From Acuticoccus yangtzensis (GTDB taxonomy: Bacteria > Pseudomonadota > Alphaproteobacteria > Rhizobiales > Amorphaceae): 64,000 nt of DNA. Shown piece after piece: positions 1-64,000 of the stretch. Both the position numbers and the translations under genes were made by a program. The notes beneath the pieces are model-generated. The model was not told the origin of the DNA, searched no databases, and saw nothing but the letters and a program-made list of their open reading frames with translations. The stretch covers positions 186,001-250,000 of the forward strand of contig NZ_MJUX01000005.1 in NCBI RefSeq assembly GCF_001927245.1. Direction: 5' to 3'. How positions within the stretch are numbered: the stretch's first letter is position 1; each line of letters starts with the position of its first letter.

Positions 1-60
1 GGCCGCATGGGGGGCGAGCTTCACGCCCTCGCTTTGCAGACCTCCGCCCCGCAGACCTGA
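1..60 (+). CDS. BolA family protein, C-terminal fragment (5' end outside window)
   Basis: The first 60 bases read in frame as GRMGGELHALALQTSAPQT and a TGA stop. The core ELHALAL followed by a short polar tail is the conserved C-terminus of BolA-family proteins, which partner with monothiol CGFS glutaredoxins in iron-sulfur and iron homeostasis. The gene immediately downstream on the same strand is such a glutaredoxin, the usual alphaproteobacterial arrangement. Only 19 residues are visible, so the identification rests on this short motif plus context. The distance to grxD (274 nt) is longer than usual for this pair. Confidence 0.75.
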   Translation, partial: GRMGGELHALALQTSAPQT

Positions 61-235
61 CGCCCTGCGCGCGATCCCACCACCGAGCGCATCGCCCGGC
101 TGGCGCGCCGCCCTGCTGGTGCAGTTTGCATATTGCACCAGCGCCGCGGCCACTTACCTGACTGCAGACTCGGAGCCGGCCCAGGACCTGGCACGACGCC
201 GCGCTTGCCCGCGGCGCAGCCGCCTCGCAAGACGT

Positions 236-263
236 TTGCTACCACACGTTTCGGGATGATAAA
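236..263 (+). promoter_or_regulatory. possible sigma-70 promoter of grxD
   Basis: TTGCTA (236-241) and GATAAA (258-263) are separated by 16 nt and lie in a locally AT-richer stretch about 70 nt upstream of the grxD start. Each hexamer matches four of six consensus positions. This would let grxD be transcribed separately from the bolA-like gene. It is a by-eye match only. Confidence 0.3.
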
Positions 264-334
264 TTGCGGCCAGTCCGCCAGGGACGGCCCGGCAACCCGG
301 TGGTTTTCACCCCCACACGCGACAGGATGAACCT

Positions 335-673
335 ATGAGCGACGCAAAGACGACGATCGACAACGCCGTGAAGTCCAACGACGTGATGCTCTTCATGAAG
401 GGCACCAAGCAGTTCCCGCAGTGCGGGTTCTCCGGCCAGGTCGTGCAGATCCTCGACTATCTCGGCGTCGAATACACCACGATGAACGTTCTGGAAGACG
501 ACGCCATCCGCAACGGCATCAAGGATTATTCCAACTGGCCGACCATCCCCCAGCTTTATGTGAAGGGTGAGTTCATCGGCGGCTGCGACATCATCCGCGA
601 GATGTTCCAGGCGGGCGAGTTGCAGACGCACATGAGCGAGAACGGCATCGCCCTGCGCGACACGGCCGCCTGA
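335..673 (+). CDS. grxD: monothiol glutaredoxin, Grx4/GrxD type
   Basis: The product is 112 residues, the normal length of single-domain monothiol glutaredoxins. The active-site signature CGFS is at residues 30-33, preceded by the family segment MKGTKQFPQ. The glutathione-binding [19 protein letters not shown] stretch is at about residues 69-87. Family members bind a glutathione-ligated [2Fe-2S] cluster, often as a heterodimer with BolA, and act in cytosolic Fe-S trafficking rather than as disulfide reductases. A BolA C-terminus lies just upstream on the same strand, supporting this role. The ATG at 335 begins the conserved N-terminus. Confidence 0.95.
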
Positions 674-1027
674 GGCCGCGCGTCCGACGACGCGGCGCGG
701 GGGGACGGGCCGGAAGCGCACCTGCGCATCATCCGTGACTGCCGGTCGGGCGGACGCGTGCCGCTCGGCGGGATGCGGTGACGCCGGTGCAGAGCGGCCG
801 ACGGTCGTCCGCCGGCCCGCTGCGTCCCGGCGCGCCGGGTCCGGCCGTTCGGCAGCGTTGGGTTCGGACGAATGATCCGGCTGCTGGTCTGCGCCCCGGG
901 CCGGCGCCCATTCTGAACCTCTAGCCCGGCATCGCCTGGCCGCCTTTTCAACCGCGCACCGCTCGCCGGTGCCCTTCAACCGCGGCGCTGGCCGCCTGGT
1001 GCTGCGCCCGTCGGCACCGGCCGAGCG
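674..1027. other. 354-nt intergenic region, nothing recognised
   Basis: This gap lies between grxD and the downstream sulfotransferase. It is very GC-rich and open in several frames on both strands, but none of those frames gives a recognisable protein or a good ribosome-binding site. I see no tRNA, clear terminator with a T-run, or repeat. It may hold the promoter of the sulfotransferase gene. Confidence 0.4.
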
Positions 1028-1945
1028 GTGCCGATCGCACGAGACTCCGCGTTGACGCATTCCTGGCCGCCCTCCCCGCTGCGGGACGATCTGTCCCGCC
1101 GAGGCATCCACGTGTGCCCCATGTTCCACGTCGGCCGCTGTGGCAGCACCGTCTTGCAGACCATGTTGCTGAAATCGGGCAGCGTCTTCGCCGACACCGA
1201 GATCTACGGCATCCACACCCGCGAGCAGGCGGCGGCCACCGGCGAAAGCGCCCCCGCCGGCGACCCCACAGCGGCGGCCGAAGCGTTCACGACGTCGCGC
1301 ATCACGCGGCAGACGCAGGGCCTCGGCGAGGGCGTTCCCTATGTCTACGAGGTCAAGTTTCTGCCCTCCCTCGACATGGCGCACTTCGGGACGGGTCTTC
1401 CGGGCTATCTCGATTTCACCGAGCACCAGTTCGGAACCGAGCGGGCCATCGTACTCAGCCGGCGCAATATCCTGCGCCGCATCGTCTCCACACAGATCGC
1501 CGTGCGTCGCGGTCGCTTCTTCGATCAGCGCGGCAGCACGGTCGAGCTGCCCGAGATCACGCTGCCCCTCAGCGGATTGACGCTCGGCCACGCCACGTTC
1601 GGACTGGTCGACCTCATCGACACGATCGCGAACGGTTACCGGACGTTGCACGCAGAGCTGGAGTCGCGCGGCTACACCGTGCTCGAGCTGACCTACGAGG
1701 ACCATATCGAGAGCGATCCGCGCGTCGCCTTCGAGAGGGTCTGCCACTTCCTGGGCCGGCCCGCGCTTGCCGTCACGCCGGCTTATCAGCGCATCAACAC
1801 GGCGCCTCTCAGCCGAACGCTTCGCAATTTCGACGACGTCGCGAACGCCCTCGCGGATACGCCCCATGCGTGGATGCTGGGCGAAACCGCGACGTCTGGC
1901 GCAGCGACCGACCGCGCCGGAACCGCCCCCGTCCATCCGGCCTGA
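1028..1945 (+). CDS. PAPS-dependent sulfotransferase-like protein
   Basis: The 305-residue product carries the 5'-phosphosulfate-binding loop GRCGST at about residues 36-41, in HVGRCGSTVLQTML. A second conserved segment, RAIVLSRRNILRRIVS at about 135-150, resembles the 3'-phosphate-binding region with its conserved Arg/Ser. This fold transfers sulfate from PAPS to sugars, lipids or other acceptors (Stf0/NodH-like group). The acceptor cannot be read from sequence. Nearby genes for an RmlC-like epimerase, a glycosyltransferase and an ABC-2 exporter suggest a cell-surface glycoconjugate. The GTG start at 1028 has a weak ribosome-binding site, so the true N-terminus is uncertain by some residues. 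Confidence 0.75.
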   Translation: MPIARDSALTHSWPPSPLRDDLSRRGIHVCPMFHVGRCGSTVLQTMLLKSGSVFADTEIYGIHTREQAAATGESAPAGDPTAAAEAFTTSRITRQTQGLGEGVPYVYEVKFLPSLDMAHFGTGLPGYLDFTEHQFGTERAIVLSRRNILRRIVSTQIAVRRGRFFDQRGSTVELPEITLPLSGLTLGHATFGLVDLIDTIANGYRTLHAELESRGYTVLELTYEDHIESDPRVAFERVCHFLGRPALAVTPAYQRINTAPLSRTLRNFDDVANALADTPHAWMLGETATSGAATDRAGTAPVHPA

Positions 1946-1962
1946 GCCGCAGCGCCGCGCCG

Positions 1963-3267
1963 TCAGGCCTGGCCGGGGCGGCAGCCGCGTCCACCCGCGA
2001 CGACGATGAGCGCCAGCGCATCATAACTGGGGCGCGCAGTGTCGACGACGAGGCCGCCCGCCGTCATGTAGCGCGACAGGGCGGACTGCGTGCGCCTGCC
2101 CCACAGACCGTCGATCGGCCCCGGCGCGCAGCCCGCCGCGCTCAGGGCCGCCTGGATCTGCCGTGTCAATGCCGTCTCCCGGCTCGCCACCACGGCCGAC
2201 TCCTCGTGGAAGACGCGGTAGCCTGCGCCCTCGCGCGCCAGCTTGACCGTATATTGCAGCGTGCCCTTCAGGGTGGCGCCGGTGGCGGGGTTCGCCGCGT
2301 CCACATCCGCCTCGCCGACGACGGTGCACGCCTCGCCCGCCGTGGTGCAGGTGATCGCCGGCTGACCCGCTTTGCGCAGTGCGTAGTCTGGCCAACGCTC
2401 GGCATAGGCGGCGCGGCGGCGGATCAGCTCGGCCCGGCTCACCCGGTCGCCGAACGAATCCACCTCGTCGGCATAAACGCGCCCGGCCAAGGTGCGCAGC
2501 GCCTCCGGCGAGGCGTTGGCGCTGGCGAAATAGAAGTCGATGAACTGGCGCGCCTGGCGGACCGCCTCCCCGCGCGGCTCGGACCGGCGGCTCTCGGTCC
2601 GCTGACGGGCCATGCGGTGGCGCAAGCTGCCGGTCTGGCCCTCTGCCGAACGGTGGGCCGTGCGCGCCGCGCTCGCCACCGCAATCTCGTCCGTCCCCCG
2701 CGGCACACGCCTGTAGCCGAGGCCGGAGCGCGCGGCGAGATCGGCGGTGAGATAGGACATCGACGTGTGATCGGCCTCCGTCGCCATGACCACCACGCTG
2801 AGCGGATAACCGAGCCGTGTGAGATAGGCGCCGACGATGGCGTTGCCGCTGGCGGTCATGCGCACCTCGTCCCCCTGGCGGGCGGCGGCGGCGTGGAAGC
2901 CTATGGCCCCGCCGTCCTGCCACGAGCGTTCCACCCCCGCGACCCAGATGAGCGCGCACGCCGAGGTGCAATGTGCGTTCGACGCGACGGCTGTGAAATC
3001 CCCGCGCTCGCGCAGGCGGTCGCCGATGGTGAGTGCGTCGATGAGTTTGCCGCCCGGCCCATCGAGATAGATGATCGCGGGGGGAAGGCCGTAGGTGGCG
3101 CTGCGGAAGCGTGCGGCATCGCCCAGCTCGATCTCGCCGGTCACGAAGACGCGCGGGCGCTCCCCCTTCGCGTCCGTGGCGGACTGGTCGACACGGATCT
3201 CCGCCGCATGGGCAAACGTTACCATCGCGGTTAGAAAGGCCAGAGTGACGAACCCAGGAAGGCGCAT
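1963..3267 (-). CDS. secreted ClpP/crotonase-like serine protease with C-terminal peptidoglycan-binding domain
   Basis: The product is about 434 residues from the ATG at 3267, chosen because it begins a clean signal peptide (MRLPGFVTLAFLTAMVTFAHA, then AEI). The next 180 residues resemble the predicted periplasmic ClpP-like family (COG3904 type). They contain LDGPGGKLIDAL, then CTSACALIWVAG with a serine in the nucleophile position, then GFHAA with a possible general-base His. The last about 70 residues (TRQIQAALSAAGCAPGPIDG to RTQSALSRYM) look like a peptidoglycan_binding_1 domain. A middle region resembles an SH3- or NTF2-like spacer. Substrate unknown; catalytic assignment is inference. 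It is transcribed convergently with the sulfotransferase. Confidence 0.72.
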   Translation of the reverse strand: MRLPGFVTLAFLTAMVTFAHAAEIRVDQSATDAKGERPRVFVTGEIELGDAARFRSATYGLPPAIIYLDGPGGKLIDALTIGDRLRERGDFTAVASNAHCTSACALIWVAGVERSWQDGGAIGFHAAAARQGDEVRMTASGNAIVGAYLTRLGYPLSVVVMATEADHTSMSYLTADLAARSGLGYRRVPRGTDEIAVASAARTAHRSAEGQTGSLRHRMARQRTESRRSEPRGEAVRQARQFIDFYFASANASPEALRTLAGRVYADEVDSFGDRVSRAELIRRRAAYAERWPDYALRKAGQPAITCTTAGEACTVVGEADVDAANPATGATLKGTLQYTVKLAREGAGYRVFHEESAVVASRETALTRQIQAALSAAGCAPGPIDGLWGRRTQSALSRYMTAGGLVVDTARPSYDALALIVVAGGRGCRPGQA

Positions 3268-3382
3268 CCACAGTCCCGCGGTTGATCCGTGAAATACCAG
3301 ACTGCGGCGAATGGCGGGGGAACTCAACCCTTTGAACGCCGCCTGCGTCGGTCCGTCCGTAACGAGAGCTTGAGAGTTTCTG

Positions 3383-3946
3383 ATGCAGATCGAAAAGACT
3401 GCGGTCGACGGGTGCGTGATCGTCCGAACGCGGGTTCTTGAAGATGAGCGCGGCTTCTTCCTAGAAACCTATAAGCAATCGGCGTTGACCGAGGCGCTGG
3501 GACGGCCGCACCGCTTCGCCCAGGGCAACCACTCGCGCTCGCGCGCCGGGGTGCTGCGCGGCTTCCATGCCGAGCCGTGGGACAAGCTGGTCGCGGTCTA
3601 CTCCGGGCGCGCCTTGATCGTGGTGGCGGACGGGCGGGCGGACAGTCCCACCTTCGGCGCCCACGTCGCGATCGAGCTCGGCGACCCGCCGGGGCGGCGC
3701 GACCGCGTGTTCGTCCCGGCCGGCTGCGGCAACGCCTTCTATACCTTCACCCCCGTGGACTACGCCAACGACGTCTCCGAGGAGTTCAACCCCAGGACAC
3801 GCGGCGGCTTCGCCTGGGACGACCCGTTCCTCGGTGTCGAGTGGCCGGATCGCTCGCCGATGCTCTCCGCCGCGGACCAAGGCCTCGCCCGCCTCAGTGA
3901 CCAGTTCCCCGATCACCCGGCCGTGCGGCGCTGGCGCGGCGGCTGA
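3383..3946 (+). CDS. dTDP-4-dehydrorhamnose 3,5-epimerase family protein (RmlC-like cupin)
   Basis: The 187-residue protein follows RmlC: DERGFFLETYK at about 21-31, QGNHSRSRAGVLRGFH at about 47-62 with the catalytic-type His62, then FVPAGCGNAFY and a Tyr in VDYANDV near 127. RmlC enzymes epimerise C3 and C5 of dTDP-4-keto-6-deoxyglucose in dTDP-rhamnose synthesis; relatives act on other NDP-sugars. The second conserved His of the usual AHGF motif is replaced (GNAF), and the other rml genes are not nearby, so the exact nucleotide sugar is uncertain. The ATG at 3383 starts the conserved N-terminus. Confidence 0.8.
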   Translation: MQIEKTAVDGCVIVRTRVLEDERGFFLETYKQSALTEALGRPHRFAQGNHSRSRAGVLRGFHAEPWDKLVAVYSGRALIVVADGRADSPTFGAHVAIELGDPPGRRDRVFVPAGCGNAFYTFTPVDYANDVSEEFNPRTRGGFAWDDPFLGVEWPDRSPMLSAADQGLARLSDQFPDHPAVRRWRGG

Positions 3947-3955
3947 CCCGGCGCC

Positions 3956-5089
3956 TCAGCCGCCCAGCACCCGCGCGGCTCGTTCAGGAAAGGGCGGCGG
4001 CAGCGTCGCAAGGTCCCGTAGCGCGCGGCGGGTGAGCTTGCCGTTCTCCTCGGCGAAGGCGCGGCAGGCGGCGACGGCCGCGGCATCCAGCGTGACGGCG
4101 GCCTTTACCGCGAGGAAGGCGGCCTCCGTCTGGCGCCGCTGCCGCCGCGTCATGGGAACGGTCATGGCCGCACCGTCCAGGGCGACGTCGAACGGGGCGT
4201 CCGGCCCGGCCGGGGCGAGACCGCACAGGGCCAGCGCTTCGTCGACCCCTCTCGCCTCAGCGATGGGGCTGAAGGCGAACAGGGCGACGAGACCGCGCAC
4301 GACTTCCGCCTTGCGCACCTCCTCGGCCACCATCCCCGGAGCGTTGATCCGCGCCAGCCACGGCCCCAGCGTTGCCGCGCGCTCCGTCGGCGTCAGCGTT
4401 TCGCGCTTGCCGCGGCTCGGCAGCTTCAGTGCCGTCGCCTCGGCGGTGGCGGCCACGCGCAGCCCCTCCGCGCGGAAGAATTTCGCCCACATGAAGACAT
4501 CGGACGGTCGCGGCTCGGGCGCATCCGTCCACCCCTCCGGCAGCGCCAGATAGGCCGCGCGGCGGTAGGCAACGTTGTTGAGGCCGGACGCCAGCGGCCC
4601 CATGTCGGCCACCACCCGCCGGGCGGCGGCGGTACCCACGTTGGCGAAGCGCCAGCGCATCACATCCGCCCCGGCGGGCAGCGCCATCACCCCCTGCCGG
4701 CCCCAGTCCGCCTGTTGGCCGTGGCGGTCTGGGGCCAGCAGGCGGTGCATGGCGCCAAGGTGGCCCGCCGTCCACAGGTCGTCGTCGCTGAGGTGGCAGA
4801 CGATGTCCTCGTCCGCCTCCCTCAGCACGATGTCGCGGTAGGCCTCGCCATAGCGTGCGCCCTTCGGAAACACGCGGTGGGTGACGCGCGGGTCGTCCGC
4901 CTCGATCGCCTGCAGGATCTCCACCGTGCGCGCGGGCGCCCCGTCGCAGATGACGACCATGCGCCAGTCCGTCACGCTCTGCGCCCGCACCGAGGCGATG
5001 GACATCAAGAGCGCGTCGGCATGATCGTGCGTCGGGCACAGGATCAGCGTCGACGGTCCTCCCGCCGCCTGCCCCGCCGCCTCAGGCAC
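3956..5089 (-). CDS. glycosyltransferase family 2 (GT-A fold)
   Basis: The 377-residue protein opens with STLILCPTHDHADALLMSI, a family 2 N-terminus. It has CDG at residues 48-50 for nucleotide binding and LSDDDLW at about 100-106, the DXD-type metal motif. Such enzymes transfer a sugar from an NDP-sugar to a glycan, lipid or protein. The start is GTG at 5089 and overlaps the end of the ABC-2 permease by 8 nt, so translation is probably coupled and the three genes form one minus-strand operon. The acceptor is unknown; the C-terminal 150 residues are mostly helical and not recognised. Confidence 0.85.
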   Translation of the reverse strand: MPEAAGQAAGGPSTLILCPTHDHADALLMSIASVRAQSVTDWRMVVICDGAPARTVEILQAIEADDPRVTHRVFPKGARYGEAYRDIVLREADEDIVCHLSDDDLWTAGHLGAMHRLLAPDRHGQQADWGRQGVMALPAGADVMRWRFANVGTAAARRVVADMGPLASGLNNVAYRRAAYLALPEGWTDAPEPRPSDVFMWAKFFRAEGLRVAATAEATALKLPSRGKRETLTPTERAATLGPWLARINAPGMVAEEVRKAEVVRGLVALFAFSPIAEARGVDEALALCGLAPAGPDAPFDVALDGAAMTVPMTRRQRRQTEAAFLAVKAAVTLDAAAVAACRAFAEENGKLTRRALRDLATLPPPFPERAARVLGG

Positions 5090-5843
5090 GCAGGCGATAC
5101 CCCGTGCGGAACATCCACCCGATGATCGCGAGGCAGACCGCCGCGAACAGCCCGATCATGGCGAGCGAGAAGGCGAGGTTCACATCCGCCGCGCCGAAGA
5201 AGCTCCACCGGAAGGCCGAGACGAGATAGACGACCGGATTGAACAGCGTCACCGTCTGCCACGTGTCCGGCAGCATCGACACCGAGTAGAAGCTGCCCCC
5301 CAGGAAGACGAGCGGGGTGATGATGAGGAGCGGCACGAGCTGCAACTGCTCGAAGTTCTTCGACCAGATGCCGATGATGAACCCGAACAGCGCGAAGACG
5401 ATGCACGTCACCAGAAGAAGGAGCACCATCGCCGCCGGGTGCGCCACCGACACGTCGACGAACAAGGTCGCCGTCGCGAGGATGATGAGGCCGATCAGAA
5501 ACGACTTGGTGGCCGCCGCGCCGACGAAGCCGATGACGAGCTCGTAGAACGAGATCGGCGCTGTGAGATACTCGTAGATCGAGCCGATGAATTTGGGGAA
5601 GAAGATCCCGAAGGCGGCGTTGGTGACCGACTGGGTCAACACCGTCAGCATGATGAGGCCTGGGACGATGAACGAGGCATAGGAGACCCCCTCGACCTCG
5701 GCGATCCGCGAGCCGATGGCCCCGCCGAAGACCACGAAATAGAGCGAGGTCGTGATCACCGGGGCGATGAGCGATTGCAGCGTGGTGCGGAAGGCGCGGG
5801 CCATTTCGTGACGGTAGATGGCCCAGATGGCGTAGGTGTTCAT
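5082..5843 (-). CDS. ABC-2 type transporter permease (YadH/DrrB-like)
   Basis: The 253-residue protein has six predicted hydrophobic segments and the ABC-2 signature near its C-terminus (LLIITPLVFLGGSFYSVSML, then NPVVYLVSAFRWSFFG). The N-terminal segment YRHEMARAFRTTLQSLIAPV is typical of the YadH-like branch. It should form the membrane part of an exporter with the ATPase encoded just upstream; that ATPase's stop and this start share one base (TGATG). The substrate is unknown. Coupling to a glycosyltransferase downstream raises the possibility of a glycolipid or glycan cargo, but this branch also exports other hydrophobic compounds. Confidence 0.93.
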   Translation of the reverse strand: MNTYAIWAIYRHEMARAFRTTLQSLIAPVITTSLYFVVFGGAIGSRIAEVEGVSYASFIVPGLIMLTVLTQSVTNAAFGIFFPKFIGSIYEYLTAPISFYELVIGFVGAAATKSFLIGLIILATATLFVDVSVAHPAAMVLLLLVTCIVFALFGFIIGIWSKNFEQLQLVPLLIITPLVFLGGSFYSVSMLPDTWQTVTLFNPVVYLVSAFRWSFFGAADVNLAFSLAMIGLFAAVCLAIIGWMFRTGYRLRA

Positions 5844-6787
5844 CAGGCGGCCTCACGGTTCTTGCGGGCCTGCCCGTCTTCGGCGACCAGCGCCACGAAA
5901 ATCTCCTCCAGCGAGCGCTGGTGGGTGGCGACGTCGCGCACGCTCAGCCCCGCCTTGGCGACGGCGGCGAGGACGTCACCCGCCATGACGTCGCCCCCCT
6001 CGCTCCAGACCAGGGAGCGCCCCTCGTCCTCCAGCGCCAGATCGTAGGGCGCGAGGCTCGCCGGCAAGCGCGCCACGGGCTCGGCCAGCGTCAAGGTGAG
6101 CTGGCGGCGGCCCATGCGCGCCATCAGCGCCGCCTTCTCCTCCACCAGCAGCAGTTCGCCGCCCGAGATGATGCCGATGCGGTCGGCGATCGCCTCCGCC
6201 TCCTCGATGTAGTGCGTGGTGAGGATGATGGTGACGCCCTGGCGCTTCAGCTCCGCCACGGTCTCCCACATCTCCTTGCGCAGCTCCACGTCGACGCCGG
6301 CGGTCGGCTCGTCCAGGAACAGGATGCGCGGCTCGTGCGCCAGCGCCTTGGCGATGAGGACGCGGCGCTTCATCCCGCCCGACAGGGTGAGGATGGGCGC
6401 GTCGCGCTTGTCCCACAGCGACAGGGTGCGCAAGAGCTTTTCCATGAAGGCCGGGTCGGTGCGCTTGCCGTAGAGGCCGCGCGAGAAGGCGACATCGTTC
6501 GCCACCTTCTCGAACGGCTCCAGCACCACCTCCTGCGGCACCAGGCCGATGAGGCTGCGCGCGCGCCGGTAGTCCTGCACGATGTCCGCGCCGTCGACGG
6601 TGACGCGCCCTGCCGTCGGCGTGACGAGGCCGCAGATGACCGAGATCAGCGTGGTCTTGCCCGCGCCGTTGGGTCCGAGAAGGGCGAGGATTTCGCCGCG
6701 CTTGATGTCGAGCGACACCGATTCCAGGGCGGTGTGGCCGGAGGCGTAGGTCTTGCCGAGCCCCTCGACCGATAGGATGGTGTCCAT
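5843..6787 (-). CDS. ABC-2 type exporter ATP-binding protein
   Basis: The product is 314 residues from the ATG at 6787, which has a GGAGAG ribosome-binding site. Walker A GPNGAGKT is at about residues 38-45, the signature LSGGMKRRV near 140, and Walker B ILFLDEPTAGVD just after it. The C-terminal 90 residues are the extra domain seen in DrrA/NodI/YadG-like ATPases. It powers the permease encoded immediately downstream. An upstream in-frame ATG (10 codons earlier) has no good ribosome-binding site. Confidence 0.95.
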   Translation of the reverse strand: MDTILSVEGLGKTYASGHTALESVSLDIKRGEILALLGPNGAGKTTLISVICGLVTPTAGRVTVDGADIVQDYRRARSLIGLVPQEVVLEPFEKVANDVAFSRGLYGKRTDPAFMEKLLRTLSLWDKRDAPILTLSGGMKRRVLIAKALAHEPRILFLDEPTAGVDVELRKEMWETVAELKRQGVTIILTTHYIEEAEAIADRIGIISGGELLLVEEKAALMARMGRRQLTLTLAEPVARLPASLAPYDLALEDEGRSLVWSEGGDVMAGDVLAAVAKAGLSVRDVATHQRSLEEIFVALVAEDGQARKNREAA

Positions 6788-7003
6788 GGTCTCTCCGCTG
6801 GTGCCGGCGTGCGGCACCGGCCCGAGCCGCTACATGGACATCCCGGTGACCGATGGCCAGCCCCCGGACCGGAATGGTCGGACCTCGCGGGTTTTTGATC
6901 ACGCTCCGGGAATATACCGCGTGAATTCGACACAATATCGTACAAAAAGCTTTCGTTGCTGCTGAACCGTCACCATGTGGACGGCCATGATGGAGCGCCG
7001 CGT

Positions 7004-7657
7004 ATGACCACGATTGCCCGAGCCTTTATTACGGTCCTCGCGCTGGTCACGGGACTGACCATCGGCATCCTCACCAGCCGCGATGCGGCGGCCGAGAATT
7101 CCGGCCCGCCCGTCGCCGCCCCGGCCGCGACCGCGACGGCGATCTTCGCCGGCGGCTGCTTCTGGTGCGTGGAGGCCGACTTCGACAAGGTGGACGGCGT
7201 CCTCTCCACCGTGTCCGGCTACACAGGCGGCCACCTCGCCAACCCGACCTACGAGGACGTGGTGCGCGAGGACACCGGCCATTATGAAGCGGTCGAGGTG
7301 ACCTACGACCCCGCCAAGGTGAGCTACCGGATGCTGGTGGACCACTTCTTCCGCACGGTGGACCCGGTGGACGCAGGCGGCCAGTTCTGCGACCGGGGCG
7401 AGAGCTACCGCACCGCGATCTTCACCCACAGCGCCGAGGAGAAGGCGGAGGCCGAAGCGGCCAAGACCGCCGCGGGCGAGGCGCTGGGCCAGCCGATCGT
7501 CACCCCGGTGCTGGACGCCGCGCCGTTCTACAAGGCCGAGACCTACCACCAGGATTATTACGAGAAGAACCCGCTGAAGTATCAGTACTACCGCTGGAGC
7601 TGCGGGCGTGATGCGCGGGTCAAAGAGCTTTGGGGCGCCGCCAAATCGGCGTCCTGA
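7004..7657 (+). CDS. msrA: peptide-methionine (S)-S-oxide reductase MsrA, exported form
   Basis: The catalytic signature GCFWC lies at about residues 51-55, followed by the family landmarks [19 protein letters not shown] and [13 protein letters not shown]. MsrA reduces the S-epimer of methionine sulfoxide in damaged proteins. From the ATG at 7004 (GGAG upstream) the protein is 217 residues and begins with a hydrophobic segment ([20 protein letters not shown]), followed by an Ala/Pro-rich linker. It is therefore probably anchored in, or exported across, the inner membrane to repair periplasmic proteins. A Cys near the C-terminus (WSCGRDAR) can resolve the disulfide. It is divergent from the ABC exporter operon. 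Confidence 0.94.
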
Positions 7658-7776
7658 GCCGCTTGCGTCGCCGCGGTCCTCCTAAAGCCTCGGTTGTGGG
7701 GGCGGCCGCAGCGGGAGGATAGTCCGGCCTGATGAGCGCGCGGCAGTTGTCCGGCGCGCCGTTGGGAGGACAAATC

Positions 7777-8250
7777 ATGAAAACAACGACCCTCGCGATC
7801 GCAGCGCTGCTCGCCCTGCCGGGCTACGCTTTCGCGGCCGACGTGTCCGGCACCGTCACCACCACCGCCGACGCGAAGGCCGCGTGGGCGGCTCTCGGCG
7901 ACTTCTGCGGCATCGAAGCGTGGCACCCGGCGGTGACCGCCTGCAGCATGGAAGACCACGGCGGCACCAAGCGGCGCACGCTGACGCTGGGCGACGGCAG
8001 CACGATCGTTGAAGACCTCGTCGCCTGGGACGACGCGGACATGGCCTACACCTACCGCATCATCGAGAGCCCGCTGCCGGTCGACAACTACGAGTCGACC
8101 ATCAAGGTCACCTCGACGGCGGACGGGGCGCGGGTGGATTGGACCGGCACCTTCGACCCCAAGGGCATGAGCGAGGGCGATGCCGTCGGCGTCATGCAAG
8201 GCGTCTACGATGCCGGCCTGACCGGGATCGCCGAGGCGGCGGGCCAGTAA
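7777..8250 (+). CDS. secreted SRPBCC (polyketide cyclase/dehydrase-like) protein
   Basis: From the ATG at 7777, which has a strong GGGAGGA ribosome-binding site, the product is 157 residues. A signal peptide (KTTTLAIAALLALPGYAFA) is followed by the mature start ADVSGTV. The body has the SRPBCC pattern: AAWAALGDFCGIEAWHPAV, then RTLTLGDGSTIVEDL, then DNYESTIKVTS and a C-terminal long helix. The fold forms a hydrophobic ligand pocket; ligand and function are unknown. Cytoplasmic relatives are common, an exported copy less so. Converges with gatA. Confidence 0.85.
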   Translation: MKTTTLAIAALLALPGYAFAADVSGTVTTTADAKAAWAALGDFCGIEAWHPAVTACSMEDHGGTKRRTLTLGDGSTIVEDLVAWDDADMAYTYRIIESPLPVDNYESTIKVTSTADGARVDWTGTFDPKGMSEGDAVGVMQGVYDAGLTGIAEAAGQ

Positions 8251-8267
8251 AAGTCGCGCCTCGCGCG

Positions 8268-8319
8268 GGCGGATATCCGCCTGCGCAACGCTGTCACCAG
8301 CGGGCGGGTGTCCGCCCGC
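8268..8319. terminator. paired hairpins between convergent genes
   Basis: Two perfect inverted repeats occupy the gap between the SRPBCC gene and gatA. The first is 8268-8281 (GGCGGA-TA-TCCGCC). The second is 8300-8319 (GCGGGCGG-GTGT-CCGCCCGC). Neither has a long T-run, but as back-to-back GC-rich hairpins between convergent genes they probably help end transcription from both sides. Confidence 0.45.
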
Positions 8320-8365
8320 GTGAGGCCATCGCCTGCGCGCGGGGCGCCCGGCCCGCGTCGCGGCC

Positions 8366-9816
<1,451 letters not shown>

Positions 9817-9820
<4 letters not shown>

Positions 9821-10104
9821 TCGACCACCCTCGGCACCAGGAAGAAACCGTCCGCCGCCTCGGGCGCATTGGCGAGAACGCGGTCGGGATAGCCGCCGTC
9901 GGTGATCACGTCGTCGCGCTGCTTCAAGACGGCGTCGACCACGGAGGTCATCGGCTCCACACCGTCGACGTTCACTTCGGCCAGTTGCTCGACGAAGCCG
10001 AGGATCTGATTCATGTCGCCTTTGAGGCGCTCGATCTCCGCCTCGTCCATCTTGAGGCGTGCGAGATGCGCCACGCGGCGCACGGTTTGGGTATCGACTG
10101 ACAT
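9817..10104 (-). CDS. gatC: Asp-tRNA(Asn)/Glu-tRNA(Gln) amidotransferase subunit C
   Basis: The 95-residue protein begins [18 protein letters not shown] and ends [10 protein letters not shown], the conserved ends of GatC. GatC is a small chaperone-like belt that wraps around GatA and stabilises the GatCAB complex. The ATG at 10104 is chosen because the conserved region begins there; the frame stays open upstream but codes nothing recognisable. It is directly followed by gatA with a 4-nt start/stop overlap. Confidence 0.96.
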
Positions 10105-10245
10105 GGCGGCTCCAACACTCGCCCGATCGCCTAGCACCGCTTGCGCGCGGCGCGCAACGGGCGAGCGCGGGCGCTCTTGCGCTGGGTCAAGGCGCGCGCC
10201 GGAGGCCCGGTCCACACTCGCCGCAAAAGCCGGAAGGATCGACCG

Positions 10246-10449
10246 ATGTTCCGTCTCACCGCCATCGTCCATACCATCGTCGCGCCGACGGTGATGGGGC
10301 TTCTCATCGTCGTCGCGCTGGTCGTGCCGGGTTATGGCACCGGGTTCTGGATCATCACGGGCGCCGTGGCTGGGGCTGTGCTGTCGCTGCCGTTGTCGAT
10401 CGTCGTCGCGCGCAAGATGTTGGCCCTGACCGCGCCTCGCCAACCCTGA
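10246..10449 (+). CDS. small two-helix membrane protein, unknown function
   Basis: The product is 67 residues from the ATG at 10246, preceded by GGAAGGA. It has two hydrophobic segments, at about 8-27 (VHTIVAPTVMGLLIVVALVV) and about 32-53 (GFWIITGAVAGAVLSLPLSI), separated by a Gly/Tyr turn, and a short basic tail. I do not recognise a named family. The good ribosome-binding site, membrane pattern and lack of overlap with other genes support a real gene. Confidence 0.65.
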   Translation: MFRLTAIVHTIVAPTVMGLLIVVALVVPGYGTGFWIITGAVAGAVLSLPLSIVVARKMLALTAPRQP

Positions 10450-10495
10450 CCGCGGCCCCATCTTCACCGCGACGGAACCTCGAAGGAGCCGCGCG

Positions 10496-11020
10496 ATGCA
10501 GGACCAACCGGCCCCGGCGGAGATCGTCCGCCTCAGTGCCCCCGCCGCCGAGGGGGTGCCGAACAACCCCGCCCTCCCCGCCGTCGTCATGCGTGGCGCG
10601 GCCGAGCCGTCTCCAGCCGCGCTGCGTCGCCTCTTCGCGGCGCACGGTTGGGGCGGCATGTGGCAGTGGAGCATCTTCCGTTACCACCACTATCATCCCG
10701 ATGCGCACGAGGCCTTGGCCTGCGTCGCCGGCAACGCCGAGGTGATGCTGGGCGGCCCCGCGGGGGACACGGTGGCCGTGGAGGCCGGCGACGTGATGGT
10801 TCTGCCCGCCGGTTACGGCCATTGCCGCATCACCTCGAGCGACGATTTCAGCGTCTGCGGCGCCTATCCCGCCGGTCAGGAGGACTATTCCACCTGCCGC
10901 GCGGGCGAGCTGCCGCTGGACGAGGCCGCCCGCCGCATCGCCGCCGTGCCCCTCCCCCGGATGGACCCCGTCTTCGGCGCCGGCGGTCCGCTCGCCGCCG
11001 CCTGGGGCCTCGCCCGGTGA
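10496..11020 (+). CDS. cupin-domain protein
   Basis: The 174-residue protein has a metal-type cupin motif, YHHYHPDAHEALACVAG at about 63-79, followed by a second motif GDVMVLPAGYGHCRI at about 98-112. The His residues of the first motif and the His of GYGHC could bind a divalent metal. It resembles the YjlB-like cupin group, whose function is unknown. An AAGGAG ribosome-binding site precedes the ATG. It lies downstream of a small membrane protein and converges with a peptide ABC importer operon. Confidence 0.85.
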   Translation: MQDQPAPAEIVRLSAPAAEGVPNNPALPAVVMRGAAEPSPAALRRLFAAHGWGGMWQWSIFRYHHYHPDAHEALACVAGNAEVMLGGPAGDTVAVEAGDVMVLPAGYGHCRITSSDDFSVCGAYPAGQEDYSTCRAGELPLDEAARRIAAVPLPRMDPVFGAGGPLAAAWGLAR

Positions 11021-11027
11021 GCGCCGG

Positions 11028-12221
11028 TCAGGCCTTGTAAGGGTCCGCCGCGTCGCGCAGCCCGTCGCCGAGGAAGTTGAAGGCGAGCACGACGATGATG
11101 ATCGGGATAACCGGCGCCATCAGCCAGGGATAGATCGTCACCACGGTGATGTTCTGCGCCTCGTTGAGGAGCACGCCCCACGAAATCGCCGGCCGCTGCA
11201 AGCCGAGGTTCAGGAACGAGAGCGCCGTCTCGCCGAGGATCATGGTCGGGATCGACAGCGTGGCCGAGGCGATGAGATGGCTCGAGAAGCCCGGCAGCAG
11301 ATGCCGGCCGATGATACGCTTGGGCGACGCGCCCATCAGCACCGCCGCCTTGGCGTAGTCCTCTTCGCGAAGCGACAGGAGCTTCGACCGGACGGCGCGC
11401 GCCAGGCCCGGCCAGTCGAGCAGGCCCAGGATGATCGTGATGCCGAAATAGATCCAGAGCGGCGGCCACGTCACCGGCAGCGCCGCCGACAGCGCCATCC
11501 ACAAAGGAAGCTCCGGCAGCGAGCGCAGGATCTCGATCAGCCGCATGATCAGCGTGTCGACGATGCCGCCGAAATAGCCCGCGATGCCGCCGAAGAACAT
11601 GCCGAGCACGATCGAGATGGCGATGCCGACGAGGCCCACCGTCAACGAGATGCGCGCCCCGTGGATCAGCCCGGAAAAGACGTCGCGCCCCAGCCGGTCC
11701 GTGCCGGCGAAGAACATCGTCGCCCCCTCCGGCGGGCAGATGAGGTGGAAGCGCCCCGACAGGACGCCCCACAGGGTGTAGGCGTCGCCCAGGCACAGGA
11801 AGCGGATCGGCCGCGGGTCCGTGCGGTCCTCGACGTACTCCCAGGTGAGCGTTTCGAGGTTCAGTTCGGCCGTCAGCGGATAGACGAACGGGGCGCGGAT
11901 CCCACCCTCGTGCAGCACGCGGGGCATCTGCGGCGGCGCGAACAGATATTCGGCGTTGCGCCCGTTGGGGTCGTACGGCGCGATCGGCTCGGCGAACGGA
12001 ACGCACAGGTAGAAGAGCGCCAGCACCACCAACGAGGCGACGGCGATCTTGTGGCGGCGGAAACGCCACCAGATGATGCGCCACTGCGAGGCCTGAAAAT
12101 AGCGCTCCTGCTCCGGTGTCAGCCGCTCGACGTCGCTGGGGTCGAACGGCGCGGCATCGGTGAAGCGATCCGGCAGCGGCTCGACGTTGCGGAACGGGTC
12201 GACGCGCTCGCGCTCCCTCAC
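11028..12221 (-). CDS. peptide-type ABC transporter permease (DppC/OppC/YejE-like)
   Basis: The 397-residue protein has a long hydrophilic N-terminus, a first membrane segment (KIAVASLVVLALFYLCVPFA), a large periplasmic insert and a five-helix BPD_transp_1 core. The inner-membrane EAA loop is at AVLMGASPKRIIGRHLLP. The insert with AGTDRLGRDVFSGLIHGARISL is typical of the OppC/DppC branch. The start is GTG at 12221, overlapping the stop of the partner permease by 4 nt. It is the last gene of a four-gene import operon (ATPase, binding protein, permease, permease). Confidence 0.94.
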   Translation of the reverse strand: MRERERVDPFRNVEPLPDRFTDAAPFDPSDVERLTPEQERYFQASQWRIIWWRFRRHKIAVASLVVLALFYLCVPFAEPIAPYDPNGRNAEYLFAPPQMPRVLHEGGIRAPFVYPLTAELNLETLTWEYVEDRTDPRPIRFLCLGDAYTLWGVLSGRFHLICPPEGATMFFAGTDRLGRDVFSGLIHGARISLTVGLVGIAISIVLGMFFGGIAGYFGGIVDTLIMRLIEILRSLPELPLWMALSAALPVTWPPLWIYFGITIILGLLDWPGLARAVRSKLLSLREEDYAKAAVLMGASPKRIIGRHLLPGFSSHLIASATLSIPTMILGETALSFLNLGLQRPAISWGVLLNEAQNITVVTIYPWLMAPVIPIIIVVLAFNFLGDGLRDAADPYKA

Positions 12222-13246
12222 GACGCGGTCTCCTGGCCGAGCCGGATGCGCGGGTCGAGCATCGCCAGCAGGATGTCCGACACCAGCATGCCGATGAGCG
12301 TCAGCACGGCGACGAAGAGCAGGATGAAACCGGCAAGATATTGGTCCTGAGACTGGAGCGCGCCGAGGAGAACCGGCCCCACCGTGGGCAGGTTGAGCAC
12401 CACCGAGACGATGACCGATCCGGACACCAGCGACGGGATGAGATTGCCGATATCGGCGATGAACGGGTTCAGCGCCATGCGCAGCGGATATTTCAGGATC
12501 ACCTTGCGCTCGGACAGGCCCTTGGCCCGCGCGGTGGTGACGTATTGGCGGTGCAGCTCGTCCAGCAGGTTGGCGCGCAGGCGGCGGATCATCGCCGCTG
12601 TGCCCGCCGTGCCGATGACGATGGTGGGCACGACGAGATGGGCGAGAACGGAGAGCATCTTGTCGACACTGAGCGGCTGGCCGACGAACTGCGGCGCCAT
12701 CAGCCCGCCGATGGATACGCCGAAATATTCGTTCATCAGGAAGAGGAGGATGAGGCCGAGCAGGAAGTTCGGCGTAGCGAGGCCGATATAGCCGAGGAAG
12801 GTGAAGCCGTAGTCCCCCCACGAATATTGCCGCGTGGCCGAATAAATGCCGATCGGGAAGGACACGATGTAGACGAAGAGGATGGTGGCGAAGTTGAGAA
12901 CCACCGTCAAAAGCAGCGTGCCCGACACCACCTGATCGACCGGCTTGGAATACTCGAACGACCAGCCGTAATTGCCTTGAAGGATGCCGTTCAGATGCCC
13001 GCTCGGCCCCGGCCACAGCCCGACCCAGACCGCATACCGCTCCCAGAAGGGCGCATCCAGCGCGAACTCGCGGCGCAGGAACTCGAGCTGGGCGATGGAG
13101 GCCGACTCGCCCTGCGCCCGGAGCTGGTCGATCTGATTGGAGAGATAATCACCGGGCGGAAGCTCGATGATGAAGAAGATCAGGATGGAAATGATCAGCA
13201 GCGTCGGGACCATGCCCGCCATGCGGCGTAAGATGTAGGCGAGCAT
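12218..13246 (-). CDS. peptide-type ABC transporter permease (DppB/OppB/YejB-like)
   Basis: The 342-residue protein begins with the classic OppB-type start LAYILRRMAGMVPTLLIISI. It has six membrane segments and the EAA loop (TARAKGLSERKVILKYPLR). It pairs with the OppC-like permease encoded directly downstream, with a GTGA start/stop overlap between them. The insert between the first two helices mentions no substrate-specific feature. Confidence 0.94.
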   Translation of the reverse strand: MLAYILRRMAGMVPTLLIISILIFFIIELPPGDYLSNQIDQLRAQGESASIAQLEFLRREFALDAPFWERYAVWVGLWPGPSGHLNGILQGNYGWSFEYSKPVDQVVSGTLLLTVVLNFATILFVYIVSFPIGIYSATRQYSWGDYGFTFLGYIGLATPNFLLGLILLFLMNEYFGVSIGGLMAPQFVGQPLSVDKMLSVLAHLVVPTIVIGTAGTAAMIRRLRANLLDELHRQYVTTARAKGLSERKVILKYPLRMALNPFIADIGNLIPSLVSGSVIVSVVLNLPTVGPVLLGALQSQDQYLAGFILLFVAVLTLIGMLVSDILLAMLDPRIRLGQETAS

Positions 13247-13267
13247 GGTCGTCCCTCGAGTTCCGTC

Positions 13268-15160
13268 TTATTGGCCGTCGGCGAAGTAGAATTCGTCCGG
13301 ACGGTACAGGCCGAACTGTGCGCCGGGGTCCCAACCATAGGTCGCCTTCAGCGGGACGTTCTTCAGTCGGTCCGAGATCACGACAGGCTGCACCACGCCC
13401 TCCACGGTGCCGATCGTCAGCACCTCCTCGCTGTGGACCTTCAGGATCTCGGTCCACGCCGCCTCGCGCTCGGCCCCCGATTCGGAATGCATCCACGCGT
13501 CGTAAGCGTCCATCACCTGCACGATCGGCTCGTAGTCCGGCTTCTCCCCCGTGGTGCCGCCGGAGGTGAACCAGGCGCCCCAGGCCGGGCCGGTCAGAAA
13601 CTGCTCGGAGGTCGGCACGCGCTCGTCCGGCGGCATGTCGGCCGACGGAATGCCGTTGTCGTAGCCGAGCCACACACTCATCGCGAGCTCGCCGGAGAAG
13701 GCGCGGTTGCGCAGAACATCACGCTGAGACGGGCGCGGGAACAGGGCCACGCCGATATCCTTCCACCCGTCCTTGATCAGCTCCAGCGCGTCGATCTCGA
13801 TCGGGTCCTCGCCCGCGGTCTCGACGATCAGCTCGAGCGGCCGCCCGTCTGGCAGAAGGCGGATGCCCTCACCGTTGCGCTTCGTGAGGCCCACCTCGTC
13901 CAGAAGCGCGTTCGCCTTGGCGGGGTCGAAGGGCAGCGCGCCGGCGGTCGCCTCGGTGTAGAGCGGGCTCGATGGCAGGACGATGTTGGCGGAGGGCTGA
14001 CCGAGCCCGAAATAGAGGACGCGGTTGATGAGGGTGCGGTCGCAGGCGAGCGACAGCGCCTCACGGAAGCGCCGGTCGCGGAAGAGCGTGCGCAAAACGG
14101 GATCGGCGACGGTGAGGTTCGGGTAGATCGCGATGGCCGACGCGTTCGCCTGCGGCCACAGGGCGGCGGTGTAGCCCCGGTTCTTCTCGCCGCGCTTCAG
14201 AACCGGAAGATCGCTGAAGGCGAGGCCGCGCGCCTGAAGGTCCGCGTCACCGGCCTGCACCTTGGTGGCGATCAGCCCGCCGTCCACCACGCTCATCACC
14301 ACCCGGTCGATGAAGGGAAGCTGATGCCCCTCGCTGGTCACGCGGTGGAAGAAGGGGTTGCGCACCATGACCGCACGGCGGTCGTCCGATTCGGCCGAGG
14401 GAACCCAGGGCTGCAGCGAGGGCAGGTCCGGGTTCGTCGCGTCGTACATCTCGTCCTTCAGGTTGTGGAGCGGCGCCCAGGAGCGCACGCGTGCTTCCTC
14501 CACCAACCGGGCGATCTCGGTCTCGTCGCCATATTTCGGGTTGAACTGCTTCATGTAGTGGGCGGGGCGGTACATGAAGGGCGGACGCGCCTGCGCCAGC
14601 GTCGGAAGGAAACGCGGGTTCGGCCCGTCCCAGGTGAAGCGGACCGTGGTCTCGTCGATCACCTCGAATGTGGGAAGCTTGCCCTCCACCAGCATGAAGG
14701 GGTCCGGCGTCGGCGTCAGGTCCGTGTTGGTGAGGATGTCCTCGAACCAGTAGCGGAAATCTTCGGCGGTGAAGGGCTCGCCGTCCGACCATTTGTGGCC
14801 GGGGCGCAGGTGGAAGGTGAAGATCCTCCCCTCCTCGTCGTCGACCGCCTTCAGAATGTCGGGCTGCAGCGCATAGTGCTCGTCATATCCGACCAGACGG
14901 GCATATCCCCACACGTTGATCAGCCGAACATCCTTGGACCGGCCGATGAGGGTGGAGAGGTCGCCGCCATGGCGCCCCTCGGTTCGTCCCTTCGCGGAAA
15001 GGTCCACCACCAGCGGCTCGGACGGCACACGCTCGGCGACCGGCGGAAGGTCGCTGTGGGTGCGCGCCAGGGTCTCGGTCTCGACCAAGGCCGGGCTCTG
15101 TCCCAGAGCCGGCCCGCCGATGAGCGCCATCATGGCCAATGCGGCAAGCGTACGGATCAT
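13268..15160 (-). CDS. periplasmic ABC transporter substrate-binding protein, family 5
   Basis: From the ATG at 15160 the product is 630 residues, starting with a signal peptide ([19 protein letters not shown]). It carries the family 5 (SBP_bac_5) landmark FHLRPGHKWSDGEPFTAEDF at about 125-144, followed by typical downstream regions. Family members bind peptides, nickel or diverse solutes. At 630 residues it is on the long side, as in YejA-like and other large family 5 proteins. The start overlaps the upstream ATPase stop by 4 nt (ATGA), and 21 nt separate it from the next permease. Confidence 0.93.
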   Translation of the reverse strand: MIRTLAALAMMALIGGPALGQSPALVETETLARTHSDLPPVAERVPSEPLVVDLSAKGRTEGRHGGDLSTLIGRSKDVRLINVWGYARLVGYDEHYALQPDILKAVDDEEGRIFTFHLRPGHKWSDGEPFTAEDFRYWFEDILTNTDLTPTPDPFMLVEGKLPTFEVIDETTVRFTWDGPNPRFLPTLAQARPPFMYRPAHYMKQFNPKYGDETEIARLVEEARVRSWAPLHNLKDEMYDATNPDLPSLQPWVPSAESDDRRAVMVRNPFFHRVTSEGHQLPFIDRVVMSVVDGGLIATKVQAGDADLQARGLAFSDLPVLKRGEKNRGYTAALWPQANASAIAIYPNLTVADPVLRTLFRDRRFREALSLACDRTLINRVLYFGLGQPSANIVLPSSPLYTEATAGALPFDPAKANALLDEVGLTKRNGEGIRLLPDGRPLELIVETAGEDPIEIDALELIKDGWKDIGVALFPRPSQRDVLRNRAFSGELAMSVWLGYDNGIPSADMPPDERVPTSEQFLTGPAWGAWFTSGGTTGEKPDYEPIVQVMDAYDAWMHSESGAEREAAWTEILKVHSEEVLTIGTVEGVVQPVVISDRLKNVPLKATYGWDPGAQFGLYRPDEFYFADGQ

Positions 15161-17034
15161 GCAGCGTCCTTCACAACGCGCGCCATCTGCGGCGCACAGA
15201 CAAAATGTCCCGGTTCGGGCTCGACCATCACGGGCACCGCCCCCGGCTCCAGCCGGTAGGGTTCGGGCCACGCCGACGGATCCGAGGCACGCCCTGCCGA
15301 CAAACGCGCAAAGTCCAGCGGGCGATCCAGATTGGCATCGGGCACCGCGGTCAAGAGCGCCTGGGTGTAGGGATGAAGCGGATTGTCGATCACCGCGCGC
15401 GTCGGTCCCAGCTCGACGAGCCGGCCATGGCACATCACCGCGATGCGGGTGGCGAGATAGTCGACGACCGCCAGATTGTGGCTGACGAAGAGGTAGGTGA
15501 GGTTCAGCTCGCGCTGGAGATCGGCGAGAAGGTTCAGCACCTGCGCCTGAACCGAAACGTCGAGCGCGGACACCGGCTCGTCGCACACCAGAAGGTCCGG
15601 CCGCAGCGCAAGAGCGCGGGCGATGCCGACCCGCTGGCGCTGCCCGCCGGACAGCGAGTGCGGATAGCGGCGCAGGAACTTCGGGTCGAGACCGACGAGC
15701 TCCATCAGGTCGCGCACCCGTGCCGCGCGGCTCCCCTTGGTGCCGGCGTCGTGGATCACCATCGGCTCGCCGATCAGCTCGTTCACCGACATGCGCGGAT
15801 TGAGCGAGGAGAACGGGTCCTGGAAGACGAGCTGAACGCGGCGGCGGTAGGCGAGAAGATCGGCGCCGGAGAGCGTGGCGAGATCGCGCCAGCCCTCCCC
15901 CTCACGCACGCTCACCGTGCCGGAGGTGGGGGCGAAGGCGCGCATGATGGCCATCGCCATCGTCGTCTTGCCCGACCCCGATTCGCCGACGAGGCCGAGA
16001 CACTCGCCGGTGTTGATGGTGAAGGACACCTGGTCGATGGCGCGGACGGATTTGGGCGGCGCGAACAGACCGCGCTTCTTCAGCCGGAAACTCTTCACCA
16101 CGCTGTCGACCTTGATCAGCGGTTCGCCCGGTGTGCCGCCGCAGCGCTCGCCGAACCCGTCCAGCTTCGGCGTGATCGGCCGGATGGGCGAGAGACGCTC
16201 CTTCATGTCGAAGGTCGGCACCGCGTGGAGCAGCGCCTTCAGGTAAGGGTGTTCGGGCTTGGTGAAGATCTCGCGCGCCGATCCGCGCTCCACCACGCGG
16301 CCGTGGTAAACGACGACGATCTCGTCCGCCATGTTCGCCACCACGCCGAAATCGTGGGTGATGAGCAGGATCGACATGCCGAGTTCGCCCTGGACGTCGC
16401 GCAAGAGCTTCAGGATCTCGGCCTGGATGGTGACGTCGAGTGCGGTTGTCGGTTCGTCGGCGATGAGGAGCGCGGGGCGGCACATCATCGCCATGGCGAT
16501 CATCGCGCGCTGCCTGAGGCCGCCGGAGAGCTCGAACGGATAGGCGTCGAGCGCGCGGTCCGGGTCGGGGAAGCGCACGAGACGCAGCATGTCGCGCGTC
16601 GCCTCGCGGGCGGCGGCGGCGTCCATGCCGCGGTGCAGGCGCCCGGCCTCGCCGATCTGATCGCCGATGGTGTGGAGCGGTGACAGGCTCGTCATCGGCT
16701 CCTGAAAGATCATCGCGATGCGGTTGCCGCGAATGTCACGCATCGCGGCGCTGTCACGCGGCAGTGCGGCGAGATCCACCGTCCCGGCCGTTGCCGCCTC
16801 ACCGTCCGCAGCGGGCCGGTTGTCGCGAAAATAAAGCGAGCCGCCGGCGATCCGCGCAGGCGGCGGAAGCAGACCCATGACGGCTTGGCTGATCGTCGAC
16901 TTGCCGGAGCCCGATTCGCCGACGACGGCGACGGTCTTGCCCTCGGGGATCGAGAACGACACATCGTCCACCGCACGAACGAGGCCGTCCGCATGGTACT
17001 CCACCACAAGGTTACGCACGTCGAGGACGGTCAC
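15157..17034 (-). CDS. dual ATP-binding ABC transporter protein (OppD-OppF fusion type)
   Basis: This about 625-residue protein contains two complete nucleotide-binding domains. The first has Walker [10 protein letters not shown] near residue 40 and signature [12 protein letters not shown] near 155. The second has GESGSGKTT near 345 and [15 protein letters not shown] near 455. It thus combines the OppD and OppF roles, as in YejF. I chose the GTG at 17034 because GAGAGG lies upstream and the conserved [11 protein letters not shown] follows; an ATG at 17064 is also possible. It is the first gene of the importer operon. Confidence 0.94.
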
Positions 17035-17107
17035 GGGGCCTCTCGTCGATCCACACGACCACACCTGTGGTCATGCCAGACGACACCGTGACGACAAAAT
17101 TCGGAAA

Positions 17108-17136
17108 ATTCAAACCCGCTCGACAGGTTTTGTTAA
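17108..17136 (-). promoter_or_regulatory. predicted promoter of the peptide ABC importer operon
   Basis: On the minus strand TTAACA (17136-17131) and TTGAAT (17113-17108) are separated by 17 nt, matching 5 and 4 of 6 sigma-70 consensus positions. They lie in a clear AT-rich island about 75 nt upstream of the ATPase start. By-eye prediction. Confidence 0.42.
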
Positions 17137-17219
17137 CAGTGCGGCAGGGACGGGGCGCATTAGCCCTCTGCGTCACCCTGCCGCGGCGTCATCGAGACGG
17201 CGGTCCCCTGCGGCGAGGA

Positions 17220-17834
17220 TCAGGCTGCGCGGCGTGAGAAGAGCCCGGTCACTTCATTGCGAGCCCACCAATCCATTGTCGCATAAGCGCTGCCGGCCAT
17301 GTCCACGGCAGCTTCGCGCGCGATGGAGAAGAAAGTCGGCGGATCCTCCATCACGGTGGAGTGCATCTCGCCCGGCCAGCGGACGAGCGATCCGCCGAGA
17401 CGGCGCGCCAGACGTTGCATCGCCCGGTTCTCCGGCAGACACGACATGGTGAGGGTGTGGATGCCCGTGTTACGGGCCCTCAGCACCAGGTGCTCGAACA
17501 GCCGCGCCCCGAGCCCGCGGCGCTGAAACTCGTATTCGACACTGAAGGCCGCTTCGGCATGGCCGCGATAGTCGCCGCCCAGCGGACGAAGCTCGGCGAT
17601 ACCGCGCAGAACGCCGTTCACGAACACGCCCTCGATATGACCGGAGCGGTCCTTCTCACCCATCGCGTAAGCTCTGAGATAAGCGTCGTTCACGGGACGG
17701 CAGAAGCGCCGGCGACGGCTTTCCTCGTCGAGCCTCAACAGATGCTCGGCGACGAGCCTCGTCTCGGACCGGCGCAACCGCCGAACCACCACCGACCGAA
17801 ACGGTGACACCGCACTCATACTGACTGGCGCCAT
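17220..17834 (-). CDS. GNAT family N-acetyltransferase
   Basis: The 204-residue protein has the GNAT core: a beta-strand EAAFSVEYEFQRRGLGARLF at about 92-111 ends in the acetyl-CoA-binding RRGLGA loop. It is followed by SCLPENRAMQRLARRLGG, the usual helix. Substrate is not predictable. The ATG at 17834 has a strong GGAAGG ribosome-binding site. It stands alone between the importer operon and a large secreted CAP/RTX protein. Confidence 0.88.
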   Translation of the reverse strand: MAPVSMSAVSPFRSVVVRRLRRSETRLVAEHLLRLDEESRRRRFCRPVNDAYLRAYAMGEKDRSGHIEGVFVNGVLRGIAELRPLGGDYRGHAEAAFSVEYEFQRRGLGARLFEHLVLRARNTGIHTLTMSCLPENRAMQRLARRLGGSLVRWPGEMHSTVMEDPPTFFSIAREAAVDMAGSAYATMDWWARNEVTGLFSRRAA

Positions 17835-18019
17835 CTCGCCTTCCTTTGCTCAAGGAAAAGAAAGATGGAGCACATGGCCGATTTCAGCCATGTGGCATTG
17901 TGCAGAGCTGCCCTGCTGGAACCCTCCCAACCCCCTGACTCATAACGGATATGTCAACAGCCAACCATGCCGCCGCGGACCACGAAACGTGCCGTGGTCC
18001 CGGCGTCAAGTGACTGAGA

Positions 18020-19543
18020 TTATAGGATGAAATCCCCCGCGTCGAAGCCGCCTTTGGGAATCGTCTCAAAGATGATGGCGTGCTGTCCCGGCAGGTCGAG
18101 GTAGGTCGTCCCGTTGGCCCGGTTCGTGAGATTGGGGGCGATATCGGTGTCGAAATCGGTGAAATCGAAGCGGCCGAGATCGATTCGATCGGCGCCGGTG
18201 ATGCGGATCGTGTCCACGCCGCCGTCGAACATATAGAGGTCCGCGCCGCCGCCACCGTCCATGAAGTCGTTGCCGCCGCCGCCGGAGAGCGTATCGATCC
18301 CGCCGCCACCATAAAGCGCGTCGGCACCGTTCTGGCCGAACAGCCTGTCATGACCGTTGTTGCCGTTCAGCCGGTCGGCGCCGCCACCGCCGTAGAGCGA
18401 GTCGCCGCCATTGTCGCCGACGAGGAAATCGTTGGCGCCGCCGCCGTAGAGTTCGTCCGCTCCGGTGCTGCCGTTCAGGGTGTCCGCGCCGCCTGCGCCT
18501 TGCAGGGTGTCTGCGGCCGCGCCGCCGTTGATGCGATCGTCGCCCGGCCCGCCGTTCATCAGGTCCCGGCCGCCGTTGCCGATCAGCGTGTCGTTGCCGC
18601 CGCCCCCCACGATCTCGTCGTTCGTCCCTTCGCCGACGAGGCGGTTGGGGTCTCTGTTACCGGCGAGCCGCGCCTCGACGACCACGACGTCGGGCTCGGG
18701 CTCGGGGTCAGGGTCGGTCGTGCCGCCACCGCCGCCGCCGCCGCCGCCGGACGACACGGCATCATCGGCGAATGCGTCAAGCTTCACGTTGTCGGACCCC
18801 ACGGTGACGGACCGTGTCACCGTTCCGTCCAGGCCCGGCCCCGAAAATGTCACCTCATAGGTGCCAGGGGCCACCTCGAAGGCATATCCGCCGCCGGCGA
18901 AGGTCACCGCGGTACCCGAACCGCCGTCTCCGCTATAGGCGACCGTGACGCCGCCCAGCCCCTCGCCGACATCGTAGAACCCGTCATCGTCCGCATCGTC
19001 GAGCGCGACGCCGGTGATGTAGGTGCGCCCGCCCTCGGCGAAGTTCTGCGTCACGTAGGATTCGTAACCGTTGGTCCCGTAGGCGCCGATCGCCTGGCCG
19101 ACACCCAGCTCGCTGAACAGGTCGGACAGGATGTTGGTGCGGTGGCCGGACGAGCGGAACAGCCCCTCGTGGTGGCTGTCGATCGTCGCCTGCGAGACCG
19201 TGGCCGGATATTTCGAGCGGTAGGAGATGTTCTCGCCCGTCGCCCAGCCGACGCCAGGTTCAGGCGCCCAACCGGCCGCCAGCATACGCTCGGTCGCCGA
19301 TGACCCGTTGAGGCCGGTGTGGGAAAAGTAGCTGTTGGCCAGCATGTCGGCCGAATGAGCGTCGGCCGAGTCCGACAATGTCGGCATCACCGCGAGCGGC
19401 GCCAGCGGGGTCGGCGAGAGGGTGCCGGCGGGCAGGCCGTCATTGAGCGAAATCCCGTAACGGGCCGCCTCCCCCGCCGGATCGCTGCGGGCACGGTTGA
19501 TGAGTTCGACCAGATATTGCTCAAATGCGGTGACTGTGGCCAT
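18020..19543 (-). CDS. CAP-domain protein with C-terminal RTX (haemolysin-type calcium-binding) repeats
   Basis: From the ATG at 19543 the product is 507 residues. Residues about 5-150 form a CAP (SCP-like) domain with AHSADMLANSYFSHTG and SSGHRTNILSDLFSELGVG. Residues about 165-260 resemble an SdrD/Cna B-like beta domain (ITGVALDDADDDGFYDVGEG). A nine-glycine linker and a DPDPEPEPD spacer follow, then about ten nonapeptide RTX repeats (GGGGNDTLIG type) and a short hydrophobic C-terminal tail. No Sec signal is visible; RTX proteins of this shape leave through type I secretion and fold on binding calcium. No T1SS genes are nearby. Confidence 0.9.
   Translation of the reverse strand: MATVTAFEQYLVELINRARSDPAGEAARYGISLNDGLPAGTLSPTPLAPLAVMPTLSDSADAHSADMLANSYFSHTGLNGSSATERMLAAGWAPEPGVGWATGENISYRSKYPATVSQATIDSHHEGLFRSSGHRTNILSDLFSELGVGQAIGAYGTNGYESYVTQNFAEGGRTYITGVALDDADDDGFYDVGEGLGGVTVAYSGDGGSGTAVTFAGGGYAFEVAPGTYEVTFSGPGLDGTVTRSVTVGSDNVKLDAFADDAVSSGGGGGGGGGTTDPDPEPEPDVVVVEARLAGNRDPNRLVGEGTNDEIVGGGGNDTLIGNGGRDLMNGGPGDDRINGGAAADTLQGAGGADTLNGSTGADELYGGGANDFLVGDNGGDSLYGGGGADRLNGNNGHDRLFGQNGADALYGGGGIDTLSGGGGNDFMDGGGGADLYMFDGGVDTIRITGADRIDLGRFDFTDFDTDIAPNLTNRANGTTYLDLPGQHAIIFETIPKGGFDAGDFIL
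18723..18749 (-). repeat. CCG trinucleotide run encoding polyglycine
   Basis: Nine near-identical triplets (CCG, one CCA, then seven CCG) encode the glycine linker between the B-like domain and the RTX region of the CAP protein. Such runs can vary in length by slippage, in whole codons here, so linker length may differ between strains. Confidence 0.8.
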
Positions 19544-19708
19544 GACCTCAGCTTCTCCTTGGTCCAATCCAGCACATGCGGACGCCCGCTATAGCAAGCA
19601 CGGCTGTGTTCGGACCATCACTTTTCGTTGTGGCACCCCATTCCAAAAATGCAAAAGCGCCACCCACTTGAAGACGCAGAGCTTTGCAAATATCCAATCC
19701 CGCTCAGG

Positions 19709-20920
19709 TCAGCGGCGCTGAAGGTCCTGAAGGAGCTGGGTGGAGGCATAGCCGTCCGGCACCTTGCCGCTCGCCGTCTGGAAGCCGCGGATCGCCTCGC
19801 GCGTCATCGGCCCGACCTGCCCGTCGATACCGCCGGTGGAGAACCCGCGGCGGGTCAACAGCGATTGCATCTCCTTCACCTGGGTGCGCGTCAGGGGCCG
19901 CTCGTTGGTCGGCCAGCTCTGAATGAAGTCGCCGCCGCCGATGATCCGGTCCGCCAGATGCCCCACCGCCAGAGCATAGGCATCGGCATTGTTGTAGCGC
20001 TTGATGACGTCGAAATTGCGCAGCATCAGAAAGGCCGGGCCGTTCGCGCCTGCGGGGTAAAGCAGATAGGCCTGATCGTCCGGCCGGGGCCAGGAGCCAC
20101 CGCCGGCGCGGGTGATCCCGAGCGCCTCCCACTGGGCGAGCGTGCGCTTCTGCTTCCCGTCAGCGCGCTTGTGGTCGAAGTTGCGCGGGACGACGACCTC
20201 GTAACCCCACGTCTCGTGATAGTTCCAGCCGTGCTTGTGCAGGTAGTTGGCGGTGGAGGCGAAGGCGTCGGGGATGGAGCGCCACACGTCGCGCTTGCCG
20301 TCACCGTCGAAGTCCGCGGCGTAGGCCTGCCAGCTCGTCGGAATGAACTGGGTGTGGCCCATCGCAGCGCCCCAGGACGATTTCATCTGGTCGAGCGGCA
20401 CGTGGCCGTCCTGGGCGATCTTCAGCGCGGCGGCGAACTGCTGGGTCCAGAAGTCCGAGCGGCGGCGGCCGTTGCAAGCGAGTGTCGCCGCGGCGCGCAC
20501 GGCGTTGTGGTCGCCCATATAGGAGCCGTAGCTCGTCTCCATGCCCCAGATCGCGAGCACGACCTCGGGGTCCACGCTATAGCGCTCGCCCACCGCCTCC
20601 AGCGTGGTGCGGTAGCGGGCGAGCATCGCCCGCCCGTCCCGCACGCGCTTGTCGGAAACCGCCGTCTCCAGATATTCCCAGATCGGCTTCACGAACTCCG
20701 ACTGGTTGTTGGACAGGCGCACCGTGTCGGGATCGGGCCGCATCCCGCGCGTCGCCGCATCGAACGTGGCGCGGGTGACGCCGGCGGACCGGGCGGCCGG
20801 CCACTTGGAGGCGACACACGAGGTGAAGGCGTCCGCCCGCGCCGTCTGCGGCACGGCGAGGGACGCCGCGGCAATGGCGGCAAAGGTGAAGGCGCGGCAA
20901 AGGGTGATGGCTCGGGGCAT
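19709..20920 (-). CDS. lytic murein transglycosylase (MltB-type) with peptidoglycan-binding domain
   Basis: From the ATG at 20920 (GGAG upstream) the product is 403 residues. A signal peptide ends near ARA-DAF. The SLT_2/MltB domain follows, with the catalytic Glu in AIWGMETSYGSYMG (near residue 125) and the family segment WGAAMGHTQFIPTSW. The last 60 residues (MQSLLTRRGFSTGGIDGQVG) form a peptidoglycan_binding_1 domain. The enzyme cleaves the MurNAc-GlcNAc bond to give 1,6-anhydro ends in the periplasm. No lipobox Cys is obvious, so it is likely soluble. It is divergent from kdsD. Confidence 0.95.
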   Translation of the reverse strand: MPRAITLCRAFTFAAIAAASLAVPQTARADAFTSCVASKWPAARSAGVTRATFDAATRGMRPDPDTVRLSNNQSEFVKPIWEYLETAVSDKRVRDGRAMLARYRTTLEAVGERYSVDPEVVLAIWGMETSYGSYMGDHNAVRAAATLACNGRRRSDFWTQQFAAALKIAQDGHVPLDQMKSSWGAAMGHTQFIPTSWQAYAADFDGDGKRDVWRSIPDAFASTANYLHKHGWNYHETWGYEVVVPRNFDHKRADGKQKRTLAQWEALGITRAGGGSWPRPDDQAYLLYPAGANGPAFLMLRNFDVIKRYNNADAYALAVGHLADRIIGGGDFIQSWPTNERPLTRTQVKEMQSLLTRRGFSTGGIDGQVGPMTREAIRGFQTASGKVPDGYASTQLLQDLQRR

Positions 20921-21090
20921 GGGTCCCAACTCCAGAACTCGTGTAAGGGCCTCTATCTGACGATCGCTCTCAAACCGTTAAGGCCATCCTCACCTTGTCT
21001 GGCAACCCTCCCGGCTTGTCTGACCGGCCGCTTAAGCGTAATCGCGGACCCTTGGCCGCGAAGATGTGATGCTGCGTAAGGAAGGTGACG

Positions 21091-22086
21091 ATGTCCGTCG
21101 TTGAGTTGAGAGGGAGCCCGAACGAGGCCGACGTCAAGGCCTCGGCCGAGCGCACGATCCGCACCGAGATCAGCGCCATGGCCCTCCTCGCCGACGCGCT
21201 GTCCGGCAACCTGGGCCGCGATGTGGCGCGCGCCGTGGACCTGATGGCCGCCTGCCAGGGACGCATCATCGTCACCGGAATGGGAAAGTCGGGACACATT
21301 GCCGCAAAGGCTGCGGCGACGCTCGCCTCCACCGGCACACCGGCCCAGTTCGTCCACCCGGCCGAGGCGAGCCACGGCGACCTCGGCATGATCACCGCGT
21401 CCGACGTGGTGCTCGCCCTCTCCTGGTCCGGCGAGACGAAGGAGCTCGCCTCCATCCTCACCTATGCCAAGCGCTTCAAGGTGACGGTGATCGCCATCAC
21501 GTCCAACGCGGCCTCCACGCTGGGCCGCGCGGCGGACGTGGCGCTCGCCCTGCCGGTGGGCGCGGAGGCCTGCCCGCTCGGCCTCGCCCCCACATCCTCG
21601 GCGGTGGCGCAGCTCGCCATGGCGGACGCGCTCGCCGTCGCCCTCTTGGAACGCCGCGGCCTCACGCCGACGCAGTTCCACACCTTCCACCCCGGCGGCA
21701 AGCTGGGCGCCCGCCTGCAATTCGTGGCGGGGCTGATGCACACCGGCGAGCGGGTGCCGCTGGCCGCCGTGGGCACGCCGATGAGCGAGGCCATCATCAC
21801 CATGAGCGCCAAGGGCTTCGGCGCGGTGGGCGTGGTGGACGGTGACCGCCTCGTCGGCGTCATCACCGACGGCGACCTGCGCCGTCACCTCAACGACGAG
21901 ATCCTCCGCCAGCCGGTGGAATACGTCATGAGCAAGGCGCCAAAGACGGTGGAGAAGGACGTCCTCGTCGGCGTCGCGCTGGAGACGATGAACTCGGCGA
22001 AGATCTCGTCCCTGTTCGTCACCGACGGCGGCAAGCTCGTCGGCCTCCTCCACATGCACGACCTGCTGCGCGCCGGCGTCGCCTGA
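21091..22086 (+). CDS. kdsD: arabinose-5-phosphate isomerase (KdsD/KpsF family)
   Basis: The 331-residue protein has an N-terminal SIS domain with MGKSGHIAAKAAATLASTG and SWSGETKEL, then two CBS domains near 210-265 and 275-330. The motif FHPGGKLGARL between them is diagnostic of KdsD/KpsF. It interconverts ribulose-5-phosphate and arabinose-5-phosphate, the first step towards Kdo of lipopolysaccharide. AAGGAAGG precedes the ATG at 21091; an in-frame GTG 6 nt earlier is too close to it. Confidence 0.95.
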   Translation: MSVVELRGSPNEADVKASAERTIRTEISAMALLADALSGNLGRDVARAVDLMAACQGRIIVTGMGKSGHIAAKAAATLASTGTPAQFVHPAEASHGDLGMITASDVVLALSWSGETKELASILTYAKRFKVTVIAITSNAASTLGRAADVALALPVGAEACPLGLAPTSSAVAQLAMADALAVALLERRGLTPTQFHTFHPGGKLGARLQFVAGLMHTGERVPLAAVGTPMSEAIITMSAKGFGAVGVVDGDRLVGVITDGDLRRHLNDEILRQPVEYVMSKAPKTVEKDVLVGVALETMNSAKISSLFVTDGGKLVGLLHMHDLLRAGVA

Positions 22087-22120
22087 ACGGCGCACGCGCC
22101 CGCACCCGCCAGGCGGCGCG

Positions 22121-23665
22121 TCAGACGATCGTCGCCTCGATCAGCTTCGGGCCCGGCTCGCGGACGCTGTCGCGGATCGCCCGCACCAGCGCCGCCGCGT
22201 CCGACACGCGCACGCCCGGCACACCCATCCCCTTGGCGATCGACACGAAGTCGAGCGCCGGACGGTTGATCTCCAGCATGTCGAGCGCGCTGCGGCCGGG
22301 ATTGGCGCCGACGCGGAAGAGCTCCTGCTTCAAAATCTCGTAGGTGCCGTTGGCGAAGATCACCGTGGTGACGTTGGCGCCCTCGCGCGCCTGGCTCCAC
22401 AGCGCCTGAATCGTGTACATCGCCGAGCCGTCCGCCTGCAGCGCCACCACCGGGCGGTCGGGACAGGCGATCGCCGCCCCCAGCGCCATCGGCGGGCCGA
22501 TGCCGATGGAGCCGCCGGTGATGGCGATCCAGCTCATCGGCGCCGCGCCCGGCGTCGCGTCGTAGATGCCGCGGCCCGACGTCAGCCCCTCGTCCACCAC
22601 GATGGCGTTCTCGGGAAGGGCTGCGGCGATGGCCGCCTCCAGCGCCAGATAGTCGATCGGGATCGCCTGCGGATCGACCGGGCGCGGTGCATCCTTCACC
22701 TTGGCCGGCCGCGCACCGACGCGGTCGGCGAGCTGGCGCACCGCGTCGGGGCCGTCCTCGTGCATGTCGGCAAGGGTCAGGCGGCTGCAGGCGTCGGGCA
22801 GCAGCGTCGAGGGCTTCCCCGGATAGGCGAAGAAGGCGACCGGCTGACGCGCCATGATCAGGATGACGTGGCGCACGTCCTTCAGCATCTCGAGCGCGAG
22901 GTCCACGGCGAACGGGATCTTCGGGAAATTCGCCCGGCCGCGACCGCGCTCGATGCGCCGGTTGGCCGAGGGGAGCGCCACCCGGCAGCCGGTCTTCTCG
23001 GCGATCCCGGCCAGCAGCGCCAGCGTCTCGTCCTGCTCAAGGATCGAATCGCCGGCCAGAATCATCGTCTCCTTGCCGAAGGCGAGGGCCGCCACCGCCT
23101 GGTCGAGCGCGCTGGAATCGATCCGCGCCGGACCCTGCGGGCGGCGCGGCTCGGCGACGACGCCGCCCTCGTCCCACCCCGTGTCGGAGGGGGCGATGAG
23201 GGTGGCGATGCGGCCGGGCGCACTCTTCGCGGCGGCCAGCGTCTCGGCCCCGTCGGCGCCGATCTCGGCGGCGGAACGGGTGATGCGCACGAAGTCGCTG
23301 AACGGGAGCGCTGCCCCCTCCACGTCGGCCGACAGCGGCGCGTCGTAGGCCTGGTGGCGCAGCGCATGGTCGCCGACGATGTTGACGATCGGCACCCGCG
23401 CCTTCTTGGCGTTGTGCAGGTTGGCCGAGGCGTTGGCTAAACCGGGGGCGAGGTGAAGCAGCGTTGCGGCAGGCCGGCCGGACATCCGCGCATAGCCGTC
23501 GGCCGCACCGGTGACGACGCCTTCGAAGAGGCCGAGAATACAGCGCATGAGGCGCGTGCGGTCGAGCGCGTCGACGAACTGCATTTCGGACGTGCCGGGG
23601 TTGGCGAAGCAGACGTCGACCCCGCCGCCGGACAGTGTTCGTACGAGGCTTTCAGCGCCGTTCAT
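22121..23665 (-). CDS. thiamine-pyrophosphate enzyme, acetolactate-synthase/benzoylformate-decarboxylase-like
   Basis: From the ATG at 23665 (GGAG upstream) the product is 514 residues with the three TPP-enzyme domains. The cofactor-activating Glu is in LGLFEGVVTGAADGYARM near residue 50. The Mg-TPP motif is ADGSAMYTIQALWSQAREG followed by FANGTYEIL near 425-455. The length is shorter than the about 560-580 residues of IlvB. The first Asp-Gly motif is ADGS, and no small regulatory subunit gene is adjacent, so a non-biosynthetic decarboxylase or carboligase is possible. It is divergent from the molybdenum hydroxylase operon, 235 nt away. Confidence 0.82.
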   Translation of the reverse strand: MNGAESLVRTLSGGGVDVCFANPGTSEMQFVDALDRTRLMRCILGLFEGVVTGAADGYARMSGRPAATLLHLAPGLANASANLHNAKKARVPIVNIVGDHALRHQAYDAPLSADVEGAALPFSDFVRITRSAAEIGADGAETLAAAKSAPGRIATLIAPSDTGWDEGGVVAEPRRPQGPARIDSSALDQAVAALAFGKETMILAGDSILEQDETLALLAGIAEKTGCRVALPSANRRIERGRGRANFPKIPFAVDLALEMLKDVRHVILIMARQPVAFFAYPGKPSTLLPDACSRLTLADMHEDGPDAVRQLADRVGARPAKVKDAPRPVDPQAIPIDYLALEAAIAAALPENAIVVDEGLTSGRGIYDATPGAAPMSWIAITGGSIGIGPPMALGAAIACPDRPVVALQADGSAMYTIQALWSQAREGANVTTVIFANGTYEILKQELFRVGANPGRSALDMLEINRPALDFVSIAKGMGVPGVRVSDAAALVRAIRDSVREPGPKLIEATIV

Positions 23666-23816
23666 GGCCACTCCATGGCTTGGACTGCCGCCGGGTGTCG
23701 GCGGTCGCGACCGGGAGCGGCGCGCGGGGCCGATCCTTCCAAGCCGCGGAGACTTTGGCAACAGCGCGGTTTAACTGCAGAGCAGACCAGCACAAAACGC
23801 AGGCACGCCCAAAGAA

Positions 23817-23844
23817 TTGACATTGACGGCAGGCGCGATACCGT
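23817..23844 (+). promoter_or_regulatory. predicted promoter of the molybdenum hydroxylase operon
   Basis: A perfect TTGACA (23817-23822) is followed after 16 nt by TACCGT (23839-23844), a weak -10. It lies about 60 nt upstream of the FAD-subunit start in the divergent gap. Alphaproteobacterial promoters often conserve the -35 better than the -10. By-eye prediction. Confidence 0.38.
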
Positions 23845-23900
23845 TCGCATACCAACGATGCGTCCCGTCGCGATGCATCAACGACAGGTGGGTTTCGCGT

Positions 23901-24737
23901 ATGGCAACGCTCCGCCCGGTGACGATCGACGATGCCCTGGCCGCGCTGGCGGCCGGGCCGGGCAAGCTCTTGGCAGGCGGGACCGACGTTTACGCCGCCG
24001 CGGGGCCGCGCCTTGCGGGACCGGTGGTGGACCTGTCGCGCGTCGCCGGCCTGTCGACGATCGAGGCGGGGGCGGACGGCTGGCGCATCGGCGCCGGCGT
24101 CACCTGGTCGGCCCTTCGCGCCGCCCCGCTTCCCTCTGCGTTCGACGCCCTGAAGGCCGCCGCCGCGGAGGTCGGCTCGGTGCAGATCCAGAACCGCGCG
24201 ACCCTCGCCGGCAACCTGTGCAACGCCTCGCCCGCCGCGGACGGTGTGCCCGCCCTCCTCGCTCTGAACGCCGCGGTCGAGGTGGCCGCGGCCGGACGGC
24301 GCCGCCGCCTGCCGCTCGCCGACTTCATCCTCGGCCCGCGCCGCACCGCGCTGCAACCGGGCGAAATGGTGACGGCGATCCTGGTCCCGCCCCAGCCGGA
24401 GGGCGCCGCCGCAGTGTTCCACAAGCTTGGAGCGCGGCATTATCTCGTGATCTCCATCGCCATGGTGGCGGTGATGCTGGCGGCGGAGGGCGGCCGGATC
24501 ACCGACGCGCGGATCGCCGTCGGCGCCTGCTCGCCCGTGGCGATGCGGCTGGCGGGGCTGGAGGCGAAGCTCGTCGGCGCACCGTTGGAGCTCGCGGCCG
24601 CCTGCGCCGAGGCGGACGATCTCGTCCCGCTCAGCCCGATCGACGACGTGCGCGCCACCGCCTCCTATCGGCGCGAGGCCGCGCTCGTCCTGGTGCGCCG
24701 CGCCTTGGCCGAGGCGGCCGGAAGGCTGGCGCCATGA
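23901..24737 (+). CDS. molybdenum hydroxylase FAD-binding (medium) subunit, CoxM/XdhB-like
   Basis: The 278-residue protein begins at the ATG 23901 and has the FAD-binding PCMH fold motifs LLAGGTDVYAAAG near residue 20 and QNRATLAGNLCNASPAADG near 100-118. A CO_deh_flav_C region follows. In molybdenum hydroxylases this subunit passes electrons from the Fe-S clusters to an external acceptor. It overlaps the next gene by 4 nt (ATGA), and that gene encodes the other two functional modules, so together they form one complete enzyme. Confidence 0.93.
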   Translation: MATLRPVTIDDALAALAAGPGKLLAGGTDVYAAAGPRLAGPVVDLSRVAGLSTIEAGADGWRIGAGVTWSALRAAPLPSAFDALKAAAAEVGSVQIQNRATLAGNLCNASPAADGVPALLALNAAVEVAAAGRRRRLPLADFILGPRRTALQPGEMVTAILVPPQPEGAAAVFHKLGARHYLVISIAMVAVMLAAEGGRITDARIAVGACSPVAMRLAGLEAKLVGAPLELAAACAEADDLVPLSPIDDVRATASYRREAALVLVRRALAEAAGRLAP

Positions 24738-27484
24738 GCCTCACCGCCGATACCCGCGCCGAAACACCCCGCGCCACGCTTCTCGCCGGAGACGACGACA
24801 CGCTGATCCTCAACGGCGCCAGCGTGGCGCTGGACGCCCGCGACGGGGAGCGCCTCTCCGACGCGCTCCGCCGCCTCGGCGCGCTCGACGTGAAGGTCGG
24901 CTGCAACGCGGGCGACTGCGGCGCCTGCACCGTGCTTCTGGACGGCGACCCCGTGTGCGCCTGCCTCGTCGGCGCCACGCAGGCTGACGGCCGCACGGTG
25001 ACGACGCTCACCGGCCTCCTCGGCGACCCCGCCGTCCAGCGCCTGGCGGACGCCTTCCACCGCCTGAACGCCGCCCAGTGCGGCATCTGCACGCCGGGGA
25101 TGATGGTGAGCGCCGCTGCCCTCCTCGCCCGCACCAAGACCCCGACCGAGGCCGAGGTGAAGGACGCGCTCGGCGGCGTCCTGTGCCGCTGCACCGGCTA
25201 CCGGGCGATCATCGACGCCGTGATGGGTGCGCTCCGCCCCTCCCCCGCTGAGGACAGTGTCGGCGCCGCCGTCCCGCGTATCGACGGCCGCGCCAAGGTG
25301 ACCGGCGCCGAGCGCTTCGGCGACGACGTGGCCCCGGCGGGCGCGCTCGCGCTGCGCGTTGTGCGCTCCCCCTTCGCCCGCGCGGCGGTTACCCTTGGCG
25401 AGCTCGCCGCATTCGCCGCGACGACGCCGGGCGTCACCACCGTCCTCACCGCCGCCGACATTCCGGGCGCGAACCGCTTCGGCGTCATCCCCGCCTTCGC
25501 CGATCAGCCGGTGTTCGCCGCCGGGGAGACGCGGCACCGGGGCGAGGCCGTGGCCGCCATCGTCGGCGAGGCGGACGCGATAGCGGCGCTGGACCTTTCT
25601 GCCGTGCCCATCGCCTTCACCGCCCTACCCGCCGCCATGACACCGGAGGAAGCCGCCGACGCGCCTCCGCTGCACGAGGGGCGCCCCGGCAACCTGATGT
25701 GCGAAGGGCGCGTGGTGCGGGGCGACGCTGCGGCCGCCCTCGCCCGCGCCGCCGTCACCGCCACGGGCCGCTTCAGGTCGCCCTTCGTGGAGCACGCCTA
25801 CATCGAGCCCGAGGCCGGTTACGCGGCGCTGGTGGACGGAACGCTCGAGGTCCACGCCTCAACCCAGGCGCCGATCATGGACCGCGACAGCCTCGCCGAG
25901 ATCCTGGACCTCGCGCCGGACAAGGTGCGCATCGTGCCCACCGCGTGCGGCGGCGGCTTCGGCTCCAAGCTGGACCTTTCCATCCAGCCCTTCCTGGCGC
26001 TGGCGGCGCTCGTCACCGGCCGCCCCGTGCGCGCCGCCTATAGCCGCGCCGAATCGATGCAGTCGACCACCAAGCGCCACCCCTCCGACATCACGCTGAC
26101 GGTGGGTGCGACCGCGGACGGCACCCTGTGCGGCTTCGACTTCGCCGGCACCTTCGACACCGGCGCCTACGCCAGTTGGGGCCCGACGGTCGCCAACCGC
26201 GTGCCCGTCCACGCCTCCGGCCCCTACAGCATCGCCGACTACCGGGCGACGAGCCGCGCGGTGCACACCAACAACCCGCCCGCGGGCGCCTTCCGCGGCT
26301 TCGGCGTGCCCCAGTCCGCCATCGCCCAGGAAGTGCTGTTCGACGATCTCGCCCTGGCGCTCGGCATGGACCGGCTCGCCTTCCGCCGCCGCAACGCTCT
26401 CACCAACGGCGCCCCCACCGTCTGCGGCCAGGTGTTCGCCCAGGGCGTCGGCATCGGCGCCTGTCTCGACGCGCTGGCGCCGCACTGGGCGCGCGCCACC
26501 GCCGAGGCCGAAGCGGCGCAGGCGGGAACGGTGAAGCGCGGCGTCGGCATCGCGGCCGGCTGGTACGGCTGCGGCAACACGTCGATGCCCAACCCGTCGA
26601 CGATCCGCGCCGGGGTGCGGGCGGACGGGACGATCGTCCTCCACCAGGGCGCTGTCGACATCGGCCAAGGATCGAACACCGTCATCGCGCAAATCTTCGC
26701 CACCACGCTCGGCGTGCCACTGGCGGCGGTCGAAATCGTCGGCCCGGACACCGCGGTCACGCCGGACGCGGGCAAGACGTCGGCCTCGCGCCAGACCTTC
26801 GTGTCCGGCAATGCCGCCCGGCTCACCGCGCTCACGTTGCGCGCCGCCATCCTGCGCCTCGCCAACGCGGGCGAAGACGCCGTGATCGACACCGCGGATG
26901 GTCTCGCCGTGGTCGACCAAGGGCGGCGGCAGGTGGTGGACCTCTCCGGCAGGCTGGGCGATTACGCGCTGGAGGCGGCGGAGACCTACGACCCGCCGAC
27001 CGCGCCGCTGGACGAGAACGGCCAGGGCGCGCCCTACGCCGTCTACGGCTACGCGGCGCACATGGTGGAGCTCACCGTGGACACCGAGCTCGGCACCGTG
27101 CGGCTCCTGAAGGTGACGGCGGCGCACGACGTCGGCCGCGCCATCAACCCCGTGCTGGTGGAGGGGCAGATCGCCGGCGGCATCGCCCAGGGCGCCGGCA
27201 TGGCGCTGATGGAAGAGTACATCCCCGGCCGGACCGAGAACCTGCACGATTATCTCATCCCCACCATCGGCGACATTCCGCCGATCCAGTCCCTCATCGT
27301 GGAGGAGGCGGACGCGCACGGCCCATTCGGCGCCAAGGGCCTCGGCGAGCATGCGCTCATCCCCACGGCCCCGGCGATCCTCGGCGCCATCCGCCACGCC
27401 ACGGGCGCCCGGCTGACCGAGGTGCCCGCGACACCCGCCCGCGTTCTCGCCGCCATCAGCCCAGCGGCAAAGGCCACGCCATGA
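24734..27484 (+). CDS. molybdenum hydroxylase, fused [2Fe-2S] and molybdopterin-binding subunits
   Basis: The 916-residue protein joins two usually separate subunits. Residues 1-170 are the small subunit: plant-type cluster ligands C57, C62, C65 and C77, then C116, C119, C151 and C153 for the second cluster. From about 180 on is the aldehyde oxidase/xanthine dehydrogenase large subunit, with ACGGGFGSK near 415, NNPPAGAFRGFGVPQ near 515-529 and the catalytic Glu in GPFGAKGLGEHAL near 860. Such enzymes hydroxylate carbon next to ring nitrogen using water. The adjacent 6-hydroxynicotinate-reductase-like gene suggests an N-heterocyclic substrate; the exact one is unknown. Confidence 0.92.
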   Translation: MSLTADTRAETPRATLLAGDDDTLILNGASVALDARDGERLSDALRRLGALDVKVGCNAGDCGACTVLLDGDPVCACLVGATQADGRTVTTLTGLLGDPAVQRLADAFHRLNAAQCGICTPGMMVSAAALLARTKTPTEAEVKDALGGVLCRCTGYRAIIDAVMGALRPSPAEDSVGAAVPRIDGRAKVTGAERFGDDVAPAGALALRVVRSPFARAAVTLGELAAFAATTPGVTTVLTAADIPGANRFGVIPAFADQPVFAAGETRHRGEAVAAIVGEADAIAALDLSAVPIAFTALPAAMTPEEAADAPPLHEGRPGNLMCEGRVVRGDAAAALARAAVTATGRFRSPFVEHAYIEPEAGYAALVDGTLEVHASTQAPIMDRDSLAEILDLAPDKVRIVPTACGGGFGSKLDLSIQPFLALAALVTGRPVRAAYSRAESMQSTTKRHPSDITLTVGATADGTLCGFDFAGTFDTGAYASWGPTVANRVPVHASGPYSIADYRATSRAVHTNNPPAGAFRGFGVPQSAIAQEVLFDDLALALGMDRLAFRRRNALTNGAPTVCGQVFAQGVGIGACLDALAPHWARATAEAEAAQAGTVKRGVGIAAGWYGCGNTSMPNPSTIRAGVRADGTIVLHQGAVDIGQGSNTVIAQIFATTLGVPLAAVEIVGPDTAVTPDAGKTSASRQTFVSGNAARLTALTLRAAILRLANAGEDAVIDTADGLAVVDQGRRQVVDLSGRLGDYALEAAETYDPPTAPLDENGQGAPYAVYGYAAHMVELTVDTELGTVRLLKVTAAHDVGRAINPVLVEGQIAGGIAQGAGMALMEEYIPGRTENLHDYLIPTIGDIPPIQSLIVEEADAHGPFGAKGLGEHALIPTAPAILGAIRHATGARLTEVPATPARVLAAISPAAKATP

Positions 27485-28971
27485 CCGAGATTATCCCGCC
27501 CGCCGCATCGCCGGATCCCGGCGCCCCCGCCGCCAAGATCCGCTGCGACGCCTGCCCCGTGCTCTGCTACATCGCCGACGGGCGCACAGGCGCCTGCGAC
27601 CGCTACGCCAACCGCGCCGGAACCCTCGTCCGGCTCGACCCGCTGACGGTGATCGAAAACGGCACCGACAAGCTCGTCCCCTTCCTGCCGCGCCACGCCG
27701 AGAACTGGGACGTTCTGGGCACCGAGCGCACCTTCGTCACCGCCATCGGCGCGGGTACCACCTATCCGGACTACAAGCCCGCCCCCTTCATCATCTCCCA
27801 GCCGCTGGGCGACGAAGACATGGTCACCGTCGTGACGGAGGGGATCTTCAGCTATTGCGGCGCCAAGGTGAAGATCGACACCGACCGCCACATCGGCCCC
27901 GAGCGGGCGACGGTGCGGGTGGCGGGCGAGCCGATCGGCCACGTCACCACCGGCGAATACGGCTCCAAGATGCTCTCGCTGGGCGGGGTCGAGCATCTCA
28001 CCGGCGGCACCAAGAAGGAGGGCCGCGTCACCTGCGACGCGCTGCTGGCCCTGTGCAACCGCGAGCCGGTGGAAATGCGGATCGACGACGGGGCCGACCT
28101 CGTCATCACCGCCGACGAGGCGCCGATCGTCAACGGCGTGACAGAGGCGCGGATGCGCGTCGGCTGTGGCTCGGCCACCATCGGCATGTTCGCCAAGCAG
28201 TGGGTGGGCCTCGTCGACGAGGTGGTGGTGGTGGACGACCACATCACCGGCGTCCTCTCCGAGCACCAGTCCGGCCGCATGCTCGACCTGACGCCGAGCG
28301 GCATTCGCATCAAAGGCCGCCGCTCCACACCCGGCCGCTACTTCCAGGTGGCCGGACCGGGGACGGCCTGGGGCGGAACCGACATCACCGACCCGCTCAC
28401 CATCCTCGGCGCGTTCGACCCCAAGAAGGCGCGCCCCGGCCTCACCCTGCTGATGGTCTCCACCACCGGAGAGCAATCGGCCTATTTCGTGCTCGACGAG
28501 GCGCTCGTTCCGCGGCCCGCCCCGCTGCCGGGTCCCCTGTTGGCGGTGGTGGAGCGGATCGCGGAAAATTGTGAGCCGGCGGTGGCGTCCGTACTTTTCA
28601 TGGGCGGCGCGGGCGGATCGCTGCGTGCAGGGGTGACGGAAAACCCCATCGCCCTCACCCGTTCGGTGCGCGAGGCTTTAACGCGCGTGACATGCGGCGG
28701 TGCGCAGGCCTACCTTTGGCCGGGCGGCGGGATCACCTTCATGGTGGACGTGATCCAGATGCCGACCAACGCCTTCGGCTCGGTGCCGACGCCTGCGCTC
28801 GTGGCGCCGATCGAATTCACCATGCGCGCGGCGGACTATGCCGCGCTCGGCGGGCATGTGGACGAGGTCCGGCCGCTCGCCGACGTTATTCGTGAAGCGG
28901 AAGCCAAGGGCCTTCGCACAGTACCGGGCGGCCCCACCCGCGCCGGTGACAGAAGAGGAAAGGCCGCATGA
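27481..28971 (+). CDS. 6-hydroxynicotinate reductase-like Fe-S flavoprotein
   Basis: The 496-residue protein starts with a cysteine cluster IRCDACPVLCYIADGRTGAC (C22, C25, C29, C39) that could bind an Fe-S cluster. The body carries GCGSATIGMFAKQWVG and LWPGGGITFMVDV. The overall pattern is that of proteins annotated 6-hydroxynicotinate reductase, known from the nicotinate fermenter Eubacterium barkeri, where it reduces the hydroxylated pyridine ring. I assign it by remembered similarity, not by alignment. It overlaps its neighbours on both sides by 4 nt, so it is made together with the hydroxylase. An aerobic-type host and a missing rest of the pathway mean the natural substrate may differ. 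Confidence 0.75.
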   Translation: MTEIIPPAASPDPGAPAAKIRCDACPVLCYIADGRTGACDRYANRAGTLVRLDPLTVIENGTDKLVPFLPRHAENWDVLGTERTFVTAIGAGTTYPDYKPAPFIISQPLGDEDMVTVVTEGIFSYCGAKVKIDTDRHIGPERATVRVAGEPIGHVTTGEYGSKMLSLGGVEHLTGGTKKEGRVTCDALLALCNREPVEMRIDDGADLVITADEAPIVNGVTEARMRVGCGSATIGMFAKQWVGLVDEVVVVDDHITGVLSEHQSGRMLDLTPSGIRIKGRRSTPGRYFQVAGPGTAWGGTDITDPLTILGAFDPKKARPGLTLLMVSTTGEQSAYFVLDEALVPRPAPLPGPLLAVVERIAENCEPAVASVLFMGGAGGSLRAGVTENPIALTRSVREALTRVTCGGAQAYLWPGGGITFMVDVIQMPTNAFGSVPTPALVAPIEFTMRAADYAALGGHVDEVRPLADVIREAEAKGLRTVPGGPTRAGDRRGKAA

Positions 28972-29849
28972 TGACCGACCCGACCGCAGCACTTCTTCCC
29001 GACGGCCGCCTTCACCTGCAACACGGGCCGATCGACGTCATCGTCTCGGCCGACGGCAGCGAGACGGCGGTGGAGGCCGCCTTCACCGCCGCAGCCGGGC
29101 GCTTCGCCACGGTGCTGACCGAGATCGTCGAGGAGCTTTCCGAGCTGCGCCTGCCCGCACGCTCCGATACCGAGATGCAGGGCCTCGTCGCATCACGCAT
29201 GACGAAGGCGGTGCGCCCCTTCGCGTCCGACACCTTCATCACGCCGATGGCCGCCGTCGCGGGCGCTGTCGCCGACGAGATCCTCGACACCATGACCGCG
29301 GCCGCCCCCTTGACCCGCGCCTTCGTCAACAATGGCGGCGATATCGCGGTTCACCTCTCCGGCGGGCAGACCGCCCATGCGCGCATCGCCGCCCACGACA
29401 ACACCCACCTCGGCACGGTCCGGCTGCGCTCGGGCGACGGCATCGGCGGCATCGCCACGTCCGGCCGCACGGGGCGCAGCCTGTCGCTGGGGATCGCCGA
29501 TTCGGTGACGGTGCTCGCCGCCTCAGCGGCGGAGGCGGACGCGGCGGCGACGCTCCTCGCCAACGCCGTCGACCTTCCCGGGCATCCCGCGGTGGAGCGG
29601 GCACCGGCCGAAACCATCGACCCCGATTCGGACCTCGGCTCGCGCCTCGTCACCACCGGCTGCGGCACACTGACGACGGCGGACAAGAAGATCGCTATCG
29701 GCAAGGGCGCCCGCCTGGCGCGGCAGATGCTGGCCGATGGCACCATCCGCGGCGTCGCGTTCTACCTGCAGGGCGAGGCGCGGTCGCTCGGCTGGGGCGA
29801 TTCCATCAGCCGCAACACCCTGCCTGACGATCACGAGGACGAAGGGTGA
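28968..29849 (+). CDS. UPF0280 family protein (ApbE-like fold), unknown function
   Basis: The 293-residue protein matches the UPF0280 pattern: FASDTFITPMAAVAGAVADE near 85-104, AFVNNGGDIAVHLSGG near 118-133, and GIATSGRTGRSLSLGIADSV near 162-181. These three segments resemble ApbE flavin transferase elements (a pre-FMN site and an NGGGD-like turn), but activity is not established. It is coupled by 4-nt overlaps to the reductase-like gene upstream and to a tiny ORF downstream, implying a role in the same pathway, perhaps cofactor loading of the reductase. Confidence 0.85.
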   Translation: MMTDPTAALLPDGRLHLQHGPIDVIVSADGSETAVEAAFTAAAGRFATVLTEIVEELSELRLPARSDTEMQGLVASRMTKAVRPFASDTFITPMAAVAGAVADEILDTMTAAAPLTRAFVNNGGDIAVHLSGGQTAHARIAAHDNTHLGTVRLRSGDGIGGIATSGRTGRSLSLGIADSVTVLAASAAEADAAATLLANAVDLPGHPAVERAPAETIDPDSDLGSRLVTTGCGTLTTADKKIAIGKGARLARQMLADGTIRGVAFYLQGEARSLGWGDSISRNTLPDDHEDEG

Positions 29850-30028
29850 GCGAGACGGTCCCGAACGGGCTCCCCGCACGCGGCCCGGCGCGGGTCGCCA
29901 TCGCCGGCTTCGGCCGCCGGGGCGAGGCGGCCGACACGCCCGTGCCCGGCCGCCTCGCCCCGGCCGACATCCGCCTTGGCCCGGAACGCATTCGGCCGGA
30001 TCTGCCCGCCCGCCTGGCCACCGACTGA
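29846..30028 (+). CDS. small translationally coupled hypothetical protein (60 aa)
   Basis: A GTG start shares GTGA with the UPF0280 stop. The 60-residue product is basic and proline-rich, with VAIAGFGRRGEAADTPVPGR and DIRLGPERIRPDLPARLATD, and has no membrane segment or Cys. I do not recognise it. The coupling, protein-like composition and its place at the end of the operon favour a real gene; its short length and lack of known relatives are the reasons for doubt. Confidence 0.48.
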   Translation: MSETVPNGLPARGPARVAIAGFGRRGEAADTPVPGRLAPADIRLGPERIRPDLPARLATD

Positions 30029-30093
30029 GGGCGGGCTCACCCCGTCCAGCCTATCCCTGCGGCGCATCTGACCTTTTCGCCGCAACATCCGGA

Positions 30094-30121
30094 CTTGTGA
30101 GGACCCGTTAACGGGTTATGA
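30094..30121 (+). promoter_or_regulatory. promoter with palindromic operator for the Liv-type importer
   Basis: TTGTGA (30094-30099) and TATGAC (30116-30121) are spaced 16 nt apart. A perfect 14-bp palindrome, ACCCGTTAACGGGT (30102-30115), fills almost the whole spacer. This is 50-80 nt upstream of the substrate-binding protein start. A dimeric repressor bound here would block polymerase; the MarR protein encoded at the end of the same operon is the obvious candidate. The regulator-site link is inference. Confidence 0.5.
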
Positions 30122-30171
30122 CTTCACCCGATGGCGAAGATCCTCTTCGCTGCCACGACGAGAGGACTGAC

Positions 30172-31401
30172 ATGCTCACGCGACGCGCAACTTTCCGGGC
30201 CGGCATTGCCGCGCTGGCCCTTGCCGTCACGCCGGCCGCCTTTGCCCCGGCGGCGTTGGCTCAGGACGGCGCGCCGATCAAGGTCGGCGAGATCAACTCC
30301 TACACGCGCATGGCCGCCTTCACCGAGCCCTACAAGAAGGGCTGGGAGCTGGCGCTCGAGGAGATCAACGCCGCCGGGGGCATCAAAGGCCGTCCCATCG
30401 AGGTGCTGTCGCGGGACGACGGCGGCGATCCGGCGACCGCCATCCGCATCGCCGACGAGCTCGTCAACCGCGAGAACGTCTCGCTGATCTTCGGCACCTT
30501 CCTGTCCAATATCGGCCTTGCGGTGTCGGACTTCGCCAACCAGAGCCAGACGCTGTTCATCGCGTCCGAGCCGCTGACGGACGAGCTGATCTGGGCATCG
30601 GGCAACCGCTACACCTACCGGCTGCGGCCCGGCACCCACATGCAGGCCGCCATGCTGGCCGAGCAGGCCGCCAAGACCGACGCCATGACCTGGGCCGTCA
30701 TCGCCCCGAACTACGCCTATGGCACCGACGCGGTGGAGGCCTTCAAGCGCGAGCTGACCAAGCTGAAGCCGGACGTGAAGTTCGTCGAGGAGCAGTGGCC
30801 GCCCCTCTTCAACATCGACGCCGGGTCCACCGTGCGCGCGCTGGAGCAGTCCAAGCCCGACGGCATCTTCAACGTCACCTTCGGCGGTGACCTCGCCAAG
30901 TTCGTGCGCGAAGGCTCGCTGCGCGGCCTGTTCGACGACCGCGTCGTGGTCTCGCTTCTCTCCGGCGAGCCGGAATATCTGGAGCCGCTGGGGGCCGAGG
31001 CGCCCGAGGGCTGGATCGTCACCGGCTATCCCGGAATGGACGTCGACACGCCCGAGCACACGCCCTTCGCCGAGGCCTACCAGGCCAAGTGGGGCGAGGC
31101 GCCGAAGACCGGTTCCATCGTCGGCTACAACTCCATGATGACCATCAAGGCGCTTCTGGAGAAGGCACCTAACCTCGAGACCGAGACGCTGCTGACCACG
31201 ATGGAAGGGCTTCGCGTCACCGCGCCGACGGGCGACTTCCTGTTCCGCCCGGTCGACAACCAGGCCACCATGGGCGCCTGGGTCGGCAAGACCGGCATCG
31301 TCGACGGCGCCCCGGTGATGGTCGACTGGCACTATGCGGACGGCGAGGACTACCTCCCCTCCGAAGCCGACGCGCTGAAACTGCGCCCGGAAAACCAGTA
31401 A
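30172..31401 (+). CDS. branched-chain-amino-acid-type ABC transporter substrate-binding protein
   Basis: From the ATG at 30172 (AGAGGA upstream) the product is 409 residues, with a signal peptide containing a twin-arginine-like RR (LTRRATFRAGIAALAL) and cleavage near ALA-QDG. The mature part has the Peripla_BP_6 landmarks IKVGEINSYTRMAAFTEPYKKGWELALEEINAAGGIKG (split here as two parts, residues about 33-70) and SRDDGGDPATAIRIADEL. It is the first gene of a SBP-permease-ATPase-ATPase-regulator operon just after the ring-attacking enzymes, so it probably captures their substrate or a related aromatic acid. Confidence 0.93.
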   Translation: MLTRRATFRAGIAALALAVTPAAFAPAALAQDGAPIKVGEINSYTRMAAFTEPYKKGWELALEEINAAGGIKGRPIEVLSRDDGGDPATAIRIADELVNRENVSLIFGTFLSNIGLAVSDFANQSQTLFIASEPLTDELIWASGNRYTYRLRPGTHMQAAMLAEQAAKTDAMTWAVIAPNYAYGTDAVEAFKRELTKLKPDVKFVEEQWPPLFNIDAGSTVRALEQSKPDGIFNVTFGGDLAKFVREGSLRGLFDDRVVVSLLSGEPEYLEPLGAEAPEGWIVTGYPGMDVDTPEHTPFAEAYQAKWGEAPKTGSIVGYNSMMTIKALLEKAPNLETETLLTTMEGLRVTAPTGDFLFRPVDNQATMGAWVGKTGIVDGAPVMVDWHYADGEDYLPSEADALKLRPENQ

Positions 31402-31411
31402 GCCGAGACGG

Positions 31412-31440
31412 ACGGCGCGGTCCTCGGGGCCGCGCCGTTC
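31412..31440 (+). terminator. hairpin after the binding-protein gene
   Basis: Arms ACGGCGCGG (31412-31420) and CCGCGCCGT (31430-31438) form a perfect 9-bp stem followed by TCCTTTAT. It begins 10 nt after the stop codon of the binding protein and 107 nt before the permease start. It probably causes partial termination, giving more binding protein than membrane components. Confidence 0.5.
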
Positions 31441-31546
31441 CTTTATCCGGCGCGGCCCATCCGCTGCCGCGCCACTTTGCCGACCGTGCCGCCTGCCCGC
31501 CGATCCCCCGCCACGCCGTCCCGAACCATGGAGCCAGACCCGCCGC

Positions 31547-33391
31547 ATGATGGGCTTCTATTTCGCCCAGCTCCTCACCGGGCTTGCCAACGCCTCCTCG
31601 CTCTTCCTCATCGCGTCCGGGCTGTCGATCATCTTCGGCGTGACGCGCGTCGTGAACTTCGCCCACGGCTCGCTCTACATGCTGGGCGCCTACATCGCCT
31701 ATTCGCTGGTGACGACCCTGCCGGGGGTGTTCGGCTTCTGGACGGGCGTCATCCTGGCCGCCGTCGCCACCGCCTTCATCGGCGCGGCGATCGAGATTCT
31801 GATCCTGCGGCGCATCTATCACTCACCTGAGCTCTTCCAGCTCGTCGCCACCTTCGGCGTCGTCCTCATCGTGCAGGATGCGGCGCTCGCCATCTGGGGT
31901 TCGGAGGACCTTCTCGGCCCCCGCGCTCCGCTGCTCGACCGGGCCGTGCGCATCTTCGGTGAGCCGATCCCCGAATACGACCTCGCCCTCATCGTCATCG
32001 GGCCGGTTGTGCTCGGCCTCATCTGGCTGCTCTTCCAGCGCACACGGTGGGGCATCCTGGTACGCGCCGCAACGCAGGACCGCGAGATGGTCGGCGCCCT
32101 CGGCGTCAATCAGCACGTCCTCTTCACGTCCACCTTCATGGTCGGCTCGTTTCTCGCCGGGCTCGGCGGGGCGCTGCAGGTGCCGCGCGAATCGGTCAAC
32201 TTGTTGATGGACCTCAACATCATCGGCCAGGCCTTCGTGGTGGTGGTGATCGGCGGCATGGGCTCGGTGACCGGGGCCTTCGTGGCGGCCGTCATCATCT
32301 CCGTCGCCAACGCCTTCGGGGTGCTGGTGTGGCCGCAGATCTCGCTGATCCTGCCCTTCCTCGTCATGGCGGTTGTCCTCATCGTGCGGCCATACGGCCT
32401 GTTCGGAACGCCCGCCTCGGCGCATGGGGCGAGCGTTCCCGAAGCGCCGCTGCGGGCGATGCCCCCGGCGGGCATCGCCGTGGCGGCCATCGTCGCGGTC
32501 GGCGCGGCGCTGTTGCCGCTCGCCGACGACGGGTTTCTTCTGGTGCTCGGGATCGACCTTCTCGTCGCCATGCTCTTCGCGGCCAGCCTGCACCTTCTCA
32601 TGGGTGTCGGCGGCATGGTCTCCTTCGGCCACGCAGCCTACTTCGGCCTCGGCGCCTATGCGGCCGCGCTGGCGGTCAAATCGCTCGGCCTGCCGATGCT
32701 GCCGGCGATGCTGCTCGGCCCGGTCGCGGCCGCGTTCGGGGCCATGGTGTTCGGCTGGTTCTGCGTGCGCCTGTCGGGCGTCTACCTCGCCATGCTGACC
32801 TTGGCGGCGGCGCAAATCCTGTGGGGCATCACCTTCCAGTGGCAGAGCGTCACCGGCGGTGACGACGGCATTCTGGGCGTCTGGCCCGCACGGTGGGCGT
32901 CAGACCGCGCGGTCTACTTCTACATCGCCCTCGCGCTGTGCGGGGCGGGGCTCTTGATCATCCGCCGGATCGCCCACTCGCCCTTCGGCTATGTCCTGCG
33001 CGGCGGCCGCGATTCGGCGCTGCGGGCGGAGGCGATCGGCATCGACCTGAAGGCGCATCAGTGGCTGGGCTTCATCCTGGCGGGCGCGCTGGCGGGGGTC
33101 GCGGGGTCGGTCTTCGTCTTCTCCAAGGGCTCCGTCTTTCCCGACACGCTCGCCATCGGCCACTCGGTGGACGGGCTCATCATGGTGCTCCTCGGCGGCG
33201 TGCAGTCGCTGCTCGGCCCCCTCTTCGGCGCGGCCGCCTTCGTGCTCATCGAGGATTGGGTGATGCGCCTCGACCATTGGCGGGCCATCTTCGGCGTCAT
33301 CATCCTCGCCATCGTGCTTCTGGCGCCGGACGGGATCGCCGGCGGGGTCGGACGGCTCCTCACCCTCCTGCGCCTGCGGAGGCCGGCATGA
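31547..33391 (+). CDS. fused LivH-LivM type ABC transporter permease
   Basis: The 614-residue protein joins both permeases. Residues 1-290 are LivH-like ([20 protein letters not shown] near 25-44, [17 protein letters not shown] near 233-249). Residues about 305-614 are LivM-like ([20 protein letters not shown] near 350-369, and [20 protein letters not shown] near 498-517). Between them is a short Ala/Pro linker at residues 289-305. Two domain permeases fused in this order occur in some alphaproteobacterial HAAT importers. The stop overlaps the next ATPase start by 4 nt. Confidence 0.94.
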
Positions 33392-34182
33392 GCGCCGTTC
33401 TGACCATCGACAAGCTGACCAAACGGTTCGGCGGGCTGACGGCGGTGTCGGACGTGTCCTTCGCGCTGAAGGCGGGCGAGTTTCTGGCACTCATCGGCCC
33501 GAACGGGGCGGGCAAGACGACCTGCTTCAACATGCTGAACGGCTACATCAAGCCGGACGGCGGCACCGTCGCGCTGAAGGGCCGGCCGATCACCGGGCTT
33601 GCCCCGCGCGCGGTGTGGCGGCTCGGCGTCGGGCGAACGTTCCAGATCACGCAGACCTTCGCCTCGATGACGGTGGCGGAGAACGTGCAGATGGCGCTGA
33701 TCTCCCACCACAGGCGCACGCTGGACCTGTTCTCGCGCGCAAGCCGCCTCTACCGCGCGGAGGCGGAGGCGCTGCTGTCGCGCGTCGGCATGCTGGGCGA
33801 GGCGGACCGCGCCGCCACCGCCCTCGCCTATGGCGACCTGAAGCGGCTGGAGCTGGCGGTGGCGCTCGCCCACGCCCCCACCGTACTCCTGATGGACGAG
33901 CCGACCGCCGGCATGGCCCAGGCCGAGCGCACGGCGCTGATGGCGCTGGTGGCCGACATCGTCGCCGCCGAAGGGCTCAGCGTGCTCTTCACCGAGCATG
34001 ACATGGACGTGGTCTTCAATCACGCTCACCGCGTCCTCGTCCTCAATCGGGGCGAGCTGATCGCCGAAGGGACGGGCGAAGAGATCCGGGCGAATGCGAC
34101 CGTCCAGGCGGTCTATCTGGGCGGCGGGACCTTGTCGTCGTTCGGGGCCACGCCGCCTCAGAACGGTGGAGTTTCGCCATGA
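33388..34182 (+). CDS. LivG-type ABC transporter ATP-binding protein
   Basis: The 264-residue protein has Walker A GPNGAGKT near residue 39, the LivG landmark [20 protein letters not shown], and Walker [12 protein letters not shown]. The signature loop is [15 protein letters not shown] rather than the usual LSYG, a single substitution at its second position. It energises the fused permease with the LivF-type ATPase that follows. The start is coupled to the permease stop (ATGA). Confidence 0.94.
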
Positions 34183-34204
34183 GCGCCCGTCCAACGCCAG
34201 GAAT

Positions 34205-34226
34205 GACGTGCAAGGCCATGCACGTC
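34205..34226 (+). other. inverted repeat inside the importer operon
   Basis: Arms GACGTGCA (34205-34212) and TGCACGTC (34219-34226) form an 8-bp perfect stem with a 6-nt loop in the 81-nt gap between the two ATPase genes. No T-run follows, so it more likely stabilises or processes the mRNA than terminates it. Confidence 0.4.
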
Positions 34227-34263
34227 GTGGTTGGTTATCCTGCAACCGGCAAGGTGACGGACC

Positions 34264-34965
34264 ATGCTTGAGGTCACCGCACTCAACACATTCTATGGCG
34301 GCGCGCACATCCTGCGGGACGTGACGCTCGCCGTCGGCCCGCACGAGGTGCTGGCGCTGCTCGGCCGCAACGGCGCCGGCAAGTCGACCACCATGCGTTC
34401 GGTCATGGGGCTGGTGCGCCCGCGCTCCGGCCGCGTCACCTTCGCCGGGGCGGACATGACGGGCGCTGCACCCTACAAGGCGTGCCGGGCGGGCCTCGGC
34501 TACGTGCCGGAGGACCGGCGTGTGTTCCGCGAGCTGACGGTGGCCGAAAACCTCGAGGTCGGGCGGCGCGAGGCGCGGCCGGATGCTCCCTCGTGGAGTG
34601 TCGATCAGCTCTTCGGCCTCTTCCCCAACCTTGCCGAGCGGCGCGGGACGGCCGCCGGGCGCCTTTCGGGCGGCGAGCAGCAGATGCTGACCATCGCCCG
34701 CACCTTGATGGGCAATCCGCGGCTGATCCTGCTGGACGAGCCGTCCGAGGGGATCTCACCCCTCATCGTGGAGCAGATGGCACAGGTGATCGGCGAGATG
34801 AAATCTCGTGGCCTCGCGGTCATGGTGTCCGAGCAGAACCTTCATTTTGCGCGCCTGGTGGCGGACCGCGCGGTGATCATCGAGAAGGGCGAGGTCCGCT
34901 TCGAGGGGACCTTCGCCGCCCTCGACGCCGCGCCGGAGATTGCACGGGAGACACTCGCACTATGA
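34264..34965 (+). CDS. LivF-type ABC transporter ATP-binding protein
   Basis: The 233-residue protein has Walker A GRNGAGKST near residue 35, GLGYVPEDRRVFRELTVAEN, signature LSGGEQQMLTIARTLM and Walker B LILLDEPSEGISPLIVEQM, all classic LivF. AAGGTGA lies 7 nt before the ATG. It is the second ATPase of the importer and its stop overlaps the MarR regulator start by 4 nt. Confidence 0.96.
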   Translation: MLEVTALNTFYGGAHILRDVTLAVGPHEVLALLGRNGAGKSTTMRSVMGLVRPRSGRVTFAGADMTGAAPYKACRAGLGYVPEDRRVFRELTVAENLEVGRREARPDAPSWSVDQLFGLFPNLAERRGTAAGRLSGGEQQMLTIARTLMGNPRLILLDEPSEGISPLIVEQMAQVIGEMKSRGLAVMVSEQNLHFARLVADRAVIIEKGEVRFEGTFAALDAAPEIARETLAL

Positions 34966-35411
34966 GCGAGGAACGTTCGCAGGCCGGGTCCGACAGCGAC
35001 CCCGGCTACGTCCTCGACGATCAGATCGGTTATCTGATGCGCCTGGCGACGCAGCGTCACACGGCGATCTTTCAGGACCGGATGTCAGACGGATTGACGC
35101 CGACACAGTTCGCCCTTCTCAACCGCTTGGCCGAGGTGGGGCCGAGTTCGCAGAACCATCTCGGCCGCCTCGCCGCGCTGGACGTGGCGACGGTGAAGGG
35201 TGTGGTGGATCGGCTTGCCGCAAAGGGATACGTCACCTTGGCGCCCGACCCGTCGGACGGGCGGCTGCGCATCGTCTCCCTGTCGCCGGCGGGCGAGGCG
35301 CTCATTCCCGAGCTGCACCGTTGCGGCCGGGCGATCACCGCCGAAACGCTGAAGCCGCTGACGAGTCGCGAGCGCGACACGGTGATCAGGCTGCTGCGCA
35401 AGCTGGCCTGA
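34962..35411 (+). CDS. MarR family transcriptional regulator
   Basis: The 149-residue protein has the MarR winged helix: LTPTQFALLNRLAEVG, then the recognition helix LDVATVKGVVDRLAAKGYV near 75-93, and the wing DPSDGRLRIVSLSPAGEAL. MarR proteins are dimers that bind short palindromes and are released by small phenolic or aromatic ligands. It is translationally coupled to livF, so it very likely controls the importer and the upstream catabolic genes; the palindrome at 30102-30115 is the candidate site. Confidence 0.93.
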   Translation: MSEERSQAGSDSDPGYVLDDQIGYLMRLATQRHTAIFQDRMSDGLTPTQFALLNRLAEVGPSSQNHLGRLAALDVATVKGVVDRLAAKGYVTLAPDPSDGRLRIVSLSPAGEALIPELHRCGRAITAETLKPLTSRERDTVIRLLRKLA

Positions 35412-35845
35412 GGCGGGCGCGACCGCTGCCGCTGCGCCATTCCCATAATGCGTTTGCTGTTTTTCCGCCGCGTGACGGCGTCTCGCCGCTATAGACGCCT
35501 CCCGCGCGCGGGTTCGGCCCGAAGTTCGGTCGGCGGGTGGTGCCCCCGATCCAAAGCCTTCCAGACGGACACATTCATCGGGTGTACGGCGTCGATCGAA
35601 TTTCGCGGCGCCTGAGATCGCACCCTACGGCAGCACACCGCGCGACGTGCCTCACGTCGGGGCGCAGCGCCACCAGAGGTCCAGCATCATTTGCGGCCTC
35701 GCCGCCCACGAACCCGATGACCGAACGCAAAAAATCCCGCAGCGGATCACGCAGCAGGATGAGAACGAATGCGCCGTGGACTTGGCGCCGGACATTTGAT
35801 CGGAAGGAAAGACCGGAGGCGTCGTCCATACCAGCGCGGGCTGAT
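35412..35845. other. 434-nt intergenic region before tRNA-Gly
   Basis: The gap separates the marR gene from the opposing tRNA gene. A minus-strand frame at 35575-35829 is open for 84 codons but is unlike any family I know and has no clear ribosome-binding site. A short T-run (GCTGTTTTTCC near 35456-35466) shortly after marR could help end that operon. No repeat or mobile element is visible. Confidence 0.4.
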
Positions 35846-35920
35846 TGGAGCGGGCGATGGGATTCGAACCCACGACCCCAACCTTGGCAAGGTTGTGCTC
35901 TACCCCTGAGCTACACCCGC
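35846..35920 (-). tRNA. tRNA-Gly (anticodon GCC)
   Basis: Read on the minus strand, GCGGGTG (5' acceptor, from 35920) pairs with CGCCCGC near the 3' end. The D-arm is GCTCAGGGGTAGAGC. The anticodon arm AACCTTGCCAAGGTT has anticodon GCC, and the T-arm GTGGGTTCGAATCCCAT contains the invariant GGTTCGAATCC. The discriminator T is followed by an encoded CCA, giving 75 nt. Confidence 0.97.
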
Positions 35921-36086
35921 ACTCCGTACCGCTGCGGCGCTCCGTAGTGCCCCGCGGCGTGTGGCGGTGATATGAACGATTGCCGGGGGGAACGCAAGCC
36001 CCTTCTGGCGAGCTTTTCCACAGGCTGTGCATTTTCTCGCCAAAAGCCAGCAGAAGCTGGGCATTTTTCCGCCCAGCCCCTTCCCG

Positions 36087-37112
36087 TCAGCCCGCCAGAC
36101 CGCCGTCGTCGAAGCGTCGTCCGGTGAGGTCGACGGAAAAGCGCTCCGGCAGAGTGGCAAAGCTCGCCATCCCCGCCACCGCGGGCTTGGGGTCGGTGAT
36201 CAGGAAGGTCGGGATCTGCTCCATGATCGCCGTGTGCGGCGCCTTCGCCTCGAACGCCTTGCGGAAGCCGCTCGCTTCGATCCGGTCGGCGAACCGCGGC
36301 ACGATGCCCCCGCCGATATAGACGCCGCCCTTGGCTAGCATCGTCAGCGCCAGGTCTCCCGCCAAACGGCCGAGATAGGTGAGGAAGAGGTCCACCGCCT
36401 CCTCGGCCACCACGTCACCTGCCGCCAGCCCCTCGGCGACGTCGCGACCCTCACGGCACCAGGGATCCTTCCCATCCGCCCGCGCGATCGCCCTGTAGAG
36501 CCGCGCGAGGCCACGGCCGGACAGCAGCGTCTCCCCGCTGATGCGCCCATGAAAGCGGTCGATATGCGGCCAGATCTGAAAGTCGCGGTCGGTCTCCGGC
36601 GCCATCGTCACGTGGCCGCCTTCACCGGCCAGCGGCGTGAAGCAGCGGTCGGCATAGACAAGCGCGGCGACACCGAGCCCGGTGCCCGGCCCGATCACCA
36701 CCCGCGGCGAGCGCGGCAACACCTCGCCTCCGCCGACCTGCAACACCTGGTCGCTGGTGAGATAAGGCAGCGACAGGGCCAGCGCCTCGAAATCGTTGAA
36801 GAGAATCAGATGGTCGAGACCCAGCGCCTTGCACAGCGTTTGCGGCTCGATCACCCAGTCCGCATTGGTGAGCTTGATGGCGCTGCCCGAGATCGGCCCG
36901 GCGATCGCGATCAGCAGCGATCGGGGCATCATCGCCGTCTGCGCGAAAACCGTGGCCTCGGCCGCAGTCACGAAATCCGGAAACGCACTCGTCGACACGG
37001 TCGGGAAGTTGCGCACGGGACTATGCGCTTCGGGCAGAACCCCAAGCCGCACATTCGTGCCGCCGATATCTGCAATCAGCACCGGGAAAGACAGCGGGCG
37101 TATGTCACCCAT
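36087..37112 (-). CDS. glk: glucokinase
   Basis: The 341-residue protein has the phosphate-1 motif LIADIGGTNVRLG at about residues 11-23, GPGTGLGVAALVYA near 155, and GGHVTMAPE near 175, which with GETLLSGRGLARLYRA identify bacterial Glk. It phosphorylates glucose with ATP. The ATG at 37112 is chosen because the conserved strand begins ten residues later; an in-frame ATG 15 codons upstream is possible. It faces away from the URC1-like gene. Confidence 0.95.
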   Translation of the reverse strand: MGDIRPLSFPVLIADIGGTNVRLGVLPEAHSPVRNFPTVSTSAFPDFVTAAEATVFAQTAMMPRSLLIAIAGPISGSAIKLTNADWVIEPQTLCKALGLDHLILFNDFEALALSLPYLTSDQVLQVGGGEVLPRSPRVVIGPGTGLGVAALVYADRCFTPLAGEGGHVTMAPETDRDFQIWPHIDRFHGRISGETLLSGRGLARLYRAIARADGKDPWCREGRDVAEGLAAGDVVAEEAVDLFLTYLGRLAGDLALTMLAKGGVYIGGGIVPRFADRIEASGFRKAFEAKAPHTAIMEQIPTFLITDPKPAVAGMASFATLPERFSVDLTGRRFDDGGLAG

Positions 37113-37215
37113 TCTTCTACGGGGTATTTTGATTTCCCCTTTTTGCGACACGCTCACGCTCCTTCAACCATTTAGGGCACGATCCGGTGGTGACAGTCTT
37201 AACAAAGATGTGGCA

Positions 37216-37253
37216 AAGGGCGCCCTTCCTTCGCGTTAAGGGCGGGCATTTTT
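37216..37253 (+). promoter_or_regulatory. structured leader with palindrome and T-run before URC1
   Basis: AAGGGCGCCCTT (37216-37227) is a perfect 12-bp palindrome. Its right half CGCCCTT (37221-37227) also pairs with AAGGGCG (37238-37244), which is followed after 4 nt by five Ts (37249-37253). The two pairings exclude each other. It could be a protein operator, or a terminator-like attenuator in the leader, 49 nt before the URC1 start. Confidence 0.35.
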
Positions 37254-37301
37254 GGAGCCGAGACCCTATTTTCTCGCTTTGAAGTGCCCCAGGAGCACGC
37301 C

Positions 37302-38547
<1,246 letters not shown>

Positions 38548-38555
<8 letters not shown>

Positions 38556-39807
38556 CATCGACACCGACGCCCCGGAGCTGACGCCCGAGCAGGAGGCCGC
38601 GCGCGACCTCCTGACCGCCAAGGCCGTGCGCGAGCGGTCGGCGGCCCTCTTCGCGCGGATCGCGGACGGCAAGTCCGAGCATTTCCGCTACGATTCTGCC
38701 GCGATGCCGGCGCTCGCCGACCGCGTCGCCGCGGTGACGCGCGAGCGTTATCCGGACCTCGCCGTGCCGCTCCACGCCCGGTTCCGCCATTTCGAGAGCC
38801 CCGGCCTCGACCGCTTCGCCAGCCTCGCCGCCGTGCGTGAGTGGGCGACCCCCGAGGAGGCCGCGCGGGCGATGGGCGATCTTGCCATCGTCTCCGTGCT
38901 GCTCGACGCCGGGGCCGGTCCCGCATGGCGCTACCGCGAGGCGGCGACGGGCGAGGTGGCCGGCCGCTCCGAGGGGCTGGCGCTCGCCTCCTTCGCGATG
39001 TTCGCCGGCGGCTCCTTCTCGGCCGTCCCGGCCGATCCGCTGCGGGCCGACGCCGCCGCGCTGGAACTCGTCGGCGAAGAGGAGTTCGCCTCCGGCTTCC
39101 AGATTTCAGCGGACAACCCGCTCGACGGTGCCGAAGGGCGCCGCGCCCTCCTCGCCCGTCTCGCCGAAGCGACCCGCTCAGCGCCCGACCTCTTCGCCAC
39201 CGAGGACGATCCGCGGCCGGGCGGCCTCGTCGACGCCCTCGCCGCCGAAGCCGTCGACGGGCGTCTTCCCGCCGCCACCATCCTCGAGATGGTGCTGGAG
39301 GGTCTCGCCCCGATCTGGCCCTCGCGCCTCACCCTCGGCGGCATCGCCCTCGGCGACGCCTGGCGCCATCCGGCGCTCGGCGACGGCACCATCGGGTCCG
39401 ACATCGTCCCCTTCCACAAGCTGTCGACATGGCTCTCGCTGTCGCTGGTCGAGCCCCTGATCGTGCGCGGTGTCGATGTCGTCGACCTCGACGCCCTGCC
39501 CGGCCTCGCCGAATACCGCAACGGCGGCCTGTTCGTTGACGGCGGCGCATTGACCCTGGTGCAGCCTCCCGCTGCACCGCTCCCCGTCGACCATCCGCTG
39601 ATCGTCGAATGGCGGGCCGCCACGGTGACGCTGCTGGACACGATCGCCCCGATGGTGCGCGAGCGGCTCGACGTCACCCCCGACACCCTGCCCCTCGCCT
39701 CGGTCCTCGAAGGCGGCACCTGGGCCACCGGCCGGCTGCTGGCCGCCGAGAAACGCCCCGACAAGACACCCCCGATCGCCATCATCAGCGACGGGACGGT
39801 GTTTTAA
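38548..39807 (+). CDS. URC4/DUF1688 family protein (uracil catabolism)
   Basis: The 419-residue protein shows the DUF1688 pattern: EHFRYDSAAMPALADRVA near 47-64, PLHARFRHFESPGLDRF near 73-89, and DAWRHPALGDGTIGSDIVPF near 270-289, with HKLSTWLSLSLVEPL following. Its biochemical step is not firmly known, but URC4 is required for the pathway that turns uracil into urea and 3-hydroxypropionate in yeast. It overlaps the URC1-like gene by 8 nt, so the two are co-translated. Confidence 0.88.
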
Positions 39808-40250
39808 GGTCGTCATGCAAGACCGTTACCTGAGGTCGCCGCCGGGGGCAGCGCCTCAGCCTCCGGCGGGCTCAGGACCCTCCCACGGTCAGGGCCCGCC
39901 TGACCGCCGGAACCGCCATCACCCCTGCACCGCATGGCAGACCCGGCGGCACCTTGCCAAGGACAAGCGGCTAAAGCCGGCCTCCGGCTCCTTGGCAAGG
40001 CTCCACCGGGCCCGCCAAGGGATTGGGGCGACGGCGGCTCCAGCGGTCAGGCTACGGCGGGGCGGCTCGTCAGCGCCGAGCAGGCGTGACGCGGCCTCTA
40101 ACCTGCATGCGGTCAGGCGATCGAAGTGGCCCCGTTTGCCTCCATGGCAGCGGGCCGCCTAAAGTCATTTCCCGTGCCCAACGGGCGCATCGTTCACGGC
40201 GTGGCACGGCCGGTCCCGGTCCGCAGCGCCCAGGAGACCAGTTCGCGACC
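39808..40250 (+). other. 443-nt gap between URC4 and upp with a large inverted repeat
   Basis: No convincing gene is present. CCTTGCCAAGGA (39952-39963) and TCCTTGGCAAGG (39989-40000) are perfect inverted 12-mers, flanked by a second pair CCCGG (39942-39946) and CCGGG (40006-40010), so the whole can fold into one long hairpin with a 25-nt loop. No T-run follows. It may separate URC1-URC4 from upp by partial termination or processing. Confidence 0.5.
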
Positions 40251-40904
40251 ATGCCCACCGATCCGTCGAAGCTCCACCCCAACGTCACCGTGATCGACCA
40301 CCCGCTGGTCCAGCACAAGCTGACGATCATGCGCCGCCGGGATACCTCCACCGCCAGCTTCCGCCAGCTCCTGCGCGAAATCGCCATGCTATTGTGCTAC
40401 GAGGCCACCCGCGACCTCGAGATCGAGAACGTCGAAATCGACACCCCGATCCAGCCGATGCAGGCGCCCGTCCTGTCCGGCAAGAAGCTCGTCTTCGCCT
40501 CCATCCTGCGCGCCGGTGAGGGCCTGCTCGACGGTATGCTCGACCTCGTCCCCGCCGCCCGCGTCGCCCATGTCGGCCTCTACCGCGACCCCAAGACCCT
40601 CTCGGCCGTGGAATATTATTTCAAGGCGCCCGAGGACATGGGCAACCGCCGCGTCATCGTCCTTGACCCGATGCTGGCCACCGCCAACAGCGCCATCGCC
40701 GCCATCGACCGCCTCAAGGAAGCCGGCGCCACGGACATGAAGTTCGTCTGCCTGCTCGCCGCGCCCGAAGGCGTCGACAACCTGTCCGGCAACCATCCGG
40801 ACGTGCCGATCGTCGCCGCCGCGGTGGACGAGAGGCTGAACGAACACGGCTACATCGTCCCCGGCCTCGGCGATGCCGGCGACCGGATGTTCGGGACGAA
40901 ATAA
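40251..40904 (+). CDS. upp: uracil phosphoribosyltransferase
   Basis: From the ATG at 40251 the product is 217 residues and begins [20 protein letters not shown], the conserved UPRT start. It has [14 protein letters not shown] near 85-98, [18 protein letters not shown] near 130-147 (PRPP loop) and a C-terminal [16 protein letters not shown] joins uracil and PRPP to UMP. Besides salvage, in the URC pathway this is the entry step (URC6), which explains its position after the URC1 and URC4 homologues. An AGGAG sits about 14 nt before the start. Confidence 0.95.
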
Positions 40905-40922
40905 CCCCCTCGCGCCCGCACC

Positions 40923-40941
40923 GCCGGTCAAGACCGGCTTT
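40923..40941 (+). terminator. possible terminator after upp
   Basis: GCCGGTC and GACCGGC (40923-40938) form a tight hairpin, followed by TTT and TCG. It starts 19 nt after the upp stop. The T-run is short, so the call is tentative. Confidence 0.5.
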
Positions 40942-41016
40942 CGTCGGGCCCGCGGCCGGACGTGGCGCCGAAGCCGGCCGTTGTCGGCCATCATTTGAGC
41001 AGACTATGCTGATGCG

Positions 41017-42060
41017 ATGGACTCCAAGGTCACATCGCATCAGTTCACCCTGCGCCAGTTGCAGATCTTCTGGGCGGTCGCCCAATCGCGCTCGCTGACA
41101 CGGGCCGCCAAACAGCTCGACGTGCGCCAGCCGTCCATCTCGCAGCAACTCTCGCGCATGGAGCATCAGATCGGCGGCAAGCTGATCCGCTACGTGAACA
41201 ACGAGCTGCGCCTCACCGCCGCGGGCGAGTTCCTGCTGGCCGAGACCGGCGCCATCCTGGAAGCGGTCGACCGCGCCAGCGCCGGCCTCAACGAATATTT
41301 CGAAGGGGTCAGGAGCCAGCTCACCGTCGGTGCCCTACCGTCGCTCGCCCGCAATATCGTCGCGCCCGCCTTCGTCCGCCTGCGCCGGGAGCATCCTGGC
41401 TACGTGATGGACCTCGCCGAAGTCACCCCGCGCGAGGCCAGAGAGCAACTCAACGGACGCCTGTTCGACGCTGCAGTTCTGTCCGATTATGCCGATGGCA
41501 CCGTCCAGGGGCTGCGCTCGGTGCCCATCATGGCGGACCGCCAGTTGCTCGCCGTGCCGCGCGCCCTGCCGGACCTCGGCGACATCCAATCCCCCGCCCG
41601 CGATCTCGCGGCTGATGCGCTCGGCATCATGAACCGCACCGCCCGCTACGCCTTCGGGTCGGCCCACACCGAACGGGTGACCGCATGGTACGAGCGGCTT
41701 CTGCCGCAGTCCGACGCCACGTTGCGCTGCCGCACCTTCGAAAGCGCCCTCGCTTTCGTCGAGGAGGGCGAGGGGGTGGCGATCGTCCCGGAGCTCGCCG
41801 TGCGGCAAAAGGGCAGGCTCCTGTTCGACGTCACGCTGTACGACCTTGGTCTACCACCGCGCCAGACCATCCTCCTGACGCCCTTTCAGACCGCGCGCCT
41901 GCCCAGCATCGCCGCTCTGGAAGCCGCGCTCAAAGACGCCGCGGCGAGCCTGGAACCGTTGGAAACCCGGCCTATCCCGGCCTTCGTCAGGTCGAGCGGG
42001 CTCGAAGAGAGTGCCGCGTCCGGGGCCGAGCCATATGAATTCCCTACCGCGCTGGGGTGA
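41017..42060 (+). CDS. LysR family transcriptional regulator
   Basis: The 347-residue protein has a LysR N-terminal helix-turn-helix: LRQLQIFWAVAQSRSLTRAA then RQPSISQQLSRMEHQIGGKL at about 12-54. A periplasmic-binding-like effector domain follows (LTVGALPSLARNIVAPAF near 100, GEGVAIVPELAV near 250). It is about 45 residues longer than usual, with a Pro/Glu-rich tail. It sits between upp and pqqA on the same strand, 137 nt before pqqA; its target is unknown and could be either locus. Confidence 0.9.
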   Translation: MDSKVTSHQFTLRQLQIFWAVAQSRSLTRAAKQLDVRQPSISQQLSRMEHQIGGKLIRYVNNELRLTAAGEFLLAETGAILEAVDRASAGLNEYFEGVRSQLTVGALPSLARNIVAPAFVRLRREHPGYVMDLAEVTPREAREQLNGRLFDAAVLSDYADGTVQGLRSVPIMADRQLLAVPRALPDLGDIQSPARDLAADALGIMNRTARYAFGSAHTERVTAWYERLLPQSDATLRCRTFESALAFVEEGEGVAIVPELAVRQKGRLLFDVTLYDLGLPPRQTILLTPFQTARLPSIAALEAALKDAAASLEPLETRPIPAFVRSSGLEESAASGAEPYEFPTALG

Positions 42061-42073
42061 GTGTGCGCCTGCA

Positions 42074-42177
42074 GCATAGGCGCGTCCTATGCGCGCTATC
42101 GGTTGCGGATCAGGGGGGCGGACGAGACATTCATTCACACCTGCCCGACAGGTGACACCGATCCTGTCCCCGACAGG
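42074..42177 (+). promoter_or_regulatory. three inverted repeats upstream of pqqA, two of them similar
   Basis: GCATAGG-CGCGT-CCTATGC (42074-42092), CACCTG-CCCGA-CAGGTG (42138-42154) and TCCTGTC-CCC-GACAGGA (42162-42178) are each perfect stems. The last two share the core CCTG-CCCGACAGG and CCTGTCCCCGACAGG (42140-42152 and 42163-42177), so they look like a repeated site. The second lies just 20 nt before the pqqA start. They may be regulator sites or 5'-leader structure. Confidence 0.45.
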
Positions 42178-42197
42178 ACGACATAGGGAGCTAAGAC

Positions 42198-42281
42198 ATG
42201 AAGAAGACCTGGAACAAGCCCGCGATCGCTCAGAAGCCGGCCGGTATGGAAGTCACGGCTTACATCACCGCCACGCTCTAA
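42198..42281 (+). CDS. pqqA: PQQ precursor peptide PqqA
   Basis: The ATG at 42198, with GGGAG upstream, encodes a 27-residue peptide: KKTWNKPAIAQKPAGM followed by EVTAYITATL. Glu18 and Tyr22 are in the EVTAY motif (E-x3-Y), the residues that PqqE cross-links to make pyrroloquinoline quinone. The GMEVT-Y segment matches methylotroph PqqA peptides. It is below the size limit of many gene finders. pqqD and pqqE follow 100 nt downstream. Confidence 0.93.
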   Translation: MKKTWNKPAIAQKPAGMEVTAYITATL

Positions 42282-42287
42282 CGCGTA

Positions 42288-42325
42288 GGCCTCCGGCGCG
42301 CGCCCCGTGCGCCGCGCCGGAGGCC
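42288..42325 (+). terminator. strong hairpin after pqqA (attenuator-like)
   Basis: GGCCTCCGGCGCG (42288-42300) and CGCGCCGGAGGCC (42313-42325) form a perfect 13-bp stem beginning 6 nt after the pqqA stop, followed by ACCTTTCG. Peptide precursors are commonly made in excess of their maturases, and a hairpin here would allow that by stopping some transcripts. The T-run is poor. Confidence 0.5.
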
Positions 42326-42380
42326 ACCTTTCGCGGCACCTCCGTACGCCCCCATCGCCGAGCCGCCGAGCTGAGCCGAT

Positions 42381-42668
42381 ATGCAACCTTTGACCCGCAA
42401 CGACATCCTCGTCCGCCCCTCCTGGGCGCGGCTGAAGGCGTGCAAGGTCCGCGGCCACCCGGTCCTCCTCGTGCCTGAGCAGGTGCTTTACCCCTGCCCC
42501 ACCACCGTCGAGGTGCTGGAGCGGTTGGAAAGCCCCACCCTTTACGGCGCCGTGATCGACGCGCTCGCCGCCGACTATGACGCGCCGGCCGACGTGATCG
42601 AGACGGACCTCACACCGCTCGTCTCCGGCCTTCTGGAGCAAGGTTATGTCCGACGCATCGACGCTTGA
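42381..42668 (+). CDS. pqqD: PqqA-binding chaperone PqqD
   Basis: The 95-residue protein has the RRE (RiPP recognition element) pattern: HPVLLVPEQVLYPCPTTVEVLERL at about 26-49 (split into two parts when read in the fold) and ending DLTPLVSGLLEQGYVRRI. PqqD presents PqqA to the radical SAM enzyme PqqE. It overlaps pqqE by 23 nt. pqqB and pqqC, which usually lie between pqqA and pqqD, are absent here. Confidence 0.93.
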   Translation: MQPLTRNDILVRPSWARLKACKVRGHPVLLVPEQVLYPCPTTVEVLERLESPTLYGAVIDALAADYDAPADVIETDLTPLVSGLLEQGYVRRIDA

Positions 42669-43800
42669 GCGCCCGGCCGATACGGACCGCCCCGCCGCTG
42701 AGACCCCCGTCCTTCTCGGCCTCCTCGCCGAGGTCACCCACCGCTGCCCGCTTCAGTGCCCCTACTGCTCCAATCCGGTCGCGCTCGACGCGCCGAACTC
42801 GGAGCTGTCCGCCACCGAATGGGGCCGCGTCTTCCGCGAGGCGGCCGCGCTCGGCGCTTTGCAGCTCCACCTGTCCGGCGGTGAACCTCTGGCACGGCGC
42901 GACATCGTCGACATCGTCGCCGAGGCCCGCGCGGCCGATCTTTACATCAACCTCATCACCGCCGCCGTGAACCTTTCGCCCGAGCGGGCGGACGCTCTCG
43001 TCGCTGCCGGGGTGGACCACGTGCAGGTCTCCTTGCAGGACGCGACGTCCGAGGGATGCGGCGCCATCACCAACATGAAGGGCGCGTTCGAGAAGAAGCG
43101 GGCCGCCTGCGCCCTCGTCACCGAGCGGGGCCTGCCGCTGACCTTGAATGCCGTCGTGCACCGCCACAACCTCGACAATGTGGAGCGCATGATCGCGATC
43201 GCGGTGGAGCTCGGCGCCCACCGGCTCGAGATCGCCAACACGCAATATTATGGCTGGGCGCTCGCCAACCGCGCCGCGCTGATGCCCCGTCCCGAGCAGG
43301 TCGCGAAAGCCGGCGAAATCGTCGACGCCGCCCGCGAGCGGCTGCGCGGCACGCTCAACATCGACTATGTGGCGCCGGATTATTATGCGCGTTACCCCAA
43401 GCCCTGCATGGGCGGCTGGGGACAGCAGTTCCTCGCCATCACCCCGTCCGGGGCGGTGATGCCCTGCCACGCCGCCGCCAGCATCCCGAACATGGCCTTC
43501 GACAACGTGAAGACCACGCCGCTCGGCGACATCTGGCGCGCGTCGGAGGCGTTCCAGCGCTTCCGTGGGACGGACTGGATGAGGGAGCCCTGCCGCTCCT
43601 GCGCGCGCAAGGACGAGGACTTCGGCGGCTGTCGCTGCCAGGCCATGATGGTCACCGGCGATGCCGCCAACACGGATCCGGTGTGCGTCCTCTCCCCGCA
43701 CCGCGCCGCCCTCGACGCCGCACTGGCCGAGGCCACCGCGGCCGACACTCCGCCCGCCTTCACCTGGCGCCGCTACGCGAAGGGCGAACCGGCCGCGTGA
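42646..43800 (+). CDS. pqqE: PqqA peptide cyclase PqqE (radical SAM)
   Basis: The 384-residue protein has the radical SAM motif C34-x3-C38-x2-C41 in THRCPLQCPYCSNP, then LHLSGGEPLARRD near 94-106 and VQVSLQDATSE near 126. The SPASM tail carries CRSCARKDEDFGGCRCQAM near 322-340, and RYPKPCMGGWG precedes it. PqqE forms the carbon-carbon bond between the Glu and Tyr of PqqA. The start at 42646 lies within the end of pqqD with GGAG and AAGG upstream. Confidence 0.95.
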   Translation: MSDASTLERPADTDRPAAETPVLLGLLAEVTHRCPLQCPYCSNPVALDAPNSELSATEWGRVFREAAALGALQLHLSGGEPLARRDIVDIVAEARAADLYINLITAAVNLSPERADALVAAGVDHVQVSLQDATSEGCGAITNMKGAFEKKRAACALVTERGLPLTLNAVVHRHNLDNVERMIAIAVELGAHRLEIANTQYYGWALANRAALMPRPEQVAKAGEIVDAARERLRGTLNIDYVAPDYYARYPKPCMGGWGQQFLAITPSGAVMPCHAAASIPNMAFDNVKTTPLGDIWRASEAFQRFRGTDWMREPCRSCARKDEDFGGCRCQAMMVTGDAANTDPVCVLSPHRAALDAALAEATAADTPPAFTWRRYAKGEPAA

Positions 43801-44073
43801 AGCATTGCGATGTTGAACTCAGCGCGCAACAAAACGGCGCGTTGATTTCGCTATTGTTTTAGCGGCCGAACACTTCGGATTGTTCCAATCATATGATCGA
43901 CGGCGGTCGTAAGACCTTCGTCCAATTTCTTTCGCGCGCCGCCACTCCCTAAGATCGTTATGTAAAACTGAAGGAGTCGGCCAATGATGCGCCTATTCCG
44001 TGCCCTCTTCGGCGGGCCGACAACAACAACGACGCCGCCCAAACCCGCGGCGCATTCGGGAGGACGTTCACAT

Positions 44074-44649
44074 ATGGCTGCCTCGATCCATCCGTCCGTC
44101 GATCATGGCGTGAAGGGCGGCTCCGCCGGCTTCTCGGGCGGCAAGCTCCATTGCAAGTGCGCCACCGACAAGGTGGAGGTGACGCTGACCTCGCAGACCG
44201 CCCACAACCACGTCTGCGGCTGCACCAAGTGCTGGAAGCCGGCCGGCGCGACCTTCTCCATGGTCGCCGTCGTCCCGCGTGACCACCTGTCCGTCACCGC
44301 CCATGCCGAGAAGCTGAAGCCCGTCGACCCCAGCGCCGCCATCGTGCGCCACGCCTGCACCGGCTGCGGCGTCCACATGTACGGGCGGATCGAGAATACG
44401 GGCCACCCCTTCTTCGGCCTCGACTTCGTCCATACCGAGCTGTCGAACGAGAGCGGCTGGTCCCCGCCCGAGTTCGCCGCCTTCGTGTCGTCGATCATCG
44501 AGTCGGGTTATCCGCCGTCGAAGATGGGCGATGTGCGCGGCCGCCTCACGGAACTCTCGCTGACGCCCTATGACTGCCTGTCGCCGCCGCTGATGGACGC
44601 CATCGCCACCCACGTCGCCAAGCAGAACGGCAAACTCGCCGCCGCCTGA
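44074..44649 (+). CDS. gfa: S-(hydroxymethyl)glutathione synthase (Gfa family)
   Basis: From the ATG at 44074, which has a perfect GGGAGGA ribosome-binding site, the product is 191 residues, the normal Gfa length. Zinc-type cysteines are in [21 protein letters not shown] and [12 protein letters not shown]. Gfa speeds the joining of formaldehyde and glutathione at the start of the glutathione-dependent formaldehyde pathway. It is next to PQQ genes, and PQQ is the cofactor of methanol dehydrogenases, so the pairing makes functional sense. An upstream in-frame ATG at 43984 would add a Thr-rich leader. Confidence 0.93.
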
Positions 44650-44721
44650 CGCGACCCCAACGCGGGGGGCGAGGGTCGGCCCCGGAGCCATCGGCCGTCG
44701 GGAACCGCTATGAAGAAAGAG

Positions 44722-44756
44722 AAACGCCCGCATCCGGTTCGGATGCGGGCGTTTTT
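44722..44756. terminator. Rho-independent terminator, likely bidirectional
   Basis: AAACGCCCGCATCC (44722-44735) and GGATGCGGGCGTTT (44741-44754) form a perfect 14-bp stem with a GGTTC loop, followed by a run of five Ts on the plus strand. On the minus strand the stem is followed by TTTCTCTTTC. It can end both gfa (plus) and the SbmA-like gene (minus). Confidence 0.92.
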
Positions 44757-44882
44757 CCGTTGCAGCGGAAGGCTTCGTGGTGTGCACCCCTGCCGGAGGC
44801 CGCCGGTGTGGTCGCTGCGGCAGCCGCGACCGGGATGGGCCGCGCCGGTCAGCGCGCGGCGCGGCGGCCGCCCGCCCTCCGA

Positions 44883-46106
44883 TCACGCCGGGCGCGGCTC
44901 CACGTAGTCCTTCGTGTCGTATTCGATCGAGGACAGCGTCTCACCGGCGATCGCCGCCTCGAACGCCCTCAGGCGTTTGTAGATGGACATCAGCTCGACG
45001 ATCGTCGTCCAGGAGTTGACCAGGAACTGGAACGAGTTCTCCACCCGGCCGAAGGCGCGCACCACCTGCTGCATCACACCCAGGGTGAAGCCGGCCGCGA
45101 TGATCGTCGGCCCCAGCGCCACATAGGGCACCAGAACGCCCGCCTGCAGGTACCCATAACGAACCACGTTGAAGTACAGGTAGTTGAAGTAGAGACGGAA
45201 ATAGTTCCGGCGCACATTGCGGAAGAGCTCCGCGAGGGTCGGCGGCTGCGCCCTGTCCGCATGGTCCTCGCCGATGACGAGCTCCTTACGATAGGCCGCC
45301 TCGACCCGCTGATTGCGGAATTCCAGCCCCGGCAGGCGGATCCCCGTCAACGCCAGGATGCCGGTGCCGAAGATCGACCAGATGATCGCCACCCACACCA
45401 GCGCGCCAGGCACCGCGCCCAGGACCGGGATCTCGCTGACGCTGGCCGACAGGGCCCACAGGATGGGCAGGAAGGCGACCAAGGTCATCAAGGCGTCGAT
45501 CAGCCGGGTGCCGAGACTTTCCATGATGTTGGCAAAACGCATCGTGTCTTCCTGCACACGCTGCGAGGCGCCCTCGATGTGCCGCACCCTCTCCCACAGC
45601 GCCACGTAGCGGTCGTTCATCGCCGTGCGCCAGCGGAAGACGTAGTGGGACGTGATGAAGGCGCTCAGCACCGCGGTCATGATGTAGACCATGGCGATGC
45701 CGAGGAAGGTCGACAGTTCGGCATAATAGGCGGTGGCTGTCACCGCGCCCGGCTCGCCCAGAGCCTGCTGCACCAGGTCGTAGAAGCTGCCGAACCAGGC
45801 GTTGATCATCACGTCGAGCTGCACCTGGAACCAGGTGGCGAAGATGATGACGGCCGACCCGGCGACCGACCACAGCGCCCATTTGTGCGGACTATAGAGC
45901 AGCCAGAAGGCCACGAAGATCAGGTAGCAGATCGCCGAATATTCGTAAATCCAGACCTCGCGCTCGCTCCATTCGACGTGGGCGGCGATCCCGAGCGGGT
46001 CGCCCCATTCCGCGGCGACGAGATACCAGAACAGGATCGAAGCGAGCGCCCACGCCGCAGCCGTCGCCAGGAAGAGCTGCGGGCGGGGGAAGAAGCAACC
46101 GAACAT
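44883..46106 (-). CDS. SbmA/BacA-like peptide transporter
   Basis: The 407-residue protein has about six to seven membrane helices. Its landmarks fit SbmA/BacA: IYEYSAICYLIFVAFWLL, TWFQVQLDVMINAWFGSFYD near 90-109, NPQRVQEDTMRFANIMESLG-like SQRVQEDTMRFANIMESLG, and FRNQRVEAAYRKELVIGEDH near 260. It is ABC transporter-like but lacks an ATPase domain and uses the proton gradient. SbmA-type proteins import antimicrobial peptides, and BacA is needed for rhizobial symbiosis; very-long-chain fatty acid and vitamin B12 phenotypes are also known. It starts with ATG at 46106. Confidence 0.93.
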   Translation of the reverse strand: MFGCFFPRPQLFLATAAAWALASILFWYLVAAEWGDPLGIAAHVEWSEREVWIYEYSAICYLIFVAFWLLYSPHKWALWSVAGSAVIIFATWFQVQLDVMINAWFGSFYDLVQQALGEPGAVTATAYYAELSTFLGIAMVYIMTAVLSAFITSHYVFRWRTAMNDRYVALWERVRHIEGASQRVQEDTMRFANIMESLGTRLIDALMTLVAFLPILWALSASVSEIPVLGAVPGALVWVAIIWSIFGTGILALTGIRLPGLEFRNQRVEAAYRKELVIGEDHADRAQPPTLAELFRNVRRNYFRLYFNYLYFNVVRYGYLQAGVLVPYVALGPTIIAAGFTLGVMQQVVRAFGRVENSFQFLVNSWTTIVELMSIYKRLRAFEAAIAGETLSSIEYDTKDYVEPRPA

Positions 46107-46230
46107 GAAGGGCCCTCCGGAAACGCCCGCATCGGGCCACCGGACGACACGCTTACCGCGCGCAAGAGCCGCGGCAAAGTGAGGGATTGGACATCTTCAG
46201 TGCGCCGTTGCGCCGTCCGAGGAGCAACGC

Positions 46231-46264
46231 AAAGGGGCGGCCCATGCCGTCGCCGGGGCCGCCC
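46231..46264 (-). terminator. hairpin downstream of the GlsB/YeaQ-like gene
   Basis: GGGCGGCCC (46235-46243) and GGGCCGCCC (46256-46264) form a perfect 9-bp stem. On the minus strand it is followed by CTTTGCG. It lies about 50 nt after the stop of the minus-strand small membrane protein, upstream of the SbmA-like gene. Confidence 0.5.
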
Positions 46265-46314
46265 TCTTGGTTCTCGATCGTCTTTGGTTGCCGATCGTCT
46301 TGCCGCCGCCGGGT

Positions 46315-46572
46315 TTAGCGGCCGCGCACCAGGCGGGCCCCGGCGATCAGCAGGCACGCCCCGATCACCGCCGTCACCAGATAGGCGAACACGCCCGAGC
46401 CGAACCCGGTGTCCAGCGCCGCCAAAATGGCGTTCAGCACGACCGCACCGGCGATCCCGAGGATGATGTTCATGACGATGCCCATATCGCTCTTCATGAA
46501 CTTCTCTGCGATCCAGCCGGCGAGGCCGCCGACGATGATCGCGGTCAAGATCCCGACGCCGTTGACGTCCAT
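46315..46572 (-). CDS. GlsB/YeaQ/YmgE family stress-response membrane protein
   Basis: The 85-residue protein has three hydrophobic segments: GILTAIIVGGLAGWIAEKFM, then MGIVMNIILGIAGAVVLNAI, then FAYLVTAVIGACLLIAGARL. The Gly-rich GGLAGWIA start and three-helix layout match the transglycosylase-associated/YeaQ family, which is linked to stress response. The ATG at 46572 follows GGAGGG; an ATG 12 nt further upstream is also possible. Confidence 0.9.
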   Translation of the reverse strand: MDVNGVGILTAIIVGGLAGWIAEKFMKSDMGIVMNIILGIAGAVVLNAILAALDTGFGSGVFAYLVTAVIGACLLIAGARLVRGR

Positions 46573-46680
46573 AAGTCCCTCCATGTTCCTGCCGAGACGA
46601 TAGTCACGCCAAGACGGGCCGGATTGCACCGCGTCCTTGGCCGGCGTAGGTCAAACGAATAAACATAGAAGAGGTTGCAC

Positions 46681-47517
46681 ATGACCCAGAAGACGATCGT
46701 CATGACCGGGGCCGCGGGCGGTGTCGGTACACTGCTGCGCCCTCGCCTCGCCGGCCGCTACAACCTCGTCCTGTCCGACCGCGGCCCCGCCCCGGACGAT
46801 CTGCGCCCCACTGAGCGCTGGGTCACCGCCGACCTCACCGACCCCGCCAGCCTCGCTCCGCTGATGGCGGGCGCCGACGGTCTCATCCACCTCGGCGGCT
46901 ATTCGATCGAGGCGGACTGGGACACCGTCGCCGCGCCCAACATCATCGGCCTTCAGAACATCATGGCGGCGGCGCGGGACGCCGGCACCGAGCGGGTGAT
47001 CTTCGCCTCGTCCAACCACGCGGTCGGCTTCTACCCGCGCACCCGGCGCATCGGCACCGACGAGGCGGTGCGGCCGGACTCCTTCTACGGCGTCTCCAAG
47101 GCGTTCGGCGAAGCGCTGTGCTCCTTCTATGCCGACAAGTTCGCGATGCGCTGCATGTCGATCCGCATCGGCAACATCGCCGAGCGCCCGGCCGACAAAC
47201 GCCGCCTCGCCATCTGGCAGCACCCGGACGACCTCGCCCAGCTCATCACCATCGGCCTCGAGCATCCGGACATCCACCACGCCATCGTCTACGGCGCGTC
47301 CCACAACGAGCGGGCGTGGTGGGACAACGGAGCCGCACTCGCGCTCGGCTACCGGCCGGAGCACAGCGCCGAGGATCACGTGGACCACGCGATGGCCGAG
47401 CAGGCGAAGCTGGGACCGAACGCCGTCGGCGACCTCTTTCAGGGCGGCACCTTCTGCGCGGCGGACTTTTCCGGCGACGTGACCCGCAGCCTGAACGCCA
47501 GGCTGCCGCGCCCTTGA
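46681..47517 (+). CDS. udh: NAD-dependent uronate dehydrogenase-like SDR
   Basis: The 278-residue protein is an extended-type SDR with TGAAGGVGTLLRPRLAG near 9-25, IFASSNHAVGFYPRTRRIG near 107-125, and the catalytic YGVSKAFGE (Tyr-x3-Lys) near 138-146. The segment GASHNERAWWDNGAALALGY and C-terminal FQGGTF match uronate dehydrogenase, which oxidises glucuronate or galacturonate to the aldarolactone with NAD. GAAGAGG lies before the ATG. The following transporter, mutarotase and aldehyde dehydrogenase make a sugar-acid pathway plausible. Confidence 0.85.
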   Translation: MTQKTIVMTGAAGGVGTLLRPRLAGRYNLVLSDRGPAPDDLRPTERWVTADLTDPASLAPLMAGADGLIHLGGYSIEADWDTVAAPNIIGLQNIMAAARDAGTERVIFASSNHAVGFYPRTRRIGTDEAVRPDSFYGVSKAFGEALCSFYADKFAMRCMSIRIGNIAERPADKRRLAIWQHPDDLAQLITIGLEHPDIHHAIVYGASHNERAWWDNGAALALGYRPEHSAEDHVDHAMAEQAKLGPNAVGDLFQGGTFCAADFSGDVTRSLNARLPRP

Positions 47518-47626
47518 CCAGCCCTGCGCGCGGGCGGGGCGGACCGGCCCGCCGGTGGGCCGACGTGCGCCGGTCGGCCGCCGCCCGCGCTCACCCCGGC
47601 GCCCCTCACACGATGACACGGACCCG

Positions 47627-48289
47627 ATGAGCCTCTCGTCCAGCCTCGCCGCCGCAGCGCCCGATGTCGCGACCCTCGCCGTGTTCGTCCCCGCCGCGGC
47701 CCTCGTCGCGTCGACGCCGGGCGCCAACAACCTGCTGGCGCTCAGCTACGGCATGCAGGCCGGGTTCGTGTCCACCGTGGTCAGCCTCGCCGGACGCATG
47801 GCGGCCTTCTCCATCCTCATCGCCCTGGTGGCGCTCGGCTTCGGCGCGCTGATCGCCACCTCCCACACCGCCTTCGTCGCCCTCAAGTGGGCGGGCGTGG
47901 CCTATCTCGTGTGGATCGGCCTTACCATGTGGCGCGCGCCGGTCGAGGAGGCGACGCCCGAGGAGGCGCGCGCGGCCGCCATGGTCCCGCCATGGCAGCT
48001 CGCCCGCAGTGCCTTCTGGGTGGCGATGATGAACCCCAAGTCCATCCTCATCTTCACCGCCTTCGTGCCGCAGTTCGTCAGCCCCGGCGCGGGGAACGCG
48101 ACGCTGTCCTTCGCCGTCTTGAGCGCGTTCTACCTCGTCTTCGAGTTCTCGTTCGCTGCCCTTTATGCCGCCGCGGGGACCCTCCTGCGCCGCTTCGCCA
48201 TGACGGCGGCACGGCGCCGTATCGCCAATCGCATCACCGGCGGCATGATGCTGAGCGCCGCCGGCCTTCTCGCCGCAACCCAAAGGTAG
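47627..48289 (+). CDS. LysE/RhtB family amino-acid exporter
   Basis: The 220-residue protein has six predicted helices and the family start with ASTPGANNLLALSYGMQAG near 28-46, followed by LKWAGVAYLVWIGLTMWR and FWVAMMNPKSILIFTAFVPQF near 127-147. LysE/RhtB proteins export amino acids or related small molecules. The ATG at 47627 has a poor ribosome-binding site. It lies between uronate dehydrogenase and aldose 1-epimerase genes, 4 nt before the latter. Confidence 0.92.
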   Translation: MSLSSSLAAAAPDVATLAVFVPAAALVASTPGANNLLALSYGMQAGFVSTVVSLAGRMAAFSILIALVALGFGALIATSHTAFVALKWAGVAYLVWIGLTMWRAPVEEATPEEARAAAMVPPWQLARSAFWVAMMNPKSILIFTAFVPQFVSPGAGNATLSFAVLSAFYLVFEFSFAALYAAAGTLLRRFAMTAARRRIANRITGGMMLSAAGLLAATQR

Positions 48290-48293
48290 CGCC

Positions 48294-49259
48294 ATGACCA
48301 TCGACGTGTTCGGACACCACAACGGCACCCCGGTCCTGCGAGCCACACTCGTCTCGGACGCGGCCACGGTGTCCCTCATCTCCTATGGCGCGGCGGTGCA
48401 GAGCTGGCTCGTCCACGGGCCGAACGGGCCGATGCAGGCCACCCTCGGCTTCGACACCTTCGCGCCCTATCCCGAATGGTCGCGCTCCTTCGGCGTCATC
48501 GCCGGCCGGATCGCCAACCGCGTGCGCGACGGACGCTTCCACCTCGACGGCGTCGCCTACCAGCTCGACCAGAACGAGGGGCGCAACCACCTGCACGGCG
48601 GCAGCGAGGGCCTCGGCAACCGCCTCTGGAGCCTTGAATCGGACGGCCGCGCCGCGCGTCTCACCTACACCAGCCCGGACGGCCACATGGGCTATCCGGG
48701 CACCGTGCACTTCACCGTGGACGTGGTGCTCGACGGGCCGACGCTGACGTTCGAGATGACCGGCGTTCCGGACCGGCCGACGCCGATCGCGCTCGCCCAA
48801 CACTCCTACTACAATCTCGGCGGCCCGGCGGCGGAACACGTCCTCCACATCCTCGCGCAAGACATCACCGTGACGGACGCCGCCAATGTATCGACCGGCG
48901 AGCTCGCCCCGGTCGCGGGGACCGAGTACGACTTCCTCACCCCCCGCCCGATCGGCGACATGGAGCTCGACGCGAACTTCTGCCTCGCCGAGCGCGCGCC
49001 GGCAGCGACCCTCTCCGGGCGGGACATGACGCTGGTCCTATCCACCGATCGTCCGGGGCTGCAGGCCTACAACTCCGTCACGCTGCCGCAGATCCCGGTG
49101 CCGGGGCTCGGCGGCGCGATGTACGGTCCTTTCCACGCCGTCGCCCTGGAGGCGCAGGATTGGCCGGACGCGGTGAACCACGACACCTTCCCGAACATCA
49201 TCGCGACGCCGGATCGCCCTTACCGGCAGACGACGTCGATCACGATCAACCCGCGCTGA
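48294..49259 (+). CDS. galM: aldose 1-epimerase (mutarotase)
   Basis: The 321-residue protein has GVIAGRIANRVRDGRF near 67-82, QNEGRNHLHGGSEGL near 93-107 with a catalytic His, AQHSYYNLGG near 166-175 with the second His, and a C-terminal Glu in VALEAQDWPDAVNH near 283-296. GalM interconverts alpha and beta anomers of sugars. It starts 4 nt after the LysE stop and likely shares its transcript with uronate dehydrogenase, where it would speed sugar opening. Confidence 0.95.
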   Translation: MTIDVFGHHNGTPVLRATLVSDAATVSLISYGAAVQSWLVHGPNGPMQATLGFDTFAPYPEWSRSFGVIAGRIANRVRDGRFHLDGVAYQLDQNEGRNHLHGGSEGLGNRLWSLESDGRAARLTYTSPDGHMGYPGTVHFTVDVVLDGPTLTFEMTGVPDRPTPIALAQHSYYNLGGPAAEHVLHILAQDITVTDAANVSTGELAPVAGTEYDFLTPRPIGDMELDANFCLAERAPAATLSGRDMTLVLSTDRPGLQAYNSVTLPQIPVPGLGGAMYGPFHAVALEAQDWPDAVNHDTFPNIIATPDRPYRQTTSITINPR

Positions 49260-49413
49260 GCCGGGCCCTGCACCACAAGGCGATGAACCGGGCGGCAAAT
49301 TCGCGTCGCCTTGCATCACATCTTTGCGTCCGCTACCTCGATAGGAGCCGACAGCAGAACACTAATACATTTGTCGGTCCCGCGTCAGGGAACCGGAGCG
49401 AGGCAGCATCACC

Positions 49414-50853
49414 ATGGACACCTTCAGCAACCTGATCGGCGGCGAGTGGACGCCTTCGTCCGACGTCACCGAGAACATCAACCCGTCCAACACCGACGAC
49501 GTGATCGGCACCTATGCCCGTGGCAGCGCCGCCGACGCCGAAGCCGCCATCGCCGCCGCCAAGACCGCCTTCCCGGCCTGGTCGCGCACCAACGTGATGG
49601 CGCGCCACAACATCCTGAAGGCCGCCGCCGCCGAGATCTTCGCCCGCTCCAAGGAGCTGGGTGACCTCCTCGCGCGCGAAGAGGGCAAGACGCTGGCCGA
49701 AGGCATCGGCGAAGCCGGGCGCGCCGGTCAGATCTTCGAGTTCTTCGCCGGTGAGTGCCTGCGTCTCGCGGGCGAGAAGCTCCCCTCCATCCGCCCCGGC
49801 GTCGACATCGAGATCACCCGCGAGCCGATGGGCGTGGTGGGCATGATCACGCCGTGGAACTTCCCCATCGCGATCCCCGCGTGGAAGCTCGCCCCGGCGC
49901 TTTGCTACGGCAACACCGTCGTCATGAAGCCCGCCGAGCTGACGCCGGGCTGCGCCTGGGCGCTCGCCGACATCCTGAAGCGTGCTGGTCTGCCGGACGG
50001 CGTCTTCAACCTCGTCATGGGCAAGGGCTCGGTTGTGGGTGAGGCGATCCTCTCCTCGCCGGACGTGGCGGCCGTCTCCTTCACCGGCTCGGTCGGCACC
50101 GGCAAGCACGTCGCCATGAAGTGCACCGAGACGATGAAGAAGTTCCAGCTCGAGATGGGCGGCAAGAACCCCGCCATTGTGCTGGACGACGCCGACCTCG
50201 ACGTCGCCGTCGGGGCGTGCCTCAACTCGGCCTTCTTCTCCACCGGCCAGCGCTGCACCGCCTCCTCCCGCCTCATCGTGACGGAAGGCATCCACGACAA
50301 GTTCGTGGCCGCGATGATCGAGAAGCTGAAGGCCACCACCGTGGACGACGCCCGCAAGGACGGCACCCACATCGGCCCCGTGGTCGACCAGAAGCAGCTC
50401 GACACGGACATGAAATACATCGAGATCGGCCGCGGCGAGGACGGGGCGAAGCTCGCCTGGGGCGGTGAGCGCCTCAACCGCGGAACGCCCGGCTTCTACC
50501 TGCAGCCCGCCCTCTTCACCGAGACCACCAACGACATGCGCATCAACCGCGAGGAGATCTTCGGTCCCGTCGCGTCGGTGATCCGCGTGAAGGACTATGA
50601 CGAGGCGCTCAGCGTCGCCAACGACACCGCCTTCGGCCTGTCGGCGGGCATTTGCACCACGTCGCTGAAATATGCCTCGCACTTCAAGGCCAACAGCCAG
50701 GCGGGCATGGTGATGGTGAACCTGCCGACCGCCGGTGTGGACCCGCACGTCCCGTTCGGCGGGCGCAAGGGCTCGTCCTACGGGCCGCGCGAGCAGGGCC
50801 GCTACGCCGCCGAGTTCTACACCACCGTCAAAACCGCCTACACGATGGCCTGA
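49414..50853 (+). CDS. NAD(P)-dependent aldehyde dehydrogenase, 2-oxoglutarate-semialdehyde dehydrogenase-like
   Basis: The 479-residue protein has MITPWNFPIAIPAWKLAPAL near 145-164, FTGSVGTGKHVA near 226, the general base in LEMGGKNPAIVL near 249, and the catalytic Cys in FFSTGQRCTASSRLIV near 276-291. Its closest functional group by motif is 2,5-dioxovalerate/alpha-ketoglutaric semialdehyde dehydrogenase, the last step of oxidative sugar-acid degradation, which agrees with the uronate dehydrogenase upstream. Substrate remains inferred; succinate-semialdehyde is an alternative. Confidence 0.88.
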   Translation: MDTFSNLIGGEWTPSSDVTENINPSNTDDVIGTYARGSAADAEAAIAAAKTAFPAWSRTNVMARHNILKAAAAEIFARSKELGDLLAREEGKTLAEGIGEAGRAGQIFEFFAGECLRLAGEKLPSIRPGVDIEITREPMGVVGMITPWNFPIAIPAWKLAPALCYGNTVVMKPAELTPGCAWALADILKRAGLPDGVFNLVMGKGSVVGEAILSSPDVAAVSFTGSVGTGKHVAMKCTETMKKFQLEMGGKNPAIVLDDADLDVAVGACLNSAFFSTGQRCTASSRLIVTEGIHDKFVAAMIEKLKATTVDDARKDGTHIGPVVDQKQLDTDMKYIEIGRGEDGAKLAWGGERLNRGTPGFYLQPALFTETTNDMRINREEIFGPVASVIRVKDYDEALSVANDTAFGLSAGICTTSLKYASHFKANSQAGMVMVNLPTAGVDPHVPFGGRKGSSYGPREQGRYAAEFYTTVKTAYTMA

Positions 50854-50857
50854 CCCG

Positions 50858-51619
50858 ATGACCGATGCTGAACGCCTCGCCGCCGCCTTTGTGAGCGGCG
50901 GCCCCCTCACCGCGCTCGACAACCCGCCCGCCGACACCGACGCCGCCTACGCCATCCAGGATGCGATGCGCGAAAAGCTCGGCAAGCCGATCGTCGGCTG
51001 GAAGCTGGCGCAGACGATGCCGCCGGCGATGAAGGCCGCCGGGCTCACCGAGCCGACCGTGTCGCCGCTGATGGACGGGATGATCTTCCCGGACGGCACC
51101 GTGTTCGGGCCGGACCGCTTCCTGTCGCCGGAGGCCGAGGCCGAAGTGGTGCTGGAGCTTTCCGCCGACCTTCCCGGCCCTGCCACGGCCGACGAGGTGC
51201 GCGCCGCCTGCGCCGGCTACCGCCTCGCCATCGAGATGGCCGACAGCCGCTATGCGGACAAGCCGTCCATGGGCGCCAAGGCGGTGATCGCGGACATGAA
51301 CTCGTCCAACGCGCTCGTCATCGGCGAATTGCGCCCGGTGGCCGAGGTGCCTGAGGTGGCGACGGGCAAGCTGTCACTGAAGCTCGGCGACGGGACGATC
51401 CTGGAGCCGCTCGGCGCCGACTGGCGGCCGGACCCCTTCCAGGTGGTGGCCTTCCTGTCGGAGTTCTGCGCCCGGCGCGGTCTGCCGCTGAAGGCGGGCG
51501 CGGTGATCACCACCGGCACCCACACCAAGCCGACCCGCACCGGCCCCGGCAGCGTCGTCGCCAGCTTCGAGGGTTTCGGCACGGTGTCGTGCGAGTTCCC
51601 GGCTCTACGCGGCGCCTGA
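50858..51619 (+). CDS. 2-keto-4-pentenoate hydratase / FAH-like enzyme
   Basis: The 253-residue protein has AYAIQDAMREKLGKPIVGWKLAQT near 28-51 (in two parts), FLSPEAEAEVVLEL with the metal-binding Glu-x-Glu near 88-101, and GAVITTGTHTKPTRTGPGS near 212-230. These match the hydratase/decarboxylase branch of the fumarylacetoacetate hydrolase superfamily. The start is 4 nt after the aldehyde dehydrogenase stop. It may dehydrate or hydrate a keto-deoxy sugar acid, or belong to an unrelated meta-cleavage pathway; the context favours the former. Confidence 0.85.
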   Translation: MTDAERLAAAFVSGGPLTALDNPPADTDAAYAIQDAMREKLGKPIVGWKLAQTMPPAMKAAGLTEPTVSPLMDGMIFPDGTVFGPDRFLSPEAEAEVVLELSADLPGPATADEVRAACAGYRLAIEMADSRYADKPSMGAKAVIADMNSSNALVIGELRPVAEVPEVATGKLSLKLGDGTILEPLGADWRPDPFQVVAFLSEFCARRGLPLKAGAVITTGTHTKPTRTGPGSVVASFEGFGTVSCEFPALRGA

Positions 51620-51638
51620 CCGGCCCCGCACCCGCAAC

Positions 51639-52532
51639 CTACGCGGGGCGCTCCGGCGCCCCTTTTCTATTGGGCGCCTTCCTTTCGGGCGCCGCCTTCC
51701 GCCCTGTGCGCCTGGCCGACGGCTTCGGCGCGGCCATGATGCTCGCCGCGCCGAAGGTCTCGGCCATCAGCGCCACGTCACCCGCGTAGAGGTCCGCCAC
51801 GGTGCGCCACAGGGCGGCGTCGTAGAGGGTCGCGGGATCGGCGATCTCCCCCGCCGCGCGGGCATTCAGCAGCGTCAGCGGCGGCGTGTCCGGCCCGTAG
51901 GCGTCGCTCTTCGTCAGATGGGCCGTGCCGTGGCGCGTCAGGTCCCGCGCGTCCACCACGTCGAGGCCGATTCGCGCCTTCAACCGGGCGCGGGCGGCGG
52001 CGAAATCGGCGAGGTCGAAGAGGTCGTCATAGGCGCCATAGACGAGAAAGTCTGTCTGCGGGCGCCAATGCTCGTCCGCCTCGCGCATCTTCGGTGCGGC
52101 GAGCGCCTCCACGAAGGCGCGAAAGGTCATCTCCTCCGGCTCGACCGTGCGCCCCATCGCTTCATAGAGGCGCCACAGCGGCGGGTAGCGGCCGACGATC
52201 TTGTCGAGATAGCAGCTCGCCAGCCGCCGGAAGGGACAGCGCAGGACGGCAAAGGCGTAGTCCGCGGTGAGCAGCCACTCGAAACTCGCCTGGAATGTGC
52301 GGTTGTTGAGGTGGATCCAGGTGTGCGCCTCGGGCCCCGCGATCGCCCCGTTGGCGATGGCGAGCGACAGGCGCAGCGTCGAGCAGCCGTTCTTGGGGAT
52401 GAACGAGTAGACGGCGCGGGACGGCGCCACCATCAGCGCGTAGCGGGCTGCGAACTGGTGCGCCTCGTTGGCCGCCAGCGCGCCGGGGGCCGCCGCATGG
52501 CGCAGCGGGCGCGCTGGGGCCGGCGCACTCAC
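51639..52532 (-). CDS. sulfotransferase family protein (Sulfotransfer_2-like)
   Basis: The 297-residue protein starts at GTG 52532, whose GTGA overlaps the trmJ stop by 4 nt. It has the 5'-phosphosulfate loop YSFIPKNGCSTLRLSLAI near 43-60 and the 3'-phosphate-binding-type segment FAVLRCPFRRLASCYLDKIVG near 95-115 (in two parts). These are carbohydrate-sulfotransferase hallmarks. The C-terminal 20 residues are highly basic (RRTGRKAAPERKAPNRKG). The acceptor is unknown; this is the second sulfotransferase in the window. Confidence 0.82.
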   Translation of the reverse strand: MSAPAPARPLRHAAAPGALAANEAHQFAARYALMVAPSRAVYSFIPKNGCSTLRLSLAIANGAIAGPEAHTWIHLNNRTFQASFEWLLTADYAFAVLRCPFRRLASCYLDKIVGRYPPLWRLYEAMGRTVEPEEMTFRAFVEALAAPKMREADEHWRPQTDFLVYGAYDDLFDLADFAAARARLKARIGLDVVDARDLTRHGTAHLTKSDAYGPDTPPLTLLNARAAGEIADPATLYDAALWRTVADLYAGDVALMAETFGAASIMAAPKPSARRTGRKAAPERKAPNRKGAPERPA

Positions 52533-53293
52533 GCCGCGTCGTCCCCGCCGCGCTTCGAGCCGGGGGCGAGGTGGTTGAGGACGCCGCGCAGGGTACGCAC
52601 CTGCTGCCGGTCCCACCTGGCATCGGACAGGATGTTGAGGAGGTTGCGCTCCATCCGCTCCGCCATCCCCTCCGGTCGAAAATAGCCGGACGGCTTCAAC
52701 AGACCGGTCAGATGCTGCCACAGCCCGGCGATCTCCTCGCGCGTGGCGGGCGGCTGGGCGGGCTCCGGCGCGGCGGGGGCCGAACACGCAACGCGGCGCC
52801 ACTCGTAGGACATGAGCAGCACCGACTGGGCGATGTTGAGCGAGGCGAACTCGGGATCCACCGGGAACGTCACGATGATCGTCGCCGCGGCCACCTCCTC
52901 GTTCTGCAGACCCCACCGCTCGCGCCCGAACATGATCCCCGTGCGTCCGGCGGCACTTTCGCGCACAAGCTCGGCAAGGCCGTCCTCCGGCCCCTCGACG
53001 CGCTTCGTCATGTCGCGCGGGCGCCGCGTGGTGGCGATCACGAAGGAGAGGTCCGCGATCGCCTCGTCCAAGGTGTCGTAGACGGTGGCGTTGTCGATCA
53101 CATGGGACGCGCCGGACGATGCGGCGCGGGCGCGCTCGTTCGGCCAGCCGTCACGCGGAGCGACGAGGCGCAGGTCCGTCACGCCGAAGTTGGCCATGGC
53201 ACGCGCGGCGGTGCCGATGTTCTCGCCGAGCTGCGGCTCGACCAGAATGATGGCAGGGGGTGAGACTATAGTATCGGGCTGAACTTCCGTCAT
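52529..53293 (-). CDS. trmJ: tRNA (cytidine/uridine-2'-O-)-methyltransferase TrmJ
   Basis: The 254-residue protein has the SpoU knot motifs: [22 protein letters not shown] near 23-44 (in two parts), [15 protein letters not shown] near 120-134 and [19 protein letters not shown] near 148-166. The helical C-terminal extension is typical of TrmJ, which methylates position 32 of tRNAs using SAM. The start is placed at ATG 53293; ATGs at 53302 and 53305 are equally possible. A sulfotransferase gene overlaps its stop. Confidence 0.93.
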
Positions 53294-53371
53294 GGCCTTC
53301 ATCATGCTAAGCCCCGCCACGGCTCCGCGAGAGTGTCGCGGCACGACCCTTCAAGAACACAAGGTCCCGGT

Positions 53372-54586
53372 ATGGCGAAGATCAAGGTGGCGAACCCCGT
53401 CGTTGAATTGGACGGGGACGAGATGACCCGCATCATCTGGCAGTACATCAAAGACAAGCTGATCCATCCCTACCTGGACATCGACCTCGAATATTACGAT
53501 CTCGGGATGGAGCATCGCGACGCCACGGACGACCAGGTCACCGTGGACGCCGCCAACGCCATCAAGCGTCACGGTGTCGGCGTCAAGTGCGCGACGATTA
53601 CGCCGGACGAGGCGCGGGTGGAAGAGTTTAATCTCAAGAAGATGTACCGTTCCCCGAACGGCACCATCCGCAACATCCTCGGCGGCGTCATCTTCCGCGA
53701 GCCGATCATCTGCCGCAACGTGCCCCGCCTGGTGCCGGGGTGGACGCAGCCGATCATCATCGGCCGCCACGCCTTCGGCGACCAGTACCGCGCGACCGAC
53801 TTCGTGGTCCCCGGCAAGGGCAAGCTGACCCTGACCTTCACGCCCGAGGACGGCGGCGAGGTCAAGGAATTCAACGTGTTCGACTTCCCGGGCGGCGGCG
53901 TCGCGATGGCGATGTACAACCTCGACGAGTCGATCAAAGACTTCGCCCGCGCCTCCATGAACTATGGCCTGATGCGCAAGGTTCCGGTCTACCTGTCGAC
54001 CAAGAACACCATCATGAAGGCCTATGACGGGCGCTTCAAAGACATCTTCCAGGCGATCTTCGACGCCGAATTCGCGGACCAGTTCAAGGCCGCCGGCATC
54101 ACCTACGAGCACCGCCTGATCGACGACATGGTGGCCTCCGCCATGAAGTGGTCCGGCGGCTACGTCTGGGCCTGCAAGAACTACGACGGCGACGTCCAGT
54201 CCGACACCGTGGCCCAGGGCTTCGGTTCGCTCGGCCTGATGACCTCCGTGCTGATGACGCCGGACGGTCAGACGGTGGAAGCGGAAGCCGCCCACGGCAC
54301 CGTGACGCGCCACTACCGCCAGCACCAGAAGGGGCAGGCGACGTCGACCAACTCCACCGCGTCGATCTTCGCCTGGTCCCGCGGCCTCGCCCACCGGGCC
54401 AAGCTCGACGACAACGACGATCTGAAGACCTTCGCCGACCAGCTCGAGAAGGCCACCGTCGGCTGCATCGAGGACGGCCACATGACGAAGGACCTCGCCC
54501 TCCTCGTCGGCGCCGATCAGAGCTGGGAATCGACCACCGGGTTCCTCAATTCGGTCTCCGACCGCCTGGCCAAGACGCTCGCCTGA
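53372..54586 (+). CDS. icd: NADP-dependent isocitrate dehydrogenase
   Basis: The 404-residue protein begins [21 protein letters not shown] and has [15 protein letters not shown] near 89-103 (substrate loop), [16 protein letters not shown] near 250-265 and [17 protein letters not shown] near 305-321 (NADP site). Length and motifs match the homodimeric eukaryotic-like NADP-IDH common in alphaproteobacteria. It makes 2-oxoglutarate and NADPH in the citric acid cycle. AAGG precedes the ATG at 53372. A strong terminator follows. Confidence 0.97.
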
Positions 54587-54639
54587 GGCGGCGCGAACGA
54601 CCGGCGGGCACCTCGCCCGCCCTATAAATTACGATGATT

Positions 54640-54667
54640 CGGCACGGGCGCTCCCCGTGCCGTTTTT
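54640..54667 (+). terminator. Rho-independent terminator of icd
   Basis: CGGCACGGG (54640-54648) and CCCGTGCCG (54654-54662) form a perfect 9-bp stem with a 5-nt loop, directly followed by TTTTT. It lies 54 nt after the icd stop. Confidence 0.93.
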
Positions 54668-54749
54668 CGTTGGGCCCCGCGCGGGATGGGCCGCCGCGCC
54701 GCAGCCCTCGCCCGCCGTTCCCTCCGCCCCGCGCCCCCGAGACACGCCG

Positions 54750-55109
54750 TTGTCCGTCATCCCCGTGCCGGTCGCCACGATCGGCCTCCTGATCGCCTCC
54801 AACGTCTTCATGACCTTCGCGTGGTACGGTCACCTAAAGTTCAAGACGGCGTCTCTCCTCATCGCCATCCTGGCGAGCTGGGGCATCGCGTTCTTCGAGT
54901 ATCTGCTGCAGGTGCCGGCGAACAGGATCGGCTACGGATACTTCAACGCCGCGCAGCTCAAAACCATCCAAGAGGTGATCACCCTCTCGGTCTTCATGAT
55001 CTTCTCCGCCTTCTACCTGGGCGAGCCGGTCAAGTGGAACCACGCGGTCGGCTTCACCCTGATCGCCGGCGGAGCGTGGTTCGTCTTCCAGGATTTTTCG
55101 GGACGTTGA
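54750..55109 (+). CDS. DUF486 family small membrane protein
   Basis: From a TTG at 54750 the product is 119 residues with four hydrophobic segments: VATIGLLIASNVFMTFAWYG, LLIAILASWGIAFFEYLL, VITLSVFMIFSAFYLG and AVGFTLIAGGAWFVFQ. SNVFMTFAWYGHLKFK and ASWGIAFFEYLLQVPANR are hallmark segments of DUF486, distantly like small multidrug-resistance transporters. The frame is open further upstream, but an earlier start would fall inside the icd terminator; a GTG at 54765 is the other choice. Confidence 0.87.
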   Translation: MSVIPVPVATIGLLIASNVFMTFAWYGHLKFKTASLLIAILASWGIAFFEYLLQVPANRIGYGYFNAAQLKTIQEVITLSVFMIFSAFYLGEPVKWNHAVGFTLIAGGAWFVFQDFSGR

Positions 55110-55136
55110 CGACGCGCGGGGCCGACGGGCGGCCCC

Positions 55137-58100
55137 TCAGGCCGCGACCTTCGTGTCGCCGTCCGCCAGCTTGGCGAGCTTGGTGAGGAGTACGGCGACG
55201 CCCTTGGTGCGTTTGTCGGCGTCCGGCCAGTCGCGGATGAAGACGATCTTCTGGTCCGGCCGCATCTTGGCGAGTGAGCCTTCGCCGGCGATCATCTGCA
55301 CCAGCCCCTGCGCATTGTCGAACTCGTTGTTGCGGAAGGTGATCACGCAGCCCTTCGGCCCGGCGTCGATCTTCTCCACGTTCGCCCGGCGGCACAGCGC
55401 CTTGATGTAGACGATCTTCAGAAGCCACTCGACCTCGTCGGGAATCTTGCCGAAGCGGTCCGTCATCTCGGCCCCGAAGGCGTCGATCTCGCGCGCGGAG
55501 GAAAGGTCTGCCAGGCGCCGATAGAGCGACATGCGAAGCTGCAGGTCCGGGATATAGTCCTCCGGGATCAGCACCGGGATGCCGATGGAGATGTGCGGCG
55601 ACCAGTGGTCAGGCGCCTCGTCGTCGGACCCTGCCTTGAGGGTGGCGACGGCCTCCTCCAGCATCGACTGGTAGAGCTCGAAGCCGACCTCCTTGATGTG
55701 GCCGGACTGCTCCTCGCCGAGGAGGTTGCCGGCGCCGCGAATGTCGAGATCGTGCGACGCGAGCTGGAAGCCGGCGCCAAGATTGTCGAGCGAGGACAGC
55801 ACCTTGAGCCGGCGCTGGGCGGGGCCGGTCAGCGTCTTGTCCACCGGCGTCGTCAGCAGCGCGTAGGCGCGGGTCTTGGACCGGCCGACGCGGCCGCGGA
55901 TCTGGTAGAGCTGCGCCAGGCCGAACATGTCCGCCCGGTGGACGATCAGCGTGTTGGCGGTCGGAATGTCGAGTCCCGCTTCCACGATGGTGGTCGCCAG
56001 AAGAACGTCATACTGGCCGTCGTAGAAGGCGTTCATCACCTCGTCGAGGTCGGTGGCCGACATCTGGCCGTGGGCGATGGCGACCTTCACCTCCGGCACG
56101 TGCTGCTCCAGAAACTCCTTCTGACCCGCAAGGTCGGACACGCGCGGGCAGACGTAGAAGGACTGCCCGCCGCGGTAGCGCTCGCGGAGCAGCGCCTCGC
56201 GGATGGTGAGCGGGTCGAAGGGCGTGACGAAGGTGCGCACCGTGAGCCGGTCGACGGGCGGCGTCGCGATGAGGGAGAGTTCGCGCACGCCAGTCAGCGC
56301 CAGTTGCATGGTGCGCGGGATCGGCGTCGCGGAGAGGGTCAGGACGTGCACGTCCGACTTCAGCTCCTTCAGCTTCTCCTTGTGCTTCACGCCGAATTTC
56401 TGCTCCTCGTCGACGATCAAGAGGCCGAGATCGCGGAACTCGATCCCCTTGGCGAGCAGCGCGTGGGTGCCGACGACGATGTCGACATCGCCCGACGCCA
56501 GCCCCGCCTTCATCTCGCGCATGTCCTTCGCAGAGACGAGGCGCGAGGCTTGCTCGACACGCAGCGGAAGCCCGGCGAAGCGCTCCTTGAAGGTCTTGAA
56601 GTGCTGGCGGGCGAGCAGCGTCGTGGGCACCACCAGCGCCACCTGCTTTCCGTCCATGGCGGCGAGGAAGGCGGCGCGGATCGCCACCTCCGTTTTGCCG
56701 AAGCCGACGTCGCCGCACACCAGGCGGTCCATCGGCATCCCCTTGGCGAGATCCTCGGCGGTGGCCTCGATGGCGGCGAGCTGATCGTCGGTCTCGTTGT
56801 AGGGGAATTTCGCCACGAACTCGTCGTAGACGCCGTGGGGCGGCATGATGACGGGGGCCTTCTTCAGGAGGCGCTGGGCGGCGGTCTTGATGAGCCCGTC
56901 CGCGATCTCGCGCACGCGCTCCTTCATCTTCGCCTTGCGGGCCTGCCAGCCGGCGCCGCCCAGCTTGTCCAGCACCACGCCCTCGGTGTCGGACGCGCCG
57001 TAGCGGGACAGAAGGTCGATGTTCTCCACCGGCAGGTAGAGCTTGTCGTCCTTCAGGTAGGCGATCTCGACGCAGTCGTGCGGCGCCCCCGCCGCCTCCA
57101 GCGTCTTGAGGCCGATGAAGCGGCCGATGCCGTGGTCGACGTGCACGACGAGGTCGCCCGGCGCCAGCGAGGCGACCTCGGTGAGGAAGTTGGCGTCGCG
57201 CTTCCTCTTGCGGCTGCTGGAGACGAGCCGGTCGCCCAGGACGTCCTGCTCGGCGACGATGACGTAATCGGGCGTCTCGAAGCCGGTTTCAAGCTCCAGC
57301 ACGGTGAGCGCGGCGGTGCCCTTGGGGAGCGCCTTCGCCTCGTCCATGGAGGCGACCTCGGCCATCTCGCCGATGCCGTGGTCCTTCAGCACCTGCGCCA
57401 TGCGGCTGCGCGAGCCGTCCGACCATGACGCCACGATGGGCCGCCGCCCCTCCTTGCGGATGGCGTTGGCGTGGTCGACCAGCGACACGAAGATGTTGAC
57501 GTTGCCCGCCGCGCGCTCGGCCGCGAAGGAGCGGCCCACCTTGCCGCCCGCGGGGACGGTCAGCGCACCGGCCTTGTCCGGCTCGTCGAAGGGCGACAGG
57601 CGCACGATGCGGCTTCCGGCGAAGATGTCGTCGATCGTCATCCCGGTAAGGTAGAGCTCACCGGTCGGCAGCGGGTTGTAGGGCGCGGTCTTCAGCGCCT
57701 CGCTGATGGTGGCGGTGCGGGCGGCGTAGTGGTCCTCGATCTCGGCCACGCGCTTGGCGATCGCGTCCTCGGCGAGGTGGTCGATGACGCAGCGCACGTC
57801 CGGCAGATAGTCGAACACGGTGGCGAGGCCGTCGTGGAACAGCGGCATCCAGTGCTCGACCCCCGACGCACGCACGCCCTCGGAGACGGAGTGGTAGAGA
57901 ATGTCGTCCTTCGACGCGGCGCCGAAACGGCGCAGATAGCCCTCGCGAAACCGGCTGATCGTCTCGTCGTTCAGGATGACCTCGCTCATCGGGATGAGCT
58001 CGATCTCGGGCCATTGGCCGGTGGTGCGCTGGGTCTCCGCGTCGAACGGGCGGATGGTCTCCAGCGTGTCGCCGAAGAAGTCGAGGCGGACGGGCTGCTC

Positions 58101-58691
58101 GGTGCCCGGCGCATAAAGGTCGACGATGCCGCCGCGCACGGCATATTCCCCCGCCTCGCGCACGGTGGGGGTGCGAAGGAAGGCGTTGTCCTCCAGCCAG
58201 GCGAGGACGTCGTTCATGGCGACGTCCGACCCCGCCTTGTGGCGCATCGTCGCCCTGCGGATCACGTCGGGTTTCGGGACGCGCTGCAGGATGGCGTTGG
58301 CGGTGGTGAGCACGGCCACCGGCCCGTCCTTGGGGCCGCGCGCTGCGAGCTGGGCCAGCGCCCCCGCCCGGCGCGCCTGAACCAGGGTAGACGGCGAGGC
58401 GCGGTCATAGGGCATGCAGTCCCAGCCCGGCAGGCGGATCACCGGCAAAGCGGGGTCGAAGAAGGCGAGCGACTGCTCGGCCGCCTTCAGCCGCGCCCCG
58501 TCGCGCGCGACAAACACCACCGGCGCCCCTGAAGCGGCGGCCAGCGCGGCCAGCACCTCGCCCTCCATGCCGTCGGGGATCTGGGTGACGGTCAGGTCAC
58601 GCGGCAGATCCGGCTCGGCGAGCCGGCGCAGACTGGGCTTTGAAAGTTCCTTGATCTCGGCGATCGAGAGCGCCTGCGCCTTCTTGGCCAT
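55137..58691 (-). CDS. mfd: transcription-repair coupling factor Mfd
   Basis: The 1184-residue protein has a UvrB-like N-terminus (VQARRAGALAQLAARG region), an RNA-polymerase-interacting Tudor-like domain (LVVHVDHGIGRFIGLKTLEA near 510-529), and a RecG-type motor with Walker A GDVGFGKTEVA near 660 and the DEEQ box VDEEQKFGVKHKEKL near 755. TRCF motifs and a regulatory C-terminal D7 domain follow. Mfd removes stalled RNA polymerase and recruits UvrA. The ATG at 58691 shares a base with the sdhE stop. Confidence 0.97.
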   Translation of the reverse strand: MAKKAQALSIAEIKELSKPSLRRLAEPDLPRDLTVTQIPDGMEGEVLAALAAASGAPVVFVARDGARLKAAEQSLAFFDPALPVIRLPGWDCMPYDRASPSTLVQARRAGALAQLAARGPKDGPVAVLTTANAILQRVPKPDVIRRATMRHKAGSDVAMNDVLAWLEDNAFLRTPTVREAGEYAVRGGIVDLYAPGTEQPVRLDFFGDTLETIRPFDAETQRTTGQWPEIELIPMSEVILNDETISRFREGYLRRFGAASKDDILYHSVSEGVRASGVEHWMPLFHDGLATVFDYLPDVRCVIDHLAEDAIAKRVAEIEDHYAARTATISEALKTAPYNPLPTGELYLTGMTIDDIFAGSRIVRLSPFDEPDKAGALTVPAGGKVGRSFAAERAAGNVNIFVSLVDHANAIRKEGRRPIVASWSDGSRSRMAQVLKDHGIGEMAEVASMDEAKALPKGTAALTVLELETGFETPDYVIVAEQDVLGDRLVSSSRKRKRDANFLTEVASLAPGDLVVHVDHGIGRFIGLKTLEAAGAPHDCVEIAYLKDDKLYLPVENIDLLSRYGASDTEGVVLDKLGGAGWQARKAKMKERVREIADGLIKTAAQRLLKKAPVIMPPHGVYDEFVAKFPYNETDDQLAAIEATAEDLAKGMPMDRLVCGDVGFGKTEVAIRAAFLAAMDGKQVALVVPTTLLARQHFKTFKERFAGLPLRVEQASRLVSAKDMREMKAGLASGDVDIVVGTHALLAKGIEFRDLGLLIVDEEQKFGVKHKEKLKELKSDVHVLTLSATPIPRTMQLALTGVRELSLIATPPVDRLTVRTFVTPFDPLTIREALLRERYRGGQSFYVCPRVSDLAGQKEFLEQHVPEVKVAIAHGQMSATDLDEVMNAFYDGQYDVLLATTIVEAGLDIPTANTLIVHRADMFGLAQLYQIRGRVGRSKTRAYALLTTPVDKTLTGPAQRRLKVLSSLDNLGAGFQLASHDLDIRGAGNLLGEEQSGHIKEVGFELYQSMLEEAVATLKAGSDDEAPDHWSPHISIGIPVLIPEDYIPDLQLRMSLYRRLADLSSAREIDAFGAEMTDRFGKIPDEVEWLLKIVYIKALCRRANVEKIDAGPKGCVITFRNNEFDNAQGLVQMIAGEGSLAKMRPDQKIVFIRDWPDADKRTKGVAVLLTKLAKLADGDTKVAA

Positions 58692-58972
58692 CAACCTGCC
58701 TTGTGAAACTGGATGACGCGTTCCAAAACCGCGCTCTGATGATTCTCGGGAACGTCCGCTTGCTCTGTGATCCAGGCATAAAGTTCAGGGTCGGGAACGC
58801 TCATGAGAGCTTCCATGTCGGCCACGTCCGCATCGCTCCACTGGTCGATCGTGGCGTCGGCGAACCGGCCCAGAAGCAGGTCCATTTCGCGCGTACCACG
58901 GTGCCAGGTGTGAAAGAGAAGACGCTTCTTACGCGGGTCGAGGCCGGCGGAGCTGCGGGTCGTTCCAGACAT
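58691..58972 (-). CDS. sdhE: FAD assembly factor SdhE
   Basis: The 93-residue protein has RLLFHTWHRGTREMDLLLGR near 17-36, containing the RGxxExD motif of SdhE/Sdh5 that helps attach FAD to succinate dehydrogenase flavoprotein. ATIDQWSDADVADMEALM and a C-terminal helix complete the five-helix fold. The start is placed at ATG 58972. The stop overlaps the mfd start by one base (TGATG). This sdhE-mfd pair opposite recG is common in Hyphomicrobiales. Confidence 0.94.
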   Translation of the reverse strand: MSGTTRSSAGLDPRKKRLLFHTWHRGTREMDLLLGRFADATIDQWSDADVADMEALMSVPDPELYAWITEQADVPENHQSAVLERVIQFHKAG

Positions 58973-59058
58973 AAACTTCTTTCCGCCCACGCTTTCAGTA
59001 TCGGTGAAAGGCGGCGCTCTACAACGCAGGATGGCCGGCGCCCCGGAAGGACGCCGGT

Positions 59059-61173
59059 ATGACAGGCAACGTCGATATCGGGCGCCTGATCGCCCCCGTC
59101 AATCGTCTCGCAGGTGTCGGCCCCGGCCGGGCGGACAGATTGGCCCATCTCCTCGGCCGCGAGAGCGCCGCCGAGACGCGAATCTTCGACCTCCTCAACC
59201 ACCTCCCCTCCGGCATTTCCGACCGGCGCACCCTTGTGAAGGTGGCCGACGCGCCCGAGCGCGGCACCGCAACCTACACGGTCAGGATCACCGGCCACGA
59301 AGCCTCGCGCACACCGAAGGGGCCCGTGCGCGCGTTCGGCGAGGACGAGACGGGCAAGCTCGCGATCGTCTTCTTCCGCGGCGGTTACAAGTGGATCGTC
59401 GGCGCACTCCCGGTGGGCGAATGGGTGCGCGTGTCCGGCGACACCACGTGGCGCGACGGACGGCCACAGGTCATCCACCCCGATGCGACCGCCATCGTCG
59501 ACGGTCCCGACGCGCCGATCGGCCCCGGTTTCGGCCTCGAGCCGACGTACCCGATGACGCAGGGGCTGACACCCGGCGTCCTCGCCGGGGCCATCGGCGC
59601 CGCGCTGGAGATGCTCGCCGACATTCCCGAGTGGCTGGACGGCGCGCTGATGACGCGCGAATCCTGGCCCGGTTTCGCCGACGCCTACCGCACCGTTCAC
59701 CGGCCCGAAGAGGTGGGCGACATCCTGCCCACCTCCCCCGCCCGCCGCCGCCTCGCCTATGACGAGCTGCTGGCGAGCCAGCTCGCGCTCGCCATCGTGC
59801 GCGACCGTGAACGCACCCGGCGCGGCAAGGCGCGGCGCTGGGACCCTGCCGCCATCGACGCGCTGGAGGCATCATTGCCCTTCGCGCTCACCCCGTCGCA
59901 GCGCCTCGCCATCGCCGAGGTGTCGGCGGACCTCGCCGCCGAGCACCGCATGACACGCCTCGTTCAGGGCGACGTCGGCTCCGGCAAGACGATGGTGGCG
60001 ATGGTGGCGGCGGCGATGGCGGCGGGCGACGGCGGCCAAACGGCCATCATGGCCCCCACCGACCTCGTCGCCCGCCAGCATTACGAGACGCTCGCCCGTT
60101 TCCTGGAGCCGCAGGGCGTCCCGGTGCGGCTCTTGACCGGCCGCATCTCCGACGCGGAGCGCGCCCGCGCCATGGCCGACCTCGCGGACGGCGCCGCCAA
60201 GGTCGCCGTCGGCACCCACGCGCTGTTTCAGGGCGCGGTGGAGTTCGCCGACCTTGCCCTCGTGGTGGTGGACGAGCAGCACCGCTTCGGCGTCTCCCAG
60301 CGCATGGCGCTGACGCAGAAAGGCCCCACCAGCGACCTCCTGGTGATGACCGCGACGCCCATCCCCCGCACCCTCGTCCTCGCCAGCTACGGCGACATGG
60401 ACGTCTCCCGCCTCACCGACAAGCCCGCCGGCCGCCAGCCGATCGAGACGCGCGTGGTGTCCGACACGCGCCTCGGCGACATCATCGAGCGTTTGCGCGC
60501 GGCCATCGGCCGGGGCGAGAAGGCGTACTGGGTGTGCCCGCTGGTGGAGCCGGGCGAAGAGAGCGAGCTCACCGCCGCCGTCAGCCGCCACAAGGTGCTG
60601 ACCGAGCGGCTCGGCCCCGTCGTCGGCCTCGTCCACGGCAAGACGCCGCTCGGCGAGCGCGAGGACGTGATGGCGGCCTTCAAGGACGGCGACGTCTCGG
60701 TTCTAGTGGCGACCACGGTGGTGGAAGTCGGCGTCGACGTTCCGGACGCGACGATCATGGTGATCGAGAACGCCGAGCGGTTCGGCCTGTCGCAGCTTCA
60801 CCAGTTGCGCGGGCGGGTCGGGCGCGGCTCCAAGCCGTCCACCTGCCTCCTCCTCTACCGCTCACCGCTGGGCGCGGTGGCGCGGCAGCGGCTCGACACC
60901 ATGCGCGCCACCAATGACGGCTTCCGCATCGCCGAGGACGACCTCAAACTGCGCGGCGAGGGCGAGCTTCTGGGCACCCGCCAATCCGGCGCGCCGCAGT
61001 TCCACGTCGCCGACCTCGACCGCGACGGTGACCTTCTGCAGATGGCGAGCGACGATGCGCGGCTGGTGGTCGCCACCGACCGCGACCTGACCGGCGAGCG
61101 GGGCCGTCCCCTGCGCGCCCTCCTCACCCTCTACGAGAGGCGCCGGGTGATCGAGCGGCTGCGCTCCGGTTGA
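59059..61173 (+). CDS. recG: ATP-dependent DNA helicase RecG
   Basis: The 704-residue protein has the N-terminal wedge (OB-fold) region, Walker A QGDVGSGKTMVA near 300-311, the DEQH box VVVDEQHRFGVSQRMA near 400-415, TATPIPRTL near 431, and the RecG helicase C end HQLRGRVGRGSKPSTCLLLY near 580-599. RecG rescues stalled replication forks by branch migration. The ATG at 59059 follows GGAAGG. It is divergent from sdhE-mfd. Confidence 0.97.
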   Translation: MTGNVDIGRLIAPVNRLAGVGPGRADRLAHLLGRESAAETRIFDLLNHLPSGISDRRTLVKVADAPERGTATYTVRITGHEASRTPKGPVRAFGEDETGKLAIVFFRGGYKWIVGALPVGEWVRVSGDTTWRDGRPQVIHPDATAIVDGPDAPIGPGFGLEPTYPMTQGLTPGVLAGAIGAALEMLADIPEWLDGALMTRESWPGFADAYRTVHRPEEVGDILPTSPARRRLAYDELLASQLALAIVRDRERTRRGKARRWDPAAIDALEASLPFALTPSQRLAIAEVSADLAAEHRMTRLVQGDVGSGKTMVAMVAAAMAAGDGGQTAIMAPTDLVARQHYETLARFLEPQGVPVRLLTGRISDAERARAMADLADGAAKVAVGTHALFQGAVEFADLALVVVDEQHRFGVSQRMALTQKGPTSDLLVMTATPIPRTLVLASYGDMDVSRLTDKPAGRQPIETRVVSDTRLGDIIERLRAAIGRGEKAYWVCPLVEPGEESELTAAVSRHKVLTERLGPVVGLVHGKTPLGEREDVMAAFKDGDVSVLVATTVVEVGVDVPDATIMVIENAERFGLSQLHQLRGRVGRGSKPSTCLLLYRSPLGAVARQRLDTMRATNDGFRIAEDDLKLRGEGELLGTRQSGAPQFHVADLDRDGDLLQMASDDARLVVATDRDLTGERGRPLRALLTLYERRRVIERLRSG

Positions 61174-61182
61174 CGCGACGGC

Positions 61183-62298
61183 TCAGCGCGGCGCCGCGGC
61201 GGGGGCCGGGCCGTCCAGCAGCGGCACCAGCGCCTCGGGCGCGAAGCCGAAGGCGGCGGCGACGTCGTTCTGCACGAAGGGCCGCATGGCGCCGACCTGG
61301 GTCGCCATCGTCGCGGCGGTCGCCCGGCTGGGTGAGCCGGTCAGCGCCCGCGCCTCGATGCTGAGATCCCGCAGATTGCGCATCAGGTCCTGCGTGCGCT
61401 GGTCCGCGGCACTCCCCGGCACGGCGTAGGCGTTCACGGTCGAGGCGATGTCCAGCATCGCCGCGAAGCGCCCCTGCACGAAGGCGGCGTTGGCCTGTCC
61501 GTTGCCGCTCACACGGCCGAGCGGACCGCGCGGGCGCGGCGACAACACGTCCTCGGTGCGTGACAGCGTCCGCAGCAGGCCGACCAGCATGTCGAACAGG
61601 CGGCGGCGCGATCCGGCCGGCATCGTGGGATCGGTCCACTGCGCCTCGACGAGCCCCGCCTCCCAGCGCCGTTCCATCGTGCGTGCGACGGTGGCGACGT
61701 TGGCGGCCAGCGTCATCGCGAGGTCGCAGCTCCCGTCTGCGTCCGACATGTCGAACAGGGCGTATCCCAGCGCGGGCAGCCCCACATAGCTCGGCTCCAG
61801 GCTGCGCAGCGCGGTCAAGGTCGCCGGACCGTCCGGCGCACTGCCCATCAGCACCGCGAATTGGGTGCGTCCCAGCCCCTCGTCGCCGAACGGGCTCATC
61901 ACGCTGGTGGCGGCGGTGCGGTTGAACTCGCTGCCGAAGGCCAGGGACACGGCGGCGCTACCGGCAAACATCGTGTCGACGAAGGCCGCCTCCAGGTCGT
62001 CGCTGGAATGGCCGTCGATGGAGCAGCGGCGCAGCACGATGTTCTGCAGCCGCGCCGCCGCCCGCGCGAAGGCGCCGAAGCGCGGCATCACGAGCTGGCG
62101 CGAAATATCGGCGATCGACGGGGTGTTGGGTCCTTCGACCGCGCTCGGATCGTCACCGGACAGACCCGTCGCGGCCTGCAGCGCGTTGATGACGTCGCCG
62201 GTGCGCTCCTGCGCTTGCACCGCTCCGGCGCCGGCGACGAGCGCCCCCAGCACCAGGGCCAGCGCCGCGCGCCTATTTGAGCTTGGCAAAGATCTCAT
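61183..62298 (-). CDS. imelysin-like secreted protein
   Basis: The 371-residue protein has a signal peptide (RRAALALVLGALVAGAGAVQA), then ISRQLVMPRFGAFARAAARL, YVGLPALGYALF, LAMTLAANVATVARTMERRW and long helices typical of the imelysin (ICMP) family. The GxHxxE motif of peptidase-like members is absent (LPALGY where many have LPALEY), so it is more likely an iron-uptake-associated or structural periplasmic protein. It overlaps the end of the glycosyltransferase gene by 26 nt on the same strand. Confidence 0.72.
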   Translation of the reverse strand: MRSLPSSNRRAALALVLGALVAGAGAVQAQERTGDVINALQAATGLSGDDPSAVEGPNTPSIADISRQLVMPRFGAFARAAARLQNIVLRRCSIDGHSSDDLEAAFVDTMFAGSAAVSLAFGSEFNRTAATSVMSPFGDEGLGRTQFAVLMGSAPDGPATLTALRSLEPSYVGLPALGYALFDMSDADGSCDLAMTLAANVATVARTMERRWEAGLVEAQWTDPTMPAGSRRRLFDMLVGLLRTLSRTEDVLSPRPRGPLGRVSGNGQANAAFVQGRFAAMLDIASTVNAYAVPGSAADQRTQDLMRNLRDLSIEARALTGSPSRATAATMATQVGAMRPFVQNDVAAAFGFAPEALVPLLDGPAPAAAPR

Positions 62299-64000
62299 CC
62301 AGCCGCTTGGCGTATTTCTTCGCCTCGGCCGCGATGGTGTAGTTCTTCGCCACGAAGGCCTTCGCCCGCTCGGCCCGCCGCTCGCGCTCTGCCGGGTTGG
62401 CCCGCACCGCCCGCATCATCTCCACAGCGCTCTCTTCTTTCGGGTTCGCCCACACCTGGTCACCGTCGACGAAGATATACTCGCCCGCCTTCGGCTCGAC
62501 GAGATCATAATCGACCAGCCACGAATGCTCGGGCCGCGTGAAGTCGACATTGCCCGAATAGCCGGTGCACAGGATGGGAACGCCGATCGACATCGCCTCG
62601 ATGAGCCCGAAGCCCCAGCCCTCCGAGCGGTGCAGCGACACGTAGCAGTCGCAGCCGCGCTTCAGGCGCATCAGGTCGGAATAACGCAGCGTTTCGTTGA
62701 GGATGGTGATGCGCGGGTCGGCCGCGGCGATCTCCACCAGGCGATCCCACCGGCGCGTCTGGTGCGGATCGTCCACGAAGTCGCGGTTATGGGTCTTGAG
62801 GACGAGATGAACGTCGTCATCCTCGCCGAACGCGGCCTTGAAGGCGGCCACTGTGGCGTGCGGGTTCTTGCGCTCCACGAAGGAGAACGAGTCGAAGGCG
62901 GCCATGAAGACGAAGGTCTTCGGTCCGATCGGCAGCCGCGCCTCCACCCATGCGCGCGACGCCTCGCGGCCCGGGTCCGGCACCTCCTCCACCGCCATGC
63001 CGACGTTGGTGACGGGCTTGCCCTTCATCACCGGCTTGTAGATCTCGACGCCGTACTCGGTGGCGACCCAGATCTCGTCGCAGATGTCGAAGGACAGGTT
63101 CTGCGCCTCCGCCGGACGGGACAGCTCCCAGAAATAATAGCCGATATTGTAGGCGCCGTTGAACACGTCCGGCATGTAGGCGAGCGCCATCGGCAGCGTC
63201 TCACCGTTGAGGTGGATGAGGTTCACCTGGGCCGGCTGCGGCACGTCGAACGCCAGGTCCTTGGTGTTCATGCCGACCGGGGCCGGATTGTCGAGATCGA
63301 AATCCAGAACGCTCGGCTCATAGCCAGCGGCCTTCAGCGTCTCGACCGACAGCCGCGCGGCCTGACCGAGACCGGACGACTTCGCCAGCGGGCCGATCAC
63401 CTGGATCTTCACCCGCTCGGCCTTCGGCGCCGTCGCCGCAGGATAACGCGCCGCCTCGAAGCGGTTGCCGTGGACGTCGAACGTCGTGTAGCGCAGCCGC
63501 TTCAGGTCGAAGCCGCGCTTCAGCAGGAAGTCGGTATAGCGCTCGGCGTTGAAGACTTCGGTGATCGCCTCACCGGACGGGTGAAGCTCCTGCAAGGTCT
63601 GGTCGAACAGCGTTTCACCAGGCCCGCCGTCGAACAGTGCGGTCAGGTTCTTGGTCGGCAGGAAGCGGATGGTGCTCGGCCGCATCGTCGCCTGCAGCAG
63701 CACCCACACATGGACAAGCCGCCGGTGGTCGGCCAGCGACAGGTCGAGCACGCTGTAGCCCGGATTGGTCTTGTGCTCCTCCTCGATGAAGCGGGATAGC
63801 GCCCACTCCTGGCCGAGGAAGTAGTTCGGCACCCGGCGCAGCACGTCGACATAATAGTCGGGGATCAGACAGTCCTCGACCTTCAGGTCGACCGCGCGCT
63901 CCAGGCACCACCAGCGGACGAACTTCTCGTACTGTGCAAGGTCGGTCAGCGGGAAGACGTCGGCCGCGCCGTGCGTCGTCAGCGCATAGGACAGCGCCGC
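62273..64000 (-). CDS. glycosyltransferase family 4-like protein, 5' part outside window
   Basis: The frame is open from the right edge to 62273 (575 residues visible). The C-terminal half is a GT4 fold: VIGPLAKSSGLGQAARLSVE near the middle, then KTFVFMAAFDSFSFVERKNP, LVLKTHNRDF, ITILNETLRYSDLMRLKRGC and the donor-binding LHRSEGWGFGLIEAMSIGVP with its E-x7-E pattern. The N-terminal about 200 residues (DVFPLTDLAQYEKFVRWW) resemble no family I can name. A GTG at 63844 is an internal possibility, but upstream codons are protein-like and unbroken, so the real start is probably further right. Confidence 0.88.
   Translation of the reverse strand, partial: AALSYALTTHGAADVFPLTDLAQYEKFVRWWCLERAVDLKVEDCLIPDYYVDVLRRVPNYFLGQEWALSRFIEEEHKTNPGYSVLDLSLADHRRLVHVWVLLQATMRPSTIRFLPTKNLTALFDGGPGETLFDQTLQELHPSGEAITEVFNAERYTDFLLKRGFDLKRLRYTTFDVHGNRFEAARYPAATAPKAERVKIQVIGPLAKSSGLGQAARLSVETLKAAGYEPSVLDFDLDNPAPVGMNTKDLAFDVPQPAQVNLIHLNGETLPMALAYMPDVFNGAYNIGYYFWELSRPAEAQNLSFDICDEIWVATEYGVEIYKPVMKGKPVTNVGMAVEEVPDPGREASRAWVEARLPIGPKTFVFMAAFDSFSFVERKNPHATVAAFKAAFGEDDDVHLVLKTHNRDFVDDPHQTRRWDRLVEIAAADPRITILNETLRYSDLMRLKRGCDCYVSLHRSEGWGFGLIEAMSIGVPILCTGYSGNVDFTRPEHSWLVDYDLVEPKAGEYIFVDGDQVWANPKEESAVEMMRAVRANPAERERRAERAKAFVAKNYTIAAEAKKYAKRLDEIFAKLK

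What the first reader, a model, noticed from the sequence alone, without database searches (positions are those of the whole stretch)
23901..35411. Candidate undescribed N-heterocycle catabolic system with its own importer and regulator
One strand carries a complete three-part molybdenum hydroxylase (FAD subunit plus fused Fe-S/Moco subunit), a 6-hydroxynicotinate-reductase-like Fe-S protein, a UPF0280 protein, a 60-codon coupled ORF, a Liv-type importer and MarR. Six of the joints are start/stop overlaps. Oxidative hydroxylation followed by ring reduction is the logic of anaerobic nicotinate fermentation. The usual later enzymes (enamidase, 2-hydroxymethylglutarate dehydrogenase and so on) are absent, so the substrate or ring opening may be new.
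Basis: partly seen in the sequence, partly recalled or inferred. Interest (0 to 1): 0.72.

Follow-up and report, generated by a model that had tools for sequence, protein, structure and literature searches.

The report
Nicotinate-degradation operon without its ring opener
This looks like a bacterial operon for breaking down vitamin B3 (nicotinate) by a known hydroxylate-then-reduce route; it is interesting because its usual ring-opening enzyme was not found, related bacteria suggest that an ATP-dependent enzyme pair can do that job instead, and it carries an uncharacterised protein that travels with the reductase.

Summary
The genes are real and as described; the host is Acuticoccus or very near it. 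The cluster is not undescribed: PMC3511419 (2012) describes it for Azorhizobium, Bradyrhizobium and strain SG-6C, where nicotinate is hydroxylated and reduced to THON. In two sets of relatives the molybdenum hydroxylase is swapped with a NicAB-type hydroxylase (48 v 9 of 60 loci; 40 v 15 of 55; never both), and an Hnr-linked amidohydrolase matches the solved enamidase 2VUN (E 1e-106). The open question is ring opening. Of 97 Hnr-bearing genomes searched, 45 have enamidase, 47 a HyuA at 55% identity or more, one both, six neither; 61 Hnr-less genomes have neither at these levels. HyuAB is thus the likely second THON ring opener. The window's genome and two sister genomes have neither, only a sister HyuAB (52-54%), so their ring opening is unsettled. 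UPF0280, a term in no paper of the library searched, occurs in exactly the same 68 of 385 genomes as Hnr. It is a remote ApbE (flavin transferase) relative without that family's HxxDPxxG segment; I propose that it matures or completes the reductase. The 60-codon ORF is a cupin-gene remnant. All reactions are inferred.

The parts
23901..24737 (+). FAD subunit of xanthine-oxidase-family molybdenum hydroxylase (proposed nicotinate 6-hydroxylase)
   Evidence: Pfam FAD_binding_5 2.4e-40 and CO_deh_flav_C 8.6e-16; swapped with NicAB in relatives
24734..27484 (+). Fused 2Fe-2S/molybdopterin subunit of the same hydroxylase
   Evidence: Pfam Fer2, Fer2_2, Ald_Xan_dh_C, MoCoBD_1, MoCoBD_2; no NCBIfam equivalog reaches its cut-off
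27481..28971 (+). Hnr-like 6-hydroxynicotinate reductase
   Evidence: 64-74% identical to proteins on 26 plasmids, 17 of them annotated 6-hydroxynicotinate reductase; conserved N-terminal cysteine motif and further invariant cysteines; no PDB sequence match, no Foldseek match at E<=0.001
28968..29849 (+). UPF0280 protein, remote ApbE relative; proposed maturation factor or subunit of Hnr
   Evidence: NCBIfam NF003322 370 bits over cut-off 290; same 68 of 385 genomes as Hnr; ApbE similarity of the family; PDB 2o34 1.8e-11 with the family profile
29846..30028 (+). 60-codon ORF: remnant of a cupin gene, probably not functional
   Evidence: tail aligns with cupins of sister species L290 and L291, 0 of 2000 shuffles as high for either; no tblastn match in 16 related stretches
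30172..31401 (+). Periplasmic binding protein of Liv/Urt-type importer
   Evidence: Pfam Peripla_BP_6 1.8e-66 (scanned from 30178)
31547..33391 (+). Fused LivH-LivM permease
   Evidence: BPD_transp_2, two stretches
33388..34182 (+). LivG-type ATPase
   Evidence: ABC_tran and BCA_ABC_TP_C
34264..34965 (+). LivF-type ATPase
   Evidence: ABC_tran
34962..35411 (+). MarR-family regulator
   Evidence: MarR_2 4.9e-12; a MarR match at >=40% identity in 43 of 61 Hnr loci

Best explanation
It is the nicotinate operon of an Acuticoccus species. The Liv-type importer takes up nicotinate or a close relative, and MarR senses a pathway compound. The FAD + 2Fe-2S/Moco hydroxylase makes 6-hydroxynicotinate, and Hnr reduces this to 1,4,5,6-tetrahydro-6-oxonicotinate (THON). 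UPF0280, an ApbE-like protein, is Hnr's constant partner and most likely attaches or inserts its flavin. The ring is opened by an enzyme encoded elsewhere. In other Acuticoccus that is enamidase. In this organism and two sisters no enamidase was found, and a HyuAB-type ATP-dependent lactamase is the leading candidate. Shown here: gene content, conservation, co-occurrence and mutual replacement. Inferred: substrates, reactions, the UPF0280 role and the ring opener of this species. The confidence below is for the substrate and upper route; for UPF0280 as maturation factor I would say 0.55, for the sister HyuAB as the opener in this species 0.35.
For: Same cluster described for nicotinate via THON in Azorhizobium, Bradyrhizobium, R. 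palustris and SG-6C (PMC3511419 passages). Molybdenum hydroxylase and NicAB: 48 Mo, 9 NicAB, 0 both, 3 neither of 60 loci; 40, 15, 0, 0 of 55 named loci of 20 kb or more (the two sets share at least A. mangrovi). The Hnr-linked amidohydrolase of Sulfitobacter matches PDB 2vun ENAMIDASE, E 1e-106 over 383 residues; four Acuticoccus genomes carry a 77-79% relative of it away from hnr, divergent from a ferredoxin-NADP reductase gene in all four. UPF0280 and Hnr occupy the same 68 of 385 genomes; UPF0280 is directly downstream of hnr on the same strand in 59 of 61 loci. The UPF0280 family resembles ApbE: 27 of 46 members hit PF02424 at E<=10, best 5.9e-5; hhalign probability 87.9, P 3e-6. Recalled, source not held: E. 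barkeri Hnr contains covalently bound flavin.
Against: No biochemistry. Hnr could not be compared directly with the E. barkeri enzyme. The window's own UPF0280 was not among the 27 members that hit ApbE; the family lacks the HxxDPxxG segment, so it may not transfer FMN, and its ApbE match covers 121 columns only. In the 80 named loci UPF0280 was not found in 4 stretches, two of them 21.4 and 14.8 kb long (L148, L171). No enamidase was found in the organism's assembly, so the pathway as published is not complete there. AA_synth, present in 72 of 80 named loci, was not found in the genome either (no control genome rang). The hydroxylase reaches no NCBIfam equivalog cut-off, so its substrate rests on context. 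Two loci with the Mo hydroxylase also have weak NicA-like neighbours (45 and 51%, with NicB-like 27 and 28%; L133, L158), below the thresholds used. The own HyuA lies outside the Hnr-linked clade.
Confidence: 0.85

Rival explanations
1. The operon degrades a different N-heterocycle (for example another pyridine carboxylate, hydroxypyridine or pyrazine).
For: No equivalog model fixes the hydroxylase substrate. No close enamidase or AA_synth was found in this genome, and AA_synth is absent at this spot in both sister species too, which could mark a change of substrate.
Against: Hydroxylase, Hnr, UPF0280, importer and MarR are syntenic; they are 70-91% identical between the window and its two enamidase-less sisters, and 57-82% identical to three Acuticoccus that keep enamidase. 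NicAB replaces the hydroxylase elsewhere.
Confidence: 0.08
2. The lineage has lost the lower pathway: the operon only converts nicotinate to THON (co-metabolism, detoxification or cross-feeding), or is slowly decaying.
For: Three related Acuticoccus genomes (G000, G746, G748) show neither an enamidase of 62% or more nor a HyuA of 55% or more. AA_synth is gone and in the window even the cupin that took its place is a remnant.
Against: The catalytic genes and the importer are matched at 70-91% identity in both sisters. All three have a HyuA at 52-54% identity to the Hnr-linked one, the sisters' copies being 83-86% identical to the own one, and the four enamidase-bearing Acuticoccus lack it (best 45%).
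Confidence: 0.2
3. UPF0280 is a catalytic or electron-transfer subunit of Hnr rather than a maturation factor.
For: One-to-one co-occurrence in 385 genomes and overlapping genes (28968/28971) are as expected for a subunit. The HxxDPxxG segment of ApbE is missing.
Against: The remaining similarity is to a maturation enzyme family. Recalled: the E. barkeri enzyme was described as one polypeptide.
Confidence: 0.35
4. HyuAB in Hnr genomes serves another step or a different compound and does not open the THON ring.
For: HyuA falls far below the caprolactamase cut-off (481.5 v 1000 bits). The test by phylogenetically independent pairs is small: 4 of 5 pairs opposite, 0 the same way, p 0.125; with the 'neither' rows kept, on average 3.4 of 6 opposite, 0 the same, median p 0.25. 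A HyuA of 51-53% occurs in Hnr-less G752 and G011.
Against: 45 enamidase, 47 HyuA, 1 both, 6 neither of 97 Hnr genomes, against 0 and 0 of 61 Hnr-less genomes. At least five label changes are forced on the Hnr tree for each. The related OplAB opens the six-membered delta-valerolactam with ATP (PMC11033972 abstract).
Confidence: 0.2

Closest known systems
Nicotinate degradation cluster of Azorhizobium caulinodans / Bradyrhizobium / SG-6C (PMC3511419)
   [quoted passage not shown] my inference). Named Bradyrhizobium loci show Hnr-UPF0280-AA_synth-importer-MarR.
   Different: Those Bradyrhizobium loci have NicAB as hydroxylase and often enamidase in the same stretch; here the hydroxylase is FAD + Fe-S/Moco, with no AA_synth and no enamidase.
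Eubacterium barkeri nicotinate fermentation
   Same: Hydroxylation, then reduction of 6-hydroxynicotinate to THON, then hydrolytic opening (PMC9304392 passages); the enamidase of relatives matches PDB 2vun.
   Different: No later fermentation enzymes in this operon; Acuticoccus is an aerobic genus (recalled); Hnr not directly compared.
ApbE, FAD:protein FMN transferase (PF02424)
   Same: Shared GGD, TSG and VTV-A-ADA-AT motifs with UPF0280.
   Different: UPF0280 lacks the HxxDPxxG segment, and its first 98 or so residues were not aligned.
ATP-dependent lactamases: OplAB, CapAB caprolactamase, N-methylhydantoinase
   Same: Hydantoinase_A/Hydantoinase_B pair, as in HyuAB of Hnr genomes and of this genome.
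   Different: No substrate shown; both HyuA proteins scanned are far below the caprolactamase cut-off.

Membership tests
Proteobacterial hnr (THON-type nicotinate) gene cluster | Hnr family protein next to UPF0280 | tested here: met
Proteobacterial hnr (THON-type nicotinate) gene cluster | a hydroxylase of NicAB or Mo/FAD/Fe-S type | tested here: met
   family level only; substrate not shown
Proteobacterial hnr (THON-type nicotinate) gene cluster | Liv-type importer and MarR | tested here: met
Complete published THON pathway (with enamidase) | enamidase homologue in cluster or genome | tested here: not met
   best own-genome match E 7e-4 over 50 residues; none at 1e-20; assembly 96% complete
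Complete published THON pathway (with enamidase) | homology of this Hnr to the E. barkeri enzyme | not testable with these tools
   sequence not held; the paper reports 42% for the SG-6C homologue
Complete published THON pathway (with enamidase) | enzyme activities on nicotinate, 6-hydroxynicotinate and THON | not testable with these tools
   needs assays
ApbE flavin transferase | profile similarity to PF02424 | tested here: met
   for the family: 27 of 46 members at E<=10, best 5.9e-5, the window's own protein not among them; hhalign 87.9% over 121 columns
ApbE flavin transferase | HxxDPxxG segment (exact in 6 of the 9 ApbE rows; its H and last G in 9 of 9) | tested here: not met
   gap in UPF0280
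Hnr-linked HyuAB (for own pair at G000:C12) | falls inside the 38-row clade of Hnr-genome HyuA | tested here: not met
   pairs with G011 (100/98), sister to the 38-row clade (100/99)
Caprolactamase CapAB | NCBIfam equivalog cut-off | tested here: not met
   481.5 (L034) and 493.1 bits (own) for HyuA against 1000
GcvT C-terminal barrel (part of Hnr) | fold match | tested here: inconclusive

The most novel reading that the evidence does not exclude
The reductive nicotinate pathway of Proteobacteria has two interchangeable ring openers: the hydrolytic metalloenzyme enamidase, and a HyuAB pair that spends ATP to open the THON lactam. In this Acuticoccus sub-lineage a third variant (the sister HyuAB, or an unknown enzyme) has replaced both. 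UPF0280 is a dedicated flavin-attachment or maturation factor for Hnr, an enzyme for which no solved relative was found.
Probability: 0.45. Interest if true: 0.65.

Novelty: new variant of a known kind. Interest (0 to 1): 0.5.

Why it matters
If true, it gives an enzyme to an unassigned step in about half of the Hnr-bearing genomes examined, ties a protein family whose name is in no paper of the library searched to a defined reductase, and makes both testable by single deletions. It bears on the fate of nicotinate and of the neonicotinoid residue 6-chloronicotinate, which enters the same route in SG-6C (PMC3511419).
Full report
Observation. Pfam and NCBIfam confirm FAD_binding_5, Fer2/Fer2_2, MoCoBD_1/2, Peripla_BP_6, BPD_transp_2, ABC_tran and MarR. 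UPF0280 matches NF003322 above its cut-off. Hnr has no Pfam or NCBIfam match at E<=0.001.

Organism. The window lies on contig 25 of a 5.04 Mb, 29-contig assembly. The best Hnr match among named genomes is Acuticoccus mangrovi, 77%. A genome of the window's genus, G745, has its hnr on a contig of 578214 bases, the length of the A. mangrovi record. So the organism is an Acuticoccus or very near it.

What the cluster is. Hnr is in 68 of 385 genomes of the class and in 32 of 398 sampled from the phylum (the samples overlap). On plasmids it is annotated as 6-hydroxynicotinate reductase in 17 of 26 records. In 61 loci (54 genomes, 7 plasmids) UPF0280 is present in 61, directly downstream in 59. In 80 named loci it was found in 76 and AA_synth (PF06684) in 72 (several loci are short, but L148 and L171, 21.4 and 14.8 kb, also lack UPF0280). 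PMC3511419 (passages read) describes this cluster in A. caulinodans, B. japonicum USDA110, R. [quoted passage not shown] PMC9304392 (passages) gives the same ring reduction and hydrolytic opening for E. barkeri and Azorhizobium.

Substrate. The Mo/FAD/Fe-S hydroxylase and a NicAB-type hydroxylase exclude each other around hnr: of 60 loci 48 have the first, 9 the second, 0 both, 3 neither; of 55 named loci of at least 20 kb, 40, 15, 0 and 0. The two sets share at least A. mangrovi, and two loci with the Mo type have weak NicA-like neighbours below the thresholds used (L133, L158). NicB carries Moco and cytochrome c domains; its name is the record's own, and that P. putida NicAB hydroxylates nicotinate is recalled. 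This replacement is the main reason to assign nicotinate. It is inference, not an assay.

Ring opening. The amidohydrolase linked to hnr in many relatives (Sulfitobacter copy) matches PDB 2vun, ENAMIDASE, E 1e-106. Other loci instead carry HyuA and HyuB. I therefore searched whole genomes with both proteins: 55 Hnr-bearing and 25 Hnr-less genomes, then 42 further Hnr-bearing and 36 Hnr-less. That is 97 of the 110 Hnr-bearing genomes found; the other 13 were left out. Enamidase (62% or more; the next matches are 45% or less) is in 45 of 97 Hnr genomes and 0 of 61 others. HyuA (55% or more) is in 47 of 97 and 0 of 61. One genome has both (G554). Six have neither: G000 (the window's), G746 and G748, which are its nearest relatives, and G226, G779 and G313, of 70, 90 and 86% completeness. 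The HyuA threshold was set after seeing the data and the gap is narrow: 55% (G104) is counted, 54% (G748) is not. Hnr-less genomes with a HyuA of 51-53% exist (G752, G011). A tree of 48 HyuA rows, most of them drawn from Hnr genomes, puts 38 rows, all from Hnr-bearing genomes or loci, in one clade with 100/99 support; the HyuA found were not placed on it. On a 69-row Hnr tree the two labels need 8 and 7 changes, at least 5 each forced by starred branches, so on the gene tree the two openers have replaced each other repeatedly. The strict paired test is under-powered: 4 of 5 independent pairs go opposite ways, none the same way, p 0.125; with the rows that have neither kept in, on average 3.4 of 6 opposite, none the same, median p 0.25. 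Chemistry is plausible: OplAB hydrolyses the six-membered delta-valerolactam with ATP (PMC11033972, abstract), and caprolactamase CapAB is sequence-related to 5-oxoprolinases and hydantoinases (PMC8453981, search listing).

The window's own lineage. Four other Acuticoccus genomes have enamidase at 77-79%, away from the hnr operon and divergent from a ferredoxin-NADP reductase gene. In G000, G746 and G748 none was found. They carry instead a HyuA of 52-54%, in G000 with a HyuB of 58% at C12:484833-488521. The own HyuA is in the sister clade; the copies of G746 and G748 were not on the tree but are 86 and 83% identical to it. Its neighbours, read by eye, do not look like a linked catabolic cluster, and a like pair occurs in Hnr-less G752 (HyuB 77%, HyuA 74% to the own pair). 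So it is the best candidate here but not a strong one; a third enzyme, a missed enamidase in the unassembled 4%, or a truncated pathway remain possible.

AA_synth and the 60-codon ORF. A. mangrovi (G745), G747 and G750 have AA_synth between UPF0280 and the binding protein; G746 and G748 have a cupin gene there (Cupin_2 4.4e-14 for the G748 copy); the window has the 60-codon ORF. Its tail PGRLAPADIRLGPERIRPDL aligns with PGRLATTDIHLAPERTQTNL of the G746 cupin: score 60 against a best of 56 in 2000 shuffles, and 57 against 55 for the G748 cupin. With position and frame this makes it a remnant, though the margin over the best shuffle is small. Absence of AA_synth near hnr is commoner in HyuAB genomes (10 of 25) than in enamidase genomes (3 of 30; Fisher p 0.012, not corrected for kinship; 9 of 23 and 2 of 27, p 0.014, without short loci).

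UPF0280 and Hnr. The same 68 of 385 genomes hold both. UPF0280 is a distant ApbE relative: 27 of 46 members hit PF02424 (best 5.9e-5; the window's own protein does not), and profile comparison with nine plasmid FMN transferases gives probability 87.9, P 3e-6, aligned on GGD, TSG and VTV-A-ADA-AT, with the HxxDPxxG segment missing. PDB 2o34, an unnamed hypothetical protein, matches at 1.8e-11. I recall, from an abstract not held here, that E. barkeri Hnr has covalently bound flavin and iron-sulphur clusters; that makes a flavin-maturation role the most economical reading. Hnr was modelled at pLDDT 77, pTM 0.71. Foldseek gave nothing at E<=0.001. A weak GcvT C-terminal barrel signal came from two methods, Pfam at residues 131-162 and VIA at 127-213.

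Verdict. A member of a known cluster in its upper pathway, and a variant in its lower one. The comparative result on HyuAB and UPF0280 is the part worth testing.

Noticed in passing
window 22121-23665 (-): An acetolactate-synthase-like gene (name by eye, not searched) lies divergent to the operon and is syntenic in A. mangrovi and three of four other Acuticoccus stretches read, but in none of the 47 wider loci first compared. Role in the pathway unknown.
   Followed up: partly
L290:12361-12810, L291 gap: A cupin gene has taken the place of AA_synth in two sister species and is reduced to a remnant in the window.
   Followed up: partly
L032-L078, L118-L131, L132-L211: AA_synth (PF06684, function not known to me) is present in 72 of 80 named hnr loci, often in two copies, and is absent more often in HyuAB-type genomes.
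   Followed up: partly
L032, L034, L038 and others: A ring-hydroxylating dioxygenase alpha subunit sits inside some hnr clusters (9 of 61 loci); purpose unclear.
   Followed up: no
window 42390-43800: By eye only: a PqqD-like and a radical-SAM (PqqE-like) gene, suggesting PQQ synthesis genes.
   Followed up: no
window 11028-17034 (-): By eye only: a peptide-type ABC importer operon.
   Followed up: no
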